A stretch of 64,000 nt of DNA from Actinomadura opuntiae. Lineage in GTDB: Bacteria > Actinomycetota > Actinomycetes > Streptosporangiales > Streptosporangiaceae. Of this stretch, positions 1 through 64,000 are shown in pieces. The stretch is taken from positions 124,001-188,000 of the forward strand of contig NZ_JASNWF010000003.1 in the NCBI RefSeq assembly GCF_030283205.1, read 5' to 3'. Within the stretch, counting starts at the first letter, position 1. Each line of letters starts with the position of its first letter. The notes beneath the pieces are model-generated. The model saw only the letters and a list, made by a program, of their open reading frames with translations, searched no databases and was not told the origin of the DNA. The position numbers and the translations under genes are program-made.

Positions 1-228
1 GGCGAGCGCTGCGACATGGAGGCGGGCATGGCCAAGCTGTACGCCTCCGAGGCGGCGATGCGGATCGCGCTGAACGCCGTCCGGATCCACGGCGCGGCGG
101 GGTACTCCACCGAGTTCGACATAGAGCGCTACTTCCGCGACGCCCCGCTGATGATCGTCGGCGAGGGGACCAACGAGATCCAGCGCAACGTGATCGTCAA
201 GCAGCTGGTGGAGCGGAACCGGATCTGA
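1..228 (+). CDS. Acyl-CoA dehydrogenase, C-terminal end (gene enters from the left)
   Basis: Only the last 75 codons are in the window; the frame is open to base 1. The visible part is the C-terminal helical domain of an acyl-CoA dehydrogenase, with the family blocks around IHGAAGYSTEF and GEGTNEIQRNVI, the second being the usual FAD/CoA-contact region near the end. The enzyme family oxidises acyl-CoA thioesters to 2-enoyl-CoA with FAD. It converges on glpK1, 12 bases away. Substrate cannot be told from this fragment. It may belong with the acyl-CoA genes at 7-14 kb, but that is only inference from proximity. Confidence 0.85.
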   Translation, partial: GERCDMEAGMAKLYASEAAMRIALNAVRIHGAAGYSTEFDIERYFRDAPLMIVGEGTNEIQRNVIVKQLVERNRI

Positions 229-240
229 CGCGCGGCGGGG

Positions 241-1767
<1,527 letters not shown>

Positions 1768-1793
1768 GTTGCGCCCTCTCCCCCGCCGTGCCC

Positions 1794-1847
1794 CTTCCCC
1801 GTCACCGGCGGCTTCCCCATCACCGGCGGCTTCCCCGTCGCCAGCGG
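1794..1847. repeat. Three tandem 18-bp repeats between gylR and glpK1
   Basis: Three head-to-tail 18-base units fill most of the gap between the regulator and glpK1. The consensus is CTTCCCCRTCRCCRGCGG; units 1 and 2 differ at one base and unit 3 at two further positions. They are not in either gene. No function is evident; the repeat number may vary between strains. Confidence 0.85.
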
Positions 1848-1857
1848 CCCCCGGGCG

Positions 1858-2625
1858 TCACCACCGCGAGCCGCCGAGGTCGCGGGAGACGGCGCGGGCC
1901 GCGTCCCGCACGAACGCCACCAGCCGGGGCTCGGGGACGCGGGCGGCATCGCAGATCCGCTCGACCGCGCCGGATATCCCGATGGCCCCGACGACGAGTC
2001 CCCCGTACCCGCGGATCGGGGCGGCGATGCCGGCCTCGCCGATGGACAGCTCCTCGACCTCCGCCGCCCAGCCGTTCTCCCGGACCCGGGTGGCGGCCCG
2101 TGCGAGCAGGCGCGGATCGGTGATCGTCCGGCGGCAGTACGACTCCAGCTCGGTGTCGCGGATGGACGCCGCCGCGTTGGCGTCGTGCGCCAGCAGCGCC
2201 TTGCCGAGCGCGGTGGCGTGCAGCGGAAGCAGCGACCCGACGTCCAGCGCCTGCAGGGTGTCGTCGGGCCGGAAGACGTGGTGGACGACCAGCACCTTCC
2301 CGTCGAGCAGGGTGCCGATCCGGACGGCCTCGCCGCTGCGCGAGGCCAGCGCGTCGGCCCAGTTGATCGCCCGGGAGCGCAGCTCGTTGACGTCCAGGTA
2401 GCTGGTGCCGAGGTGCAGCAGGGCCGCGCCGAGCTGGTACTTTCCGGTACCGCCGTCCTGCTCGACGAAGCCGACCCGCTCCAGGGTGCGCAGGATGCCG
2501 TGCGCGGTGCCGCGGGCGAGCCCGAGCGAGCCGGCGATCTCGCCGACGCCGAGGCGGCCGGAGCTGGCCGCGAGCAGCCGCAGGATGGCGGCGGCCCGCT
2601 CGATCGACTGCACAGGTCCGGGCAT
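1858..2625 (-). CDS. gylR: IclR-family glycerol regulator, GylR type
   Basis: A 255-residue IclR-family repressor. The N-terminal winged helix (SIERAAAILRLLA, then LARGTAHGILRTLERVGFV) is followed by the IclR effector domain with LGKALLAHD and a terminal AVSRDLGG. In Streptomyces an IclR protein, GylR, controls the glpF-glpK-glpD type glycerol operon, and this protein has that position and the same family blocks (QSIERAA, VVHHVFRPDD). The ATG at 2625 was chosen because the family normally begins a few residues before QSIERAA; a longer reading to 2790 has an Arg- and Pro-rich N-terminus unlike the family. Two matching palindromes lie in the divergent control region. Confidence 0.88.
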   Translation of the reverse strand: MPGPVQSIERAAAILRLLAASSGRLGVGEIAGSLGLARGTAHGILRTLERVGFVEQDGGTGKYQLGAALLHLGTSYLDVNELRSRAINWADALASRSGEAVRIGTLLDGKVLVVHHVFRPDDTLQALDVGSLLPLHATALGKALLAHDANAAASIRDTELESYCRRTITDPRLLARAATRVRENGWAAEVEELSIGEAGIAAPIRGYGGLVVGAIGISGAVERICDAARVPEPRLVAFVRDAARAVSRDLGGSRW

Positions 2626-2653
2626 GAATCCGATGCTAGTTCTCGGGCCAGGG

Positions 2654-2670
2654 TGCCGACAATGTCGGCA
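2654..2670. promoter_or_regulatory. Perfect 17-bp palindrome, probable GylR operator 1
   Basis: TGCCGACAATGTCGGCA is a perfect palindrome of 8+1+8, 28 bp upstream of gylR. Its core CGACAATGTCG is repeated, in complement form, at 2771-2781, so one regulator probably binds both. Autoregulation is inferred from position. Confidence 0.7.
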
Positions 2671-2768
2671 GTCGTCGTCATCACCGCCGTTTCCGTTCCG
2701 AACTGCCCGGATTCTGTGATCTGGTGCACAGGGGGGAGGGTAACCGGCGGCGGGCGATGGCGAAAGTG

Positions 2769-2783
2769 TTCGACATTGTCGAC
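2769..2783. promoter_or_regulatory. Second palindrome with the same core, probable GylR operator 2
   Basis: TTCGACATTGTCGAC contains the 11-bp palindrome CGACATTGTCG, the complement of the core in operator 1. It lies about 92 bp upstream of the glpF start, a sensible place to control the glpF-glpK2-glpD promoter. Confidence 0.65.
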
Positions 2784-2874
2784 AGCCCACCGTTGTATCC
2801 GGTTCGTCCGCGTCTTACGTTCTGGCCAGCCTCACGGGGCTTCGCGTCCACCCCCGCAGCCGAGGAGCACAGAC

Positions 2875-3699
2875 ATGGCGGAACGCCGGAAAATCCCACC
2901 CCTGGCCGGTGAGCTCGCCGCCGAGTTCGCCGGGACGATGATCCTCATCCTGTTCGGAGTCGGCGTCGTCGCGCAGGTCGCCGGGGCCGACATCGGCGAC
3001 CACGACAGCATCGCCTGGGCCTGGGGCCTCGGCGTCACGCTCGGCGTCTACGTCGCCGCGCGGATCAGTGGCGCCCACCTCAACCCCGCGGTCACGGTCG
3101 CGCTGGCGGCGTTCAAGGAGTTCTCCTGGCGGAAGGTGGCGCCCTACGTCGCCGCGCAGACCGCCGGGGCGTTCATCGCGGCGCTGATCGTCCGGTGGAA
3201 CTACAGCGAGATCCTGGCCAAGGTCGACCCCGGCCACACGATCAAGACCCAGGGCGTGTTCTCCACGCTGCCGGGCAACGGCAGCCTGCCGGTCGGCACC
3301 TGGGGCGCGTTCCGCGACCAGGTCATCGGCACCGCGATCCTGCTGTTCGTCATCAAGGCGCTGACCGACGCGCGCAACGCGCCGCCGCTGGCCAACCTCG
3401 GCCCGTTCCTCATCGGGCTGCTGGTGGTGGCGATCGGGATGGCGTTCGGGTCCGACGCCGGGTACGCGATCAACCCGGCGCGCGACTTCGGGCCCCGGCT
3501 CGCCTCGTTCTTCACCGGCTACGGCGGCGCCTGGAAGGACCAGAACGGGGACCTGTACTTCTGGGTGCCGATCGTCGCGCCGCTGATCGGCGGCGTGCTC
3601 GGCGCCGGGCTGTACAAGTTGCTGATCGGCTGGTTCCTGCCGCCCGACGACGCGGAGCCGGACATCGCCAAGCCCGAGCCGGAGTACGAGACCGCATGA
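2875..3699 (+). CDS. glpF: Glycerol facilitator (MIP/aquaporin family)
   Basis: A 274-residue membrane channel of the MIP family that lets glycerol diffuse across the cytoplasmic membrane. Six hydrophobic segments and both half-helix motifs are visible: N70-P71-A72 in SGAHLNPAV and N200-P201-A202-R203 in INPARDFGP. The Asp after the second NPAR is the usual mark of glycerol facilitators rather than pure water channels. ATG 2875 was chosen because it follows a GAGGAG ribosome-binding site and gives the family's normal N-terminus. It is the first gene of glpF-glpK2-glpD, with a hairpin-bearing repeat directly after its stop codon. Confidence 0.93.
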   Translation: MAERRKIPPLAGELAAEFAGTMILILFGVGVVAQVAGADIGDHDSIAWAWGLGVTLGVYVAARISGAHLNPAVTVALAAFKEFSWRKVAPYVAAQTAGAFIAALIVRWNYSEILAKVDPGHTIKTQGVFSTLPGNGSLPVGTWGAFRDQVIGTAILLFVIKALTDARNAPPLANLGPFLIGLLVVAIGMAFGSDAGYAINPARDFGPRLASFFTGYGGAWKDQNGDLYFWVPIVAPLIGGVLGAGLYKLLIGWFLPPDDAEPDIAKPEPEYETA

Positions 3700-3812
3700 G
3701 CGAAGCGATCCGGGGGGTGTGGGGGGTCGTCCCCCCACGGGCAACCCGCATGAGCGAAGCGATCCGGAAGGCGTGGGGGCCGTCCTCCCACAGGCAACCC
3801 GCATGAGCCGGT
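3694..3812 (+). repeat. Tandem 54-bp repeat carrying hairpins, between glpF and glpK2
   Basis: Two full units and a partial third begin at ATG 3696, 3750 and 3803. Each starts with ATGAGCGAAGCGATCCGG or its beginning, and the first overlaps the glpF stop. Each full unit contains a hairpin: a perfect 8-bp stem with TCGT loop at 3719-3738 and a 7-bp stem with one G-U pair at 3773-3791. The unit looks like a dispersed palindromic element rather than a gene. It could tune expression across the operon by stopping polymerase or protecting the glpF message. Confidence 0.8.
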
Positions 3813-3845
3813 CCCGTCCGTCCCTTTCCACTGGAGATTCCGCAC

Positions 3846-5363
3846 ATGGCTGACTTCGTCGGAGCGCTCGACCAGGGCACCACCAGCACCCGGTTCATGA
3901 TCTTCGATCACGGCGGCAACGAGATCGCCCGCCACCAGCTCGAGCACGAGCAGATCCTGCCGCGGGCCGGCTGGGTGGAGCACAACCCCACTGAGATCTG
4001 GGAACGCACCCGCGCGGTCATCCAGAGCACGCTGAACAAGGCGAACCTCGGCCACACCGATCTCGCGGCGTTCGGGATCACCAACCAGCGCGAGACCACG
4101 CTGGTGTGGAACCGCCGCACCGGTCGTCCCTACTTCAACGCGATCGTCTGGCAGGACACCCGCACCGACCGCATCGCGTCCGCGCTGGAGCGGGAGGGCA
4201 AGGGCGACGTCATCCGGCGCAAGGCCGGGCTGCCGCCCGCCACCTACTTCTCCGGCGGCAAGATCCAGTGGATCCTGGAGAACGTCGACGGGGTCCGCGA
4301 GGCCGCGGAGCGCGGCGACGCGATCTTCGGGACGACCGACAGCTGGGTGCTGTGGAACCTCACGGGCGGCCCGGACGGCGGCGTGCACGTCACCGACGTC
4401 ACCAACGCCAGCCGCACCATGCTGATGGACCTGGAGACCCTCGACTGGGACGACGAGCTGCTGTCGTTCTTCGGCATCCCGCGCTCGATGCTCCCGGAGA
4501 TCAGGCCGTCCTCGGCGCCCGGCGGCTACGGGGTCACGCGCGCCGACGGCCCGCTCGGCGGCGAGGTCCCGCTGACGGCCGCGCTCGGCGACCAGCAGGC
4601 CGCCACCGTCGGGCAGGTGTGCTTCTCGCCGGGCGAGGCCAAGAACACCTACGGCACCGGCAACTTCCTGCTGCTCAACACCGGCAACGAGCTGGTGCGA
4701 TCGAAGAACGGGCTGCTGACCACGGTCTGCTACCAGTTCGGATCCGATAAGCCGGTGTACGCGCTCGAAGGCTCGATCGCGGTGACGGGGTCGGCGGTGC
4801 AGTGGCTGCGCGACCAGCTCGGCATCATCTCCGGCGCATCCCAGAGCGAGAACCTGGCCCGGCAGGTCGAGGACAACGGCGGCGTCTACTTCGTCCCCGC
4901 CTTCTCCGGCCTGTTCGCCCCCTACTGGCGCTCGGACGCACGCGGCGCCATCGTCGGCCTCTCCCGCTTCAACACCAACGCCCACCTGGCCCGCGCCACC
5001 CTGGAATCCATCTGCTACCAGTCGCGGGACGTCGTCGAGGCCATGCGCGAGGACTCCGGGGTCGCCCTCGACACCCTCAAGGTCGACGGCGGGATCACCG
5101 CCAACGAGCTGTGCATGCAGATGCAGGCCGACATCCTCGGCGTGCCGGTGTCGCGGCCGGTGGTCGCCGAGACCACCGCGCTCGGCGCCGCCTACGCCGC
5201 CGGCCTGGCCGTCGGATTCTGGAACAACACCGACGAACTGCGCCAGAACTGGAACGAGGACAAGCGCTGGCTCCCCACCTGGGACGACGAGCAGCGCGAG
5301 AAGGGCTACGCCGGCTGGAAGAAGGCGGTCGAGCGCACCCTCGACTGGGTCGACGTGGACTAG
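3846..5363 (+). CDS. glpK: Glycerol kinase (copy 2)
   Basis: A 505-residue FGGY-family glycerol kinase in the canonical place between glpF and glpD. It has [10 protein letters not shown] at the start, [29 protein letters not shown] and the region [15 protein letters not shown]. It phosphorylates glycerol entering through GlpF, trapping it as glycerol 3-phosphate for GlpD. The ATG follows a CTGGAG ribosome-binding site. Because copy 1 at 241-1767 lies on the other side of the same regulator, the cell can make two kinases from one glycerol signal; whether they differ in regulation or affinity cannot be seen here. Confidence 0.96.
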
Positions 5364-5387
5364 ACCCGGCCGGGACCACGACGCGCG

Positions 5388-5417
5388 GCGGGGCCGGGAA
5401 ACCGGCGCCGGCCCCGC
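5388..5417 (+). terminator. GC-rich hairpin between glpK2 and glpD
   Basis: A perfect 10-bp stem, GCGGGGCCGG paired with CCGGCCCCGC, closes a 10-base loop 25 bp after the glpK2 stop. There is no U-tract. It may be a leaky terminator or an RNA-stabilising structure within the operon. Confidence 0.6.
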
Positions 5418-5458
5418 CCGCACCTTCCTGACCGACCACTCCTCATCGGGAGCATGCA

Positions 5459-7123
5459 GTGACATCCGTAGCCCTCGGCCCTCGGTACCGCGAGGACACC
5501 CTGCGCGCCCTGGCCGAGACCGAGTTCGACGTCCTGGTCGTCGGCGACGGCATCGTCGGCGCGGGCGCCGCGCTCGACGCGATCTCCCGGGGCCTGTCCG
5601 TCGCCCTGGTGGAGGCGCGCGACTGGGCGGCCGGCACCTCCAGCCGCTCCAGCAAGCTGATCCACGGCGGGCTGCGCTACCTGGAGCAGCGCGACTTCGG
5701 GCTGGTCCGGGAGGCGCTGCGGGAGCGCGGCCTGCTGCTGCACCGGCTCGCGCCGCACCTGGTGCGTCCCGTCCAGTTCCTGTATCCGCTGCGCAACCGG
5801 GTGTGGGAGCGGGCGTACGTCAGCGCGGGCGTCACCTTGTACGACACCATGGGCGGCGCCCGGTCGCTGCCCCGGCACCGGCAGCTCACCCGGCGCGCCG
5901 CGCTGCGGGAGGCGCCGGCCCTGCGCTCGGACGCCCTCGTCGGCGCGATCCAGTACTACGACGCGCAGGTCGACGACGCCCGCTACACGATGATGGTCGC
6001 CCGCACCGCCGCCGAGTACGGCGCCCGGGTCGCCACGCGCGCCGAGGTGACGGGGTTCCTGCGCGAGGGCGAGCGGGTCACCGGCGCGCACGTCGTCGAC
6101 CTGGAGGGCGGTCGGGAGATCACCGTCCGCGCGCGCCGGGTCGTCTGCGCGACCGGCGTGTGGACCGACGGCGCGCAGGCGATGACCGGGTCCCGCGCGG
6201 CGTTCGCGGTGCGCGCGTCCAAGGGCGTCCACCTGGTGGTGCCGCGCGACCGCATCCCGATGAGCACCGGGCTGATCGCCCGGACCGAGCGCAGCGTGCT
6301 GTTCATCATTCCGTGGGGACGGCACTGGCTCGTCGGGACGACCGACACCCCGCACGACGAGGGCCCGGATGAGCCGGTCGCCGACCACACCGACATCGGC
6401 TACCTGCTCGACCAGGTGAACGCGGTGCTGCGCACACCGCTGACCATGGACGACGTCGAGGGCGTGTACGCGGGGCTGCGGCCGCTGCTGTCGGGGAAGA
6501 TCGACGACACCGCCCGCCTCTCCCGCGAGCACGCCGTCGCCGAGCAGGTGCCCGGCCTGGTCGTGGTGACCGGCGGCAAGTTCACCACCTACCGGGTCAT
6601 GGCGCGGGACGCGATCGACGTCGTCGCGGAGGGCCTGGACGAGTCGGTGCCCGCGTCGGTCACCGGACGCCTGCCGATCATGGGCGCGGTCGGCTTCGAG
6701 GTGCTGTGGAACGAGCGGCGCCGGATCGCGGCCCGGTCGGGCCTGCACGTCGCGCGGATCGAGCACCTGCTGCGCCGGTACGGGTCGTGCGCGCAGGACC
6801 TCCTCGCCCTGGTCGCCGGCGACCCGGCGCTCGGCGCCCCGATCCCCGGCGCGGAGGACTACCTGTGCGCCGAGGCCGTCTACGCGGTGACGCACGAGGG
6901 CGCCCTGCACCTGGAGGACGTCCTGGCGCGGCGGCTGCGCGTGTCGATCGAGGCGTGGGACGGCGGCCTCGCCGCGGCGGAGCACGTCGCCGGGCTGATC
7001 GCGCCCCGGCTCGGCTGGTCCTGCGAGGACGCCGCCGACGAGGTCAAGCGGTACGTCCTGCAGATCAGGGCGGAGCGCCGAGACGGTCCGGCCGTCGTGG
7101 AGCCGCCCGTGACGGCCGCCTAG
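5459..7123 (+). CDS. glpD: FAD-dependent glycerol-3-phosphate dehydrogenase
   Basis: A 554-residue flavoprotein that oxidises sn-glycerol 3-phosphate to dihydroxyacetone phosphate at the membrane and passes electrons to quinone. The FAD dinucleotide fold is VVGDGIVGAGAALDA near residues 23-37, followed by the family blocks SSRSSKLIHGGLRYLEQ and GTTDTP, GGKFTTYR and the C-terminal GlpD cap domain. The start is GTG at 5459; an ATG five bases upstream is out of frame and meets a stop at once. It completes the facilitator, kinase, dehydrogenase pathway with the two genes before it. Confidence 0.96.
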   Translation: MTSVALGPRYREDTLRALAETEFDVLVVGDGIVGAGAALDAISRGLSVALVEARDWAAGTSSRSSKLIHGGLRYLEQRDFGLVREALRERGLLLHRLAPHLVRPVQFLYPLRNRVWERAYVSAGVTLYDTMGGARSLPRHRQLTRRAALREAPALRSDALVGAIQYYDAQVDDARYTMMVARTAAEYGARVATRAEVTGFLREGERVTGAHVVDLEGGREITVRARRVVCATGVWTDGAQAMTGSRAAFAVRASKGVHLVVPRDRIPMSTGLIARTERSVLFIIPWGRHWLVGTTDTPHDEGPDEPVADHTDIGYLLDQVNAVLRTPLTMDDVEGVYAGLRPLLSGKIDDTARLSREHAVAEQVPGLVVVTGGKFTTYRVMARDAIDVVAEGLDESVPASVTGRLPIMGAVGFEVLWNERRRIAARSGLHVARIEHLLRRYGSCAQDLLALVAGDPALGAPIPGAEDYLCAEAVYAVTHEGALHLEDVLARRLRVSIEAWDGGLAAAEHVAGLIAPRLGWSCEDAADEVKRYVLQIRAERRDGPAVVEPPVTAA

Positions 7124-7133
7124 GCGGAGTCCT

Positions 7134-7946
7134 TCAGGCGGTGGTGAACGTCGCGGTCATCGCGGTGACGCCGCCGGGCGCCTCGATCGACAGCTCCCCG
7201 TCCGGCGACCCGGCCGCCACGAACGGCTGGTGCGCGTAGACGGGCCTGCGGGCGCGGAACGACAGTTCCGTCACCTTCAGGCCCGCCCTGCGCGGCAGTT
7301 CCAGGCAGAGGATCGCGAGCAGCGGCCCGTGCACGACGAGCCCGCCGTGCCCCTCGACCTCGGTCGCGTACGTCTCGTCCTAGTGGATGCGGTGGGCGTT
7401 GTAGGTGAGCGCGCTGAACCGGAACAGCAGTACCGGGTCGGCGGTCACCGGCAGCGTCCACGGCGTCGTCACGTCGGGCGCCTCGAAGGACACCTCCGGC
7501 GAGCGGGACGCCGCATCGCCGCTGCGGTAGACGAGATCCTGCTCCTCGACCGCGATCTCGGCGCCGTCTCGTAGGAAGGTGTGGCGGACGGTCACGAACA
7601 GCATCTCGCCGCTGCGTCCCTGCTTGACCGCTGTGGAGGCCAACCCCGCGCGTCGCGTGACGGTGTCACCGATGCGCAGCGGTTCGCGGACGCGGAACCG
7701 GCCACCGGCGAACATGCGCCGCCGGTCCGGAATCGGGGGCAGGAAGTGCCCGGCGAGCGGGTGACCGTCGGGGCCGAGTTCGCGCTGCGCGGGCCGTTCG
7801 AGGAAATGCAGCCAGTGCCACAGCGGCGGCAGCTCCGTCCCCGGCGGCTCGGTGTCCAGCACCCCCGCGAGCGCGGCCGACGGTGCCGCGTCGATCACCT
7901 CGGCGGTCTCCACCGGTTCCGGCGACCAGCCGTCGACGTCGATCAT
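7134..7946 (-). pseudogene. FAS1-like / MaoC-type enoyl-CoA hydratase split by an amber codon
   Basis: Read through, this is a complete two-hotdog dehydratase of about 270 residues, the family of mesaconyl-C4-CoA hydratase. The N-terminal part has LWHWLHFLE and GGRFRVREPLRIGDTV; the C-terminal part has VEGHGGLVVHGPL. The two halves are in one frame but separated by a TAG at 7380-7382, at the point in FSALTYNAHRIH-x-D where the family normally has Tyr. A single TAC or TAT to TAG change explains it. ATG 7946 was chosen for its GAGGGG ribosome-binding site. It is last in the run of acyl-CoA genes from fadE30. A base-call error is the main alternative to a true nonsense mutation. Confidence 0.82.
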
Positions 7947-8040
7947 CAACCCACCCCTCGGCCGCCCGTCGTTCCCCACGGATTATGCCGACGCACGGAA
8001 ACGGCACCGGGCCCGGCCCCCGCGAGGGCGCGGCGTGCGG

Positions 8041-9027
8041 CTACTTCGCGAAGGCGTCGACGCCGGTCAGCTCGGCCGAGTACGCCCACAGCCGGGCGGC
8101 CTCGTCCGGGTCGGTCGCGTAGGGCCGGACGCCCACGGGCGCGGGCTGGCCGGCGGTCCGTCCGCGCACCTCGGGCACGTCGTCCGGCGTGGGCTCGGCG
8201 ATGTCGCAGTCCATGCAGTAGACGCCGCCCATCCCGTCCAGCCGCGGCGACGTCGCCGCCCACACCGCCGTCGCGGCGCCCTGCTCCGGGGTCTTGAAGC
8301 CCTGGCCGATCTCGTTGCCGTCCTCGTCGATCCACCCGTAGGCGATCTTGTCCTCCTTCGGGATGTGGCGCTGCAGCGGCGTGAGGATGCTGCCCGGGTG
8401 GAGGGAGAACGCGCGCACGGCGTCCTTCGCCAGCGCGTCGAGGTGCACGGCGAACAGCACGTTGGCCGTCTTCGCCTGCCCGTAGGCCTCCCACCGGTCG
8501 TAGCCGCGCGTGAAGTGCGGGTCGTCCCAGCGCATCCGGGAGAAGTGGTGGCCCTGCGAGGACACCGAGACGACGCGGGCACCCGGCCTGACTGCCGGCC
8601 ACAGCCGGTTCACCAGCGCGTAGTGGCCGAGGTGGTTGGTGGCGAACTGCGCCTCCCAGCCCGGCCCGACGCGGGTCTCCGGGCAGGCCATGACCGCCGC
8701 GTTGCCGATGATCATGTCGATGCCGCGTTCGGACTCCAGGAACCGGTCGGCGAAGCCGCGCACGCTCTCCAGGTCGCCGAGGTCCAGCTCGTCCACCTCG
8801 GCGCCGCCGATCCCGTCGAGCGCCTCCTTCGCCACCGCGGGACGCCGCGCCGGGACGACCACGTGCGCGCCGGCCCCGGCCAGGGCGCGGGTCGTCTCCA
8901 GTCCGAGCCCGGAGTAGCCGCCGGTCACGACGGCCAGCCGCCCCGACAGGTCGATGCCCGCCAGGACGTCGCGCGCCGTGCTCTCGAACCCGAAACCCGA
9001 ATCGATCCTGCGTTGCGGAGTGATCAT
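8041..9027 (-). CDS. Short-chain dehydrogenase/reductase
   Basis: A 328-residue SDR of the retinol-dehydrogenase-like group. The NAD(P)-binding glycine motif is TGGYSGLGLET at about residues 36-46, with IIGNAAVMA in place of the classical NNAG, and the catalytic Tyr-Lys pair as YGQAK. The substrate is unknown; neighbours suggest a hydroxyl or keto group of a lipid or steroid-derived CoA ester. It seems to have its own promoter: TAGCGT at 9034-9039 lies 6 bases before the ATG with no ribosome-binding site, which fits leaderless translation, and a palindrome lies just upstream. Confidence 0.88.
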   Translation of the reverse strand: MITPQRRIDSGFGFESTARDVLAGIDLSGRLAVVTGGYSGLGLETTRALAGAGAHVVVPARRPAVAKEALDGIGGAEVDELDLGDLESVRGFADRFLESERGIDMIIGNAAVMACPETRVGPGWEAQFATNHLGHYALVNRLWPAVRPGARVVSVSSQGHHFSRMRWDDPHFTRGYDRWEAYGQAKTANVLFAVHLDALAKDAVRAFSLHPGSILTPLQRHIPKEDKIAYGWIDEDGNEIGQGFKTPEQGAATAVWAATSPRLDGMGGVYCMDCDIAEPTPDDVPEVRGRTAGQPAPVGVRPYATDPDEAARLWAYSAELTGVDAFAK

Positions 9028-9033
9028 GCTTCC

Positions 9034-9058
9034 ACGCTACGAGTTAGAGCGCACTCTA
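9034..9058 (-). promoter_or_regulatory. Leaderless-type promoter with palindromic operator before the SDR
   Basis: Read on the minus strand, TAGAG-TGCG-CTCTA (9045-9058) is a perfect 5-bp palindrome around a 4-base centre, followed by a -10-like TAGCGT (9039-9034) placed 6 bases before the start codon. The spacing fits an actinobacterial leaderless promoter with a repressor site over its -35 to -10 spacer. The motif is TetR-like; the regulator is not identified. Confidence 0.55.
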
Positions 9059-9060
9059 GG

Positions 9061-10221
9061 TCAAGCCGGGATCTCCGGGCAGTGGGTGCCGGTGTAGATG
9101 GTCGGCATGCAGCGGTTGCAGTGGATGCACAGCGACCGCGTCGCGGGGTCCTCCGCGATCCTGTTGACCAGGTCGGGCTCGCGCAGGAGCGCGCGTCCCA
9201 TCGCGACGAACTGGAAGCCCTCCGCCATCGCCCTGTCCATGGTCTCGCGGTTGGTGACGCCGCCGAGCAGGATCAGCGGCAGGTCCAGCTCGGCGCGGAA
9301 CCGGCGGGCGTGTTCGAGGAGGAACGCGTCCTGGTACGGGTAGGCGCGCAGGAACTTCGTGCCGGACATCCGGATGCCCGCCCGCAACGGCTGCTTGAAG
9401 TTGGCGGCGAACTCCTTCACCGGCGTGCCACCGCGGAACAGGTACATCGGGTTGAGCAGGGAACTGCCCGCCGTCAGCTCCAGGGCGTCGACGGTGCCCT
9501 CCTCCTGCAGCCACCGGGCGACCTGGACGCTGTCGTCGATCTCCAGCCCGCCCGGCACGCCGTCCCGCATGTTGATCTTCGCGGTGACGGCGATCCGGTC
9601 GCCGACCTCATCGCGCACCGCGCGGGCGATGCCGAGCGCCACCTTGGCGCGGTTCTCGATCGGCCCGCCGTATTCGTCGTCGCGCTTGTTCAGCCGCGGG
9701 CTGAGGAACGAGCTGGCCAGGTAGTTGTGTCCGAAGTGGATCTCGACGGCGTCGAACCCGGCCTCGATCGCGAGCCGCGCCGCGTCGGCGTGCGCCCGCG
9801 TGACCCGCTCGATGTCCTCGGCCGTCGCCGCCTTGGTGAAGCGCATCCCGAGCGGGTTGAAGAACCGCCCGGCCGACAGTCCCCGCATCTTGTTGGAGCT
9901 CGCGTCGGCGACCGGCCCGGCGTGCCCGATCTGCGCGGACACGGCGGCGCCCTCCGCGTGCACCGCCTCAGTGAGGCGCCGCAGCCCCGGAACGGCCTCG
10001 GGCCGCATGTAGATCTGCCGCCGCTCGGTGCGCCCCTCGGGCGCGACCGCGCAGTAGGCGACGGTCGTCATCGCCACTCCCCCGGCGGCGGGCCGCCGGT
10101 GGTACTCGATCAGGTCGTCGGTGACGAGGGCGTCCGGCGTCATGCCCTCGAACGTGGCGGCCTTGATGATCCGGTTCCGCAGGGTCAGGGGCCCGAGCCT
10201 CGCGGTTTCGAAAACGTCCAC
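9061..10221 (-). CDS. NADH:flavin oxidoreductase (Old Yellow Enzyme family)
   Basis: A 386-residue single-domain FMN TIM-barrel enzyme. Visible blocks are RNRIIKAAT near the N-terminus, AQIGHAGP, EIHFGHNYLASSFLSP followed by NKRDDEYGG, and LILLGGVTNRETM. The C-terminal CIHCNRCMPTIYTGTHC resembles the cysteine cluster of 2,4-dienoyl-CoA reductases, but the second NADH-binding domain of those enzymes is absent. It probably reduces an activated C=C bond or dehydrogenates a ring ketone. Its place 64 bases after fadA6 on the same strand suggests a role in the same degradative pathway; that link is inference. Confidence 0.88.
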   Translation of the reverse strand: MDVFETARLGPLTLRNRIIKAATFEGMTPDALVTDDLIEYHRRPAAGGVAMTTVAYCAVAPEGRTERRQIYMRPEAVPGLRRLTEAVHAEGAAVSAQIGHAGPVADASSNKMRGLSAGRFFNPLGMRFTKAATAEDIERVTRAHADAARLAIEAGFDAVEIHFGHNYLASSFLSPRLNKRDDEYGGPIENRAKVALGIARAVRDEVGDRIAVTAKINMRDGVPGGLEIDDSVQVARWLQEEGTVDALELTAGSSLLNPMYLFRGGTPVKEFAANFKQPLRAGIRMSGTKFLRAYPYQDAFLLEHARRFRAELDLPLILLGGVTNRETMDRAMAEGFQFVAMGRALLREPDLVNRIAEDPATRSLCIHCNRCMPTIYTGTHCPEIPA

Positions 10222-10285
10222 GACGATCTCCGATCCGGGGGTGGGGGTAGCGCCGGGCCCGCGGCCGTCCGCGGGCCCGGTCCGG

Positions 10286-11440
10286 TCAGAGCCGTTCGAG
10301 GATGGTGACGTTGGCCTGGCCGCCGCCTTCGCACATGGTCTGGAGGCCGTAGCGGCCGCCGGTGCGCTCCAGTTCGTGCAGCAGGGTGGTCATGAGCCGG
10401 GCGCCGGTGGCGCCGAGCGGGTGGCCGAGGGCGATGGCGCCACCGTTGGGGTTGACCTTCGCCGGGTCGGCGCCGGTCTCCTTCAGCCAGGCGAGCACGA
10501 CCGGCGCGAACGCCTCGTTGATCTCGACGGCGTCGAAGTCGCCGATCGTCATGCCGGTCTTCTTCAGCGCGTGCGCGGTGGCGGGGATCGGCGCGGACAG
10601 CATCCGGATCGGGTCCTCGCCGCGCGCGGAGATGTGGTGGATGCGGGCGCGCGGAGTGAGGCCGTGGTCCTTGACGGCCTGCTCGGACGCGATGAGCAGG
10701 GCGGCGGAGCCGTCGGAGATCTGGGAGGCGAGCGCGGCGGTGAGCCGGCCGCCCTCGACGAGGGTCTTCAGCCCGGCCATCTTCTCCCGGGTGGTGTCGC
10801 GGCGCGGGCCCTCGTCGGTGGTGACGCCCTCCAGCGGGACGATCTCCCGCTCGAACCGGCCCTCGTCGATGGCGCGGATGGCCCGCTGGTGCGACTGGTA
10901 CGCGAACTCCTCCATCTCCTCGCGGGAGATGTCCCAGTCGCGGGCGATCATCTCGGCGCCGTTGAACTGCGACACCTCGGCGTCGCCGTACCGTTCCGTC
11001 CAGCCCTTGGAGCCGGCGAACGGGCCCTGGGTGAAGCCGAGCGGCTCGGCGGCGGTCATCGCGAACGAGATCGGGATCTGCGACATGTTCTGCACGCCGC
11101 CCGCGACGACCAGGTCGGACGTCCCGGCGAGGACGGCCTGCGCGGCGAAATGCACGGCCTGCTGCGAGGAGCCGCACTGCCGGTCGACGGTGACGCCGGG
11201 GACCTCCTCGGGCAGCCCGGCGGCGAGCCAGCAGGTGCGGGCGATGTCGCCGGCCTGCGGGCCGACGCTGTCGACGTTGCCGAACACCACGTCCTCGACG
11301 GCGGCGGGGTCGACCTTCGCGCGGTCCATCAGCGCCTTCAGCACGTGGGCGCCGAGGTCGGCGGGGTGGACGCCGGCGAGCCCGCCCTTCTTGCGGCCGA
11401 CCGGCGCGCGGACCGCTTCGACGATGTAGGCCTCGGCCAT
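10286..11440 (-). CDS. fadA6: Thiolase, FadA6-like acetyl-CoA acyltransferase
   Basis: A 384-residue thiolase that cleaves 3-ketoacyl-CoA with free CoA. The nucleophile is in VDRQCGSSQQA, the active-site His in GGAIALGHPLGATGARL, and the second Cys in TMCEGGGQANV. ATG 11440 has an AAGGAG ribosome-binding site. It lies directly after the KstR2-like regulator, with an IpdF-like dehydrogenase and a FadE30-like dehydrogenase before that. Mycobacterium tuberculosis has the same order, Rv3556c (fadA6), Rv3557c (kstR2), Rv3559c, Rv3560c. The gene symbol rests on that synteny and general thiolase similarity. Confidence 0.88.
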   Translation of the reverse strand: MAEAYIVEAVRAPVGRKKGGLAGVHPADLGAHVLKALMDRAKVDPAAVEDVVFGNVDSVGPQAGDIARTCWLAAGLPEEVPGVTVDRQCGSSQQAVHFAAQAVLAGTSDLVVAGGVQNMSQIPISFAMTAAEPLGFTQGPFAGSKGWTERYGDAEVSQFNGAEMIARDWDISREEMEEFAYQSHQRAIRAIDEGRFEREIVPLEGVTTDEGPRRDTTREKMAGLKTLVEGGRLTAALASQISDGSAALLIASEQAVKDHGLTPRARIHHISARGEDPIRMLSAPIPATAHALKKTGMTIGDFDAVEINEAFAPVVLAWLKETGADPAKVNPNGGAIALGHPLGATGARLMTTLLHELERTGGRYGLQTMCEGGGQANVTILERL

Positions 11441-11460
11441 GGGGGGTGTCTCCTTCGGGA

Positions 11461-12078
11461 CTAGCTCGCCTGGATGCCTTCGAGGACCATGGCGAGGTAC
11501 TGCTTGGCGATGTCGTCGGCGGACAGCCGCCCGCCGTGCTGGTACCAGTTGGCCGCGACCCAGACGGTGTCGCGGATGAAGCGGTAGATCAGCGTCCGGT
11601 CGAGGTCGGCGCGGAAGGCGCCCTCCTCGACGCCCTTGTCCAGCAGGGAGAGCCACATCTTCTCGAAGCGGCGCTGCGATTCGAGCAGGTAGTGGAAGCG
11701 CTCGCTGGTCGCGAGGTGCTTGGACTCGTTCTGGTAGAGGACGACGGCGGGCCGGTGCCGGTCGATCGAGCGGAACGACTCGACGATGACGCCTTCCAGG
11801 GTGTCGCGGGCGCTGAGCCCGGCGGCGAGGACGCGCTCGTAGGACGCCCACATCTCGTCCAGGAAGGTCGACAGGATCTCGTCGGCCATCGCCTCCTTGG
11901 AGTCGAAGTGGTAGTAGAGGCTGCCGCCGAGGATGCCGGCGGCGTCGGCCACCTTCCGGACGGTGGTGGCGGCGTAGCCCTGGGAGGCGAACACCTCGGC
12001 GGCGGTGGCGAGCAGTTCGGCCCGCCGCTCCGCGCGTGCGGCGGCGGTGCCCTCGGCGTCGCGCCGTCGTGGACTCAT
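11461..12078 (-). CDS. kstR2: TetR-family repressor, KstR2-like
   Basis: A 205-residue TetR regulator. The helix-turn-helix is in FASQGYAATTVRKVADAAG and the wing reads LGGSLYYHFDSKEAM. The ligand domain keeps blocks I recall from mycobacterial KstR2, such as YQNESKHLA, KMWLSLLDKGVEEGAFRADLD, and YRFIRDTVWVAANWY. KstR2 represses genes for the last two steroid rings and is released by the CoA ester of the indanedione propionate HIP. The gene lies between ipdF and fadA6 as in mycobacteria, and TAGGAA precedes its ATG. It probably controls its own operon through the palindrome upstream of fadE30. Confidence 0.88.
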   Translation of the reverse strand: MSPRRRDAEGTAAARAERRAELLATAAEVFASQGYAATTVRKVADAAGILGGSLYYHFDSKEAMADEILSTFLDEMWASYERVLAAGLSARDTLEGVIVESFRSIDRHRPAVVLYQNESKHLATSERFHYLLESQRRFEKMWLSLLDKGVEEGAFRADLDRTLIYRFIRDTVWVAANWYQHGGRLSADDIAKQYLAMVLEGIQAS

Positions 12079-12087
12079 GGTCGGTTC

Positions 12088-12867
12088 CTAAGCGTGCTGA
12101 GAGGACACGGAGACGACCTCCCCGGTCATGTACGAGGAGTAGTCGCTGGCCAGGAAGACGATAACGTTGGCCACCTCCCAGGGCTCGGCGTAGCGGCCGA
12201 ACGCCTCGCGCCGCGTCAGCTCGTCCAGCAGTTCCTCCGAGGTCACCTTGACCAGGTGCGGGTGCATGGCCAGGGACGGCGAGACGGCGTTGATCCGCAC
12301 GCCGAAGTCGGCGGCCTCCAGCGCGGAGCAGCGGGTGAGGGCCATCACGCCGGCCTTCGCGGCGGCGTAGTGGGACTGGCCCTTCTGCGCGCGCCAACCG
12401 ATCACCGAGGCGTTGTTGACGATGACGCCGGCGCCCTGGTCGCGCATGATCCGCAGCGCGGCGCGGGTGCAGCGCATCGTGCCGTTCAGCGTGATGTCGA
12501 GGACGCGTCCCCACTGGTCGTCGGTCATGTCGACCAGTTCGGCGGTGCCGCCGAGGCCCGCGTTGTTGACGGCGACGTCGATCCGCCCATAGCGCTCGAC
12601 GCCGAGCGCGTACAGCGCCTGGACCTGCTCCTCGTCGGTGACGTCGCAGGGCAGCGAGGCGACCCGGTCGGCGCCGAACTCCTTCTCCAATTCCTGCGCG
12701 GACGAGGCGAGCCGCCGCTCGTGCGCGTCGGAGATCAGGACGCGGGCGCCCTCCTCCAGGCAGCGGCGGGCGGTGGCGCCGCCGATCCCGGCGCCGGCCG
12801 CGGCGGTGATCACGACGGCGCGGTCCTTCAGCAGGCCGTGCCCGGGAACGTAGGGGGGCGGCGTCAT
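12088..12867 (-). CDS. ipdF: IpdF-like short-chain dehydrogenase (steroid CD-ring degradation)
   Basis: A 259-residue classical SDR. The cofactor motif is TAAAGAGIGGATARR, with VNNAGLGG and the catalytic SHYAAAKAG. Several stretches match what I know of mycobacterial Rv3559c, notably GHGLL near the start, IVNNASVIGWRAQKGQSHYAAAK, ALTRCSALEAA and a terminal FLASDYSSYMTGEV. IpdF oxidises the 5-hydroxyl of HIP-derived CoA esters. The start codon overlaps the fadE30 stop as ATGA, so the two are translationally coupled. Confidence 0.88.
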   Translation of the reverse strand: MTPPPYVPGHGLLKDRAVVITAAAGAGIGGATARRCLEEGARVLISDAHERRLASSAQELEKEFGADRVASLPCDVTDEEQVQALYALGVERYGRIDVAVNNAGLGGTAELVDMTDDQWGRVLDITLNGTMRCTRAALRIMRDQGAGVIVNNASVIGWRAQKGQSHYAAAKAGVMALTRCSALEAADFGVRINAVSPSLAMHPHLVKVTSEELLDELTRREAFGRYAEPWEVANVIVFLASDYSSYMTGEVVSVSSQHA

Positions 12868-14084
12868 CCGCGAGCCTCTCTGGGGAGCCCGAGCACGCGC
12901 TCGGAGATGATGTTGCGTTGGATTTCGTTCGACCCGGCGTAGATCGTGTCGGAGCGGGAGAACAGGAACAGCCGCTGCCAGTCGTTCAGGTCATAGGGCT
13001 GTGTTTCCTCCGTTCCCCTGTCGGGGGCCCGCCCCCGCCGTCCGTCGGCGACCATCCCGGCGGCGCCGAGGACGTCCATGGCCAGCTCGCCGAGTTCGCG
13101 GTGCCAGGTGCCCCAGACGAGCTTGGAGATCGACGACTCCGGGCCGGGAGCGCCGGACGCGACGCCCGCCATGGTGCGCACCGCGTTCAGCCGCATGACC
13201 TCCAGGCCCATGTAGGCGCGGGTGAGCCGGTCGCGCAGCAGCGGGTCGTCGATAGCGCCGGTGCGGCGGGCGAGGTCGAGCACGCCCTCGAACTCGCGGC
13301 GGAACCCGACCTGCTGGCCGAGGGTGGCGACGCCGCGCTCGAAGCCGAGCGTGGCCATCGCGATCTTCCAGCCCTCGCCGGGCGCGCCGACGATGTTGCC
13401 GGCGTCGGTGCGGGCGCCGTCGAAGAACACCTCGTTGAACTCCGAGGTGCCGGTGAGCTGGACGATCGGCCGGATGTCGACGCCGTCCTGCCTCATGGGG
13501 ACGAGCAGGTAGGACAGGCCGCGGTGGCGGGAGGAGCCGGGCTCGGTGCGGCAGACGACGAAGCACCAGTCCGATTCGAGGGCGTTGGACGTCCAGACCT
13601 TCTGCCCGTCGATCGTCCAGTGGTCGCCTTCGAGCGCGGCGCGGGTCTGCACGTTGGCGAGGTCGGAGCCGGCGTTGGGCTCGGAGTAGCCCTGGCACCA
13701 CAGTTCCTCGACGGCGACGATCGGCGGCAGGAAGCGGGCCCGCTGCTCGTCGGTGCCGAACGCGATGATGGTGGGGCCGAGCAGGTTCTCGCCGATGTGG
13801 CCGACGCGGGCGGGGGCGTCGGCGAGCGCGTACTCCTCGTTGAAGATCACCTGCTGCCGGACGGTGGCGCCGCGGCCGCCGTGCTCCTCGGGCCAGCCCA
13901 CGCACGTCCAGCCCGCCGCGGCCATGTGCCGCTCCCAGGCCAGCCGCTCGTCGAACGCCTCGTGCTCGCGGCCGGGCCCGCCGAGCCCGCGCGCGTGCGC
14001 GAACCCGCCGGACAGGTTGTCCTCCAGCCAGCCGCGGACCTCGGCGCGGAACGCCCGGTCCGCCGGGGACTCGTTCTGCTTCAC
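12864..14084 (-). CDS. fadE30: Acyl-CoA dehydrogenase, FadE30-like
   Basis: About 406 residues of an FAD-dependent acyl-CoA dehydrogenase with CVGWPEEHGGRG, QGYSEPNAGSDLANVQTRA, the GFERGVATLG region and a C-terminal YAGSNEIQRNII. In mycobacteria FadE30 dehydrogenates the propionyl side chain of HIP-CoA. The start is uncertain: GTG 14093 gives 409 residues, but TAGAGT at 14092-14097 looks like a -10 box. GTG 14084 is 7 bases beyond it, fits leaderless translation, and is chosen here. No ribosome-binding site precedes either. It is first in the run fadE30-ipdF-kstR2-fadA6. Confidence 0.88.
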   Translation of the reverse strand: MKQNESPADRAFRAEVRGWLEDNLSGGFAHARGLGGPGREHEAFDERLAWERHMAAAGWTCVGWPEEHGGRGATVRQQVIFNEEYALADAPARVGHIGENLLGPTIIAFGTDEQRARFLPPIVAVEELWCQGYSEPNAGSDLANVQTRAALEGDHWTIDGQKVWTSNALESDWCFVVCRTEPGSSRHRGLSYLLVPMRQDGVDIRPIVQLTGTSEFNEVFFDGARTDAGNIVGAPGEGWKIAMATLGFERGVATLGQQVGFRREFEGVLDLARRTGAIDDPLLRDRLTRAYMGLEVMRLNAVRTMAGVASGAPGPESSISKLVWGTWHRELGELAMDVLGAAGMVADGRRGRAPDRGTEETQPYDLNDWQRLFLFSRSDTIYAGSNEIQRNIISERVLGLPREARG

Positions 14085-14091
14085 GCCCGGC

Positions 14092-14110
14092 ACTCTACCA
14101 AACAGTTGTT
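14092..14110 (-). promoter_or_regulatory. Candidate KstR2 operator and -10 box of the fadE30 operon
   Basis: ACCAAACAGTTGTT at 14097-14110 fits the KstR2 box I recall, AnCAAGnnCTTGnT, at eight of ten fixed positions, and is nearly palindromic. It adjoins TAGAGT (14092-14097, minus strand), a -10-like hexamer 7 bases before the GTG at 14084. A repressor here would block the promoter. The operator touches the stop codon of the upstream glycosyltransferase gene. Confidence 0.62.
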
Positions 14111-15413
14111 AGAAAGAATCGGCCTCCAGGGCCGGTTCCGCCCCGGCCGCCCGCCCGGCCGCGGGCGCGCGCTCGGGCGCGGGCACGGCGGGCCGCTCCT
14201 TCACGGCGGGCTCAGGCACCTCGGGGAAGTCGCCGTGGAGCAGGTCGAACAGCCGGTCCCAGCGGGCGAGCACCGCGTCCGGACGGAAGCGCTGCACCGA
14301 CGCGCGCGCCTCGGCGCCGAGTTCGCAGCACAGCTCCGGGTCCTCGATCAGCCGCTCCAGAGCACGGGCGAACGCGGCCGTGTCACCCGGCTTCACCAGC
14401 AGGCCGCCCGTCTCCTCGCCCCGCTCGCCGAGCAGCAGGCGGACGCCCGGCGCGCAGTCGAACGCCACCGTCGGCAACCCGTAGGCCATCGCCTCCATCA
14501 CCGACATGGGCACGCCCTCGGCGCGCGACGGCAGCGCGAACACCGACGCCTCGACCAGCGCCTCCTCCACGTCAGCGACCACGCCCCGGAACTCGACCGT
14601 GCCGTACAGGCCGGCGTCCGCCGCCTGCTCGCGCAGCGCCTCCTCGTCCGGGCCGTCGCCGTAGATGTGCAGCCGCCAGTCCGGATGGTGCTCGTGCACC
14701 CGCTGCCACGCCTCCAGCAGCAGGTCGACGCCCTTCTCGTAGGACAGCCGCCCCACGCAGGCGACCGCCGGGAGATTGAGCGTCGGGTAGACGGCCGGGG
14801 TGACGTGCAGCGCGTTCGGGATGTGGTCGGCGTTGGTCATGCCATCCCTGGCCCACGCGTCGGCGTCCTCGCAGGTCAGCGTGAGGAACCGGTCGACGTC
14901 CGCGAAGTGCCGCTTCACCCGCTCGTACCGCGAGGACTTGCGCGTCGCCTTGTACGACTCGTGGCTCATGCCGACGACCCGCATTCCCGAGGTGTCCGCC
15001 CGCCGGACCCACTCCATCGCCCACACCTGCGGCACGATCACCACGGCGCCCGGACGTGCCGCGGCGAACATCCGCGTCAGGCGGGCGGCGCCGCGCCGCT
15101 GGACGGCCGCGCGCCACACGTCGCGTCCGCGCGCCGCCATGTCCAGCCGGTCCCGCAGCCTTCCGGGCCGCCACTCCAGCACCGGCGGGCGCCAGGTGTC
15201 GTGCAGGACCTCCACGGTGTAGGAGCCGTCGCGGCCGTGGTGGTGCTGCACGGTCCCGCGCGTGACGCCGACGAGGGTGACGCGGTCGCCGCGTCCGGCC
15301 AGCATCTGCGCCATGTGGTGCGCCCAGCGCTGCAGGCCACCCATCTCGTCGACGTTGTTGCAGACGATGAAGACATCGCGCGGCGCGCGGTCAGCGGTCC
15401 CGGTGGGAACCAT
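14109..15413 (-). CDS. GT4-family glycosyltransferase
   Basis: A 434-residue GT-B fold glycosyltransferase. The N-terminal domain opens with FIVCNNVDEMGGLQRWAHHMAQML; the donor-binding C-terminal domain has GRLSYEKGVDLLLEAW, IYGDGPDEEAL, and PSRAEGVPMSVMEAMAYGLP with the usual E-x7-E region. The last 40 residues are Pro-, Ala- and Glu-rich, probably a disordered tail. It overlaps the end of the GT2-TagF gene by 23 bases and has an AAAGGAG ribosome-binding site, so both are one transcript. It probably adds sugar to a glycerol- or polyol-phosphate wall polymer; donor and acceptor are unknown. Confidence 0.88.
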   Translation of the reverse strand: MVPTGTADRAPRDVFIVCNNVDEMGGLQRWAHHMAQMLAGRGDRVTLVGVTRGTVQHHHGRDGSYTVEVLHDTWRPPVLEWRPGRLRDRLDMAARGRDVWRAAVQRRGAARLTRMFAAARPGAVVIVPQVWAMEWVRRADTSGMRVVGMSHESYKATRKSSRYERVKRHFADVDRFLTLTCEDADAWARDGMTNADHIPNALHVTPAVYPTLNLPAVACVGRLSYEKGVDLLLEAWQRVHEHHPDWRLHIYGDGPDEEALREQAADAGLYGTVEFRGVVADVEEALVEASVFALPSRAEGVPMSVMEAMAYGLPTVAFDCAPGVRLLLGERGEETGGLLVKPGDTAAFARALERLIEDPELCCELGAEARASVQRFRPDAVLARWDRLFDLLHGDFPEVPEPAVKERPAVPAPERAPAAGRAAGAEPALEADSF

Positions 15414-18285
15414 GGGCGCTCCTTTCTTCGAAGTAACGGTCGACCACGGCGCGGGCGGCGGTTCCGCGGTCGTGCTCGCCGAACCGCTCGGCGAACGCGC
15501 GGCGCCGCGCGGCGTGCGCGGATCCGGAGGCGTCCAGGTCCGCGAGTGCGGCGATCAGCTCGTCCTCGGTCCGCGTGACCGGGCCGGGCGCGTGCAGTTC
15601 GAGGTCGAAGTAGCCGGCGGGGTGCTCGGTGTCCTCCGGCAGGTGCAGCACGATCGGCCGGTCCAGCAGCGCGTAGTCGAACATGATCGACGAGTGGTCG
15701 GTGACCAGGGCGTCGGCGAGCAGCAGCAGCGGCGTCACGTCCGGCACTCCGCCGACGTCGCGCATGACCCGCGCGGCCGACGGCGGCAGGTTCGCCCGGC
15801 ACAGGTAGTGCGGCCGGACGAGCAGGACGACCTCGTCCCCGAGCTCGCGCGCGAACCGCGCCGGGTCCACGGGCGGCTTCATCAACCGGACGGGGCCGCC
15901 CTTCGGCCCGGTCCTGAACGTCGGCGCGTACAGCACGGCGCGGCGCCCGTCGCCGAGCCCGAGGGAGCGGCGCAGCTCATCGACCTCGGCGGCCAGCTCG
16001 GCGTCCCCGTCGACGCCGGTGACCAGCGGGTCGTTGCGCGGATATCCCGCCGGCAGCAGCTCGGCCCGGACGCCGAGGCTCTTGGCGAGGGTGTCCACGT
16101 CGTGGTCGGAGCGGACGAGGAAGCAGTCGAAGCGGTCCACCATCCGCTCGAGCCGGGCCCGGCCGGACGCGGGGCCGCTCTTGATCTGCGGCTGGTCGAC
16201 GCCCATCAGCTTGTACGCCGACCCGTGCCAGGTCTGGATGTAGGTCGTCTCGGGACGCTTGCGCAGCCGCTCCGGGTAGCCCTGGTTGTCGATCCAGAAC
16301 TGCGCCCGCGCCAGAGCCAGGTGGTAGCGCCAGGAGCCGCGTCTCACCAGCGTCGCGTCGGACGGGAACCCCTTCGCTGACGACGCGTACGACCAGACCG
16401 CCTCGACCGGCCGGCCCGAGCGGCGCAGCTCCCGGTAGATGTACTTCGGGTTGTCGGAGTACTGCCGGCCGAGGTGGCTCTCGAACACCACCAGGCCCTT
16501 GCGGACCGGCAGCCGGGACAGCACCCGGTTGAACACCGCGGCCTTGGTCCGGCCGGAGGTCAGCGTGCGGCGCACGGACCGTTCCAGCCGCCGCGCCCGC
16601 CGCCAGCCGAGCCGCGCCGGCGGGCTGCCGGCGGCGCGCGCGGCGGCGATGGCGGCGCGCCGCCTCTGCGGGTCCTCGGTGCCGAGCGTGAACGCCAGGT
16701 GCCCGCCGTCGGTGACGTAGGAGCGCAGCGTGTCCCCGGCGAGGCGCGTCAGCAGCGGACGGACGGGCAGCCCGACCCCGGCCAGGTCCGGCGCCCCGGG
16801 GCCGGCGAGCGGCCCGGGGCGGACGATCATCTCCTCGCCGTCCACCTTCACGCGGAGCCGGACGTCCCACACCGGGTCGACGAACCCGAGCGGCCGGACG
16901 CGGGCGCGCGGATCGAACCGGGCGCGCCAGGCCAGCCGGTCGCCCTCGTGGACGATCTCGGCGGGGACCCGTGCCCGGCGGGCCGCCCGGCGCCGGTCGC
17001 GGAACTCCAGCGAGGCGGCCAGCTTCGCGCCCGGCGGGATCCGGTCCAGCGGGTTCAGCACGTGTCCGGCCATGTGCGCGCGCCCGTCCCGCACCTCGAA
17101 TCGCGTGACGACGGCGGCCGGGCGCAGCTCCCCGAGCGGGCGCAGATGGAAGCCGAAGTCGGTGACGTCCAGGACGCGGCGGCCGAGGTCGCCGCGCGGC
17201 CGGCCCGCGCCCCAGAAGATCCGCCCGTCCCGCTCCACCAGCGGGGCGTGCAGCTCGGATCCCCGGTCCGGGAGGTGCTCGGCCGCCGCGAGCGCCCCCG
17301 CCTGGTCGCCCTCCTTGATCAGGTACGCGGCGATCGCGGGCAGCGGGTTCGCCGCCTCGAACACCTCCGGGTCCAGCCCGGCCAGGTAGCCGGCGGCCAG
17401 GTCCAGGAACCGGGCCCGGTAGACCGGGTCGCGGTCGCGCAGCTCGCGCAGGTAGAGCAGCAGGTCGTGGTTGACGAACTTGACGTCCTTGGCGTGCTTC
17501 AGCCCGTCCGCGCCGCGCAGCTCGAACAGCATGTCGATGCGCCGGTGGATCTCCAGCCGGTCGGCGAAGTTGTGCAGCTCGTCGCGCCGGTTGGAGATCG
17601 TCGGCATCACCGTCCGGTCCCGGACGAGCCAGTTGTAGACGCGGTGCGGGATCAGGGCGGTGCGCCGGGCGGCCAGGTAGGCCTCGGCGCTGAACAGCAG
17701 GTCCTCGTAGTGCAGCCGCTCGACGAACCGGAGCGCGCCTTCCTCGAGGAATCCCCGCCGGTAGAGCTTGTTCGTCGACAGGGTGTCGTAGAGCAGGTCG
17801 GGGTTCTCCTCCAGCGACCCGTACACCACGCTGCGCCGGTACAGCCACGGGTACCAGGGGCGGATCCGGTCCTTGGCGCCTGCGGGCAGGTCCAGGAAGA
17901 CCCGGTGGCAGAGCCCGGAGACCAGGTCCGCGTCGCTCTCCTGCGCGGCCGAGAGCAGGTTGAGGCAGGCGTGCCGGTCGAGCAGGTCGTCGCTGTCCAG
18001 GAACATCACGTACCGGCCGTCCGACCGTTCGACGCCCACGTTGCGCGGCCGTCCGCAGCCCCCGGAGTTGACCGGCAGGTGCACCGCCCGGACCCGGCCG
18101 GGGTGCGCGGCGGCCAGCCGGTCGGCGGCCTCCCCGGTGCCGTCGGTGCTCGCGTCGTCGACGATCACGGTCTCGACGCCGCGCAGCGACTGCGCCAGCG
18201 ACGAGGCGACCGCCCGCGGCAGCCGCCGCGCGTCGTTGTAGGCGATCACCACCACGCTGACATCCGGGCGCACCCGCATGGGCAT
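15391..18285 (-). CDS. GT2 glycosyltransferase fused to a TagF-type glycerophosphotransferase
   Basis: A 964-residue two-enzyme fusion. Residues 1-250 are a GT2 domain (VSVVVIAYNDARRLPRA, VDDASTDGTGE, FLDSDDLL). A middle part of beta-rich sequence leads to a CDP-glycerol:glycerophosphate glycerophosphotransferase domain from about residue 600, with TWHGSAYKLMG, APTFR, RPHY and TDHSSIMFDYALLDRP; the two His are those of the TagF active site. Such proteins extend wall teichoic-acid-like polymers at the inner membrane face. GGAAGGGG lies directly before ATG 18285, so ATG 18279, six bases further on, may be the true start. Glycerol phosphate for the polymer could come from the kinases at 0-5 kb. 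Confidence 0.9.
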   Translation of the reverse strand: MPMRVRPDVSVVVIAYNDARRLPRAVASSLAQSLRGVETVIVDDASTDGTGEAADRLAAAHPGRVRAVHLPVNSGGCGRPRNVGVERSDGRYVMFLDSDDLLDRHACLNLLSAAQESDADLVSGLCHRVFLDLPAGAKDRIRPWYPWLYRRSVVYGSLEENPDLLYDTLSTNKLYRRGFLEEGALRFVERLHYEDLLFSAEAYLAARRTALIPHRVYNWLVRDRTVMPTISNRRDELHNFADRLEIHRRIDMLFELRGADGLKHAKDVKFVNHDLLLYLRELRDRDPVYRARFLDLAAGYLAGLDPEVFEAANPLPAIAAYLIKEGDQAGALAAAEHLPDRGSELHAPLVERDGRIFWGAGRPRGDLGRRVLDVTDFGFHLRPLGELRPAAVVTRFEVRDGRAHMAGHVLNPLDRIPPGAKLAASLEFRDRRRAARRARVPAEIVHEGDRLAWRARFDPRARVRPLGFVDPVWDVRLRVKVDGEEMIVRPGPLAGPGAPDLAGVGLPVRPLLTRLAGDTLRSYVTDGGHLAFTLGTEDPQRRRAAIAAARAAGSPPARLGWRRARRLERSVRRTLTSGRTKAAVFNRVLSRLPVRKGLVVFESHLGRQYSDNPKYIYRELRRSGRPVEAVWSYASSAKGFPSDATLVRRGSWRYHLALARAQFWIDNQGYPERLRKRPETTYIQTWHGSAYKLMGVDQPQIKSGPASGRARLERMVDRFDCFLVRSDHDVDTLAKSLGVRAELLPAGYPRNDPLVTGVDGDAELAAEVDELRRSLGLGDGRRAVLYAPTFRTGPKGGPVRLMKPPVDPARFARELGDEVVLLVRPHYLCRANLPPSAARVMRDVGGVPDVTPLLLLADALVTDHSSIMFDYALLDRPIVLHLPEDTEHPAGYFDLELHAPGPVTRTEDELIAALADLDASGSAHAARRRAFAERFGEHDRGTAARAVVDRYFEERSAHGSHRDR

Positions 18286-18413
18286 CCCCTTCCGCTCTCC
18301 GGCGTGCAGGGATTCCTTTCCAGCAAGGCGGCGTCAAGGGCCAACAGTGATCAAAAGCTGTCAATGCTTAGCATTACCCGACAGGCTCTGGCAGATCACC
18401 AGGGAACGCCGAA

Positions 18414-18437
18414 GGCGCCCGGCCGGGGCCGGGCGCC
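18414..18437 (-). terminator. Hairpin terminator after the CHAP gene
   Basis: GGCGCCCGGC pairs perfectly with GCCGGGCGCC around a 4-base loop, 43 bases after the stop of the CHAP gene on the minus strand. There is no long U-tract, as is common in actinobacteria. Confidence 0.7.
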
Positions 18438-18480
18438 TCCATTCCCGTCGAAAAACGATCTTTCCGAGCGGGGCGGGCGA

Positions 18481-19314
18481 TCAGGACTTGGCGTAGTCCG
18501 GGTACCCGTAGCCGACGACCTCGGACTTGTCGCGGACCTTCTCCTTGACGGCGTTGTCCGTGTTGCCCTCGATCGTGGAGATCGTTCCGTTGCCGTTGTC
18601 CTTGACGACGAGGCCGACGTGGTCGATGTCGTCGATCCCGCCGCGGGACCCGTTCTGCCAGTCGAAGAACACGACCGCGCCCGGGCGGGCCTTCGTGCCC
18701 CACTTGCCCTTGTCCTTGAACCAGCTGGCGTGCTGGACGGTGTAGGCGTCCCAGCCCATGTTCCGCACGCCGGTCTGCGCGCTGAGCCAGGAGACGAACA
18801 TGTCGCACCACTCGGCGCCCTTGTAGTCGTGGACGCTGCCGCCGTCGCGCCGGGCGGTCACCGCGGCGTGCGAGGTGGAGGCGTACCAGTTCGCGTACTT
18901 GGTGAACCCGTTGCGCCCCTCCTCCACGCCGACCTGCGACTTCGCCAGCTTGATCACGGTGGACGCGGCGACCGCGCGGGAGGCGGACCGCGCCTCGCGG
19001 GCCGACCGCCCGGACTCGGCGCGCCCGGACTTCGCGTGCTCGGACCCGACGCGCTCGCCGACGGCCGCCGCCCCGGCGCGGCCGGCCACGGCGGCGGCCT
19101 GCGCGGGCGTCTCGGCGGACGCCGTGTCGCCGGTCAGGGGGTTGAAGATCGCGAGCCCGACCGCCCCGGCCATCACACCCGCCACGGCGACGCCCACGGC
19201 CCGGTCCTCGGGGCTCATGCGGGCGAGCGCGGCGCGGGGGGCGGCGCCGGTCGGGCGCAGCGCGCTCAGTCGGGGGGCGATGTTCTCGATTAGACGATCG
19301 AAACGACCGGTCAT
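18481..19314 (-). CDS. CHAP-domain cell-wall hydrolase, riboswitch controlled
   Basis: A 277-residue protein with a hydrophobic segment at about residues 40-58 (anchor or signal) and an Ala/Arg/Ser-rich linker. Its C-terminal CHAP domain carries the catalytic set C170 in GAEWCDMFVSW, H232 in DHVGLV, and N251 in EGNT. CHAP enzymes are amidases or endopeptidases of peptidoglycan. ATG 19314 has AAGGAG at good spacing, so the in-frame ATG at 19338 is rejected; it would also lie at the end of the riboswitch. The upstream RNA is a ydaO-type element, which in actinobacteria commonly controls wall hydrolases in response to c-di-AMP. Confidence 0.9.
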   Translation of the reverse strand: MTGRFDRLIENIAPRLSALRPTGAAPRAALARMSPEDRAVGVAVAGVMAGAVGLAIFNPLTGDTASAETPAQAAAVAGRAGAAAVGERVGSEHAKSGRAESGRSAREARSASRAVAASTVIKLAKSQVGVEEGRNGFTKYANWYASTSHAAVTARRDGGSVHDYKGAEWCDMFVSWLSAQTGVRNMGWDAYTVQHASWFKDKGKWGTKARPGAVVFFDWQNGSRGGIDDIDHVGLVVKDNGNGTISTIEGNTDNAVKEKVRDKSEVVGYGYPDYAKS

Positions 19315-19340
19315 GCAGGGAATCTCCTTGTCTCCCATGA

Positions 19341-19480
19341 CGCCTACCGGGTTAGCTGACGGATTCGGGCATGGAAGAGCCCTACGGCGGGTCCCGAAGG
19401 ACGCGCCGATTCACCCCTGGAACCTTGGGTCCCCGGCTCCGTCCGGTCGGGTGGACCTGGACGGACTCGGCCTCGCACCG
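19341..19480 (-). promoter_or_regulatory. c-di-AMP (ydaO/yuaA-type) riboswitch
   Basis: Read on the minus strand, the leader of the CHAP gene contains the landmarks of the ydaO class in order: GGGGACCCAAGGTTCC, then GGGGTGAATC, a variable hairpin with a TTCG loop (CGTCCTTCGGGACC region), GGGCTCTTCCATGCCC, and the near-invariant GTCAGCTAACCC followed by GTAGGCG. It ends 26 bases before the start codon and just before the ribosome-binding site. The 3' edge is clear; the 5' edge is estimated. The family binds c-di-AMP and usually lowers expression of wall hydrolases when the ligand is high. Confidence 0.88.
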
Positions 19481-19771
19481 CGCGACGCGGTGCCGGATAT
19501 TCGGATGTGTCTCAGCGACTGATCTCGAGGAGGGCGCGCATACAGGTGGCGCGCGTCGCGTGCGGATTCCGCTCCGCGACCCTCGGCCGCGCATGGAAGC
19601 GGCCGGCGTGCAACGCATGGAACGCGCTGCGTGATTCGGAAATGAAGGTACCAACGCTCAGCGGAAAAGCAAACCAGGCGCAAAAGGATCTTTTGCCTGC
19701 TCAGGACCCTTCCCCGGGGTCGCCGGCCGCCCTCGTCGGACCGGTCTTCGCGATCTTTGCCGGAGACACCG

Positions 19772-19795
19772 GAAGCCCTTATGGGAAAGGGCTTC
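19772..19795. terminator. Hairpin in the gap between the phosphatase and the CHAP gene
   Basis: GAAGCCCTT and AAGGGCTTC form a perfect 9-bp stem with a 6-base loop. It is about 170 bases beyond the phosphatase stop and about 300 before the riboswitch. It may end phosphatase transcripts. Apart from this hairpin and presumed promoter sequence, I see nothing in 19481-19964. Confidence 0.45.
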
Positions 19796-19964
19796 GCGAA
19801 TGCCGCGCACGCCTCGCGAAAGGTAAAATGATCAAATGGCGCCGGGCGCCCGCGCCCGCGCGGACGCGGCCCGGCGCGCGGCGCAGATCACACGAACCCC
19901 GCCGCGCCGGAACCGATGTGGCCTGCATCACCCCAGGTCGCCGGCCGGTCCGACCAGCGGATGA

Positions 19965-21857
19965 TCACTCCACGTGCAGGGCGAACATCGTGGTGTCGTC
20001 GGCCGCCCGGTCGTGCTCCATCCGCGCGAGCACCTCGTCCAGCGCCAGTTCCGGCCCGGCCGAGGACTCCCGCAGAATGCCGGTGAGGCGTGCGATCCGC
20101 TCGTCCAGATCCGCGTCGCGGCGTTCCACCAGGCCGTCGGTATAAAGAAAGATCAGGTCTCCCGGCAGCAGTTCCGTGGAGATCGTCGTGTACTCCCATT
20201 CCGGCAGCGCGCCGAGCAACGGGTCGCGATAGACCTCCAGCGGCGCGGCCCGCCCGTCCCGCACCAGGATCGGCGGCAGGTGCCCGGCGCACGTCCACTC
20301 CATCACGCGCCCCTCCGGCCGGAAATGGCCCACGATGGCGGTGCCCGTCGCCGGGGGGTCCATGCTGCCGACCAGCTCGTTCAGCCAGCCCACCAGCCGC
20401 CCTGCGGGCTCCCCCGTGCACGACAGGCCCAGCAGGCCGTTGCGGCTGCGCGCCATGGCCGCCGCGGCCGGCAGCCCGTGTCCCGCCGCGTCCCCGATCG
20501 CGAACAGCGCCCGGCCGTCCGGCATCGCGCGGGTCGCGAACCAGTCCCCGCCGATCCGCGCCGTGCTCTCGGCGGCCAGCGCCCGGATCGCCACCCGCAG
20601 CCCCGGCAGCGCCTCGACCTCCTCCTCGTCGGGCAGGATCGCCCGGCGCAGCGTCACCGCCACCTTGCGCTCCTGCGCCGTGCGCGCCTGCTGCTTGAGC
20701 ATCTGCCGGCGCGTCTCGGCCAGCGCCCGCTCCACCCCGCGCCGCCGGGTGATGTCCTGCGACACGATGTTGATCGACACCGGCAGCCCGGAGTCGTCCA
20801 GCACCGGCTCGGCGAACACCCACAGGTGCCGCGGCGCCCCGTCCTTGCCGATCACCCGGTGCTCGGCCTCCACGGGCTCGCGGCGGGAGAACATCGTCTG
20901 GACGGCCTCCTCGACCAGCGGCAGGTCGTCGTCGGCCACCACCTTCGGCAGGTCGTGCGGCGCGGGCGGCACCTCGTCCGGGCCCAGCCCGTAGTTGGCC
21001 AGCATCTGCGGCGTCCAGTCCGCCTGCCCGGTGACCAGGTCCCACTCGCCGAACCCGATCAGCGCGAGCCGCTCCACCCGCTCCAGCCGCCGCGCGCTGC
21101 GGTCCTCGCCGGAGTGGTACCGCCAGGTGATGCAGACGCCCGTCGGCACCTGGACGCACCGCACGCTCATCCTGGACGAGCGCGACAGCCCGCCCTGGAC
21201 GGTCGAGTACATGATCGAGTCGCGGTCCAGGGTCGTCCCGCCCTCCAGCACCGCCACGTACTCCTCGAAAAGCCCGCTGAGCGCCGCACCCGGATCCGTC
21301 CGCAGCAGCCGCAGGCCGGTCAGCTCCTCGGCGCCGCGTCCGAACAGGTCGCGCGCGGCCGGGTTGAGCTCGACGTACAGGAAGTCCTGAACCTCCCCGC
21401 CCGGGCCCCGCACCGGCACCAGGTGCGCCACCGAATCCAGCGTCCCGTCCAGCAGCGCCCGGGCCACCGGGTCCGCGGGCAGCCCCTCGACGAGCTCGGC
21501 GTCCCCGCCGGTGTCCTCGGCCGCCAGCCGGTGCAGCAGGTCCTCCGCCTCGGACACCACGCCCCGCTGGTCGGTGCCCTCCGCGCGGGGCGGCCGCCGC
21601 CCGGCCACCACCGCGCCCTCCGTCCCCACGCCCCCGCCCTGGACGACCATGACCGCCGCCTCCGGCAACTCCATCTCCAGGTCCCGGGCGAGCCAGATGA
21701 GGTGCTGCAGCGCCTCGCCGGCGGGCACTCCCAGCCGCCGGGCCAGCACCACCCGCGCCTCGGCGACGACCGCTCGGTCGTGCGCCGCCCCCCGCAGGCC
21801 CTCGAGGTCCGCCGCGTGCACTCCGGGCGGTCCCCACGTGCCGTCCGCTTCCGACAC
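19965..21857 (-). CDS. ANTAR-PAS-PAS-SpoIIE protein phosphatase
   Basis: A 630-residue signalling protein. Residues 15-70 fit an ANTAR domain (RAVVAEARVVLARRLGVP, then EALQHLIWLARDLEMEL), which in other proteins binds RNA. Two PAS-like domains follow (about 130-260 and 265-370, the second ending in VSQDITRRR), then a short coiled coil and a SpoIIE/PP2C phosphatase from about 400. The phosphatase keeps its metal residues in IGGDWFATR, AIGDAAGHG, FLYTDGLVER and ADDTTMF. Such enzymes dephosphorylate anti-sigma-factor antagonists. An ANTAR domain at the N-terminus is unusual. No anti-sigma gene is adjacent. Confidence 0.87.
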   Translation of the reverse strand: MSEADGTWGPPGVHAADLEGLRGAAHDRAVVAEARVVLARRLGVPAGEALQHLIWLARDLEMELPEAAVMVVQGGGVGTEGAVVAGRRPPRAEGTDQRGVVSEAEDLLHRLAAEDTGGDAELVEGLPADPVARALLDGTLDSVAHLVPVRGPGGEVQDFLYVELNPAARDLFGRGAEELTGLRLLRTDPGAALSGLFEEYVAVLEGGTTLDRDSIMYSTVQGGLSRSSRMSVRCVQVPTGVCITWRYHSGEDRSARRLERVERLALIGFGEWDLVTGQADWTPQMLANYGLGPDEVPPAPHDLPKVVADDDLPLVEEAVQTMFSRREPVEAEHRVIGKDGAPRHLWVFAEPVLDDSGLPVSINIVSQDITRRRGVERALAETRRQMLKQQARTAQERKVAVTLRRAILPDEEEVEALPGLRVAIRALAAESTARIGGDWFATRAMPDGRALFAIGDAAGHGLPAAAAMARSRNGLLGLSCTGEPAGRLVGWLNELVGSMDPPATGTAIVGHFRPEGRVMEWTCAGHLPPILVRDGRAAPLEVYRDPLLGALPEWEYTTISTELLPGDLIFLYTDGLVERRDADLDERIARLTGILRESSAGPELALDEVLARMEHDRAADDTTMFALHVE

Positions 21858-21992
21858 CCCAGTCCCCCATTCGGCGTTTCATGCCCTGGGAGAAAAAAGC
21901 TACATACGTCGGCGAAGGTCCGTTGGCCGCCATCTTCGTTAGCAGCCCGGATCTTTACGCGCCTTTTTCTTTTCGCCCCGATAAGACCGCTT

Positions 21993-22709
21993 TCACTGAC
22001 CGTCCGGGGACGAACCCATGGCCACCCCTGTGACCCCCATCACATGCCGCGCCAGCGCCGTCACGCGCCCCGCCGCCGCCTCGGCGGACGTACCCTCCGG
22101 ATGCAGCGTCAACACCGCGACGATCCTGCCGTCCACCAGCCCCGTCGTGTGCAGCGCGGGCCGCCCGAGCCCCAGCGCCTCCGGCGCGGGCCGCCGGTCC
22201 GGCACGTCCTCGAACCCCGACCACCCCTGCTTGACCGCCCACTCCCCCGCCACCCGCGGTAGCCCGAAGACCTGATCGAACCCGTCAGCCGCCCTGGGCG
22301 CCATCCTCCGCAACTCCCGCAGCACGAACCGCCCCTCCGGCACCCCCAACGCATACCGATAAACCCGCACGACGTCCGCGGCACTGATCCCCGTATAACC
22401 CCACCACCCAGCCATGTCCGCCGGCGGCGGCACCGTCTCCCGCAACCCGATCCGCCGCACCATCCGCTCAACGATCTCGGCCCGTCCACCGCGCTCCCAC
22501 ACCTCACTGGCCGCCGCGTCATCACTCACCCGCAACATCGCCTCGACCAGCCCGCGATCCCGCCCGACCACCACCCGGCCCCTCAGGAAGTCGAGCGCCA
22601 GCAGAACCTTCACCACCGAAGCCGCCCGGAACACCTCCGCGGCCCGCCGCTCCACGACCACCCGTCCCGCATCCAGATCAAAGACCACCCACGAGGCCCA
22701 CACGTCCAC
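21993..22709 (-). CDS. Serine hydrolase of the class A beta-lactamase fold
   Basis: About 238 residues with the three active-site motifs of the class A beta-lactamase/penicillin-binding fold in order: S-x-x-K as ASVVKVLLAL, SDD in RVSDDAAAS where SDN is typical, and K-x-G as VKQGWSGF. No clear signal peptide is present and the sequence is divergent, so it is more likely a housekeeping or orphan hydrolase than a resistance enzyme. GTG 22709 is preferred; a longer reading to GTG 22778 would abut the tRNA gene and run through its promoter. Confidence 0.72.
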   Translation of the reverse strand: MDVWASWVVFDLDAGRVVVERRAAEVFRAASVVKVLLALDFLRGRVVVGRDRGLVEAMLRVSDDAAASEVWERGGRAEIVERMVRRIGLRETVPPPADMAGWWGYTGISAADVVRVYRYALGVPEGRFVLRELRRMAPRAADGFDQVFGLPRVAGEWAVKQGWSGFEDVPDRRPAPEALGLGRPALHTTGLVDGRIVAVLTLHPEGTSAEAAAGRVTALARHVMGVTGVAMGSSPDGQ

Positions 22710-22778
22710 CGCCCCACAACCCGGTACGCACGACCCCCCGGACTGCGCTAGAGTAATCACGCCCGCTGCGACGGGCAC

Positions 22779-22852
22779 CGGGACGTAGCGCAGTTTGGCA
22801 GCGCACTTGACTGGGGGTCAAGGGGTCGTGGGTTCAAATCCCGCCGTCCCGA
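22779..22852 (+). tRNA. tRNA-Pro (anticodon GGG)
   Basis: A full cloverleaf can be folded: acceptor CGGGACG with CGTCCCG, D stem GCGC, anticodon stem CTTGA/TCAAG around the loop CTGGGGG giving anticodon GGG, and T arm with GGGTTCAAATCCC. The discriminator is A and CCA is not encoded. TAGAGT at 22750-22755 is a good -10 box about 24 bases upstream. The 3' half is a classic integrase target, and an integrase tail lies against it. Confidence 0.96.
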
Positions 22853-23114
22853 CAGAGAAAGGCCAGGTCAGAGGGGCTTCGGAGATCACTCCGGAGCCCT
22901 TTTTCGATCTTGAAGGTCGATGGGGAGCCAAAAGGGGAGCCACCGCTACCCGACCTACGCCGAACTTGCTCGGACCGAACACCGCGTCGACGACCTCCGC
23001 GCCCTTGGTGATCACCGGCCGGAGCTGGTGCCGGTAGACCTCCCCGGTGACCGCCGGGGAGGAGTGCCCGCACAGATCGGCGATCGCCTCGATGGACAGC
23101 CCGCCGTCACTCAT
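22818..23114 (-). pseudogene. int: Tyrosine site-specific integrase, C-terminal fragment
   Basis: About 98 residues remain of a phage/ICE-type tyrosine recombinase. The end of the catalytic domain is present: SDGGLSIEAIADLCGHSSPAV followed by the nucleophile in GEVYRHQLRPV and then VDAVF. The Arg and Lys active-site residues and the whole N-terminal arm-binding domain are lost. The reading frame ends inside the tRNA, on the opposite strand, as usual for integrases beside a tRNA attachment site. At 23115-23120 the sequence changes abruptly into a truncated GntR gene. Confidence 0.82.
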
Positions 23115-23119
23115 GATCC

Positions 23120-23686
23120 GGCATCAGCACCACGCCGTTGCGCGAGGCGCTGCGCCGGCTCAAGAGCGACGGGCTGGTCGAACTCGACGCGCACCGCGAC
23201 GCCCGTGTGACGCCGTTGACCGCCGAGGAGGCGCGGGACCTGCTGGAGATCCGCAGGTCACTGGATCCGCTGGCCGCGGCGCTGGCCGCCGAGCGGCGCA
23301 CCAAGGAAGACATCCGCGAGCTGCGCACCGCCATCGAGGGCTTGGAGCCGCTGCCCGGGAGCCCGTCGATCGACCAGCTGGTGGCCCACCGCCGCTTCCA
23401 CCGCGCGATCTATCTGGCCTCCCACAACGACCTGCTCATCGAGACACTCGAGGGGCTCTGGGACAAGGCCGACCGGTACCGCATGCTGGCGCTGAAGGTC
23501 GACAGGGGGCAGGCGGCACGCGACAAGAAGGCGGCCGAGCACCAGCAGCTGCTCGACTGCCTCGTCGCCGGGGACGTCGAGGGCGCGGCCGCGGTGATGC
23601 GCGGCCACATCGACACCAGCCTCGGCGCCCAGGCCGCGTGGCGGCTGCGCAAGCCGTCCGACGAGACCCCCGGCGCCCCGGCCTGA
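23120..23686 (+). pseudogene. GntR/FadR-family regulator lacking its N-terminus
   Basis: The frame begins within the recognition helix of a GntR winged helix, GISTTPLREALRRLKSDGLVEL, and continues through an FCD ligand domain (LEIRRSLDPLAAALA, HRRFHRAIYLASHN, EHQQLLDCLVAGD with the usual His residues). The first 35-45 residues are absent and an in-frame stop lies at 23114-23116, so there is no normal start. It was probably the regulator of the MFS and RraA-like genes that follow at 10- and 20-base spacing. Confidence 0.82.
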
Positions 23687-23696
23687 CGACCGGCCG

Positions 23697-24869
23697 ATGG
23701 TCTCCCCGCCCGCCCGCCTGACCTGGATCCTGCTCGCGCATTCGGTGGTCACCCAGCTGATCACCTTCGTGCTGCGGCCCACCATGTCCTACCGGGCGCT
23801 CGAACTCGGTGTCCCCTCGGCCGGGCTCGGCGCGCTGGCGGCCAGCTTCGCCTTCGCGCCGCTGCTTCTCGCGCTCCCCGCCGGACACCTCGTCGACCGC
23901 GTCGGCGAGCGGCGGGTCATGGTGTTCGGGGCGCTGTGCATGACCGCCTCGAGCCTGGCGTTCGTAGCGCTGGGCGGGCACGTCGCCGGTCTGCTGTGCG
24001 GCAGCGTGCTGCTGGGCATCGGGCATCTCGGCTGCGTCGTCGGCCAGCAGGCCTTGGTCGCCAACGCCTCCAGCCGCGCCGCCTACGACACCGCCTTCGG
24101 CCGCTACACCTTCGCCGCGTCGCTCGGCCAAGCCGTCGGCCCCGCCCTGATCCTGCTCTTCGGCGGCGGCAGCAGGATCCCCCACACCGGCTTGATCTTC
24201 GCGTCCTCCCTGGCGGGAGCGGCCCTGCTGGTCGCTCTGTCGGCGGCGCTGCCGGCCGGGTCACGGCCCGGCCCCGCCGCGGCCCGGCACGTCGAAGGCG
24301 TCACCGGGCTGCTGCGGCTGCCAGGACTGCTCCGTGCCCTGACCACCAGCTGCATCGTCCTGTCCGCGGTCGACATCACCCTGGCCTACCTGCCCGCCCT
24401 CGGCACGGAACGCGACCTGACGTCCGGCACGGTCGGGCTCCTGCTGACCGTCCGCGGCTCCGCGTCGATGATCTCCCGCTTCCTCCTCGGACGCCTCGCG
24501 GCCCGCATGGGGAGACGACGCCTCCTGGTCACCAGCACCCTCGGCGCCGGCGCCGCCATCGCCTTAATGCCGGTCGACCTGCCGCTGTGGACGCTGGTCA
24601 CGCTCCTGGTCCTCGCCGGTCTCGGGCTCGGCGTCGGTCAACCGCTGACCATGTCCTGGCTCGCCGAGGCCGCACCTCCCGGACTGCGCGGCCGTGCCAT
24701 GTCTCTCCGTCTGGTCGGCAACCGGACGGGCCAGATCGTCCTGCCCAGCGCGGCGGGTCTGCTGGCAGCGGGCCTGGGTGCCGCCGGCGTGCTCTACGCC
24801 ACCGGCCTCACGCTCGGCTGGGCCGCCTTCTCCGCTCGCAACCTTCCCATCGACTCCGCCTCATCCTGA
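23697..24869 (+). CDS. MFS transporter (DHA1-like)
   Basis: A 390-residue, 12-helix major facilitator protein. The motif-A loop between helices 2 and 3 reads [13 protein letters not shown], and the equivalent in the second half is [13 protein letters not shown]. The start is ATG 23697, 10 bases after the truncated GntR gene. It is followed after 20 bases by an RraA-like gene. The substrate may be a carboxylic acid, given the FCD-type regulator and possible aldolase neighbour, but that is a guess. Confidence 0.87.
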
Positions 24870-24889
24870 CCCCACCGAGGAGCACCACG

Positions 24890-25348
24890 ATGCACACCCC
24901 CACCGCGGACCTCTATGACCAATACGGGGACGACCTGGCATCGTGCAGTCTCCAGTTCCGGCAATACGGTGCCCGAACCGCATTCCAAGGCACCGTCACC
25001 ACCGTCCGCTGCCACGAGGACAACGTCATTCTCAAAAGCGTGCTCGGCGAGCCCGGCACCGAACGCGTCCTGGTCGTCGACGGCGGCGGCTCCCTCGATG
25101 CCGCCCTGATGGGCGACATGATCGCCACACTCGCCGCCGGAAACGGCTGGGCCGGCGTCATCATCAACGGCGCCGTACGTGACACCGCCGTCCTCGACAC
25201 GATCGACCTCGGCATCAAGGCGCTGGGAAGCAACCCCAGAAAGAGCACCAAGAACGGCGACGTTTCCGTCACCTTCGGCGGCGTCACCTTCCACCCCGGC
25301 GCCACGCTCTACAGCGACGACGACGGCATCCTGGTCAGCCGACCATGA
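24890..25348 (+). CDS. RraA-family protein (possible 4-hydroxy-4-methyl-2-oxoglutarate aldolase)
   Basis: A 152-residue RraA-fold protein. It has the full block [31 protein letters not shown] and [13 protein letters not shown], ending in [11 protein letters not shown] and DDDGILV. The G-D-x20-R-D spacing used by HMG/CHA-type aldolases to bind metal and pyruvate is intact, so aldolase activity is possible. Many actinobacterial members are named only ribonuclease activity regulator by similarity. GAGGAG gives a clear start. Confidence 0.85.
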
Positions 25349-25439
25349 CATCCAGAACCCTGTACAACCGAAATGTGACGTCGATCCCCTAAACGCGCCC
25401 TTCGCCTCTCGGAGATAGGCACTGGCCACATCTGCGCCG

Positions 25440-25466
25440 CGCTGATCCGCGCCGCACAGATCAGCG
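25440..25466. terminator. Hairpin between convergent rraA-like and marR genes
   Basis: CGCTGATC and GATCAGCG form a perfect 8-bp stem around an 11-base loop in the gap between two convergent genes, a natural place for a shared terminator. Confidence 0.5.
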
Positions 25467-25528
25467 TCGCGCAGGGGGTGTGGCCGTCGGGGATAAGCCG
25501 ATTGCAGGCGGCTCGCCTCCATCTCGCG

Positions 25529-26026
25529 TCAGTCGAGTCGGCTCTCGTCAATCGAGGTCAGGCGATCGGCGGCGTCGGGGTCTGCTTCGCCGATGCGGTT
25601 AAGCAAGTGGCGCAGCAGGGAGTGGAGAGCTTCGAAGTCCTCCGGACTGGTCAGTTCGACCCACCGCTGTTCGATCCGGTCCCCTGCTCCGGCCGCCACC
25701 GGCTGGACCGCGCTTCCCCGCTCGGTGAGCATGATCAGCCGGGACCGGCCGTCGCGCGGATTGGGGCGGCGTTCCAGGTAGCCGGCCCGCTCGAGCTGGT
25801 CGACCGACTGCGCCATGGTCTGTTTGCGCACGCCGGCGCGAACGGCCAGGTCGCGGACTGCGATTCCCTCCGGCGGGACGAACGGGAAGACCTTCGCGTC
25901 CCCGGACCGGATGTCACCGAAGCCCGCCTCGGCCAGAGCCGCCTCGATGCCGACGGTGTACTCGCGGTGGAGCAGACGCAGGAGCAGCGACAGCCGCAAC
26001 CGCCTTGAAGAGAGGTCCCTCTGCAT
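25529..26026 (-). CDS. MarR-family regulator
   Basis: A 165-residue MarR-type winged-helix protein. The DNA-binding part reads VRDLAVRAGVRKQTMAQSVDQLERAGYLERRPNPRDGR. The dimerisation helices carry RRLRLSLLLRLLHREY at the N-terminus. The start ATG 26026 is 3 bases from the first of two identical-type palindromes in the divergent promoter region, so it should control itself and the haloalkane dehalogenase operon. Confidence 0.86.
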   Translation of the reverse strand: MQRDLSSRRLRLSLLLRLLHREYTVGIEAALAEAGFGDIRSGDAKVFPFVPPEGIAVRDLAVRAGVRKQTMAQSVDQLERAGYLERRPNPRDGRSRLIMLTERGSAVQPVAAGAGDRIEQRWVELTSPEDFEALHSLLRHLLNRIGEADPDAADRLTSIDESRLD

Positions 26027-26029
26027 ATT

Positions 26030-26043
26030 GACAGGCTCCTGTC
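26030..26043. promoter_or_regulatory. MarR operator 1
   Basis: GACAGGCTCCTGTC is a palindrome of two 6-bp arms around CT. It recurs 28 bp downstream, centre to centre, in a closely similar form. Confidence 0.7.
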
Positions 26044-26057
26044 TACTTTTTAAGTTG

Positions 26058-26071
26058 GTCAGGTACCTGTC
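26058..26071. promoter_or_regulatory. MarR operator 2
   Basis: GTCAGGTACCTGTC shares the pattern GnCAGGnnCCTGTC with operator 1. The two lie between divergent marR and dehalogenase genes, 31 bp before the dehalogenase ATG. Confidence 0.7.
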
Positions 26072-26101
26072 TAGTATGTCATTTCCCTGGGGAGCCCCGC
26101 C

Positions 26102-26983
26102 ATGCCCACCGCACATGCTCTGGACTCGACGATCTTCTACCGGGAGGCCGGCACAGGGCCGACCCCGACGGTCTTCCTGCACGGCAACCCCACGTCGTCG
26201 CATCTGTGGCGGCACATCCTGCCTGCCGTCGGGGCGGCCGGCCGGTGCCTGGCACCCGACCTGATCGGCATGGGCGAGTCCGGCAAGCCCGGCATCGCCT
26301 ACAGCTTCGACGACCACGCGCGGTACCTCGACGCCTGGTTCGACGCTCTCGAACTCGACCGGGTCGTGCTGGTCGGCCATGACTGGGGCGGCGCGCTCGC
26401 CTTCGACTGGGCCGCCCGCCATCCCGGACGGGTGGCCGGCATCGCGTTCACCGAGACGATCGTGAAACCGATGTCCTGGGACGAGTTCCCCGCCGGCGCC
26501 CGCCCGCTGTTCGAATCGATGCGGACGCCCGGGGTCGGCGAGGCGATGGTGCTGGAGGAGAACGCCTTCATCGAGCAGGCGCTGCCGCGTACCATCCCCG
26601 GTCTGAGCGAGGAGGACCTCGCGGTCTATGCCCGGCCCTACCCCAACCGGCGGAGCAGGGTGCCGCTGCTGCAATGGCCGCGGTCGATGCCGCTGGACGG
26701 CGAGCCCGCCGACGTCGTCGCGAGAATCGACGCCTACGACCAGTGGCTGGCCGACAGTGCGGACGTGCCCAAGCTCCTGCTCGCCTTCGAACCCGGCGAG
26801 AGCACGATGATGAGCGCGCAGATCATCGACTGGTGCGCGGCGCACATGTCCGCTCTGGAGATCGAGACGCACGGACCCGCCGGCCATCACACCCCCGAGG
26901 ACCAGCCCGAGGCCATCGCCTCCTCGCTCGTCGCCTGGCTGGACAAGCACGACCTGCTTTCCGGCGAGGAGGGCCGAGCGTGA
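26102..26983 (+). CDS. Haloalkane dehalogenase
   Basis: A 293-residue alpha/beta hydrolase matching the DhaA/LinB group. It has the halide-binding N29 in FLHGNPTSS, the nucleophile D94 followed by the second halide ligand W95 in GHDWGGALAFDW, a candidate catalytic acid E118, and H262 in GPAGHHTPEDQPE. The block CLAPDLIGMGESGKP is typical. The reaction replaces a carbon-bound halogen with OH. A strong GGGGAG site precedes ATG 26102. It is divergent from a MarR gene with two palindromes, so expression is probably induced by a substrate or phenolic ligand. The stop overlaps the start of a truncated oxidoreductase (TGATG). Confidence 0.9.
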   Translation: MPTAHALDSTIFYREAGTGPTPTVFLHGNPTSSHLWRHILPAVGAAGRCLAPDLIGMGESGKPGIAYSFDDHARYLDAWFDALELDRVVLVGHDWGGALAFDWAARHPGRVAGIAFTETIVKPMSWDEFPAGARPLFESMRTPGVGEAMVLEENAFIEQALPRTIPGLSEEDLAVYARPYPNRRSRVPLLQWPRSMPLDGEPADVVARIDAYDQWLADSADVPKLLLAFEPGESTMMSAQIIDWCAAHMSALEIETHGPAGHHTPEDQPEAIASSLVAWLDKHDLLSGEEGRA

Positions 26984-27093
26984 TGCGCGCGATCCGACAG
27001 CATGCGTTCGGTGGCCCGGAGGAACTCCGGCTGGAGGAGATGCCCGACCCCCGCCCGGCCGGTGACCAGGTGCGGATCCGCGCCATCGAGGAG
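26983..27093 (+). pseudogene. Quinone oxidoreductase, N-terminal fragment
   Basis: About 36 codons survive of a zinc-independent alcohol dehydrogenase/quinone oxidoreductase: MRAIRQHAFGGPEELRLEE, then PDPRPAGDQVRIR. The match then stops and the sequence runs straight into the ribosome-binding site of the secreted hydrolase. The start overlaps the dehalogenase stop, so a complete gene once followed in the operon and about 290 codons have been deleted. Confidence 0.78.
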
Positions 27094-27101
27094 GAAACAT
27101 C

Positions 27102-28172
27102 GTGCTCCACCGCATCCTGCGCGTAGCCACCGCGGCCGGTCTGCTGGCCGCCAGTCCGGTCATCGCCGGCGCAACCGAGCCTTCCACGCAGTGCCGGGAG
27201 ATCAGCGTCCCTGTCTCGCTCACCCAGGGCCAAGCAGCCCAGCACCAGATCTGGGGTCGGCTGTGCACCCCCGCCGACCGGCCGGCCGACACGGTACAGG
27301 TGCTGATATCCGGTCTGAACTACAGCCACGTGTACTGGGACTTCCCATTTCGGCCCGGTCACTATTCCTACGTCCGCCACGCGAACTCGGCCGGCTACGC
27401 GACGTTCGACTTCGACCGCATCGGCATCGGACGCAGTTCGCACCCGGCCAGCGCCGATGTGACCCTGGAGTCCAACGCGAACACGGTCCACCAGGTGGTG
27501 TCCGCGCTACGTGGCGGCGCGATCGCCGGTCGTCGCTTCGGATCCGTGATGCTCGTCGGCCACTCCTACGGCTCGGAAATCGCCAAACTGGAAGCCGCGG
27601 TCTACCGCGATGTGAACGCGCTCGTCCTGACCGGCAGCGCGCACACCATCTCGCCGACGACCGAGCAGCTTTTGGCGCAACTCGGCCAGCCCGTCGACCA
27701 GGTACCGCGCCTGGCCGCTGAGGTACCGGTCGGCGACAACGGCTACGTGACGGTCCAGGACGTCCAACGTCCCGAGTTCATGTACAACGTGACCGACGCC
27801 GATCCGCGCGTCATCGCGCGCGACATCGCGACGAAGGAGACCAACACCCTCGGGGAGCTCATGACCATCGGCGACGCCGACGCACCGGGCGTGACCCGGC
27901 AGATCACGGTTCCGATCCTCATCGCCGACGGAGCCGACGACAGACTTGCATGCGCACCCGACGCCACCGACTGCTCCTCGGCGGCGACCCTCGCCGCGGC
28001 CGAGCAACCCTTCTACCCGCATGCCCGCGTGGACGCCGTCGTCATCCCGCACGCCGGTCACGCGATCAACCTGCACCGCAACGTCGGTCTGGCCTACCAC
28101 AGCATCATCACTTGGACCGACCGCGCCCTCGGAACCCGAGCACCGTCCGCGCAGAGACGGCCGCGGCAATGA
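27102..28172 (+). CDS. Secreted alpha/beta hydrolase
   Basis: A 356-residue protein with a Sec signal peptide (AATAAGLLAASPVIAGA around residues 10-24; cleavage near there). The hydrolase core has the nucleophile elbow VGHSYGSE, an acid candidate in LIADGADDRL, and the catalytic His in PHAGHAINLH. Cysteines near Q30-C and in CAPDATDC may form disulfides outside the cell. It begins with GTG after GAGGAGG, which lies at the junction with the truncated oxidoreductase, so it may now be driven from the dehalogenase promoter. Substrate unknown; lipase or esterase activity is possible. Confidence 0.82.
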   Translation: MLHRILRVATAAGLLAASPVIAGATEPSTQCREISVPVSLTQGQAAQHQIWGRLCTPADRPADTVQVLISGLNYSHVYWDFPFRPGHYSYVRHANSAGYATFDFDRIGIGRSSHPASADVTLESNANTVHQVVSALRGGAIAGRRFGSVMLVGHSYGSEIAKLEAAVYRDVNALVLTGSAHTISPTTEQLLAQLGQPVDQVPRLAAEVPVGDNGYVTVQDVQRPEFMYNVTDADPRVIARDIATKETNTLGELMTIGDADAPGVTRQITVPILIADGADDRLACAPDATDCSSAATLAAAEQPFYPHARVDAVVIPHAGHAINLHRNVGLAYHSIITWTDRALGTRAPSAQRRPRQ

Positions 28173-28188
28173 TCGGCCCCTGAGAGAG

Positions 28189-28330
28189 TGCCTCAAGACA
28201 GCCACCACCGGCAACTGCAGCGATTCGCACGCGCCTGGCCGCAGGCCCGCTGGGTTATCGAAGGCGCCCGTGGCCTCGGCGCACCGCTCACCGCACGGCC
28301 GACCGAAGACGACTTCGCCGCGCTCGGCGT
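28189..28330 (+). pseudogene. Probable IS110-type transposase fragment
   Basis: A short stretch reads HRQLQRFARAWPQARWVIEGARGLGAPLTA and resembles the RuvC-like N-terminal part of IS110-family transposases, where W-x-I/V-EGARGLG is characteristic. Nothing recognisable follows. It is a scrap between the hydrolase gene and the next gene. Confidence 0.4.
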
Positions 28331-28392
28331 GCAACCTGAAACCGGAGGGAGCTCTCCGGACGGCGGCGACATACTCCGGGGACGGCGAGACC

Positions 28393-28779
28393 TTAGGCGG
28401 GTCGGCCTCCGGCACGTTCCCACTGCGCCTCGTCCCACTCGACATATTCGAGCTGCACACCACCAGGCATCTTGGCGGTCAGGTTCCTCCCGGTGGGAAC
28501 GGCCTGCGGGCCCCGCACGATCTGTGCTCCCGTCCGGCGGAGACGTACCTGGCACTCATCGAGGTCGTCCACGATCAGTGTCGCTGCCGTCGCCAGGTAT
28601 GGCTCGAGTGACCGTTCATCCCCCGCTACTACCAGAACCTGGCCGACGGCGGCCAACTCCAGGCCATTCGGCATCGTGAAGCGACTTGTGATCGGCTCAT
28701 CGGCAATGGTGCTGAGCGGTGCGAGTACCGCATCCAGGTCGGAGGCATAGACGCGCGCGTAGGTGCGAAAGATGCGCAT
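28393..28779 (-). CDS. VOC (glyoxalase/bleomycin-resistance) family protein
   Basis: A 128-residue protein with the two beta-alpha-beta-beta-beta halves of the vicinal oxygen chelate fold. It opens RIFRTYARVYASDLDAVLA, has MPNGLELAAVGQVLVVAGD in the middle, and ends in the usual KMPGGVQLEYVEW. No ligand set or substrate can be assigned. ATG 28779 is chosen because the fold starts there; the frame is open further upstream into transposase debris. Confidence 0.68.
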   Translation of the reverse strand: MRIFRTYARVYASDLDAVLAPLSTIADEPITSRFTMPNGLELAAVGQVLVVAGDERSLEPYLATAATLIVDDLDECQVRLRRTGAQIVRGPQAVPTGRNLTAKMPGGVQLEYVEWDEAQWERAGGRPA

Positions 28780-28910
28780 GCCTACCAGCAAGGCGTGATG
28801 AGCGATGGCTATTCCGCTCTCCACCCGCGACGAGTACGCAAGGAGGACCTCACGCGACAAGGGCGTGGGGTAAGAGGGAGTTCCGTCCTGTATCTGTGGT
28901 GTCAAGTGTC

Positions 28911-29322
28911 TCACCAGGTGACAGTGGCCTCGCCGGTGAGACGGCGGCTCATCAGGTCGATCATTGCGACGTGGACCATGGCTTCGGATCGGGCCGGCGA
29001 GGTGTCGTAGTCGCGTGCCAGGCGGCGGTGCAACATCAGCCAGCCGAACGTGCGCTCCACCACCCAGCGCCGCGGTAGTGGCACGAATCCTTGGTGGCGG
29101 GGTCGCGGCGGACGGGCTGCAGGTCGATGCCCAGGGTGGCGGCGTGGTCGATGACCTTGGGGCGGTAGGCGGTGTCGGCCCGGTGTCGGCGCACGCCTTG
29201 ATGATCGTCGGTTGTGTCGCGGCCACGCCGGTCAGCAGCTGCATGCCGGCGGTGCCCATCCGGCACGCTGGCCGCGGTGACCAGCACCGCCGGCAGCAGC
29301 CCGAGGGTGTCGGTGACGATCA
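28911..29322 (-). pseudogene. IS5-like transposase remnant with frameshifts
   Basis: The C-terminal third of a DDE transposase can be read only by changing frame. Segments are [14 protein letters not shown], then [18 protein letters not shown] and RRDPATK, then after a lost base [36 protein letters not shown] and a terminal [11 protein letters not shown]. The conserved E is in VVERTFGW. The frameshift near 29084 is one missing G. The N-terminal two thirds are gone and the broken end abuts an SDR fragment. Confidence 0.8.
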
Positions 29323-30067
29323 AGCCCGCCGGGTGGCCGAGGACATCCGCGCCGCGGGCGGCCGCGCTGAGGCGTTCGCCGCCGATGTCACCGAGGAGGC
29401 CGCCGTGACCGACCTGGTCGCGCAGGTGACGGACCGGCTCGGCGCGATCACCGTCCTTGTGGTCAATGCGACCGGCCCGCAGCCAGCGGTCGCGGTGGAG
29501 GATCTGACCTGGGAGGCTCATCTGGACCAGCTACGATTCTTCGTCAAGAGCCCAACGTTGCTGTTGCAGGCCGTCATGCCTGGGATGAAGGCCGGTGGAG
29601 GCGGTCGCGTCATCCAAATCGGCTCTGACATCTTCTACGGTGCGCTGTCCCGGTCGCTGCCCACATGGTCGCTGCTCGGCTTGCTCGGGCTCGTGACGAT
29701 TCCCGCGGGGCTTGCCCACGACTGGCCCTGGTTGTGCGTGGCCGTTGTCGGCACCGGGTTGCTCACCTCGCCGACCCTTTCAGCGGTGGCCGACGCGGTG
29801 AGCCGACTGGCGCCGCCCAGCGTGCGGGGTGAGGCGACAGGTCTGCAATCCTCGGCGCAGAGTGCGGGTTACGCGCTTGGGTCCCCGATCGTCGGGATGG
29901 CGATCGACGTCTCCGTGCCAGCGGGCGGTTTCGCGGCGGCCGGGCTGGCCGGACTCGCCACCGCGCTGACCGGGTGCCTGCTGTCCCTTCGCCGTCCGCC
30001 GTCGCGGCCGCCCACTTCAGCTCGTCGCGAGTCGGCGAGAAGAACAGATGCGACTCATGCTCACTGA
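29323..30067 (+). pseudogene. Chimaeric frame: middle of an SDR joined to the end of an MFS transporter
   Basis: Codons from about 29323 to 29640 encode the middle of a short-chain dehydrogenase (AEDIRAAGGRAEAFAADVTE, VVNATGPQP, GGRVIQIGSD) without its cofactor glycine motif or its YxxxK. At about 29645, still in frame, this becomes the last third of a major facilitator (WSLLGLLGLVTIPAGLA, SAVADAVSRLAPPSVRGEA, SAGYALGSPIVG). Neither part can work. Each end has lost its proper neighbour, so at least two deletions or insertions met here. Confidence 0.78.
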
Positions 30068-30202
30068 TCAGCCGCTTGAACCGGCTCGGCGGGCCCGGTG
30101 AGCGGCCGCCGGCGGCTCGGGCGTCGGCTGCGTGCGATGGGGCGGCGAGCGCTCTGTAGAGCGGCGAACCATGCTGCTACCGGTTTCGCTGATGAGGTGG
30201 GC

Positions 30203-31201
30203 TCAGGTTTGGGCATCGAGGAGCACCCTGCCGAGAGGACGATCGTCGATGACGCGTCTCTGGGCCTCGGCGGCTTGTTCCAGCGGATAGATCCGGTCTA
30301 TTGCGGGCTGGATGGTGCGGGCGGCGAGATGCTCCAGCAGGGTGCGGTAGGTGTCGGCGAGTTCCTGCTGGGTGAAAGCGGTGAACAGGAAGCCCTCCAG
30401 CCGCGTGGTCTTCCAGATGAGGTCGGTGACGTCGATGGCGGCCTTTGTTCCGGCGGTGTAGCCGATGCTGACCAGGACTCCCCCGCGCCGGAGCGTGCCG
30501 AGTGCCGGGCCGGTGAGGTCACCGCCGAGGCCGTCGAGGACGACGTCCACTCCCGCGCCGTCGGTCAACCGTGCGACTCCGGCGCTCAGCGTTTCGTGCT
30601 CGAGGTCGATGACCGCGAGGTCGCCGATGGGCGGGACGGCGGCGAGGCGGTCGGCGCCGCGGGCGGTGGAGATGACCTGTGAGGCGCCGAGGAGCGGAGC
30701 CACCTGAGCGGCGGCGTAGGCGACCGCGCCGTAGATCCCGGGTGCGAGGACGACCTGCCCCGGCCGCATTCGGGCGGTCTTGGTCAGTGCCAGCCAGGCG
30801 GTCAGATACCCCGCTCCGGCTACCAGGCCGGCGGCGTCGTCGTCGCTGACATCGTCGGGAATGGGGACGAGGTGGCTTGGCGGGACGGCCGCCAGTTCCC
30901 GCCAGGTGCCGTCGCGTGTTGTGCCGTAGCCCCAGCCGCATAGCAGGACGCGCGCGCCGGGCGCATGGCCGGACGTGCCGGGATCTGCCACGCGGCCCAC
31001 GGCGCCGGCTCCAGGCACCAGCGGCAGCGGTTGGTGCATCGACGCAGGCAGGACACCTGTGCGGACCTTGTCGTCGAGCGGGCTGACGCTGGCGCGGGAG
31101 ATTCGGATCACCACGCTGTCGGCGTCCGGTCGCGGCTGTGGCAGCTGGTCGATCTGCAGGGTGTCTGGCCCGCCGAACTCGTGGAAGCGTACGGCGCGCA
31201 T
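30203..31201 (-). CDS. Quinone oxidoreductase / medium-chain dehydrogenase family protein
   Basis: A 332-residue MDR-superfamily enzyme starting MRAVRFHEFGGPDTLQ. The GroES-like N-terminal half has GAGAVGRVAD; the nucleotide-binding half has GIYGAVAYAAAQVAPLLGA and DVVLDGLGG. Catalytic zinc ligands are missing, as in quinone oxidoreductases. It follows the MBL hydrolase with a one-base stop/start overlap (TGATG), and both are divergent from an HxlR regulator. The HxlR-oxidoreductase arrangement is common for quinone or electrophile stress. Confidence 0.87.
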   Translation of the reverse strand: MRAVRFHEFGGPDTLQIDQLPQPRPDADSVVIRISRASVSPLDDKVRTGVLPASMHQPLPLVPGAGAVGRVADPGTSGHAPGARVLLCGWGYGTTRDGTWRELAAVPPSHLVPIPDDVSDDDAAGLVAGAGYLTAWLALTKTARMRPGQVVLAPGIYGAVAYAAAQVAPLLGASQVISTARGADRLAAVPPIGDLAVIDLEHETLSAGVARLTDGAGVDVVLDGLGGDLTGPALGTLRRGGVLVSIGYTAGTKAAIDVTDLIWKTTRLEGFLFTAFTQQELADTYRTLLEHLAARTIQPAIDRIYPLEQAAEAQRRVIDDRPLGRVLLDAQT

Positions 31202-32049
31202 CAGGCCAGCCTTTGCGCGTTGAGCCAGACGGTGCCGGGGTTGAGCCGGTCCGGGTAGCGGTGAGTCATCTCGTCGAAGAACGTCTGCGCTGTGGGCTTT
31301 TCGGTGAGCACCCGGCGGGCGGTGCGCAGGTATTCGGCGGTCTCGTCGAGGATGCGTGGATGGTCGGTGCGGCTGAGGTCCTTGTGGCCGGCGACCACGG
31401 CGGCCGGCCGCAGGGCGCGCACCGTGTCGATGGCGCGGAGCCAGGCATCGATGCCGCCGTCGAGCCCGCCGTCGGCGAGATACTGGTGCACGTTGTTGTA
31501 GGCGACGTCACCGGCGACGACCACTCCGAGCGCCGGCACGTGCAGCACCGTGGAATCGTCGCAGTCGCTGTGCCCGACTTCGATCACATGCAGCGGGTGC
31601 CCCTCCAGGGTGAGGCCGTCGGCCGGGAGCACCTGCGCGGAAACCTGGACGTCGGGGAGCTGTCCGGGAAACAGGTTGTCCCAGAACGCCTTTCGCCGCC
31701 CGGTCGCCGACTGGCGCATGAGCCGGATGGTGCCCTCGGTGGCGTGAACCGGCACCCCGGCAAAGCGTTCGGCCAGCAGTGACGCGCCGAACCAGTGATC
31801 GCCGTGGCCGTGGGTGATGTAGATGAGGGTCAGCCGCTTGCCGGAGCGTTCGACCCAGTCACCGACCCGGCGGGTCTGCTCGACCGTGAACGGCGGGTCG
31901 ACCAGGACCGCGTCGGCATCGCCGGAGATGAGGGTGGTCGAGATCGGCGACCACTGCTGCCGCGCCCCGGTCGGCAGCGTGCCGGTGGTGGGAATCGGCT
32001 CGGACACGAACACCTCGTACGACAGCGCCGCCGTACTCGACTCGGGCAT
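31201..32049 (-). CDS. MBL-fold metallohydrolase
   Basis: A 282-residue metallo-beta-lactamase-fold protein with the metal motif H80-G-H82-G-D84-H85 in YITHGHGDHWFGA. Further ligands are likely in the VIEVGHSDCDDS His, the Asp of VVAGDVAYNN and the His of VVAGHKDLS. ATG 32049 has an AAGGAG ribosome-binding site. It is the first gene of a pair with the quinone oxidoreductase and is divergent from the HxlR gene across two palindromes. Substrate unknown. Confidence 0.88.
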   Translation of the reverse strand: MPESSTAALSYEVFVSEPIPTTGTLPTGARQQWSPISTTLISGDADAVLVDPPFTVEQTRRVGDWVERSGKRLTLIYITHGHGDHWFGASLLAERFAGVPVHATEGTIRLMRQSATGRRKAFWDNLFPGQLPDVQVSAQVLPADGLTLEGHPLHVIEVGHSDCDDSTVLHVPALGVVVAGDVAYNNVHQYLADGGLDGGIDAWLRAIDTVRALRPAAVVAGHKDLSRTDHPRILDETAEYLRTARRVLTEKPTAQTFFDEMTHRYPDRLNPGTVWLNAQRLA

Positions 32050-32075
32050 AGCCTGCTCCTTACGGGATCTTCTTG

Positions 32076-32106
32076 TATCTTTGAGATGGAAGGTATCTTA
32101 AAGATA
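32076..32106. promoter_or_regulatory. Two HxlR-type operator palindromes
   Basis: TATCTTAAAGATA (32094-32106) is a perfect 13-bp palindrome. TATCTTTGAGATG (32076-32088) is an imperfect copy 18 bp away. Both lie between the MBL hydrolase start and the hxlR start. Confidence 0.72.
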
Positions 32107-32126
32107 GAAGGCTGAGGGAGTGGATC

Positions 32127-32477
32127 ATGTCACATCGCCGACTGGACGTCGAACACCTGCGGCCGTACTGCCCGTACTACGCCGCGGCGATGGACATGAT
32201 CGGCCGCCGTTGGGCCGCGACCGTGCTGCGTGCGCTGCTCGGCGGCGCCAGCCGGTTCAGCGACATCGCGGCGGCCGTCCCGGACATGACTCACAAGCTG
32301 CTGTCGCAGCGGTTGAAGGACCTCGAGGCCGACGGGCTCATCGAGCGCAGCGTGCACCCCACCACTCCGGTGCGGATCGACTACCGGCTGACCGAGAAGG
32401 GCGCCGCGCTCGGCCGGGTCCTGCTCGACCTCAATCAGTGGGCGCTGGAGTGGATCGAACTTCCGGCCGAGCCCTGA
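32127..32477 (+). CDS. HxlR-family regulator
   Basis: A 116-residue winged-helix protein of the HxlR family. It has the family's N-terminal Cys in RPYCPYYAAAMDMIGRRWA, RFSDIAAAVPDMTHKLLSQRLKDLEADGLI as the recognition part, and VRIDYRLTEKGAAL as the wing. Members often sense electrophiles through the Cys. GGGAG precedes ATG 32127. An IS element begins 30 bases after its stop. Confidence 0.9.
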   Translation: MSHRRLDVEHLRPYCPYYAAAMDMIGRRWAATVLRALLGGASRFSDIAAAVPDMTHKLLSQRLKDLEADGLIERSVHPTTPVRIDYRLTEKGAALGRVLLDLNQWALEWIELPAEP

Positions 32478-32506
32478 CACCATCAGCCTCAGTTTCATCC
32501 GCCGGA

Positions 32507-33270
32507 CTAAGAAGTCATAACAAAACGTGCATGTGGCGCGACATGTAGTGATGGTCGGGCGTGGTGTGGGCGGGCGCATAAGGGCGAGCAATCCCCGTGG
32601 ATCGTGTCCGACAGTCTGTGGGAGCGGATCGAGCCGCTGCTGCCGAAGGTGGAGCGCTGTAAGCGCCACGCCGGACGCAAGCGGTGGGACTACCGCATGG
32701 TGTTGTGCGGGATCTTGTTCGTGCTGCACACCGGGATCCGGTGGGAGTTCCTGCCCCAGGAGCTGGGGTTCGGGTCGGGGATGAAGTGCTGGCGACGGCT
32801 GGCCGAGTGGCACCAGGCCGGCGTGTGGGAGCGGCTGCACCGTCTTCTGCTGGAGGAACTGCATGCCGCCGGGCAGTTGGACTGGTCCAGGGCGGTGGTC
32901 GACAGCTCCCACGTCACCCAGTTGATGCCGCTGCTGGCGGCGGTGCCACCGGTCCGGGGCCGGGTCGGCCGGCCTCGTCGAAGACCCGGGCGGCTGCTGG
33001 CCGACCGTGGCTACGACCACGACAAGTACCGGCGGCTGGTCTGGGCCAAGGGCATCAAGCCGGTCATCGCCCGACGCGGCGCCCCGCACGGGTCTGGGCT
33101 CGGCGTCCACCGCTACGTCGTCGAGCGCACCATCGGGCTGCTGCACTGGTTCCGCCGCTTACGCATCCGCTGGGAGATACGCGACGACATCCACGAAGCC
33201 TTCATGACCCTCGCCGCAGCCATCATCTGCTGGCGACGCCTCGTCCGCTGACTCTGTCACGACCTCTTAG
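32507..33270 (+). mobile_element. IS5-family insertion sequence, 764 bp, internally deleted
   Basis: The ends are imperfect inverted repeats: CTAAGAAGTCATAACA at 32507 and, as complement from 33270, CTAAGAGGTCGTGACA. They enclose one transposase frame. It sits directly after hxlR. The target duplication could not be told apart from the ends. Confidence 0.75.
32604..33251 (+). pseudogene. IS5-family transposase with an in-frame internal deletion
   Basis: The frame runs 215 residues from LWERIEPLLPKVE to a terminal AAAIICWRRL. Catalytic D1 is in AVVDSSHV, D2 in LLADRGYD, and E in VVERTIGLLHWFRRL. Directly after DSSHV the sequence jumps to TQLMPLLAA; in the family about 45 residues containing the KTGPSPVDR and KHHLIVD region stand between. 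The loss is in frame and its ends share short ACGTCAC-like sequence, suggesting slippage. The protein is unlikely to be active. Confidence 0.8.
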
Positions 33271-33955
33271 CGTCTGGTCTCGCGAACGAAAGGCAAGTGA
33301 GCGACGGAGGTCGGTCGGCGGTGTCGTCCGAGCGCAGCCACTCGCGGGCGGCCGCGTCCAGGGCGAGCCCGCGGCGGCGGTGAGTACGTGTCCATCCCCC
33401 GTCGTCGCCGAGGCGGTGGCGAACGGTCTGGTCGGCGCCGCCGAAGCCGCAGAGACCCGGGCGGAAATGCGAGAGCAGCCGGGCAGTGAAGGCCGCGCCG
33501 ATGGAGGCAAGACTGCGATCCGACGTCGTGTTGGTTACCCCTCAACTAGCCGCGCTGGCCGTGGCGTGGGTGATGGGGGGCCGCACGGTGCCTCGAAGCA
33601 CCCTTCCAGTCCAGGCTTCGATGGATCTCCACCAGCGCCTCTCCCCCACCTTGGGGGTGGAGTTCCTGTTAGCTTGTCGCCGGTCCGGTCAGTGCGGTTC
33701 TGGTGTGGTGTGGTGTGGTGCTGGTCGGATGTTCGGTGGTTGACGTGCAGGATGTGGCCGGTGGGAAAAGGACGGCCGACCGGCCAGCAGGAGCTATTGA
33801 GATCTGAGCTTGTGGCGATGCCGCGCCCAGGATCTGTGTGACGTCGGCGACGGGGGCTGGAATAACGAACGCCGCGTCGGAGGTGAGTCGGGGGTGAGGT
33901 GGATCCGGACGCCCGCAGTGTTTTCGAGGCGGCCGTCCGGATCCGCTGCGACCGC
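33271..33955. other. No confident gene; decayed sequence after the IS
   Basis: No frame here has convincing family similarity. A minus-strand stretch (about 33280-33520) is GC-rich and open in several frames but its translation matches nothing I recognise. A pentanucleotide repeat lies at 33701-33720. The stretch probably holds the debris of an insertion plus the downstream region of the large minus-strand gene. Confidence 0.5.
33701..33720. repeat. Four tandem TGGTG units
   Basis: TGGTG is repeated four times without error in non-coding DNA. Such short repeats are prone to slippage. Confidence 0.85.
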
Positions 33956-36900
33956 TCAGTTGGCGGGCTCGGCGTTCAACTTGGCGAGCAGTGCCTGCGC
34001 TGCGGCAAGGTTGGCGCCGTACTGTCCTGGTTGGCCTTCGTCGAGTAGCTGAAAGATCTGTACGGCTTCGGTGGCACCGGTGACGGCCTGGTCGTGGTGT
34101 CCTCCGCCGTCCAGCGCGGGGGCGATGGTCGTGATGAGCCAGTCGCCGAGGAACGGCTGGTACGCGGTGTCGGCGGTGGTGAGTGCGTGGCCGGCCTCGA
34201 GCGCTTGGGCGGCGGTGTCCGCGGCTTGGGCGTGGTCGTGGTGGTCCGAGTAGCGGGCGGTGAGGGTGACCAGCGCGTTGGCCCGGTCGAGGCGGTAGCT
34301 GAGGTTGGCGGCGTCCTGCGCGGTCAGCTGCTCGAACAAGTTCGCGGCTTCCTGACATGCGCTGATCGCGCCGGGCAGTCGGCCGGCGGTGCTGTAGGCG
34401 GACTGGATGGGCCACAGCAGCCACTCACCGAATGACTGCCGGCGTGCCGGATCAGCGGTCGCCATGGCTCGGGCGGCGTCCGCGGCCTGGACGGCGGTGT
34501 CGACGGCCAGCTGGGTGTCACCGTGGTCCAGGTAGCGTTCGACGAGGCTGACCAGCGGCGCGGCGTGGTCGTAGGCGTAGACGCTGTTCGTCGGATCGCT
34601 CTTGAGTAGTCCCGCCGCGACGTCGATCGCCTCCTGGCATGCGCTGATGGCCTCGGGCAGGCGCCTTGCGGCTGCCAGGGCCGCCTGCAGCGGCCAGACC
34701 AGCCATTCTGCGGCAGCCTGCTGATACGCGGGTGTCGCCGCGGCCAGTGCGCGTGCAGCGGTGATGGCTTGGTCGGCGCTGTCGGCTGCGAGCGCGAGGT
34801 CGCCGTTGTCCCGGTAGCAATCCGTCAGGCTCACCAGTGCTCTGACCTGGTTGTAGCGGTAAGAGTCGTTCGCAGGGTTCTGCTGGGCGAGGTCGGTGAA
34901 GACCGTGAAGGCCTGCTGGCAGGCGACGATGGCGTCGGCTTGACGTCCCCCCGCGGTCATGGCGGCCTGGATCGGGTAGAGCAGCCACTCGCCCCGGTTC
35001 TGTTGATAGGTGGGGTTGGCGGCCACCAGCTGTCGCGCGACTCCGTCGCTCTCGAACGCGCGGATCGCGGCCTCGCCACTGACCCGGTTCTCCAGCAGCG
35101 TCGCAGTGTGTTTCACCACTGCCGCCGTGTGGTCTGGCGTGGCCGGGAACGGGCTCGCGGCCACGGCCGGTTGCTGCACCGTGATCGGCGACGGGATCTG
35201 GCAGTGCTTGAGCGACCAGTCCGGGGCGACGAACATGACATCGCCGTTGAAGTTCTGTCCCATGGCCTTGCAGACGTCGAAATGACCGGCAGGTACGGCG
35301 CTTCCGGGCGGCGTAAGGGCGACCGGCGTCGTCCAGGGCTCCTCTCCGGACCTGGTCACGGTCTGGATCGCGCCGTCCGCCGCGATCCACAGCACGGTCG
35401 CATCGCGCGTGAATGGTCGGGTGAAACCGGCTAGCACGGCCCCGGCGGGTACGGTCCCCGGGGGCGTCGCCGGCGCCGGGCCGGTGAACGTCGCATCGCC
35501 GACCTCGTTGCTGTAGACCTGCACCGCCCCGTCGGCTGAGGCGAACGCGACCAGCAGCCGATCAGGTTGAGGCCGCTGCGGATTGGCTTGCAACACCAGG
35601 CAGAGGTCGCCACCGGCCGGGACGCTGCCGGGCGGCGCCACCAGGGCGGGCAGCTCCCAGGCGTTCATGGCCTGCTTGGACAGCACCATGTCGTACACCG
35701 CGCCGTTCGCGCCGACGTACACCAGGTCGAGCCGGTCCGCCGAGCCGTCCGGCGGCGGGGGCAGGCCGTCGCCGGAGTTGGGGGGCGGCGGGTTCTGGTA
35801 GCGCTTGACCAGTTTGATCGCGCCGTCGGCCGCAACGGTGCCCTTGGGCGCGATCAGCACCGGCGCGCTCCAGCCGCCGAACCTTCCGGTCAGGAGGATG
35901 CTCTGAAGGGCGCCCTCCGCCGTGGCGTAGGCGATGATCTGCTCCGCCCCGAACCCGGGCGTGGGGACCTGGGACAGCGCCACTGCAGAACCCGGCAGCA
36001 CGGTGCCGGGCGGAGCGACCTGCTGGAACTCGCCCCACTCGCCGGTCGTCGCCATCCGCAGCGCCAGCACCGAGCCGTCATGGCCCGCGAGCGCGGCGAC
36101 GGCCTCGCGGTAGACGATGCCGCCCGGTGCCATGTATTCCCAGCCGCTGACCGCTATGGGCGTACCGGGCTTGGCGGTGCCGGCTGGGAGGATCTCGTCC
36201 AGCGCGGTCCAGCCGCTGGCGGTGGTGTTGATCGCCTGCACCGAACCGTCGGCGCCGGCCACCAGGGCCGTGAGTTCGTTGGGGCGGACCATGCCGACCG
36301 GGGTCCCCGGTTGCAGGCCTGCCGCGATCGGCTTGGGACCGACCTTGAACGGACCTTCCCACACGAAGACGCCGTTCGGCAGGTTCCACTGGATGAAGTG
36401 GTGCACCCAGGTCTCACCGCGGACCCAGGCGAACAGTTCCAGGGGTGCAGTGTCGTCGCCGGAGCGTCTTTCCTGGTCCTGCGCCTGGAACACCGACAGC
36501 TCGTCGTACAGCAGGACCCCGACGGTGCCGGCCGGGCGCCAATGGTCGATGGGCTCCTCGCCGTCGCCGTTCGGGCGCCAGTAGTGCACGAATCCGCCGG
36601 TGACGCTCGGTGCGAGGAGTTCGTAGTTGCCCTGGTGGCGGTTTCCGGTGCTCCCGCGGCCGAGCCAGCCGCTGTCGTAGGCGCGGTCGGACTGCACGAT
36701 GGCCGGACGGCCGCGCGCCCCGGTAGGTGCGACGGACTGGTCCTCGAGGTGCTCGTAGCCGTTGGTGTCGACGTACCGCTCGGCGGTCCAGATCTTCCCG
36801 TCGCCGGACACACCGGCCAGGATCGGGTAGCCCCGCTCGCTGCTGTCGTCCCAATTGACGTTCCCCGACCACACGGTCCCCAGTGCCCAGCCGACCCCTG

Positions 36901-37444
36901 AGGTGTGGCCGTAGGCGCCCCCGACCATGTCGCTGGTTCCGATGGTTGTCCAGTCCGGCGGGCCCTCGCCGTACATCGAGGTTTTGATGAGCTCGATGCC
37001 ATCGCCGGCGCGCGGCGCGTACACGTACATGGTCTCGTGGTACGGCTGACCGTCCGGGAACGTCTTGTCGTGGTGGTGTCCGCGTCCCAGCGTCACGCCC
37101 ACCGCGGGCTTGTCCATCGGCAACTGAGGACCCTGATGCCACGCCAGCGCCCCGGCGTTCTCCCGCCACCAGTGCTGCAGCTTGCCGTCCTCCTGGACGG
37201 CGATCAGCTCGAAGTCCGCCTGGTCACCGTTGTCCTGCAGGTGGTAGTCGCCCTCGATCCAGGCCAAGGTCAGGATCTTCGGGCTGCCGGGTGGAGTGCA
37301 GGCGTATGGGCCGTGCCAGCCGTCAGGGTCCCGGTAGAAGCCCACGAAGCCCCCGTCGAGCGCGGGGAGGAAGAGCTCCCAGTTGTGGGTCGGGCCGAAG
37401 CTGGTCTGCTGTGCGAAGCCCGATGAGTATCCGATCTGTCCCAT
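33956..37444 (-). CDS. 1162-residue propeller and TPR protein of unknown function
   Basis: No enzyme motif is visible. Residues 1 to about 320 contain tectonin/PLL-lectin-like segments (NWELFLPALDGGFVGFYRD; NYELLAPSVTGGFVHYWRP). About 320 to 780 has at least six units of roughly 60 residues, each ending near a PPGTVPAG-type turn, as in propeller blades. The last 350 residues are four TPR-like repeats of about 85 residues (GEWLLYPIQAAM, AEWLVWPLQAAL, GEWLLWPIQSAY, GDWLITTIAPAL). There is no signal peptide or membrane helix, so it should be cytoplasmic. ATG 37444 follows GGGGGG; an upstream extension is rejected because it runs through the divergent TetR gene. Confidence 0.82.
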   Translation of the reverse strand: MGQIGYSSGFAQQTSFGPTHNWELFLPALDGGFVGFYRDPDGWHGPYACTPPGSPKILTLAWIEGDYHLQDNGDQADFELIAVQEDGKLQHWWRENAGALAWHQGPQLPMDKPAVGVTLGRGHHHDKTFPDGQPYHETMYVYAPRAGDGIELIKTSMYGEGPPDWTTIGTSDMVGGAYGHTSGVGWALGTVWSGNVNWDDSSERGYPILAGVSGDGKIWTAERYVDTNGYEHLEDQSVAPTGARGRPAIVQSDRAYDSGWLGRGSTGNRHQGNYELLAPSVTGGFVHYWRPNGDGEEPIDHWRPAGTVGVLLYDELSVFQAQDQERRSGDDTAPLELFAWVRGETWVHHFIQWNLPNGVFVWEGPFKVGPKPIAAGLQPGTPVGMVRPNELTALVAGADGSVQAINTTASGWTALDEILPAGTAKPGTPIAVSGWEYMAPGGIVYREAVAALAGHDGSVLALRMATTGEWGEFQQVAPPGTVLPGSAVALSQVPTPGFGAEQIIAYATAEGALQSILLTGRFGGWSAPVLIAPKGTVAADGAIKLVKRYQNPPPPNSGDGLPPPPDGSADRLDLVYVGANGAVYDMVLSKQAMNAWELPALVAPPGSVPAGGDLCLVLQANPQRPQPDRLLVAFASADGAVQVYSNEVGDATFTGPAPATPPGTVPAGAVLAGFTRPFTRDATVLWIAADGAIQTVTRSGEEPWTTPVALTPPGSAVPAGHFDVCKAMGQNFNGDVMFVAPDWSLKHCQIPSPITVQQPAVAASPFPATPDHTAAVVKHTATLLENRVSGEAAIRAFESDGVARQLVAANPTYQQNRGEWLLYPIQAAMTAGGRQADAIVACQQAFTVFTDLAQQNPANDSYRYNQVRALVSLTDCYRDNGDLALAADSADQAITAARALAAATPAYQQAAAEWLVWPLQAALAAARRLPEAISACQEAIDVAAGLLKSDPTNSVYAYDHAAPLVSLVERYLDHGDTQLAVDTAVQAADAARAMATADPARRQSFGEWLLWPIQSAYSTAGRLPGAISACQEAANLFEQLTAQDAANLSYRLDRANALVTLTARYSDHHDHAQAADTAAQALEAGHALTTADTAYQPFLGDWLITTIAPALDGGGHHDQAVTGATEAVQIFQLLDEGQPGQYGANLAAAQALLAKLNAEPAN

Positions 37445-37492
37445 GATCCCCCCGAGGGAGCGTCGCTGGATGGAACTCGATACAATTAGCTT

Positions 37493-37503
37493 GAATCTGA
37501 TTC
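37493..37503. promoter_or_regulatory. Palindrome between the propeller/TPR gene and tetR
   Basis: GAATCTGATTC is a perfect palindrome of 5+1+5, in the 84-bp divergent gap, 26 bp before the TetR start. It is short for a TetR operator. Confidence 0.4.
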
Positions 37504-37528
37504 CATCGAATATCAACCGGAGTCGCCG

Positions 37529-38188
37529 ATGGACAAGCGCCGCTACTCCACCACGTTGCGCGCCGAACAGGCCGCCCTCACCCGCCGCCGCGTCCTGGAT
37601 GCCGCCGCCCGCCAGTTCACCGACCACGGCTACCTGGGCACCACCCTGGCCGGGATCGCCAAGGCCGCCGGGGTAAGCGTCCAGACCGTCTACAACGTGG
37701 TCGGCGGCAAGAGCGCCGTGCTCAAGGCCGTCTACGACACCGTCCTTGCCGGCGACGACGAACCGGTGCCGATGGCCCAGCGCCCGCTCTTCCGCGCCAT
37801 GATCGAGGCACCCACCGGCCGTGAATGCCTGACCCATTACGCCGCGATCGCCCGCCTTCTGAATGAGCGCGTGATGTCCCTGCTCACCATGGCTCTCGCA
37901 CAGGCCGCCACCGGAGACGCCGAACTGCGGGCTTTCACCGACACCATCGAGGGCGAACGCGCCATCGGCACTCGCACCCTCGCACGCCACCTCGCCGAGC
38001 ACTTCGGACTGCGCGAGGGCATGGAACCCGACACCGCGGCCGACGTGATCTGGGCTCTCACCGCACCCGAACTCGCCCACCGGCTGGTCGCCGACCGCGG
38101 ATGGAGCTGGGACCGGTACCAACACTGGCTCACCACCACCATCACCGACGGACTGCTCGGCTCAGAAAACGCCACCGAGCCCGGTTAG
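37529..38188 (+). CDS. TetR-family regulator
   Basis: A 219-residue TetR protein. The helix-turn-helix is RRVLDAAARQFTDHGYLGTT followed by LAGIAKAAGVSVQTVYNVVGGKSAVLKAVYD. The C-terminal domain is not diagnostic. It is divergent from the large propeller/TPR gene, which it probably controls. Confidence 0.88.
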   Translation: MDKRRYSTTLRAEQAALTRRRVLDAAARQFTDHGYLGTTLAGIAKAAGVSVQTVYNVVGGKSAVLKAVYDTVLAGDDEPVPMAQRPLFRAMIEAPTGRECLTHYAAIARLLNERVMSLLTMALAQAATGDAELRAFTDTIEGERAIGTRTLARHLAEHFGLREGMEPDTAADVIWALTAPELAHRLVADRGWSWDRYQHWLTTTITDGLLGSENATEPG

Positions 38189-38394
38189 TTCTCACCCACC
38201 ATCGTCTCGGCAAGGGACCGGTCGCACGGCTCACATCCACCGCCCAGCAACGGGCACGTGATCGCTCGCTGGGCGCTGGATTACGCTGCCCGCACCGACC
38301 GCGCGCACGTACGGCGCGGCGCGTTCGCCGCCCGCCTGGCGGGTGAAAGATCACCTCGCCAGGCCCCCGGCATCAGCCAATATGACTCGATCAA

Positions 38395-38853
38395 ATGTTC
38401 GATAAAGCCAAGACGGGTGCCCCTCTGACACCTGGTCTCGACGCCGTGACGACCACTGAACCGGCCGAACCGTGCCGTGGTTTCTGGGCCGAGACCGCCC
38501 GGATCCGCTCCGGCTACCTGGCTGAAGTACCGACCCAGACTCTGGTGCTGAAGGTCGCCGAAGAGGTCGGCGAAGTCGCCGAAGCCTACATCGGAATGAC
38601 AGGGGGCAACCCCTGCAAAGGCGTCCACAAGACCCGGATTGACGTCCTGGACGAACTCGCCGACGTCATGCTGACCGCCGCAGTGGCCATGTTCGACCTG
38701 GCGGGCGGCGCCGGCCAGGCCGAAGCGCACTTGGTCAGACGGCTCGCGGTCGTCTCTACCCGTGATGTCGCCGCTCCACCTGCCGGTGCTGACACCGCCA
38801 GCGCCTTGAAACGAGCTCCCGCATGGCCATCGCCGCCCGATGCGACTTGCTAA
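38395..38853 (+). CDS. MazG-like NTP pyrophosphohydrolase family protein
   Basis: About 152 residues with the all-alpha MazG-like motif: EEVGE in KVAEEVGEVAEAYIGM, and the second metal motif DELAD in DVLDELADVMLTAAV. This family hydrolyses nucleoside triphosphates to monophosphates. The first ATG has no strong ribosome-binding site, and GTG 38446, just before TTTEPAEPC, is a possible alternative start. The last 20 residues look atypical and overlap the next small frame. Confidence 0.75.
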   Translation: MFDKAKTGAPLTPGLDAVTTTEPAEPCRGFWAETARIRSGYLAEVPTQTLVLKVAEEVGEVAEAYIGMTGGNPCKGVHKTRIDVLDELADVMLTAAVAMFDLAGGAGQAEAHLVRRLAVVSTRDVAAPPAGADTASALKRAPAWPSPPDATC

Positions 38854-39014
38854 AGGCCGCCCTCGGCGCCCTGCCCGAGCGGCCCTGCCGAGCGGATGGC
38901 GGTCCGGCGGTCGGCGTCCTGGTCGATGATGGCCTGCCCGATCCAGTCCTTGCGGAGCTGCGCCGAGGATCGGGTGCACGTGTGGTCTCCGGTTCCTCGG
39001 AGACCAGCTTGTAG
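38823..39014 (+). CDS. Small hypothetical protein
   Basis: A 63-residue frame, MAIAARCDLLKAALG and then DGGPAVGVLVDDGLPDPVLAEL. It overlaps the end of the MazG-like gene by 31 bases. I do not recognise it. The acidic, aliphatic middle is protein-like but length and overlap make the call weak. Confidence 0.35.
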   Translation: MAIAARCDLLKAALGALPERPCRADGGPAVGVLVDDGLPDPVLAELRRGSGARVVSGSSETSL

Positions 39015-39045
39015 CCGGTGCGGCGCGGTTGCCGCACCGACCGAT

Positions 39046-39231
39046 ATGCCCGAACAGATCTGCGCCCGCTGCGGTCATCATGGCCGGCAGCACCGCTGGT
39101 GGGGCCGCCGGGACGACGGTGTGATCTTCCCGCGCTGTCACCTCACCGAACGCATCCCCTCCCTCCTGGATTATTCAGAAAGGGTTCACCTGTTGACCAA
39201 GAAACTGAACTATCCGGATTGGCGCGTTTAG
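39046..39231 (+). CDS. Small hypothetical protein
   Basis: A 61-residue frame, MPEQICARCGHHGRQHRWWG to LLTKKLNYPDWRV. CARCGHHGRQH resembles half of a zinc ribbon, with one further Cys in FPRCHLTER. Codon use is less GC-biased at the end, near the low-GC gene that follows. Function unknown. Confidence 0.45.
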   Translation: MPEQICARCGHHGRQHRWWGRRDDGVIFPRCHLTERIPSLLDYSERVHLLTKKLNYPDWRV

Positions 39232-39317
39232 GTCCGGTTCACTAGGAAAGTGCTTCCCGCATCGCGACCAAAACGCGCACACCGGTCTTGGTGATCGCGC
39301 ATTTCGATGGAGAAATG

Positions 39318-39755
39318 ATGGCACTTACGGCGCTATGGACCCACGGTAATGCAGTCGTTCCCGAAACGCCCCACCTCCTCGAGGAGATCGCGTATCGCGG
39401 TTTTGGTGCGTACGTAAGACTCCAGAGAGGGACTCAGCAATGGTTTCACGTTCCCATGCCCACGCCGGTATTTATTCGAGACTCTCGCCCAAAGGTGAGG
39501 AAGATCATGATCCTCGGAAAATCGGACGTCAGCAGCTGCATCCGCAAGGTGCACGTATTTGATAATGCCAAGCGAGTGGAAGATCATTCGGTAACCATTT
39601 GTGGCGACAAGCTTGCACTGAGCTCGGGTAATACTATTTGGCCGAACGATCTTACGATCTATTTTGGACTAGGCATTTCGATGCTAATCGATGCACAAAC
39701 ATTTTCGGCGGAATTTAATTTCGCGGGATTCGGGGCCGATTGGGAACACCCTTAA
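39318..39755 (+). CDS. DUF6623-like hypothetical protein, low GC
   Basis: About 145 residues beginning MALTALWTHGNAVVPETPHLL and containing GFGAYVRLQRGTQQWFHVPMPTPVFI, VHVFDNAKRV and YFGLGISMLID. The WTHGN start, WFHxxxPTP block and GLGIS block fit the family I know as DUF6623. Function unknown. ATG 39318 is chosen from the GGAG five bases upstream. The gene is markedly richer in A and T than everything around it, especially in third positions, so it came from a lower-GC source or is not ameliorated. Confidence 0.75.
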   Translation: MALTALWTHGNAVVPETPHLLEEIAYRGFGAYVRLQRGTQQWFHVPMPTPVFIRDSRPKVRKIMILGKSDVSSCIRKVHVFDNAKRVEDHSVTICGDKLALSSGNTIWPNDLTIYFGLGISMLIDAQTFSAEFNFAGFGADWEHP

Positions 39756-39764
39756 ATCCTGGCA

Positions 39765-39875
39765 TTGGTGTCGTGGTGGCGACGCCGCTGTGTCGGGTGC
39801 CGTGCACAGCGCGGCGGCGGCCAGGGCCGCGGTCAGGGCTACGCCTCGGGGCGAGGTCTTACCAATGATCGCCAT
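39765..39875 (-). pseudogene. Signal-peptide-encoding 5' fragment of a lost secreted-protein gene
   Basis: The frame opens MAIIGKTSPRGVALTAALAA and has a clear Sec signal with cleavage after TAAS-type residues, but then runs antisense into the low-GC gene. The mature part is missing. A similar small secreted-protein gene, also damaged, lies 60 bases further along on the same strand. Confidence 0.55.
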
Positions 39876-39937
39876 GATCGGGCCTCTCGTGGGGGACGAC
39901 GGGAAGGACCGTGCGGGTCGAGCGGGTCGGGTACGGG

Positions 39938-40221
39938 CTACGGCTTGATGAGTGCGCCGTCGTAGTAGCCGCCCTCGCAGTACTCCGTCGGTGCGTCTAG
40001 GTCCACGGCGACCCCGATGATGCCGGTGCCGTCGTCGATCGGTTTGACCTTGCCGTCGCTGTAGTCGCCCTGGTCGGTGGTGATCTCGGGCGGGGCGCAG
40101 CGACGGCGGTGCTGGCGTTGGTGACGGGGGTGGCGGCGGACGCCGGTGCGGTCGGTGCCGTCCACAGCGCGCCGACGGCGGCCAGCGCCGCGCCGAGGGC
40201 CAGGGGCGTGCGCATGTTCAC
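39938..40221 (-). pseudogene. Small secreted protein with a frameshift
   Basis: The signal peptide reads MNMRTPLALGAALAAVGALW and cleaves near PASAATP. At about 40090-40100 the frame must shift by one base to continue as PPEITTDQGDYSDGK, DDGTGIIGVAVDLDAPTEY and GGYYDGALIKP. Read through, the product would be about 93 residues, secreted and acidic. Function unknown. One missing base in a run of C and G explains the break. Confidence 0.62.
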
Positions 40222-40350
40222 CAGCAGCGTTGAGTCGGCCCTCCGGGAAAGGGGCGATGTTCCGGAGGGCCGTGGACATGATGCCTTAAAGAGGATCGGG
40301 CCTCCCGATCGGCAGCCAGCGCACGGCCCGTAGGAAGCCGGGGGGCGGGG

Positions 40351-40630
40351 TCAGGTGGGCGGGTTTTCGTCGAGCACTTCGATGACCTCGACGCCGGCCG
40401 CGGGCAGGATGTGCGCGCCGTCGATGTCGTAGCCGGTCCACCAGGTGTCACGGTCGATGGGCCGTCCGGCGCGGCCCCATTGGACCAGGGTCGTCACCTG
40501 GCCGGCCTGCCAGGGCCGGCCGTCGCCCGGCCATGGGTCGTCAGGGGCGGCGGTGGTGGTCTAGGTGGTGATCCGGACTCGGGCGGACCAGGTGTGGCCG
40601 TACCGCGCCGCGTATACCGGGGTCGGATAC
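40351..40630 (-). pseudogene. Hypothetical gene with an in-frame amber stop
   Basis: The frame VYAARYGHTWSARVRITT is followed by TAG at 40561-40563 and then continues in frame as TTTAAPDDPWPGDGRPWQ, LVQWGRAGRPIDRDTWWTGY, DIDGAHILPAAG to a TGA at 40351. The two halves look like one small protein of about 90 residues. No start codon is clear. The family is unknown to me. Confidence 0.5.
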
Positions 40631-40680
40631 TGTCATCCCTGTAGGCGCGCAAATTCGCCCCGGCGGCAGGGGAGAAGATC

Positions 40681-41226
40681 ATGACGAGGGCTACGGTCGG
40701 GCGGATGGCCTGTTTCGGTCTGGCGGCGATCATACTTCCGTTCACCCTCGCCGCCGAATGCGACAAGCCGCCCGCGACGTCGGAACTCACCTGGGCCGTC
40801 TACGACCAGGATGCCAGCGATACCAAAGAACTGTCGCAGAACTCGAAGGCGTACGCGTCGGCGGGGCACCGCGTCATCGTCACGTTCCGCGCGAGCGACC
40901 CCGGCGGGGTCACCAATGTCGCCACCTGGGCCGACCAGCGATGGTCGAGCGTGCTCTGCCGCGATACCATCGGCGCCTCGTACGAGATCGGGTCGCAGGT
41001 CGGCTTGCCCCACGTCGACACCCCGATCAATTCCGGCCTCTACTACGGCTTTTCCATGCGTCCGGCGATGGTGGCGAACCAGCTCTCCTGCGGACGGCAT
41101 GACGTCGGCGACAACACGCTGCTCAACTTCCACGTCGTGAGCGGAACCATCCGGTACCAGGGCGAGGAGACGACCGCCAACGGTGACAAGCACGAGGTCT
41201 TCTTGGACGTGCAGTTCATCCCGTAG
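40681..41226 (+). CDS. Secreted hypothetical protein
   Basis: A 181-residue protein with a signal peptide (RMACFGLAAIILPFTLAA). The Cys after it is preceded by Glu, so it is not a normal lipobox. The mature part has three further Cys-free beta-rich stretches and C in SVLCRDT and QLSCGRHD that could pair. ATG 40681 has GGGGAGAAG. No domain recognised. It is the first intact gene after two broken secreted-protein genes. Confidence 0.65.
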   Translation: MTRATVGRMACFGLAAIILPFTLAAECDKPPATSELTWAVYDQDASDTKELSQNSKAYASAGHRVIVTFRASDPGGVTNVATWADQRWSSVLCRDTIGASYEIGSQVGLPHVDTPINSGLYYGFSMRPAMVANQLSCGRHDVGDNTLLNFHVVSGTIRYQGEETTANGDKHEVFLDVQFIP

Positions 41227-41605
41227 GTACCCGGCCTGGCACCTCCCGCCACCGCCAACACCGGAGCAAACACCGCGTCCCTGCGCATCCCACCAAGCAG
41301 AACACGCCCACACACCAGACAAGATCCCTCACCCACCACGACAACGCCGAGACGGGCCGCACGGCCAAGCCCACAACGCCAAACCCAACTACCGCCACAA
41401 GATCAAAACCCAAGGCCCAGGTTTAAGGACACTCACTCAGCTTGTTCCTTATCTACCGGCCTCGATGTCAGCGCCCAGTTAGGAATTCCCCACCGGCGGC
41501 CAGATGGTGGGGAGGCACCTAGCCGTCACTCGTCACTCTGTGTGAATCCAGCCTGGCGTGCATCTGGGGAAAGTTCGTGAAGGTGGCGGACGCTAGTCTG
41601 CCGAT

Positions 41606-42058
41606 GTGGCTGAGACTTGGAGCGAAGATCGACTCGTTGCCGACGGCTTTCGGCGTGTCCTCGTCGAACTGGATCGGTATGACGGCGTACGCGCAGGTCT
41701 TGCCGAGGTAGACGGCAAGATGCACTACTTCCAAAGCCTCAACCAGCTCGACATGGTTGATGAAGTTGAGTACTACGTGTGGCCCGCGAGCGACGACGTT
41801 GCGGCGATGGAACGCGAGCAATGGGTCATCTATGTCGAGTGGAACCGGCGTTATGAGGCCGGAGAGGCCGAGGTGGACAGCCATCCAGGGCACGGAGGGA
41901 TCGACGCGCGGTATGACGAGCTGACATCGTTGCTCATGCCGCACCGCCGGGCGCCGGCTGATGCGCTGCGCCTGGTGGCCGAGTGGCGGTTCGGCCCGGG
42001 CGCCCGCTACCGGGCCGAGGGGATCGACACCTGGGTCCGGTGGAAGGCGATCGGGTAA
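41606..42058 (+). CDS. Conserved hypothetical protein
   Basis: A 150-residue protein with GTG start. Blocks are WSEDRLVADGFRRVLVELD, a YYVWPASDD region, REQWVIYVEWNRRYEAG and GHGGIDARYDEL, ending FGPGARYRAEGIDTWVRW. I recall similar uncharacterised proteins in actinobacteria, but no function. It lies within the inverted repeats of a decayed element. Confidence 0.68.
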   Translation: MAETWSEDRLVADGFRRVLVELDRYDGVRAGLAEVDGKMHYFQSLNQLDMVDEVEYYVWPASDDVAAMEREQWVIYVEWNRRYEAGEAEVDSHPGHGGIDARYDELTSLLMPHRRAPADALRLVAEWRFGPGARYRAEGIDTWVRWKAIG

Positions 42059-42254
42059 GTCGGCAACGAACACGACCGGCCACTCCCCGGCCCTTTGGCG
42101 AACGACCCTGACGCTCAAGGGCAGTCACAGAGAGTGCTCACCTAACTGGCCGTACATGGGGACTCTGCTCTGGCCGCTGTCACCTCGAACGGCATCTCAA
42201 GCTGAGTCGCTCATCTGAGGGTTTGCCGGACATGAGGGCGGCCTTCGCCTGATC

Positions 42255-43549
42255 ATGTGCTCCGACCAAGGTGCACTGACCGAGACGAAGGCCGTGAGGG
42301 TGAGTCTGCTGCCTGATGCTGTCCAGAGGGAAGCGTTCGCGCAAGCGTCACGCTTCCGGAGCGAGTTCTACGAGTGTCTGACTGCTCGACGCGATGAGTT
42401 GTTCGAGCTGATGGAGGCGGTGCTTTGTGCGGACGGGGCGGTGAGGTCCCCGGTGGATCTGACGCTGCTGCCCGAACATCGTCGTGGGCACGGAGCGATG
42501 TACGGCGGCCTGAACCGCGGCCGGATCGACCTCGATCGGCTGCGGACGGTGCTGGCCGGGCTGCCGCTGCCTCGTTTCAAGGGCGGGCGCCGGTCCTGGT
42601 GGTCGATGTGTCACCGTGGCTTCGCTCGGACGCGCCGTGCTCGGCCGAGCGGCTGTTCTGCCTCGTCTACGGCCGGGCGAAGACAGCCATATCGTGATCG
42701 TCAGTGACGCCGGATATGACGTCACCCGCCTGGCGTGGGTTCTGCGTGACCTACCCGTCGAGCTGGTTAGCAGGGTCCGGTCCGACCACGTCATGCGGCT
42801 GCCCAAGCCGCCCCGTCAGCCGGGAACCAACGGCCGGCCGCCCAAGCACGGCCCGGAGTTCCGCTTCACCAAGCCGCAGACCTGGCCCGAACCCGCGATC
42901 ACCACGGTCACCAACACCACCAACTACGGCAAGGCCCAAACGCAGGCATGGGACCGGGTCCACCCCCGGCTCACCACCGTTCCTCATGGCTGGACCACGA
43001 CGGAGAACTGCCCTTGGTCAAGGGCACGTTGATACGGCTGAAGGTCGAGCACCTGTCGAAGGACCGGGATGCTCGGCCGGTGTGGCTGTGGTCCTCGAAG
43101 ATCGGTGCCACTGCCGACGATGTGGATCGTTTCTGGCAGGCATTTCTCCGCCGTTTCGACCTGGAACACACCTCCCGCTTCGCGAAGCAGACCCTGGGCT
43201 GGACCACCCCAAGACTCCGTGCTCCCCAGGCGGCGGACCGCTGGACCTGGATCCTGATCGTCGCTCACACTCAGCTCCGACTCGCGCGACTGCTCGCCAC
43301 CGACCTCCGTCGGCCCTGGGAGAAACCCACCGCCTCGGACCGGCTCACCCCGGCCCGGGTTCGCCGGAGTTCAGGAACATCCGCGCTCACCTCGCCTGCC
43401 CGACTCGTGTTCCCAAACCCCAAGGAACCGGTCCCGGGCGTCCACCCGGCGCCAAGAACAGACGCCGGGCACCCCGCTACGACGTCGGCAAGACTGTCAA
43501 ACGCCCCGAAACCCTCAAGGCCATCGGCAAGCCTGGAAGATCTTGGTAG
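42255..43549 (+). pseudogene. DDE transposase with an internal deletion and frameshifts
   Basis: Reading three frames gives a transposase: VSLLPDAVQREAFAQASRFR, LLPEHRRGHGAMYGGLNRGR and LPRFKGGR; after a shift VVDVSPWLRSDAPCSAERLF; after a deletion HIVIVSDAGYDVTRLAWVL, PGTNGRPPKHGPEF; after another shift ELPLVKGTLIRLKVEHLSKD, DVDRFWQAFLRRFDLEH; and finally FRNIRAHLACPTRVPKPQG. Roughly 70 residues are missing between RAKT and SHIVIV. It cannot be functional. Confidence 0.82.
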
Positions 43550-43610
43550 ATAAAGAACAAGCTAACACCGTGTGCCGCTCGATTAGTGAGTTACGTGGCC
43601 TGAGCTGTAG

Positions 43611-44240
43611 CTATGCGGCGTGATGGTATTCGTTGACCACGCCCGTGACGGCGGGTCTTCGCCGGATGGATCGCAGGTCGTTGGGTTCAACCGGGTCCTG
43701 GACGGGCTGGGCTTCGGTGTCCGGGGGAAGTTGGTTTCGAGCTGGGTGCGGCCGATGGCCGTTGTAGTGATCCAGGTATTCACCGAGCACCAAGACCAGG
43801 TGCCGCTCCCCCAGGACCAACACCCGGTCCAGCAGTTCGCGACGAAGGGTTCCGATCAGCCGTTCGCAGACAGCGTTCATCCGCGGCGTCTGCGGAGGGG
43901 TCCTGATGATCCGGACGCCTTCGGCTTTGAACACCTCATCGAAGGCGCCAGTGAAAACCGGGTCGCGGTCGTGGATAAGGAAACGTAGCGTGCTGATGCG
44001 GTCGGCCAGGTCCATGGCCAGGTGGCGGGCCTGCTGCATGGGACAACGCCGCAAACCAGACCCGGTCGCCATGACCCCAGCGCGGACGACCTGCTACCTG
44101 ACGGCGCAGCACCTGGTTCTCATGACGCAGCACCAGCAGCTCGACGTCCTTGGACGGATCAGACCGGACCAGCATCACCAGCAGGCCGAGCAGGCTCCGG
44201 ACCAACCGGTACAGCAGAGACAACAACGCCTTGAGATGGT
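43611..44240 (-). pseudogene. IS3/IS481-like (rve) transposase with its middle deleted
   Basis: The N-terminal part (RSDPSKDVELLVLRHENQVL, RPRWGHGDRVWFAALS) is joined at about 44040, out of frame, to the C-terminal part (QQARHLAMDLADR, FLIHDRDPVFTGAFDEVF, PRMNAVCERLIGTLRRELLD, GEYLDHYNGHRPH, ending NEYHHAA). About 150 residues including the first catalytic Asp are missing. D2 is in HDRDPVF and E in AVCERLIG. Confidence 0.85.
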
Positions 44241-44663
44241 CGCAGTGACTGCCGCGGCACCGCAGCAGATCCCAGCTCACAGCATGAAACCGAGTATCCG
44301 AGCGGCACAGGATGGTTAGGCGAGCGCCGGGGGGTCGACCGGGCTGGTGACCAAGCCCGTAAGGGGTATGGCCATGGTGGGCGTGGAAGCAACGTCTGCA
44401 TGGCGGCCGGCCAGTTGGTAATAGCCCGCGCGTTTGCTGTTGGCGAACCCTGCCAGCATTAGCCATCTTGGGTTCCCCTGGGTGAGACGCGCCGACCGTA
44501 CATGGCCCGCTCATGCACCGCTCGGCGTCTCTCGAGATTCGGTGGGCCCTGTAGGCGACGTGTCGCTCTGTCGCGTCGAGCGGCCATGCACGCCGCTTGC
44601 CTGCGCCCACCTGCACAGTGCCGGCCGGACCGCGCTCGCCATGGTCAGGCCGGGCGGCACTGA
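44241..44663. other. No gene recognised
   Basis: About 420 bases between the transposase remnant and the YihY gene. No frame has family similarity, and no clear repeat or hairpin was seen. Confidence 0.5.
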
Positions 44664-45599
44664 TCAATCGTGGCGCCTTGGACCGCTGCGGGTTTCGCGC
44701 CGCTCGCAGTAGAGGCTGCCGACCACGGAGCCGAGATGGACGACGACCCCGGTGGCGACCAGCCACGACATGATGACCATGACGACGCCGATCGATCCGT
44801 AGCTCTGCTTGTTGGCGACGATCTCGTCCGAGAAGAAGCGGGATGAGAAGACGCCCAGGCCGACCCAGCAGACGCCGGTGGCCAGCGCGGAGGGGAACAG
44901 CGACCCCCAGTCGGCGGCCTTCCCCAGCATGACCTTCATCGTCCACCACCAGAACAGCGTCGCCAATGTCAGACCGGTCATGCCTTGCAGAATCGGCCCA
45001 CCGAGCGCGCCGGACGCTCGTCCGAGCACGGCTTGCACGGCGGCGTACCCGAGGAGCCCTGCGAGCCAGGACGACTGGGCGAGCAGATCCCGCAGCCCGC
45101 GGCTCCGCACGTCGAAGACCCGCTGATACCAACTCTGCAGGGTCCCGGCGACCGCCATGGCCCCGAGGACCAGCAGGCACGCGCCGAGCACGGTGAACGA
45201 GCCCGCCGCCGGGGCCGCTTCGAAGAGATCCTCGACGGCGCGTGCAGCCGGAGTGTCCAGCCCCAGCCAACGGATGATCACGGTGGCGGCGTCCTGCCCT
45301 GCAGCAGTCGTGATCACGATGAGGAACGGGAAAAAGCAGAGGATCGCCAGCGCGGCGAGTTGGAAGGAGTTGCCGAAGAAGTCGACCGCCGTCAACCGGG
45401 ACCACAACGGGTTCTTCCCGATTCCCTCCAGACGCCGGACGCCGCTCACGTGGCTCAGCCGCGCGAGTGCGGCCCGGACGCGCTCGGGACGGCGATCGCC
45501 GAGCCGTTCGGGTGCTGCCTCGTTCGAAGTCCTGTGGCGTCTCAAGGACGGTCCGTTGCCTGTGTGCGGCCCGTGCCGGCGGCGGCTTCCGGTCCGCAT
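44664..45599 (-). CDS. YihY/BrkB-family membrane protein
   Basis: A 311-residue integral membrane protein with about six hydrophobic segments (LAALAILCFFPFLIVITTA, FTVLGACLLVLGAMAVAGTL, LIFWWWTMKVML-type segment, GVVMVIMSWLVATGVVVHLG). This is the YihY/UPF0761 family, once called ribonuclease BN; its function is unproven. The N-terminal 50 residues are Arg-rich and could be overextended, since GTG codons lie further in. It is an intact gene between transposase remnants and a decayed lipid kinase. Confidence 0.82.
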   Translation of the reverse strand: MRTGSRRRHGPHTGNGPSLRRHRTSNEAAPERLGDRRPERVRAALARLSHVSGVRRLEGIGKNPLWSRLTAVDFFGNSFQLAALAILCFFPFLIVITTAAGQDAATVIIRWLGLDTPAARAVEDLFEAAPAAGSFTVLGACLLVLGAMAVAGTLQSWYQRVFDVRSRGLRDLLAQSSWLAGLLGYAAVQAVLGRASGALGGPILQGMTGLTLATLFWWWTMKVMLGKAADWGSLFPSALATGVCWVGLGVFSSRFFSDEIVANKQSYGSIGVVMVIMSWLVATGVVVHLGSVVGSLYCERRETRSGPRRHD

Positions 45600-45766
45600 C
45601 GTTGCTCGTCAGTCCAGCTTACGCGCCGGGATGCCCATGGCCGGATCTCATCCCTGGTGGGTGAGCCGCGCGCGTCCCCGCCGATCGGCCCCCGGGGGGC
45701 CGCGCGCATCGGGCGGAGTGAACGCCGCCCCGCCCCTGAGGCGGGCCGGTCAGGACCTGGGCGGTA

Positions 45767-46881
45767 TCACAGCCGCCCAGGTCCTGCCCGCGTCAGGCGC
45801 CCGGATGCGAGGCGCCACAGGCGCCGCCAGTCCAACGGTGGGCGCGGAGGCGCCAGCCGGCGCGTGTGCGGCGGCACGCGGACGCGCAGCACACCCGGCC
45901 GTATCTCGCACACGACGGGTGTCCGGAGAGTGAGCGCCTCACCGTCGACACCGACCCGGATCTCGGCGGCCTCGGAGTCGACGACGACCTCACAGGCCGT
46001 CAGCGAGGACGCTCCCGGCCCGCGCCGGCCGCGCAGCAGCCCCGCGGCCTGGGCCGCGCTCGCCACCCGGACGCCGAGGACGCCCAGGACACCGCCGTCG
46101 AGTCGAGCACGGCGCCCCAACCCGGCGATGTCGCCGCCCTGGTAGGGATTGTTGCTCATCGAGGACCGCCTGCGGATTTTCGATGACGACGTTGCCGGCC
46201 CTGACCTCCAACCGCGGTGCGCGGTGCTCGGCGAGCAGGTCGGGAAGCATCTGCAGGGCCGTTCGAACCTTGTCGGCGCGGTAGGCCGGGCTCTGGACGA
46301 TCGTCGCGTACGCGCCGAAAGAGGCGTTGTTCACGAAGGCGCGGTCCGCGATGCGGCCGAGGTCGACGCGGAGGTCGACGCCGTCGGTGAGCGCGTCCAG
46401 GCAGGTGGAGGGGTCGTCCCGGTCGAGGCCGAGATCCAGGGCGAAGTGGTTGCGGGTGCCGGCCGAGACGACGAGGAACGGCACGTCATGGCGGGCCGCG
46501 ACCGCGGCGACCAGGGCCTGGGTACCGTCGCCGCCCGCCACCCCGAGCAGATCGGCGCCGGCGACCACCGCGCTCTCGGCCAGCTCCGCGACGTCCTGCG
46601 GCCGAGCGGGATCGAGCACGACGACCTCGGCCCCGAGCTCACGCGCCTTCTCCACCAGCCCGAACCTTTCGACCTTGCCTCCGCCCGACCGCGGATTCAT
46701 GATGAGGAACGACCGTCGTGACGACCAAGGCCGCCGCTCCCACCGCCAGGAGGGCGATGCTTCTGACCCCTGCCGACAGCAAGAGCGTCAGGACGGTCGA
46801 TGCCGCGGACAGGAGCGCTAGCCTCGCCAGCCTCTTGTCACGGTCGCGGTGGTCCGGCGTTTCGGAATTCCATGCAGGCAC
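45767..46881 (-). pseudogene. Membrane-linked diacylglycerol-kinase-family gene, broken twice
   Basis: Three segments in different frames make up the gene. The first (46881 down to about 46715) is a membrane start, RLARLALLSAASTVLTLLL. The second (46715-46160) is the DAGK catalytic domain: SFLIMNPRSGGGKVERF, LLGVAGGDGTQALVAAVAA, VVSAGTRNHFALDLGLDRDD, RAFVNNASFGAYA. The third (46159-45767) is the C-terminal half, SNNPYQGGDIAGLGRRARLD, GVDGEAL. Between the first two a piece of the membrane part is deleted; between the second and third there is one extra base near 46160. The family phosphorylates lipids such as diacylglycerol. Confidence 0.82.
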
Positions 46882-46987
46882 GCCTTGACGCTATCGATCA
46901 GTCGGTCACTGTACGTCACTCCACGCGGGTGACGCCGGCGTCGCACCAGAGCTGTGCGAGACGCCCGATGCCCCATCGAGCGCAGAA

Positions 46988-47021
46988 GTCCGGCCCGGGG
47001 AAGGCCGCCCCCGGGCCGGAC
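46988..47021. terminator. Strong GC hairpin
   Basis: GTCCGGCCCGGGG pairs perfectly with CCCCGGGCCGGAC over 13 bp with an 8-base loop. It is about 40 bases after a small minus-strand frame and just before the lipid-kinase remnant, so it probably ends the small-gene transcript. A second short GC hairpin (GCGGGG/CCCCGC) lies beside it at about 47033-47050. Confidence 0.7.
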
Positions 47022-47062
47022 GCGCCGCGCCAGCGGGGTGGTCGCCCCGCCGGCGCTCGTTC

Positions 47063-47122
47063 TTAGGTCCGCCGGACGACGCGGCGTGCGGTGCGGTGTG
47101 CGATCCTTCTGGCTCCGAACAT
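47063..47122 (-). CDS. 19-residue Arg-rich small protein
   Basis: MFGARRIAHRTARRVVRRT with eight Arg and two His. It has an excellent ribosome-binding site (GGAAAGGAG, six bases before ATG 47122) and begins 27 bases after the end of the HdeD/DUF gene on the same strand, with strong hairpins after it. Small Arg-rich frames of this kind occur beside such stress-membrane genes in actinobacteria, to my recollection. A role is unknown. Confidence 0.5.
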   Translation of the reverse strand: MFGARRIAHRTARRVVRRT

Positions 47123-47149
47123 GTGGAGCTCCTTTCCGTTGCGGGGCGT

Positions 47150-47892
47150 TCAGCGGCCCGTCGCAGTCTCCGAAGTCTCCATGTCCTGCAGCCGTCGCGC
47201 CTCCTGCGCGGTGTGCAGCCCGATCTCCACGAGGTCGAACGGGCTGACGAAGGCGTCACTGATCCGGAAGCCGTTCGCACGCATGATCGCGTCACGCAGC
47301 GCCACCGCCCAGTGGTTCTCGATCAGCAGGAGCGCCGCGGCGGTTCCGCTGGGAATGTCCGCGATGGCATCCCCGGCGTCCTCTGCGGCGGGCAGCACAT
47401 GAACGCCCTCGACGGTCGATCCCGGCGAGTACGGAGAGGACCGCCACGGCGAGTCCCAGTCCCGTCCGGTGCGGGCTCTGTCGGAGAGCGCGACGACGAA
47501 CTCGACGACGCCTCCGACCAGCCAGGCGATGCCGACGATGACGGCCAGCACCGTGAGGGTCTGGGGCACGTCACGCAGGGCGAGGCTCCCACGACGAGCG
47601 ATGCGGCTCCGAGGACGGTGAAGAGCGCGCGAGTTCGCTTCGACCTCCGGGGAGGCGGCCTGCACTAGGCGCAGGATGCCGCCGACGATGAACTGCAGCC
47701 CGATGAGGACGGCGATGACGCCGATGGTGGCTTCCTCCCAGGCGACGATGGCGAGCCCAGGGCGAAGGAGAGCACTATGGCGAGGACGGCCAGGGCCGTG
47801 CCGCCGCCGGCCAGCCGCATGAGCAGGGTCCTGTCCACTCCTTCGGATGATCGGTGCACATTGGCGCCGGTACTCGGCTGCGTCATGGACAT
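47150..47892 (-). pseudogene. HdeD-like membrane gene fused to the end of a DUF1269/DUF6325-like gene
   Basis: From ATG 47892 (good GGAGGGG site) the frame reads LLMRLAGGGTALAVLAIVLS, an HdeD/DUF308 start, then needs three or more frame changes to follow further HdeD helices (ATIGVIAVLIGLQFIVGGIL, ALFTVLGAASLVVGA, TLTVLAVIVGIAWLVGGVVE). At about 47425 it turns into a different family, IPSGTAAALLLIENHWAVAL and ISDAFVSPFDLVEIGL, the C-terminus of the envelope-stress DUF1269/DUF6325 type. So two genes of one operon have fused by deletion and then decayed. Confidence 0.75.
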
Positions 47893-48260
47893 GGTGGTTC
47901 CCCTCCGGGGCGATAATGCCGGTCCTTACCTCGCTCGGCGTGAATCGTCGTATCGACCGTGTCCCAGGGACATCACCCGCCGCAGGTGGCGCGCGTGGCA
48001 CATCGACATTCGGGCTCGGCCAGGCGGGCGGGCGCCGGGAAGCCAAGACTCCTCGCGGGGGGATGTCCGGCTGGCACGGGCCGTCGGACGCTGGCACCGT
48101 GCGTGCCGTCGCTCACAGAGAGCGGCACACCACGCAAGCAGATGAGCGGCGCAAACAATCCATAACCCAACCGGGGGGCGACTTTGAGAAGAAGAGTCGA
48201 GCGCAGCTGCCAGAGTGAATCGAAGGCATGGCTTCGAGATGTGGATCGGAGGCGTCGCTG
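47893..48260. other. Divergent promoter region, no gene recognised
   Basis: About 370 bases between the HdeD start and the GH15 start. It should hold promoters for both directions. I found no convincing palindrome or small gene. Confidence 0.5.
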
Positions 48261-50090
48261 ATGGATGGCTATGTCCACATCGCCGAGCATGGAATGGTCG
48301 GTGATCTGCAGACCGCCGCACTCGTGTCCTCCGATGGGACGATCGACTGGTGGTGCACGCCCCGATTCGACTCCCCGAGCGTTTTCGCCTCGCTGCTGGA
48401 CGGCGCGCGCGGGGGGCACTGCGGACTGAGGGCCGTGCCGGAGCAACCGAAGAGCGGGACGGTCCGGCAGCTCTACCTGTCGGATACGGCCATCCTGATC
48501 ACCAGGTTCATGGCGCCCGAGGGCGTCGGAGAGATCGCGGATTTCATGGTGCCGATCGAGTCGGCCGAGCCGACCGGCAGGCACCGTCTCATCAGGGTCG
48601 TGCGGGTCGTCCGCGGCGGTCTCGCCTTCGCTTTCGACTGCCGTCCGCGGTTCGACTACGCGAGGGCGTCCCACGAACTGGTCCGGCCCGGTGAGGATTC
48701 CGCGGTGTTCCGGGGGCCGGGTACGGACCTGCATCTCCAGGCTGTCGGGCCCGTCACGCTCGAAGCGGTGGAAGGCGACATCACGTCGCGGTTCCGTCTC
48801 GAGGCCGGCGAGACGGCGGCGTTCGTCCTGACCAGCGACACGGCGGGCGCACCGAGGCCCGCCGCACCATCGGCCGCCAACGTTGCGGCCGAGTTCGAAA
48901 CCTGCAACGCGTTCTGGCTCCGCTGGCTCCGCAGGTCGACCTACCGAGGCCGCTGGCAGGACATGGTGAACCGGTCGGCGATCACTTTGAAGCTCCTCAC
49001 CTACGCCCCCACGGGCGCCCCGATCGCGGCACTGACCATGGGCCTGCCGGAACAGGTCGGAGGCGAACGCAACTGGGACTACCGCTACACCTGGATCCGC
49101 GACGCCTCGCTCTCCGTGCGGGCCCTTCTCGATCTCGGATTCGCCGAGGAGGCGGCGGCCTTCCGCGGGTGGCTACGCGACCGCCTCGCCTCCGGCGGCA
49201 CCGCCTCGGGCGAGCCGCTGCAGATCATGTACAGGATCGACGGTGAGCCCCACCTCACCGAGGAGGTTCTCGACCACCTGGAGGGCTACCGGGGATCGGC
49301 GCCCGTACGCGCGGGCAACGCGGCCGCCGATCAGATCCAGCTCGACATCTACGGGGAGGCCGTCTACGCCCTGGCCCAGTCCGGCGACATCGGCGGAATC
49401 CGGGAGTGGGAAGACGTCACGAAGGTCATCGACTGGCTCGCCGACCACTGGGACAGGCCGGACGAGGGAATCTGGGAGACCCGCGGCGGACGCAAGGACT
49501 TCACCTACAGCCGACTGATGACCTGGGTCGCCTTCGACCGGAGCATCCGCCTGGCGACGGCCTGCTCCCGTCCGGCCGACGTCGCGCGGTGGACCGGAAC
49601 GCGGGACGCGATCTTCCAGCAGATCATCGAGCGGGGCTGGCACGACGGGCGCCAAGCCTTCGTTCAGCACTACGACACCGATGTACTGGACGCATCGATC
49701 CTGCTCATGCCGAAAGTCGGCTTCGTCCCGCCCCGCGACCCGGCCTGGCTGTCGACGCTCGACGCGATCGGGCGGGAGCTGGTGAGCGACAGCCTCGTCT
49801 ACCGGTACAACCCCGAGGCATCACCGGACGGGCTGCGCGGCTCGGAGGGCACATTCTGCCTCTGCAGCTTCCTGTACATCGAGGCGCTCGCGAAGGCCGA
49901 CCGGCTGCGGCAGGCCCGTTACGCGTTCGACAAGATGCTCACCTACGCCAACCATGTCGGCCTTTTCGCAGAAGAGATCGGGCCCACCGGGGAGCAACTG
50001 GGGAACTTCCCCCAAGCGTTCACGCATCTCGCCCTCATCTCGGCGGCCGTGGCGCTCAACGATCGCATCGAGCAGGCGAGCGACCGATGA
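48261..50090 (+). CDS. GH15-family glucoamylase/trehalase-type hydrolase
   Basis: A 609-residue cytoplasmic protein of the GH15 (alpha/alpha)6-barrel type, with the N-terminal beta domain IGDLQTAAL-type block (here MVGDLQTAALVSSDGTIDWW), LPEQVGGERNWDYRYTWIRDASL with the catalytic-acid region, and AFTHLALISAAV near the end. Members hydrolyse alpha-glucosidic links, and actinobacterial ones with this start include trehalases. Substrate cannot be fixed from sequence. ATG 48261 was chosen for CGGAGG eight bases upstream and because DGYVHIAEHG is the usual start; the upstream in-frame ATG 48228 is weaker. Confidence 0.9.
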   Translation: MDGYVHIAEHGMVGDLQTAALVSSDGTIDWWCTPRFDSPSVFASLLDGARGGHCGLRAVPEQPKSGTVRQLYLSDTAILITRFMAPEGVGEIADFMVPIESAEPTGRHRLIRVVRVVRGGLAFAFDCRPRFDYARASHELVRPGEDSAVFRGPGTDLHLQAVGPVTLEAVEGDITSRFRLEAGETAAFVLTSDTAGAPRPAAPSAANVAAEFETCNAFWLRWLRRSTYRGRWQDMVNRSAITLKLLTYAPTGAPIAALTMGLPEQVGGERNWDYRYTWIRDASLSVRALLDLGFAEEAAAFRGWLRDRLASGGTASGEPLQIMYRIDGEPHLTEEVLDHLEGYRGSAPVRAGNAAADQIQLDIYGEAVYALAQSGDIGGIREWEDVTKVIDWLADHWDRPDEGIWETRGGRKDFTYSRLMTWVAFDRSIRLATACSRPADVARWTGTRDAIFQQIIERGWHDGRQAFVQHYDTDVLDASILLMPKVGFVPPRDPAWLSTLDAIGRELVSDSLVYRYNPEASPDGLRGSEGTFCLCSFLYIEALAKADRLRQARYAFDKMLTYANHVGLFAEEIGPTGEQLGNFPQAFTHLALISAAVALNDRIEQASDR

Positions 50091-50138
50091 CGCGCTGCGG
50101 GGCTGACTCCCTCGGAGCCTGGAGAGAGGTCGACGCCG

Positions 50139-51539
50139 GTGGATGAGACACGAACATCCCCGGAATCGCCGGTCCGTTCGCAAAGGGTGCTGCTCCCGCT
50201 CGCACTCGCCCAGTTCATCTGCAGCTTCGCCGGGTCGAACATGAACGTCATGATCAATGACATCAGCCGCGACCTCGACACGACGGTCCAGGGCGTGCAG
50301 ATCGCCATCACCGCCTTCCTACTGGTGATGGCGGCCCTGATGATCCCCGGCGGCAAGCTGACCGACCGTTACGGCCGGAAGCGATGCCTGATGGCCGGCC
50401 TCATCGTCTACGGTGCGGGCGCCCTGCTGTCCGCGGCGTCACCCGGCCTCGGCGTCCTCATCCTCGGCAACTCGCTGCTGGAGGGGGCCGGCACCGCCCT
50501 GCTGATACCTCCCGTCTACATCCTGACGACCCTGATGTTCTCGGACCTGGCCTCGCGCGCCCGCGCCTTCGGGGCGATCACGGCCTTCGGGGGCATCGGC
50601 GCAGCTGCGGGGCCGCTGATCGGAGGGCTGATCACCACGGCTCTCAGCTGGCGGGCGGCCTTCGTCTTCCAGGCGCTCGTGATCGTGCTGATCATCATCC
50701 TGGGCAGGGCGGTCCGGGACCCCGTGCCCCCCGATCCGGCGCGTCCCTTCGACGTCCGGGGGGCGGTACTGTCGGCCATCGGCCTCATCCTGATCGTGGC
50801 CGGCGTCCTGGCGGCCAAGAACAACGCCTGGCTCACGCTGGGTCTGCTCGTCGCCGGAGCGCTCGTCCTCGCCTGGTTCCTCCGGTGGATCCGCGCCCGT
50901 GAACGCGCCGGTGAGGAGCCGCTTCTGTCGACGAGCCTGTTCCGCGACCGGACGTCCAATCTCGGGCTCGTGACCCAGAACGTCCAATGGCTCATGCTCA
51001 TGGGGACCTCGTTCACGGTCGCCGCTTACCTGCAGGTCGTGCGGCACTACGATGCCGTCCGGACCGGAGTGATCTTCACTGCGGCCACCGTGGGCCTGCT
51101 GGCGTCGTCGCTGACGGCCGAACGGCTCGCCAGGCGGCGGGCGCAGCGGACCCTCATCGTCTCGGGCTTCGCCGTCACCATCGCCGGCATCGCCGTCCTG
51201 ATCGCCATGGTGCACGCTCTCTCGGATCCCTGGGCTTTCGCTCCCGGCCTCCTGCTGACCGGACTGGGCATCGGCGTGATGCTCACCCCGTCCGTCAACG
51301 TCGTGCAGTCGAGTTTCGGAGAGGGCCGGCAAGGTGAGATATCCGGTCTGTCCCGCAGCGTCTCCAACCTCGGTTCCTCGCTCGGCACCGCCATAGCCGG
51401 CACCATCCTCGTCGCCGGGCTTTCCAAGCACGCCTACGCGGCAGCGATGATCACGCTGGCCGTGATCGGTGTCATCGGCCTCGTCAGTGCCCTTTTCCTG
51501 CCGCGGACCGGCACCGCCACCACCGCAAGACCCGGCTGA
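50139..51539 (+). CDS. MFS drug:H+ antiporter, DHA2-like
   Basis: A 466-residue transporter with about 14 hydrophobic segments. The motif-A loop is GGKLTDRYGRKRCL, and motif C-like AFGGIGAAAGPLIGGLIT follows. GTG 50139 follows GGAGAGAGG. It begins 48 bases after the GH15 gene, so the two may be co-transcribed. It resembles EmrB/QacA efflux pumps; substrate unknown. Confidence 0.88.
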   Translation: MDETRTSPESPVRSQRVLLPLALAQFICSFAGSNMNVMINDISRDLDTTVQGVQIAITAFLLVMAALMIPGGKLTDRYGRKRCLMAGLIVYGAGALLSAASPGLGVLILGNSLLEGAGTALLIPPVYILTTLMFSDLASRARAFGAITAFGGIGAAAGPLIGGLITTALSWRAAFVFQALVIVLIIILGRAVRDPVPPDPARPFDVRGAVLSAIGLILIVAGVLAAKNNAWLTLGLLVAGALVLAWFLRWIRARERAGEEPLLSTSLFRDRTSNLGLVTQNVQWLMLMGTSFTVAAYLQVVRHYDAVRTGVIFTAATVGLLASSLTAERLARRRAQRTLIVSGFAVTIAGIAVLIAMVHALSDPWAFAPGLLLTGLGIGVMLTPSVNVVQSSFGEGRQGEISGLSRSVSNLGSSLGTAIAGTILVAGLSKHAYAAAMITLAVIGVIGLVSALFLPRTGTATTARPG

Positions 51540-51595
51540 GGCGGCGTCGCCCGGGATGGCGAGGTTGTCCCTGCCGAAAACCTCGTCCGCGCAGG

Positions 51596-52461
51596 TCAAG
51601 CAGCATGTTCGTACTCGTTGAGAATCCCTCTCAGCCGTTGCCTTCTTCGGATGTTCAGGTGAGCGATCTGGTTCGGTTCGGTGATCGCTGAAGGCAGCGG
51701 CTTCAGCGGGCGGGCGTTGGCGATGCCCTGAGGAGGCCGATGCTCGTTGTAGAAGGTCTCGAACTCGCGGAGGCGTGGAGCAGGTGACGCTGGTTCCAGA
51801 TCAGAGTCCGGTCGAGCAGTTCACGGCGGCAGGTCTGTACCCACCGCTCCATCACCGCGTTCATCCTGGGCATCCGCGCCCTGGTCAGCACCACCCGGAT
51901 ATTCGCATCGGCCAAGACGGCGTCGAACAAGTCGGGGAACTTACCATCGCGGTCGCGGATCAGGAACCGTGCCCGGCAGCCGGCGTCCTGCAGATCCATG
52001 ACCAGGTTCCGCGCCCCTTGGGTCACCCACGCTGTGGTCGGGTGGCCGGTGGCGCCCAGAACCCGGACGCGGCGGGTGTGGTGCTCGATGACCTCCAGCA
52101 CGTACATGCGGGCGACGGTGAGAGTCACGGTCTCCAGGAAGTGACACGCCAGCAGCACCTCGGCCTGGGAGCGCAGGAGACCGGCCCAGGTGGTGGCGGA
52201 ACGCTCAGGCGCCGGATCGACGCCAGCGCCGTTGAGGATCCGCCAGACAGTGGAAGGCGCCACCTTGATGCCGAGCACCAGCAACTCGCCGCGCACCCGC
52301 CGGTAGCCCCAGCCCGGGTTCTCCCGCACCAAACGCAGAACCAGCAGCCGGATGGAACGGACGGTCAGTGGCCGGCCTGGCCGCTTGGGTTTCGAGCGGG
52401 CAGCATACCGACCGGCGATCAGGTCTCGGTGCCAACGCAGCACCGTGTCCGGCCGCTCCAC
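51596..52461 (-). pseudogene. IS481/IS3-like transposase, truncated and frameshifted
   Basis: The frame starts inside the HTH region ([17 protein letters not shown]) and carries [34 protein letters not shown] and the rve domain with [15 protein letters not shown] and [16 protein letters not shown]. One base is missing near 51777, after NQRHLLHA; past it the frame continues [20 protein letters not shown] to a terminal NEYEHAA. The first catalytic Asp, expected in ACDFFETVTL, is His here ([10 protein letters not shown]). The N-terminal 60-70 residues are missing. A related remnant lies at 59400-59797. Confidence 0.85.
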
Positions 52462-52588
52462 CTCGCCGCGGCCTGTCCATGCGACTGATCAAGCCCCGTG
52501 TCGGAGTCCACGTCCTGCACGTCTCACCTGCACGGACGTAGTTTTCGGCAGGCACAGCGGGCGTCTCCGAGCAACTCCGTGGCACGGC

Positions 52589-52628
52589 TGGAACGGGCTG
52601 GAACGGGGTCATGGAACCGGGCTGGAAC
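52589..52628 (+). promoter_or_regulatory. Four direct TGGAAC repeats before the RiPP-like operon
   Basis: TGGAAC starts at 52589, 52599, 52612 and 52623, spacings of 10, 13 and 11 bases, so all lie on about one face of the helix. Three of the four sit in a longer GGCTGGAACG. The last ends 65 bases before the first gene. Such phased direct repeats are typical of cooperative activator sites, for example those of SARP-type regulators. Confidence 0.6.
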
Positions 52629-52692
52629 GCCTTCTGGGTGACAGGTCCGGCGGGAAAGGCGCCTCCGGATCGCGAGATCCGTGGAGAGGCTC

Positions 52693-53472
52693 ATGGCGAG
52701 ATCAGCTCGGAACCCGAGCGGGCGGGCCCCGGTGCCGTGCGGCGTGGGTACGGACGCACGGCAGTTCCTGGCCCCGCAGGACGCCACCGATGAAGTCCTG
52801 CGCGTGTTCTATCGGACGATCCGCGCGGGTCAGGAGCGGTTGGCCGGCGGCGGGGGCCCGTTCGGCTTCGATGTCACCGTCGCCCTGCTGGTCGATGACC
52901 TGATCGACGCCTACGGCTGCGACGCGGTCGTCGAGACCGGCTGCCATCTGGGGGACACCGCCGCCTACCTGGGGCGCCGCTACCCCGGCCTGGCGGTCAT
53001 GACCTGCGACATCGATCCCGAGTACGCGCGGTTCACCGCGCACCGGGTGCGCGACCTGCCGAACGTCACGGTCACCTGCCAAGACTCCCCCGCGCTGATC
53101 GCGGACGCGGCCGAGGCGTTCGACCGGCCCTTCTACTTCCTGGACGCGCACTGGGGCGCGTGGCCATTGCCGCGGGAACTGGCGGCGATCCGCGCCGGTG
53201 TCGTCCTGATCGATGACTTCGACATGGGTCACGTACGGTTCGGCCACGACGCCTATGAGGGCGTCTCCTGCGGACCGGACGTTCTCGCGGCGATGACGCC
53301 CCCTCCGGCCCGGTACTGGACTCCCGTGCCCGGAGCCGAGCGCCGGCTGCCATGCCTGCAGGTCGGCCGCCGCGCGGGCGTCGGGCTCTTCGTGGCCGGC
53401 CTGGACGACCGCCCTCTGGACGAGCATCCCGCGCTCACCGGCCACATCCTCACCACCGAGGAGATCCGATGA
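52693..53472 (+). CDS. SAM-dependent methyltransferase-like protein, first gene of the RiPP-like operon
   Basis: A 259-residue protein with a class I methyltransferase fold. Motif I is VVETGCHLGDTAAYLG at residues 79-94, with the SAM-ribose acid near D107 in TCDIDPEYA. Later blocks are PFYFLDAHWGAWPL and VVLIDDFDMGHV, as in macrocin-O-methyltransferase-like proteins. It could methylate the peptide product, but activity is unproven. ATG 52693 is preferred to GTG 52681 because GGAGAGG lies just upstream. Its stop overlaps the next start as ATGA. Confidence 0.75.
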   Translation: MARSARNPSGRAPVPCGVGTDARQFLAPQDATDEVLRVFYRTIRAGQERLAGGGGPFGFDVTVALLVDDLIDAYGCDAVVETGCHLGDTAAYLGRRYPGLAVMTCDIDPEYARFTAHRVRDLPNVTVTCQDSPALIADAAEAFDRPFYFLDAHWGAWPLPRELAAIRAGVVLIDDFDMGHVRFGHDAYEGVSCGPDVLAAMTPPPARYWTPVPGAERRLPCLQVGRRAGVGLFVAGLDDRPLDEHPALTGHILTTEEIR

Positions 53473-54227
53473 GCGGCCCTGCACCCGCGATCACCTGTAC
53501 CGATCCGCTCGCCGACCTCGGCGGCCTGCCCTTCGTGGACGACGGGTTCCGCTCCCGGCGGCTGCTGGCGGCGGCCGCGGCGGCCCGGCACGTCCTGGCC
53601 GAGCGGCAGGGCCGGACCCGGGGGCTGTCGGAGCGGACGCTGGAGGGCTGGCTCGCCCCGGCGCGGGCACTGACGTTGGTCGACGGACCGGCGATGCCCG
53701 CCCGGCCGCTCACCCGGGTCCAGCGCGGCCAGGTCGCGCAGGCCCGCGCAGGCTTGGCCGCCGCCGTCCCGGAGTGGGGGCCGCTGCTGGACCTGCCGGT
53801 CAGGTACGCGCTGCTGCATCCCGACGGCGGTGCGATCTCCGCCTCGTCCAAAGCGTGGCCGCAACACGTCCTGCTGGCCCGCGCCGCCTTCGACGCGCCG
53901 CTGGAGGTCCGCGAGCAGCTCCTGCACGAGCTGGCGCACCAGTGGCTCTACCTGATCGAGGAGGTGTGGCGGCTCCAGCGGCCCGGTGCCGCGCGCCGCA
54001 CGCTTCCCTCGGGCACCGCGGACCGCTCGCCGGCCGAGGTGCTGGGCGCCGCGCACGTCGCGACCGCGCTGACGCGCATGTACCGGGTGTGCGGCGACGC
54101 CCCACCCGGCCGCCTCGCGCACCTGGCGGTGTACCGGGCCGGCTGCCTGGACCTGCTCGACCGGGCCGCCTCTGACCTGACCGACATCGGACGCGCGTTC
54201 GTCCGCCGACTGCAGGAGACCACATGA
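53469..54227 (+). CDS. HExxH-motif peptide-modifying enzyme candidate (peptide beta-hydroxylase type)
   Basis: A 252-residue protein with H153-E-L-A-H157 in LLHELAHQWLY and a later H196 in PAEVLGAAHVATAL. The arrangement, HExxH, then about 30 residues with a basic-Pro segment, then a helix with a His, resembles the HExxH proteins found with RiPP precursors (TIGR04267-type), some shown to be 2-oxoglutarate-dependent peptide beta-hydroxylases. There is no signal peptide or protease pro-region, so an ordinary secreted metalloprotease is unlikely. It is coupled by ATGA overlaps to the genes on both sides, the second being a 2OG oxygenase. Confidence 0.7.
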   Translation: MSGPAPAITCTDPLADLGGLPFVDDGFRSRRLLAAAAAARHVLAERQGRTRGLSERTLEGWLAPARALTLVDGPAMPARPLTRVQRGQVAQARAGLAAAVPEWGPLLDLPVRYALLHPDGGAISASSKAWPQHVLLARAAFDAPLEVREQLLHELAHQWLYLIEEVWRLQRPGAARRTLPSGTADRSPAEVLGAAHVATALTRMYRVCGDAPPGRLAHLAVYRAGCLDLLDRAASDLTDIGRAFVRRLQETT

Positions 54228-54886
54228 CCCTCACAGCACCCAGTCCCGCGCCCGCACGGCGCCCCGACCGGTTCGCGCCGTTCGCGGCCTGGGGCAGCCC
54301 CCTCTACGTCGCCGACATCGCCTCGGCCGGTGAGCTCCTCCCATCGTTCCGTGACCTCATCCTGGAACGCACCGGCACCGATCCCGAGGCGTCGAACTTC
54401 GGGGTCATCACCGCGACGAAGGCCAACCAGGACATCCTGCAGTGGGACGACCCGATCGTGGACTGGTTCAAGGGCCGGATCGTCGACGCCGTCAGCGCGC
54501 TCACCCGCGCCACCCTGGGAGAGGCGGCCGACGAGGTCACCCAGGAGGTGATCGCCGAGGCGTGGACGGTGGTCTACGCCGAGGGCGGCAGCCTGCGCCC
54601 GCACACCCACCACGACTCCGCCTGGTCCGGGGTGTTCTACGTCGAGTCCGGCGACGGCGGCGACACCGGCGAGGCCGGTTACCTGCAGCTGCTGGACCCG
54701 CGGCCCGCCGCGGTGGCCCGCTTCGCCTCCCAGGGCGTCTACCGGGTGGAGCCGGTGCCCGGCCGGATGGTGGCCTTCCCCGGATGGCTGCCGCACTCGG
54801 TGCAGGCCACCCTCACCGGCGGCGGCCGGCGCATCTGCGTCGCCTGGAACGTCGCCTACGACAAGGACTGGGCGGGCATGTCATGA
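54224..54886 (+). CDS. 2OG-Fe(II) oxygenase of the RiPP-like operon
   Basis: A 220-residue double-stranded beta-helix oxygenase of the putative 2OG-Fe(II) type (TIGR02466-like). The iron ligands are visible as H129-x-D131 in RPHTHHDSAWSGVFYV and H191 in PGWLPHSVQA; R202 or R203 in GGGRRICVAWN should bind 2-oxoglutarate. It probably hydroxylates the candidate precursor encoded downstream, perhaps after or before the HExxH enzyme. Start and stop both overlap neighbours as ATGA. Confidence 0.82.
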   Translation: MTLTAPSPAPARRPDRFAPFAAWGSPLYVADIASAGELLPSFRDLILERTGTDPEASNFGVITATKANQDILQWDDPIVDWFKGRIVDAVSALTRATLGEAADEVTQEVIAEAWTVVYAEGGSLRPHTHHDSAWSGVFYVESGDGGDTGEAGYLQLLDPRPAAVARFASQGVYRVEPVPGRMVAFPGWLPHSVQATLTGGGRRICVAWNVAYDKDWAGMS

Positions 54887-55464
54887 CCGCCTCCACGCTC
54901 ATCGCGCCCAGCGCGGCCGACCCCTCGCCCGTCCGGCTGCTGTGGGGAACCAGTGTCCTGGTCGGCAACGTCGACCTGGACGGCATCGTCCGGCCGGATC
55001 TGACGGCCATGGACCCGCCCGGCACCACCGGCGGTGCGGCCTGCCGGGAGATCCCGGCGGACGAGGCCCTGAACGACCCGCGCCGCCTCGCCGCACTGTT
55101 CGCCGAGGCGATGGACGCGGCGGCCGACCGCAAGCGCACCGCCGGCGACGTGGACCTCACCGTGCAGGTCTGGGAGGCGGGCCACGGTGTCCCCGCCGAG
55201 GCCCGGCCCGCCACGTGGGCCGGCTGGTGCTACCTCGCCGCGACCCCGGCGCCCGCCGCCCGCGAGTCGGGCTGCCTGGCCCTGGCCGATCCCCGGCCGG
55301 CCAGCGACCAGACGGCCGTGCCCGGCCTGCCCTGGGGCCGGGCGATCCTGGCCCGGCCCTCGCGCGGCGTCATGGTCGTCGCCCCCGGATGGCTCACCAC
55401 CTCGGTCGTTCCCGTGGAGAACGGCCAGCGGCTCATCGTCGCGATCGCTGCTTCGGCCCGGTAA
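54883..55464 (+). CDS. Oxygenase-like protein without iron ligands (pseudoenzyme paralogue)
   Basis: A 193-residue protein that aligns by pattern with the oxygenase just before it. W112-A-G-W-C-Y-L-A matches WSGVFYV, GCLALADPRPA matches GYLQLLDPRPA, and VVAPGWLTTSVVPV matches VAFPGWLPHSVQAT, with GQRLIVAIA at the end. The iron ligands are lost: A107 and P109 stand at the H-x-D positions and T173 at the distal His. It is probably a non-catalytic partner or peptide-binding subunit, arisen by duplication. Alternatively it binds another ligand. The last base pairs overlap the oxygenase stop. Confidence 0.68.
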   Translation: MTASTLIAPSAADPSPVRLLWGTSVLVGNVDLDGIVRPDLTAMDPPGTTGGAACREIPADEALNDPRRLAALFAEAMDAAADRKRTAGDVDLTVQVWEAGHGVPAEARPATWAGWCYLAATPAPAARESGCLALADPRPASDQTAVPGLPWGRAILARPSRGVMVVAPGWLTTSVVPVENGQRLIVAIAASAR

Positions 55465-55501
55465 ATCCGCCGGGCCGGACGTCCAGGAAAGGAAACGCAC
55501 C

Positions 55502-55720
55502 ATGGCACAGCCCACCGAACGCGCCGCCACCAGCCTGCGGCTGGCCGGCCCGGCGCTCGGCCTCGGCCTCGAGGAGACCGACGTCGACGCCTACCTTGAG
55601 GCCGCCCGCTCAGGCGCCATCATCCCCGAGACCAGCTGCGACAAGGGGATGCAGGACAACCACGCGCTGCGCACCGCGACCAGGACCAGCCTCCCGACCG
55701 CCGAGCTGCAGTCGGCCTGA
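55502..55720 (+). CDS. Candidate RiPP precursor peptide, 72 residues
   Basis: MAQPTERAATSLRLAGPALG, then an acidic helical leader-like stretch (EETDVDAYLEAARSGAI, residues 24-40) and a polar tail IPETSCDKGMQDNHALRTAT to LQSA. There is one Cys (C46), and Asp, Asn, Gln and His (D47, Q51, D52, N53, H54), residues that beta-hydroxylases commonly modify. It has a good AGGAAAGGAAA site, starts 37 bases after the oxygenase-like gene and is followed by a very stable hairpin. No homologue is recognised. The precursor role is inferred from size, composition and context. Confidence 0.65.
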   Translation: MAQPTERAATSLRLAGPALGLGLEETDVDAYLEAARSGAIIPETSCDKGMQDNHALRTATRTSLPTAELQSA

Positions 55721-55737
55721 CCGGCCAGTTCTCCAGC

Positions 55738-55774
55738 GGCCCCGGTCCCATCGCGCGACGATGGGACCGGGGCC
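55738..55774 (+). terminator. 16-bp perfect hairpin after the precursor gene
   Basis: GGCCCCGGTCCCATCG and its exact complement flank the loop CGCGA. It starts 17 bases after the precursor stop and 59 before the exporter. With no U-tract it is probably a partial terminator or 3' protector, raising precursor message relative to the exporter. Confidence 0.78.
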
Positions 55775-55807
55775 CACCCACGTCCGCCGCCCAGAAAGGT
55801 GAACGCC

Positions 55808-55837
55808 GTGAACACCGATCCACGGAGCAGCCGGTGA
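55808..55837 (+). CDS. Nine-codon leader frame coupled to the exporter start
   Basis: GTG AAC ... CGG TGA encodes VNTDPRSSR. It has an AAAGGTG site six bases upstream, and its stop overlaps the exporter's GTG start as GTGA. Translating it would deliver ribosomes to the exporter start, which has no ribosome-binding site of its own. A chance frame is possible. Confidence 0.35.
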   Translation: MNTDPRSSR

Positions 55838-57117
55838 GGATGCCCCGACCCCTCCCCCGCCGACTGGCCGGGGCGATCGCCCTGGCGCGCGAAAACCCGG
55901 CATGGAGACGCTATTTCGCGGCCCGCTGGGTCTCGGTGACCGGTTCGACGGTCGCGCCGATCGCGGCCGCCTACGCCGTGCTGGGCATCGGTGGCGGCGC
56001 CACCGGAATCGGTCTCGTCCTGGTGGGCGGCCCGATCGTGTTCATGGCGCTGTCTCCGGTCGGCGGCGTCGTCGCGGACCGGTATCCGCGCCGGACGGTG
56101 CTGGCCTGCTGCCAGTACGCCAGCGCCGCCGTGCAGGGCACCGTCGCCGTTCTGGTGCTGACCGGATCGGCGTCGGTGACCGCGCTGGCGGCCTTGCAAC
56201 TGCTCCAGGGCGCCGTCACGGCGTTCTTCGGTCCCGCGGCGAGGGGGTTGCTGCCGCAGCTGGTGGACAAGGAAGCACTGCCCGACGCCAACGGGCTGGC
56301 GCAGATCTCCAACAACATGGTCGCGATCGGCGGCCCGCCGATCGCCGGCGTCGTGATCGCCTTCAGCGGCCCGGGCTGGGTGCTGGCGTGGGACGCGGCC
56401 TCGTTCCTGCTGTCGGGGCTGCTGTTCGGCGGGCTGGCGGTGCCGCCCGTCCGGCCGCGTCCCGCCGCCCGGTTCCGCGCCGAGATCGCCGAAGGCTGGC
56501 GGGTGCTCGTCGGCCTGCGCTGGGTCGCGGCCATCGCGCTGCTGTCGGCGACGTCCTCGGCCCTGTGGGCCACCTGCATCACCGTGCTCGGGCCGGTGTG
56601 GGCGGCCGACCGCTATGACGGGGCGGTCACCTGGGGGCTGTTCAGTAGCGCGCTGGGCGCGGGGCTCGCCGCCGGGTCGATCACCGCGGTGCTGGTCCGC
56701 CCGCAACGGCCCGGCCTGATCTGCTGCCTGGTCATGCTGCCCGAGGCGACGCTGCTGGGCGCCATGGCCGCGGGACTGCCGTTCCCGCTTGTCGCCGTCG
56801 CCGCCGTGGTGTGCGGGGCCGGCGGCACGCTGGAGCTGGTCGTGTACCAGTCGGCGCTGGGCGCGTGGCTGCCCGAGGAGCACATCAGCCGCGTCCAGTC
56901 CCTCATCGCCCTCATCGGCACCGTCCTGGTGCCGGTCGCGATGGTCGGCGCGGGCCCGGCCGCCGCGGTCCTGGGCGCGCCGGTCGTCCTCGGCGGCTGT
57001 GCTGTCGTCGCCCTGCTGGCCGCGGCCGCCGCCTACAGCGTCCCCGACGTCCGCGCGCTGCGCGCCACTCCCCCGCCGGTGCCGGTTCCGGCCATGTCCG
57101 ACCGGGCTGCGGGCTGA
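55834..57117 (+). CDS. MFS transporter, probable exporter of the RiPP-like product
   Basis: A 427-residue, 12-helix major facilitator of the MFS_3/enterobactin-exporter-like type. The motif-A loop is GGVVADRYPRRTVL; ARGLLPQLVDKEALPDANGL and GWVLAWDAASFL are family blocks. GTG 55834 overlaps a tiny frame; ATG 55840 two codons later is an alternative start. Position after the precursor suggests export of the product or self-protection. Confidence 0.85.
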   Translation: MRMPRPLPRRLAGAIALARENPAWRRYFAARWVSVTGSTVAPIAAAYAVLGIGGGATGIGLVLVGGPIVFMALSPVGGVVADRYPRRTVLACCQYASAAVQGTVAVLVLTGSASVTALAALQLLQGAVTAFFGPAARGLLPQLVDKEALPDANGLAQISNNMVAIGGPPIAGVVIAFSGPGWVLAWDAASFLLSGLLFGGLAVPPVRPRPAARFRAEIAEGWRVLVGLRWVAAIALLSATSSALWATCITVLGPVWAADRYDGAVTWGLFSSALGAGLAAGSITAVLVRPQRPGLICCLVMLPEATLLGAMAAGLPFPLVAVAAVVCGAGGTLELVVYQSALGAWLPEEHISRVQSLIALIGTVLVPVAMVGAGPAAAVLGAPVVLGGCAVVALLAAAAAYSVPDVRALRATPPPVPVPAMSDRAAG

Positions 57118-57175
57118 ACCCGGGCGGGATCACCGCCGTGCCCTAGACGTCGGCGGTCTCGCACGGGGGTCAGCT

Positions 57176-59197
57176 GTGAGGACATCACCAGGGCCGGGTT
57201 CGGTCGTCATGGGCAGTGGCGACCTGGGCGACGGCGTCGCGGAGAACGGGACGACGGCCTTACTGGCAGCAGAACACGCGCTGCTGGTGGACGGCGACCC
57301 GTGGACGGCCCGCGGCCTCTTCGCGGCGGCCTACGACGAGGCCGAACACAGCGACGACCCGGACACGCTGGCCCGCGCCGCGCTGGGGCTGGGCGGGATC
57401 TGGGCGCAGGAGCAGCGCACGGTGGCGGACGCGGCGGCGACCCGGACCCGGCAACGCGCCGCGCTGCGCCGCCTGGCCCCCCGGTCGGTCCTGGCGCTGC
57501 GGCTGCGCATCAGGCTCACAGCCGAACGGGCGTACCGCACCGGGGAGCCCGGCCCGATCCTCGCGCAGGTCGCCGAGGCCCGCACCGCCGGGGACAGAGT
57601 GGCCAAGGTGGAGGCCCTCACGCTGGCGCACTACTGCGCGATGGGTCCCGGGCACGGGCCGCTGCGACTGGAACTGGCCCAGGAGCTGATCGGCGAGGCG
57701 TCCAGGACGGGCCGTCCCGGCGACCTGCTGGTGGGTCTGCTGCTGCACACCGTCGACCTCTTCCTCGACGCCCACCCGCACGCCGCCCGCAGCCTGGCCG
57801 AACTGCGCGAACACCTCGCGATCCACGAGCACCGGGCCGTCCGGGCCATGGTGGAGGTGATCGAGGTGATGCTGGGCGTCCGCGCGGGCCGGCTCGCGGC
57901 GGCCGGTGCGGCGGCCGACGCGTGGGCCGAGCGCGGCGCCACCGCCGCGGGCGTCAACGCCCGGGCCTGGTACGGCGGGCAGCTCGGCACGATCCGCTGG
58001 TTCCAGGGCCGCATCGCCGAGCTCCGGCCGATGCTGTCGGACCTGGTGGACTCGCCCACGCTCAGCGAGACCGACTACTCCACGTACGCGTCCCTGGCGC
58101 TCGCCGCGGCTTCGGCGGGCGACCGTCCGCTGGCCACGAGCATGCTCGCCCGGCTGCGCGGCCGCGGGCTGGCCGCCCTTCCGCAGGCGGCGACCTGGCT
58201 CCTGACGATGTACTGCGTCACCGAGACGGCCTGGCTGCTCAACGACACCGGCGCCGCGGCCGAGGCGGCGGCTCTGCTGGCGCCCTACGCCCGGCTCCCG
58301 GTGATCGCGGGGCACGGGATCACCTGCCTGGGCTCGGTCCACCACTGCCTGGGGATGGCCGCGCTGACCACCTGCGACACCAGCGCCGCGGTCCGGCACC
58401 TGCGCGCGGCCGTCCAGGACAACATGACACTCGGGCACCGGCCCGCCACCGCGCTCTCGCGTGCCCGCCTCGCCCATGCGCTCGCTCTGCCGGGCCGGTC
58501 CCAGGACCTGGCCGCGGCCGACGCGGAGCTGATCGCCGCCGCCGAGGAGGCCGCGGAACTGCACATGCCGCCGCCCGGCATCGAACGAGGCACCGCGCGC
58601 CTCCGGGACGGCGATGCCGGTGCGCCCGGGCGCGGAACCCCGGCGATGTGCCGGCGCCGCGGCACGCGCTGGGATGTCGAGCTGGGCGGACGGGCCACAA
58701 CCGTCGATCACTGCCTGGGCCTGGAGTACCTGGCGGTACTGATGGCCAATCCGGGCCAGGAGATCCCCGCGGCCGACCTCGCGGCCGGTCACGGCGGGCA
58801 GGACGCGGCACGCCCCGCCACGACCGGCCAACCGCTGCTGGACGAGGCCGCGAAGCGCCAGTACAGGCAACGGCTTGCGGACTTACAGGACCAGGCCGAC
58901 CGATCCGAGATGGCCGGCGACCCGGACCGTGCCGCGGACCTGCAGCGCGAACGGGACTGGCTCATCGCCGAGCTGGCCTCGGCCACCGGGCTCGGCGGCC
59001 GGGCGCGCCGGTTCGCCGACAACGACGAGCGGGCCCGGATCGCCGTGGGGAAGGCCATCCGGCGTGCCCTCGACCGGATCACCGACGCCGACCCGCTCAT
59101 CGGTGCCGAGCTGCGCTCACACGTGCGGACCGGACTGCGATGCTGCTACCTCGGCTCCCGAGCAGAACACCGTCAGCGTGCGGCGCCGAGCCCGTAA
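57176..59197 (+). CDS. TPR-rich regulator-like protein of the RiPP-like cluster
   Basis: About 673 residues, mostly helical TPR-like pairs (LLAAEHALLVDGDPWTARGL, LARAALGLGGIWAQEQ, ATSMLARLRGRGLAALP). The last 120 residues (DEAAKRQYRQRLADLQDQAD, DWLIAELASATGLGGRARRF, ERARIAVGKAIRRALDRITD) match a C-terminal part seen in AAA-ATPase/TPR regulators. No Walker motif or DNA-binding helix-turn-helix is seen, so it lacks the usual ATPase half. The GTG at 57176 follows GGGGGT; ATG 57209 is an alternative. It may regulate the cluster with a partner, or scaffold the enzymes. Confidence 0.68.
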   Translation: MRTSPGPGSVVMGSGDLGDGVAENGTTALLAAEHALLVDGDPWTARGLFAAAYDEAEHSDDPDTLARAALGLGGIWAQEQRTVADAAATRTRQRAALRRLAPRSVLALRLRIRLTAERAYRTGEPGPILAQVAEARTAGDRVAKVEALTLAHYCAMGPGHGPLRLELAQELIGEASRTGRPGDLLVGLLLHTVDLFLDAHPHAARSLAELREHLAIHEHRAVRAMVEVIEVMLGVRAGRLAAAGAAADAWAERGATAAGVNARAWYGGQLGTIRWFQGRIAELRPMLSDLVDSPTLSETDYSTYASLALAAASAGDRPLATSMLARLRGRGLAALPQAATWLLTMYCVTETAWLLNDTGAAAEAAALLAPYARLPVIAGHGITCLGSVHHCLGMAALTTCDTSAAVRHLRAAVQDNMTLGHRPATALSRARLAHALALPGRSQDLAAADAELIAAAEEAAELHMPPPGIERGTARLRDGDAGAPGRGTPAMCRRRGTRWDVELGGRATTVDHCLGLEYLAVLMANPGQEIPAADLAAGHGGQDAARPATTGQPLLDEAAKRQYRQRLADLQDQADRSEMAGDPDRAADLQRERDWLIAELASATGLGGRARRFADNDERARIAVGKAIRRALDRITDADPLIGAELRSHVRTGLRCCYLGSRAEHRQRAAPSP

Positions 59198-59285
59198 CCC
59201 CAGCGCCAGCGGTGACGCCTAGGAACGTGTCCCACGTGGTCTCTCGGTGATCGGCCGGGATGATGTCGGACTGTGGTGTTGTCAG

Positions 59286-59410
59286 AGCCGGCGCGTCGGT
59301 TGGTTCTGATGCACCGGGCCGTGTTGGACGGGTTGGGCGGCTGCGGCATGGTCGACTGGAGAAGCACGATCGTGGACGCAGCCGCCGTCCGGGCGAAGAA
59401 GGGGGTAGCG
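59286..59410 (+). pseudogene. IS5-family transposase fragment
   Basis: About 40 codons read RRLVLMHRAVLDGLGGCGMV, then DWRSTIVDAAAVRAKKG. This is the segment around the first catalytic Asp of an IS5-type transposase (LDW-x-AIVDAxxVRAKKGG in the family). Both ends are cut off. It adjoins the rve transposase fragment on the other strand. Confidence 0.65.
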
Positions 59411-59797
59411 GCTTCAACGGGCGTGCGTTGGCGATGCCCTGGTGAGGTCGATGCTGGTTGAAGAAGGTCTCGAACTCACGGAGGGCGTGGAGCACGTGCC
59501 GCTGGTTCCAGATCAGCGTGCGGTCGAGGAGCTCCCGGCGGCAGGTCTGCACCCACCGCTCCATCACCGCCTTCATCCTGGACATCCGCACCCCAGAAAC
59601 CACCGTCTGGATGCCGGCATCGGCCAGGACGGCGTCGAACAGGCCAGGGAACTTGCCGTCCCGGTCGCGGGTCAGGAACCGTGCCCGGCAACCGGCGTCC
59701 TGAAGGTCCATGACCAGGTTCCGCGCCGCCTGGGTCACCCAAGCTGCGGTGAGGTGGGCGGTGGCGCCCAGAGCCCGGATGCGGCGGGTGTGGTGCT
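59405..59797 (-). pseudogene. IS481/IS3-like transposase, C-terminal half
   Basis: From HHTRRIRALGATAHLTAAWV through [29 protein letters not shown] to HALREFETFFNQHRPHQGIA and PLKPLPPS, where similarity stops. Sequence is close to the remnant at 51596-52461 and in the same orientation. The first catalytic Asp lies in the missing part. Confidence 0.83.
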
Positions 59798-59942
59798 CGA
59801 AGGCGGTCGGGTCGTCCGGATCGTCGTAGTAGGAGAACTCCCCGACCTCGATCAGCGGGGAGGTGACCAGCGGCTTCAGCAGCACCACCCGCGGCTGGCC
59901 GGGCATCGGATGCACCACGGTCGGGTCGGCGGGAGCGGACAT
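59795..59942 (-). pseudogene. Vat/CatB-type O-acetyltransferase, N-terminal fragment fused to transposase
   Basis: The first 49 codons read PADPTVVHPMPGQPRVVLLK, PLVTSPLIEVGEFSYYDD and PDDPTAFE, the start of a left-handed-helix xenobiotic acetyltransferase of the streptogramin/chloramphenicol type. The frame then passes without a stop into transposase at about 59797. The active-site His and hexapeptide repeats are lost. It follows the MFS pump by 49 bases, so the two probably formed one resistance operon. Confidence 0.78.
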
Positions 59943-59991
59943 CGCGCATCATCCTTCTTCGGGGAAGCGGGCGGGGAACGTCAGATCTGCG

Positions 59992-61428
59992 TCACCGACT
60001 CGTGGTGTTCTCATGAACCCGCGGGGCGGGGCTCGCCGGCCGTGCCGGTTCAGTGCTCTTGATCAGCCACAGGCCGGTGAACACGGCGGTGGCCAGGGTG
60101 ACGATGCCGGCCACGACGAAGGCGCTGTTGAGCCCCTGCTCGAAGGAGGCGCCACCGGACTGCCGGGTGCGGACGACGGCTCCGAGCACCGCCACGCCGA
60201 GGACCGCGCCGATCTGCCGGGTGGTGCTGCTGACGCCCGAGGCCAGGCCGCCCTCCTGCGGGGCGACCGACTGGATGGCGGCGCCGGTCAGCGGGGACAT
60301 GGTCAGGGCGAAACCGATACCGACGACGGCCAGCCGCCACCACACGTTGGTGTAGCCGGTGTCGGCGTGCACGAAGCCCAGGGCCAGCAGTCCCAGCCCG
60401 GCCAGCGTCAGGCCGATGGTGACCATGATCCGGAAGCCGTACCGGGCGGCGAGCCGGCCCGCGAACGGGCTGACGACGACCATCGCGAGCGTGGCGGGCA
60501 GGGTCTGCACCCCGGCGCGCACGATCGAGCTGCCCTGGACGTAGACGAAGAACTGGGAGAAGAAGAACGACGACCCCATCAGCGCGAAGCCCACCACGAC
60601 CATCGCGGTGTTGGACACCGTGAACAGCCGTTGCCGGAACAGCCGCAACGGCAGCATCGGCGCCGGGACCCGTCCTTCGACGACCACGAAGGCGGCGAGG
60701 ATCACGGCTCCGGCGGCGAAGCTGCCCAGGATCACCGGTGAGGTCCAGCCACGGGAGCCGCCCTCGATCAGCCCGTAGGTGAGCGTCCCCACGCCCAGGA
60801 CGGACAGGACCGTTCCCGGGACGTCGATCGCCGGGGCGCTCGGGTTGCGGGACTCGCCCAGCGTGCGCAGGCCGGCGACCAGCAGGACCGCGCCGACGGG
60901 CACGTTGACCAGGAAGATGGCGGGCCAGCCGAAGGCCTCGGTCAGCACGCCGCCGGCCAGCGGTCCGGCGGCCAGGCCGATCCCGCTGAGCCCGGCCCAC
61001 AGGCCGATCGCCTTCACGCGTTCCTGCGGAGCGGGATACGCGCTGACCAGCAGCGCCAGCGAAGCGGGGCTGAGCGCCGCGGCCCCGATGCCCTGCGCCA
61101 CCCGTCCGGCGATCAGCCAGCCGATCGAGGGCGCGACGGCGCACAGCACGGACGCGGCGGTGAACACCACGACGCCGGCCAGGAAGATCCGCTTGCGGCC
61201 GAAGCGGTCGGCGAAGACGCCGCCGGACAGCAGCAGCATGGCGACCAGCAGCACGTAGGCGTCGACGATCCATTGCAGCCCGGTCAGCTGGGTGTGCAGC
61301 CGCTCCTGCATGTCGGGCAGCGCCGCCCCGACGATCGTGTTGTCGAGCAGCACCATGAACTGCCCCAGGCAGGTCACCGTGAGCAACGCCGCCCGGTTCG
61401 GCTGGGCCACCGGCGGTGCAGGCTTCAT
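59992..61428 (-). CDS. MFS multidrug efflux pump, DHA2 family
   Basis: A 478-residue transporter with 14 hydrophobic segments. It starts RAALLTVTCLGQFMVLLDNT and has GGVFADRFGRKRIFLAG (motif A), LSGIGLAAGPLAGGVLTEAF (motif C) and the late block SVAPQEGGLASGVSSTTRQI. Divergent from a TetR gene with a long palindrome between them, it is likely induced by its substrate. An acetyltransferase fragment follows it. Confidence 0.92.
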   Translation of the reverse strand: MKPAPPVAQPNRAALLTVTCLGQFMVLLDNTIVGAALPDMQERLHTQLTGLQWIVDAYVLLVAMLLLSGGVFADRFGRKRIFLAGVVVFTAASVLCAVAPSIGWLIAGRVAQGIGAAALSPASLALLVSAYPAPQERVKAIGLWAGLSGIGLAAGPLAGGVLTEAFGWPAIFLVNVPVGAVLLVAGLRTLGESRNPSAPAIDVPGTVLSVLGVGTLTYGLIEGGSRGWTSPVILGSFAAGAVILAAFVVVEGRVPAPMLPLRLFRQRLFTVSNTAMVVVGFALMGSSFFFSQFFVYVQGSSIVRAGVQTLPATLAMVVVSPFAGRLAARYGFRIMVTIGLTLAGLGLLALGFVHADTGYTNVWWRLAVVGIGFALTMSPLTGAAIQSVAPQEGGLASGVSSTTRQIGAVLGVAVLGAVVRTRQSGGASFEQGLNSAFVVAGIVTLATAVFTGLWLIKSTEPARPASPAPRVHENTTSR

Positions 61429-61437
61429 CGTTCCTCC

Positions 61438-61460
61438 TAATGCAGTTCGTTACTGCTTTA
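61438..61460. promoter_or_regulatory. 23-bp TetR operator
   Basis: Two 9-base arms, TAATGCAGT and ACTGCTTTA, flank TCGTT. They match at eight of nine positions, pattern TAAWGCAGT-N5-ACTGCWTTA. It lies 9 bases before the efflux-pump start and 57 before tetR. Further GCAGTTG-like half-sites lie at about 61488-61505. Confidence 0.75.
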
Positions 61461-61517
61461 GGGAAGTTAGCCGATCGGCCACCTAAACGCAACTGCCAAC
61501 TGCGCTAAGGTGGGGAC

Positions 61518-62093
61518 ATGGGAGAGCGAGAACCGGTCCGGCGGCCCGGCGGACGCAGCGCCCGGGTCCGGGCGGCGGTGCACCAGGCCGTCACCGACCT
61601 GGTCGCCGAGCGCGGCTACGGCGAATTCACGGTCGGTGACGTCGCGGCCCGCGCGGGCGTGGCCGACACCAGCATCTACCGCCGGTGGGGCACCCTGGAG
61701 GCCCTGCTCACCGACGTGACGCTCACGCGCCTGAACGCGCAGTCGCCGATGCCCGACACCGGGAGCCTGGCCGGTGACCTGCACGCCTACGCGGCCCAGG
61801 TGGCACGCGAGATCACCGGACCCGACGGCCTGGCGGTACTGCGCCTGACCGTCGCCCTGTCCAACCGGGGCGAACAAGGCCTGCGGGCGCGCGACGACTT
61901 CCTCGCCGAACGCACCAAGTTCGTGCAGGCCATGCTCGACCGCGCCGGCGAACGCGGCGAGCATCCACCCGACGTGCTGGACGTCCTCGACCACATCATG
62001 GCCCCGATGTACATCCGCGTCCTGTTCGGCGCGGGCCCGCTCACCCCGGACTACATCACCGGGCTCGTCGACCGGCTGCTGGCGCAGCCCTGA
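61518..62093 (+). CDS. TetR-family regulator of the efflux pump
   Basis: A 191-residue TetR protein. HTH region: VHQAVTDLVAERGYGEFTVGD, then VAARAGVADTSIYRRWGTLEALLTDV. The C-terminal domain is of the TetR_C_16-like type (LRARDDFLAER, MAPMYIRVLFG). It is divergent from the DHA2 pump, and a 23-bp palindrome between them should be its operator. Confidence 0.9.
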   Translation: MGEREPVRRPGGRSARVRAAVHQAVTDLVAERGYGEFTVGDVAARAGVADTSIYRRWGTLEALLTDVTLTRLNAQSPMPDTGSLAGDLHAYAAQVAREITGPDGLAVLRLTVALSNRGEQGLRARDDFLAERTKFVQAMLDRAGERGEHPPDVLDVLDHIMAPMYIRVLFGAGPLTPDYITGLVDRLLAQP

Positions 62094-62249
62094 TCTCCCT
62101 CTTGGCCCGCAGTGCGGTCACCGGTCATCCCACCGGGTGAGGCTAGGAGACCGGGGCCTGACGAGCATCACTGCGAGAAGTCGCGGAAAGCGGCCCGGAG
62201 CGCGTTCCTTGGCGTGGCATTCCGCGCCGATGCGCGTGGGTGGCCGAGC

Positions 62250-62449
62250 GCGTATGGGACGCGTATGGGGCCTGCTCGCCGACCCCACCGGCTGGCCTAC
62301 ATTCGACCCGGCCATCCACGAAGTGCGCATCACCAGCGGCGGCGCCGTCACGGTGGACACGCGTTTCACCCTCCTACAACAGCGCCAAGCTGCACGCCGA
62401 GCTGACCCGCTGGCTCGACACGATCAAGACCGCCGCGGAACAGTCATGA
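62250..62449 (+). pseudogene. SRPBCC/polyketide-cyclase-like gene, collapsed
   Basis: The start VWGLLADPTGWPTFDPAIHE and GGAVTVDTRFTL is an SRPBCC (START-like) N-terminus. It is joined, in another frame, to the typical C-terminal helix AKLHAELTRWLDTIKTAAE with a stop at 62449. The middle 60-80 residues are missing. Confidence 0.65.
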
Positions 62450-62477
62450 CAGGCGGTCGTGACAAGCACGACGTTCC

Positions 62478-63326
62478 TTACTTCTGCTGGTGAAAACCGG
62501 TTCGCCAGGAGGGGTGACGGGGTTGCCATCCCAGGGCGGTCGCTTTGTGGTTGCGGGCGCCGCGTTCCCATCCGGCGCGGCCGTGGCCAGGAGCGGGCGC
62601 CGGTTCGTCAAGGGCGGTGGCCAGTGCGGGGAGCCAGGCGCGGGCGGGGGCGGGTTCGTGGTCGACGATGTTGATGGGGCCGTTGGGCCAGGTCAGGGCG
62701 AGCAGGGCGGCTTGGGCTGCGTCCTGGACGTGGACGAAAGAGGTCACGGCGTCATTGGCGAGCAGTTCACCGGCTCGCAGTCGTGCAGCGATGAGGCCCT
62801 GGGGGGCGTACCAGGTGTCAGGCCCGTACAGGGTGCCGTAGCGCAGGATGACGTGGTCGCTGATCTCGGCGGCCGCGGTCTCCAGTGCGTGGATTCCGCC
62901 GATGGTGGTGGCGCGTGGTGGGGGCGCGGACAGGTCGAGCGGGACGGATTCGTCGGCGGGCAGGTCGCCGGCCTCGTAGGCCCAGGCGATCGATTGGGCG
63001 ACGATGCGGCCGACGCCGGCCTTGCGGGCGGCGTCGACCAGGTTGCGGGTGCCGTCGCGGCGGATGCGGGCGTTGTCGGCCGGGCTGCCGTCGCCGAGCG
63101 CGGTGAGTTGGTGGATGAGGGCGTCGGGTGCCGTGGTGAGCAGCGCGTCGGTGACGGCCTCTCGGTCGAAGACGTCGAGGGCGATGCCGGTGGCGCCGGC
63201 GGCGCCGAGACGGGCTGCGCCTCGGGTGGTACGGGAGGTGCCGGTGACCTGGTGGCCCGCCTGCAGCAGGAGCGGGACCAGGGCGCGGCCGATGACGCCG
63301 GTCGCACCGGCAAGGAAGACGTGCAT
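62478..63326 (-). CDS. NAD-dependent epimerase/dehydratase-family protein
   Basis: A 282-residue extended SDR. The cofactor motif is HVFLAGATGVIGRALVPLLL at the N-terminus; TRNLVDAARKAGVGRIVAQS is the usual central block, and YG in ILRYGTLYGPDTWY is normal, but the YxxxK is not clear (HALETAAAEI stands near its place). Such atypical members often reduce small ketones or bind flavin. Its start is separated by one base from the cupin stop, so both are co-transcribed. Confidence 0.85.
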   Translation of the reverse strand: MHVFLAGATGVIGRALVPLLLQAGHQVTGTSRTTRGAARLGAAGATGIALDVFDREAVTDALLTTAPDALIHQLTALGDGSPADNARIRRDGTRNLVDAARKAGVGRIVAQSIAWAYEAGDLPADESVPLDLSAPPPRATTIGGIHALETAAAEISDHVILRYGTLYGPDTWYAPQGLIAARLRAGELLANDAVTSFVHVQDAAQAALLALTWPNGPINIVDHEPAPARAWLPALATALDEPAPAPGHGRAGWERGARNHKATALGWQPRHPSWRTGFHQQK

Positions 63327-63327
63327 G

Positions 63328-63714
63328 TCAGGCCTCCGTTCGTGCGCGGCGGTCGCGGCGGGCGTCGAGTTCGTCGTCGACCAGGGCGAGCATGGGCAGT
63401 CCCGGCGCGCCGATCATCACGACGAGCAGGCGGGTCCAGGCGTCCGGGAGATTGTTGGCGGCTTGATAGTGGATGACGTCGCCGCCCGGTTCCCAGAACG
63501 CCTCGCCGGCGCGGATCACCCGGGGCGGTTCTCCCTCCAGTTCGAAGAGCAGTTCGCCTTCGAGGAGATAACCGAAGACCGGGCCGGAGTGGCGGTGGGG
63601 CGGGGTGCCCGGGTCGCCGGGCGGCAGTTCGAGCGTCGCCGTCATCACCTCGGCGCCGTCGGGGATGAACGGCGGCACCTGATGCAGCAGGGTCGTCAGA
63701 GTCGTGGAGCTCAT
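63328..63714 (-). CDS. Cupin-domain protein
   Basis: A 128-residue single-cupin protein. Motif 1 is PPHRHSGPVFGYLLEGELLFE with two His and a Glu, and motif 2 is PGGDVIHYQAANN with the third His. It may be a small dioxygenase or sensor. It lies between an MFS gene and the epimerase-like gene, spaced 5 and 1 bases, as one operon. Confidence 0.85.
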   Translation of the reverse strand: MSSTTLTTLLHQVPPFIPDGAEVMTATLELPPGDPGTPPHRHSGPVFGYLLEGELLFELEGEPPRVIRAGEAFWEPGGDVIHYQAANNLPDAWTRLLVVMIGAPGLPMLALVDDELDARRDRRARTEA

Positions 63715-63719
63715 GGTTC

Positions 63720-64000
63720 CTACCTGTGAGAGGTTCGGGCCGTGCGGTTCAGGAAGAGGAAGACGAGGGCGGCACCGAGCAGTACGACGCAGGCGTCCAC
63801 GAGCAGGCCGGTGCGGATGCCGGTCAGGGTGTCGTGCGCCGAGCCGATCCGGGCGGTGGCGATCGCGCTGATGACCGGGATCCCCACGGTGATGCCGACC
63901 TGCTGGGTCATCGAGGCCAGTCCGCTGGCCAGGCCTTGCTCGGAGTCGGGCAGGCCGGAGGTGGCGGTCACCATGTAGGAGACGACGGCGCCGATATGGC
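63720..64000 (-). CDS. MFS transporter (DHA2-like), C-terminal end, leaves the window
   Basis: The frame is open to the last base. It reads GLPDSEQGLASGLASMTQQV, a DHA2-type late block, then two hydrophobic segments including GLLVDACVVLLGAALVFLFL and a short basic tail. It is the upstream member of the cupin/epimerase run. Confidence 0.85.
   Translation of the reverse strand, partial: HIGAVVSYMVTATSGLPDSEQGLASGLASMTQQVGITVGIPVISAIATARIGSAHDTLTGIRTGLLVDACVVLLGAALVFLFLNRTARTSHR

Follow-up and report, generated by a model that had tools for sequence, protein, structure and literature searches.

We have found that a short peptide gene in the window, i.e. the whole stretch of 64,000 nucleotides of Actinomadura opuntiae DNA that was analysed, is the last member of a conserved five-gene cassette. 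It encodes a methyltransferase (MT), an aKG-HExxH protein, a 2OG-Fe(II) oxygenase (OXY), a paralogue of this oxygenase that has lost the iron ligands (OXYlike) and the peptide, and this order recurs in several actinomycete genera. In most relatives, a spare dnaE gene lies directly beside it. On balance, we favour the view that this is a RiPP cassette, in which the peptide is hydroxylated by the aKG-HExxH protein and by OXY (likely together with OXYlike) and is probably O-methylated, giving an antibiotic that likely acts on DnaE1.

The locus and its recurrence

The features of the locus are given in Table 1. The preliminary description let it begin at 52589, which lies upstream of either start of the MT gene. 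It had also noted that the first four genes are coupled by ATGA overlaps, and three such overlaps were indeed read from the sequence. The 16-bp hairpin behind the peptide gene was likewise borne out: 55738-55753 pairs with 55759-55774 (z = -4.2), and 0 of 200 shuffles were as stable. Of 16 other cassettes that were folded, most also have a hairpin 3' of the peptide gene, though of different sequence, as judged by eye rather than against shuffles; L006 is an exception. At the island edges, a direct repeat in the same orientation (~51693-52088 and ~59404-59800) shows 86.7% identity over 397 bp.

Table 1. Positions of the cassette, its neighbours and the island edges within the window
Feature	Position	Strand	Remark
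SAM methyltransferase (MT), class I, catechol O-methyltransferase-like	52693..53472	+	first cassette gene; alternative GTG start 52681
aKG-HExxH-type peptide hydroxylase (predicted)	53469..54227	+	TIGR04267 above cut-off
2OG-Fe(II) oxygenase (OXY)	54224..54886	+	H129-x-D131...H191 and R203
Ligandless oxygenase paralogue (OXYlike), proposed non-catalytic partner	54883..55464	+	profile and fold
Precursor peptide, 72 aa, core TSCDKGMQDNHALR	55502..55720	+	leader LRL..P.LG.GL; homologue recurrence
16-bp hairpin, terminator- or stabiliser-like, no T run	55738..55774	+	fold z-score
MFS efflux-type transporter, strain-local	55834..57117	+	PF07690 84.5 bits
662-aa protein, family unknown ('TPR' of the preliminary description), strain-local	57209..59197	+	no domain match
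Transposase-like ORF, left island edge	51703..52461	-	PF13565 31.8 bits, below cut-off 33.7
Integrase-core ORF (IS remnant), right island edge	59097..59942	-	PF13683 32.2 bits, cut-off 26.5

A genome scan with the peptide alone located nine loci, each of which also has the MT, HExxH, OXY and OXYlike genes arranged as in the window. Homologous loci do contain the peptide gene, these nine having been located through the peptide itself. Five more genomes contain all five genes (loci L045, L049, L051, L057 and L094), with the MT gene downstream of the peptide gene in L094. Reduced forms also occur: L053 has a truncated HExxH gene and no MT gene, and at L078 only OXYlike and the peptide remain; dnaE is present at both. 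The L007 genome harbours paralogous cassettes with different cores, and a radical SAM gene, found once among the scanned flank genes, lies ~4.6 kb downstream in L007. In the cassette tree the backbone is poorly supported, with several values below 70. Carriage by a plasmid or phage was rejected, since OXYlike had no match in 72,556 plasmid records and the HExxH protein had none in 50,697 phage records.

The preliminary description had counted an MFS exporter and a TPR protein among the members of the system. Recurrence of the whole set held in part: the core MT-HExxH-OXY-OXYlike-peptide recurs, and the MFS and 662-aa genes were found in none of the 16 relatives (nine found with the peptide and seven further ones) in the stretches examined. 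Judged by this distribution, the two genes belong to the island of the strain and not to the conserved system. Because they are strain-local, dedicated export may not be a general feature; the MFS gene of the window is a candidate for export or immunity. The TPR label was dropped, as the 662-aa protein matches no Pfam or NCBIfam model at E <= 1. Neither the recurrent flank genes nor the additional ones scanned, together a subset of the flanks, include a leader protease or a peptide exporter. A cluster-encoded leader protease or exporter is not obligatory for RiPP clusters.

The predicted modifying enzymes and the peptide

The HExxH protein passes the NCBI aKG-HExxH model TIGR04267 (60.3 bits, cut-off 40), which is matched at E <= 0.001 by 11 of 11 aligned members. 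Residues H153, E154, H157 and E190 are invariant in 56 of 56 sequences, and we infer that E190 serves as a metal ligand. The AF2 model (pLDDT 90.3) has its best PDB match in 8s5f, the HExxH domain of ChlBH (E 1.8e-6). The proposed relationship to RiPP-type peptide beta-hydroxylases is thus supported by a family model above its cut-off. An ordinary metallopeptidase was rejected, as no peptidase family scored above cut-off and only a SprT-like match at E 0.16 was obtained. With a profile built from 11 MT homologues, catechol O-methyltransferase chains are matched, the best at E 4.2e-6; the MT itself stays below the Pfam cut-offs (Methyltransf_25, 22.9 bits versus 27).

OXY matches PF13759 (59.3 bits, cut-off 27) and shares sequence and ligand pattern with the TIGR02466/PF13759 oxygenases, of which 2rg4 and 3bvc are solved relatives; its TIGR02466 score misses the cut-off by 0.6 bits (61.9 versus 62.5 bits). 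H129-x-D131 and H191 are present as first described; these residues and R203 are conserved without exception in the 11 aligned sequences. OXYlike differs from this family in that it matches no Pfam or NCBIfam model. The absence of iron ligands from this protein, already seen in the preliminary description, extends to its homologues: in 71 rows the HxD His occurs 0 times, the Asp once, the distal His four times and at least two of the three ligands never, and the position equivalent to the Arg holds V, T, I, L or A. Equivalent positions were taken from an hhalign alignment to OXY, and hhalign of OXYlike against the OXY profile gave 97.4%. The AF2 model of OXYlike (pLDDT 83.8) finds 2rg4 as its best Foldseek match (E 8.4e-6), followed by P4H and PHD2, with moderate TM-scores of ~0.4-0.55. 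By this model, the 2OG-oxygenase fold (double-stranded beta-helix) is kept, and we propose that OXYlike is a non-catalytic partner of OXY.

A search of about 5.8 billion sequences with the peptide returned 17 proteins including the window's own. The gene recurs 25-64 bp 3' of the OXYlike gene, and 23 columns are invariant across 18 aligned peptide sequences. All 33 distinct peptides, which fall into four core types, contain a single Cys and the motif Q-[DN]-[DN] within the pattern C-x(3,5)-Q-[DN]-[DN]-[FHYL]-[AG]-[LF]. No Pfam or NCBIfam model matches the peptide, and no match for the core motif was found in the literature search. Judging from sequence, a short precursor with conserved leader and core is co-inherited with adjacent, predicted modifying enzymes, as expected for a RiPP cluster.

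All 20 aligned peptides have Ala at the position that follows Q-[DN]-[DN]-x (Ala55). PosC and PflC are described as hydroxylating Gln (Asn in a variant) and cleaving at the following Ala, PosC partly also at Gly (PMC12636437). The main activity of the HExxH protein might therefore be an oxidative cut of the peptide at this Ala, as with PosC/PflC, leaving a C-terminal amide on a product that ends near residue 53/54. We consider this unlikely, because the Leu after the Ala is invariant in the same 20 peptides and would be needless in a discarded tail. The L078 peptide carries Gly in place of Ala55, which also speaks against cleavage, though less so given the partial cut of PosC at Gly (PMC12636437). 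Hydroxylation of core side chains is our preferred reading.

Relation to known systems

No lanthipeptide, radical SAM or YcaO domain was detected among the seven proteins (Pfam, NCBIfam), in agreement with the preliminary description, and RiPPs of these three types were rejected. Its author knew of no named RiPP class with such a gene set, and none turned up in our literature search. FxSxx-COOH (FxsA) systems are the usual setting of TIGR04267. Their FxsA-type precursor and radical SAM partner are absent here: the peptide has no NCBIfam match and the seven proteins contain no radical SAM domain.

There is precedent for aKG-HExxH enzymes that act on RiPP precursors (PMC12636437). ChlBH, BpmH and PflC/PosC (TIGR04267, IPR026337) are placed in the same family as the window's protein by cut-off and predicted fold (8s5f), and as in those systems the HExxH gene of the window lies beside a small precursor peptide (PMC12636437). 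In contrast to them, it encodes a stand-alone protein of 252 aa with no radical SAM, MNIO or nitroreductase partner in the cassette, which is paired with a TIGR02466-like OXY, an inactive-looking paralogue and an MT; the peptide core differs as well. The MNIO-nitroreductase partner and the NHLP leader given for pfl/pos (PMC12636437) have no counterpart in the domains of the seven proteins or in the peptide, which remained unmatched (Pfam, NCBIfam).

Among graspetides, the corallotide cluster is reported to contain a 2OG oxygenase, and rosaritide to need a co-occurring protein for activity (PMC13097080). The cassette resembles the former in its 2OG oxygenase and the latter in its proposed partner protein. 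Unlike both, it lacks a graspetide synthetase, and its putative partner is the oxygenase's own degenerate paralogue (PMC13097080).

Spare polymerase genes and the proposed product

Twelve of the 16 relatives have an extra dnaE with intact motifs at a distance of <= 0.7 kb from the cassette or what remains of it. Because of this adjacency to a spare replicative polymerase gene, the product is likely an antibiotic acting on DNA replication. Counted over the 15 family genomes with a cassette or remnant, the extra DnaE1-like gene is <= 0.7 kb from OXYlike in 12 and ~17.5 kb away in one, and none was found in two. Either orientation relative to the cassette occurs among the linked genes, which fall into three DnaE clades. 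No linked dnaE was found in the stretch examined at eight OXY-OXYlike loci without HExxH and peptide. In the tree, 24 spare DnaE proteins (12 linked, 12 unlinked) group together in a clade of their own, separate from the 16 main DnaE1 proteins (main clade support 99/98). The spare copies retain the Asp motifs, which we take to be catalytic, and GQDSLF, presumably the clamp-binding site, is identical in main and linked spare DnaE, which counts against the favoured reading. A housekeeping role of the linked copy was rejected, since a distinct main dnaE is present elsewhere in 10 of the 12 linked genomes. The exceptions are G104, whose assembly has no main DnaE1, and G339, in which it is broken; both appear to rely on the spare DnaE.

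An orthologous GNAT acetyltransferase is found in three of the four relatives without adjacent dnaE and is absent from 17 loci of the remaining 13 genomes and from the window. Overall, GNAT or MFS occupies the same place at four of five dnaE-less loci, window included. The window's own cassette has neither dnaE nor GNAT, only the MFS gene, and the three DnaE genes of its genome all lie on other contigs, none being spare-type by score. By gene arrangement, target duplication, with an extra dnaE beside the cluster and the main one elsewhere, is thus seen in relatives and not in the window. For L005 the dnaE search covered 6 kb downstream. The G378 assembly is 84% complete, so a spare dnaE could be missing from it; its third DnaE fragment is DnaE2-like, with ~30-34% identity to references of all three groups.

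Spare DnaE of the same clade also occurs far from cassettes, in three of six cassette-less genomes examined (G002, G006 and G012) and in five genomes with only the ferritin-type pair, and unlinked copies often lie beside a LysR gene. The spare lineage is therefore not solely a cassette gene, and the linkage partly reflects shared descent (linked copies in three clades). Together with the four relatives and the window that have no adjacent dnaE, these copies would fit a real RiPP cassette whose linked dnaE is an accessory copy, co-inherited or co-regulated rather than conferring resistance, with a peptide that acts elsewhere, e.g. as a signal or metal ligand. We regard this as rather unlikely, as without selection it is hard to see how the two came to lie so close together in 12 of 15 family genomes, with either orientation and with dnaE genes of three clades. 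The replacement of absent dnaE by GNAT or MFS and the apparent dependence of two genomes on the spare copy argue in the same direction.

The resemblance of the core Q-[DN]-[DN]-[FHYL]-[AG]-[LF] to GQDSLF of DnaE, whose clamp role is presumed here, may also be read differently. The peptide could be a small intracellular protein, marked by the enzymes, that regulates the polymerase, e.g. via a Q-x-x-hydrophobic clamp-like motif, and is not a secreted RiPP; the lack of a recurrent exporter or protease in the flanks would agree with this. It seems quite improbable to us: a leader followed by a core, a single modification cassette for each peptide, the paralogous cassettes with different cores in L007 and the GNAT/MFS alternatives are more in keeping with a toxic product that is secreted.

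As an antibiotic target, the replicative polymerase DnaE is attractive and has been little exploited. Nargenicin was the sole natural product with a linked dnaE found in the literature search, and no RiPP with DnaE as target appeared among the matches listed. NarR/ngnU is a dnaE homologue that adjoins the nargenicin cluster and is described as a self-resistance gene (PMC8922275). As there, the extra dnaE of the relatives lies directly by a biosynthetic cluster in an actinomycete; unlike the polyketide nargenicin, the product of the cassette would be ribosomal, GNAT or MFS replaces dnaE in some relatives, and the window has no dnaE (PMC8922275).

For the favoured RiPP cassette we infer the reactions, their order, the target and the immunity as follows. 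The leader (~residues 1-43) would bring the peptide to the enzymes, while OXYlike, whose gene overlaps that of OXY, may hold the peptide or stabilise OXY. Side chains within the core pattern would become hydroxylated, and the MT would methylate either one of these new hydroxyls or the single Cys, before a protease encoded elsewhere frees the core. Self-protection of the producers may come from the adjacent spare DnaE in 12 of 16 relatives and from the GNAT in three; for the window, the MFS pump is a possible source.

A bolder version is possible, and we put it forward tentatively. The cassette may define a new RiPP class, in which an aKG-HExxH enzyme acts with an OXY paired with its dead paralogue, and its product may be the first ribosomal peptide antibiotic against DnaE1, perhaps copying the Q-x-x-hydrophobic clamp-binding motif of the polymerase. 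A resistant spare polymerase would guard the producers and would have fully taken over replication in some lineages. If true, this would be a RiPP class that has no name yet and whose target can be predicted, to our knowledge a rare case among genome-mined peptides, and the linked spare polymerase renders the target hypothesis testable in vitro. Coupling a 2OG oxygenase to its own degenerate copy would be a new means of controlling peptide hydroxylation. Moreover, the genomes in which DnaE1 seems to have been replaced by the spare copy could serve as natural experiments on polymerase exchange.

Peptide, enzymes and setting in the window

Between 52693 and 59197 of the window, seven forward-strand genes encode a methyltransferase, an HExxH protein, a 2OG-Fe(II) oxygenase, its ligandless paralogue, a 72-aa peptide, an MFS transporter and a 662-aa protein. 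The preliminary description had proposed a RiPP cluster here, and its account of the genes was borne out: three ATGA overlaps join the first four, the oxygenase carries H129-x-D131 and H191 (together with R203), and the peptide gene begins 37 bp past that of the ligandless relative. Its cluster start at 52589 falls 5' of the first gene, and neither Pfam nor NCBIfam (E <= 1) backed its 'TPR' label for the last. Purine-rich stretches resembling ribosome sites lie 5' of the methyltransferase, HExxH, oxygenase, peptide and MFS genes, with none clear 5' of the paralogue or 662-aa gene.

Among about 5.8 billion proteins, 17 relatives of the peptide were found, the query included. An alignment of these with a further peptide from a relative genome has 23 invariant columns, located in an N-terminal (SL.L..P.LG.GL) and a C-terminal part (T.CDKGMQDN.AL), and by sequence the window peptide belongs to a real family. 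Position 54 is His in the window and Phe or Tyr in the other aligned sequences; the later-found peptide of locus L004 reads QDDY where others have QDN[FYH]. In other loci, divergent peptides sit directly 3' of the paralogue (Table), and Nonomuraea dietziae (L007) carries a tandem pair of cassettes with two core types. All 33 distinct peptides collected contain exactly one Cys and fit C-x(3,5)-Q-[DN]-[DN]-[FHYL]-[AG]-[LF], a pattern derived from these same peptides.

The HExxH protein scores above the curated cut-off for aKG-HExxH-type peptide beta-hydroxylases. Its profile matches the ChlH chain in the PDB (E 6.4e-5), the best structural match of its model (pLDDT 90.3) is the HExxH domain of ChlBH (E 1.8e-6), and all 56 aligned sequences keep both the motif and a downstream Glu190. 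The available text of PMC12636437 describes hydroxylation of Asp, His and Gln (Asn in a variant) of RiPP precursors by aKG-HExxH enzymes, two of which also cut at Ala following hydroxylated residues. The paralogue resembles the oxygenase (97.4% probability in profile comparison), with Ala107, Pro109, Thr173 and Ile185 aligned to H129, D131, H191 and R203; its model (pLDDT 83.8) matches the 2OG oxygenases 2rg4, P. putida P4H and PHD2 at TM-scores of about 0.4-0.55. Among 71 aligned paralogues the HxD His is retained in none, the Asp in one, the distal His in four and any two of the three in none. The methyltransferase profile matches catechol O-methyltransferases. We propose that the peptide is a RiPP, hydroxylated and methylated on its Cys-to-Leu core; which residue is modified, and whether one or both oxygenases act, we can only infer.

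Two IS remnants, with a common direct repeat of 397 bp (86.7% identity) inside them, bracket the cassette together with the MFS and 662-aa genes, resembling a composite element. Given this setting, the window's cassette appears to be mobile or to have been rearranged recently.

Recurrence of the cassette

Querying 84,980 species genomes with nothing but the alignment of the peptide returned 30 stretches matching a pattern, nine of which encoded the peptide; their hosts are Actinomadura, Nonomuraea, Sphaerisporangium, Microbispora and two metagenome-assembled genomes. In all nine, the methyltransferase, HExxH, oxygenase and paralogue genes lie directly upstream in conserved order. Within the window's family, 25 of 341 genomes had a match to the paralogue profile. 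Their neighbourhoods showed a cassette or remnant in 15 (the window's genome included) and a different pair in eight; G053 and G375 were left unclassed. Among 394 sampled genomes of the class, one further relative came to light outside the family, L094; it has all five genes, with that of the methyltransferase lying beyond the peptide gene. All five cassette genes are present in 14 of the 16 relatives (L004-L012, L045, L049, L051, L053, L057, L078, L094), and the window's MFS and 662-aa proteins in none of the stretches examined (0/9 peptide-found loci, 0/7 found later). The other two are remnants in which dnaE persists: L053 keeps the peptide, with HExxH reduced to its C-terminal end and the methyltransferase missing, and L078 only paralogue and peptide. 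An unrelated ORF, presumably a catalase, occupies the oxygenase's expected place in L078.

Upstream of the cassette, five of the nine loci encode a divergent protein of 470-524 aa, in some of them with weak HTH or TPR resemblance, that may regulate the cassette; at this position L009 and L011 encode a like-sized protein that did not group with it.

The different pair consists of oxygenase and paralogue without HExxH, methyltransferase or peptide, and was seen in the window's genus (L050, L054, L055, L056, L058, L059, L060, L052). A ferritin-like gene precedes it in seven loci, the eighth (L052) being cut by the contig start; the family is PF00210 in L050, the one tested, and was assigned by similar protein in the rest. 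Ferritin itself is a candidate substrate of this pair.

Coordinates and cores of features in the window and at related loci
Locus	Feature	Coordinates
Window	direct repeat copies	51693-52088; 59404-59800
L004	470-524-aa upstream protein	5543-7075
L005	470-524-aa upstream protein	3149-4609
L006	470-524-aa upstream protein	5458-7032
L007	470-524-aa upstream protein	2100-3512
L010	470-524-aa upstream protein	5651-7099
L007	radical SAM gene, ~4.6 kb downstream of double cassette	14828-16186
L053	HExxH C-terminal end	6185-6298
L078	ORF in oxygenase's place	6743-7882
L078	small protein gene overlapping spare dnaE end	6091-6444
L090	small protein gene overlapping spare dnaE end	12665-13015
L009	small protein gene overlapping spare dnaE end	13960-14325
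L096	main DnaE1 in pieces (genome G339)	3095-5809
L049	core SNNCGAVQNNFALT (close variants: L053, second cassette of L007)	
L051	core PGCNSPAVQDDFALD (close variant: L057)	
L078	core GDCGAVQNDLGF	

A spare DnaE beside the cassette

Beyond the peptide gene, six of the nine scanned loci encode a 1183-1212-aa protein; Pfam identifies it as a DNA polymerase III alpha subunit in the two tested, similarity in the rest. Twelve of the 15 family genomes have such a DnaE1-like gene no more than 0.7 kb from the paralogue, and one (G269) has it about 17.5 kb off; it was not found in the window's genome or in the 84%-complete G378. As a control, the stretches examined at the ferritin-type pairs contained none (0/8). 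In our tree, one clade (99/98) unites the 16 main DnaE1 proteins of this genome set. A separate one contains the 12 linked copies and 12 of the 13 unlinked ones; the remaining unlinked copy (L087) sits on a long branch adjoining the main clade. Placed outside the main clade, the linked copies are therefore extra. They retain the Asp motifs, which we take to be catalytic, and are co-directional in five cases and convergent in seven. The small protein at the spare dnaE end is DUF6300 (PF19817) in L009 and L078, and similar in L090.

The neighbouring dnaE suggests DnaE1 as the target on which the modified RiPP would act. A precedent is the nargenicin cluster, adjoined by the dnaE homologue narR/ngnU, whose decoy role is postulated in the available text of PMC8922275. 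The main doubt comes from spare copies of this clade that stand alone, among them those in three of six cassette-less genomes examined; many adjoin a LysR gene. This LysR neighbour cluster comprises eight loci, including L079, L081, L082, L084, L086, L089 and L091 (Pfam check on one), as if the enzyme were induced on demand. Such stand-alone copies may give non-producers resistance, or have an unrelated role.

Three of the four relatives without adjacent dnaE (L005, L012, L094) share a Lys48-containing core type and an orthologous GNAT acetyltransferase (53-79% mutual identity), beside the peptide gene in L005 and L012 and after the methyltransferase in L094; the fourth is N. dietziae, with its spare dnaE about 17.5 kb away. 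Neither the window nor 17 loci of the 13 other genomes yielded the GNAT orthologue. The window cassette groups with dnaE-linked cassettes (100% support) and has neither gene, the MFS transporter occupying that place. Such an either/or pattern would be expected of alternative immunity genes. Alternatively, the GNAT might act in tailoring, as one is also found in the pfl cluster (PMC12636437, available text).

As a lead, Q-[DN]-[DN]-[FHYL]-[AG]-[LF] of the peptides resembles GQDSLF of DnaE, presumably the clamp-binding site. GQDSLF is identical in main and linked spare DnaE, which argues against resistance being based on the clamp interface. Literature searches (core motif, family accessions, HExxH with RiPP, RiPP with DnaE), with subscription papers mostly outside their coverage, returned no description of the system among the entries listed.

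Genomes apparently without an intact main DnaE1

From two cassette genomes an intact main DnaE1 seems to be missing. In G104 (95% complete, 3 contigs) the whole assembly yielded, besides a DnaE2-like copy, only the linked DnaE; the main DnaE1 was not found. It is fragmented in G339, where the frame changes and stretches of about 107, 41 and 69 residues find no match; two spare copies there are open. If these assemblies are right, the spare DnaE would be able to replicate the chromosome.
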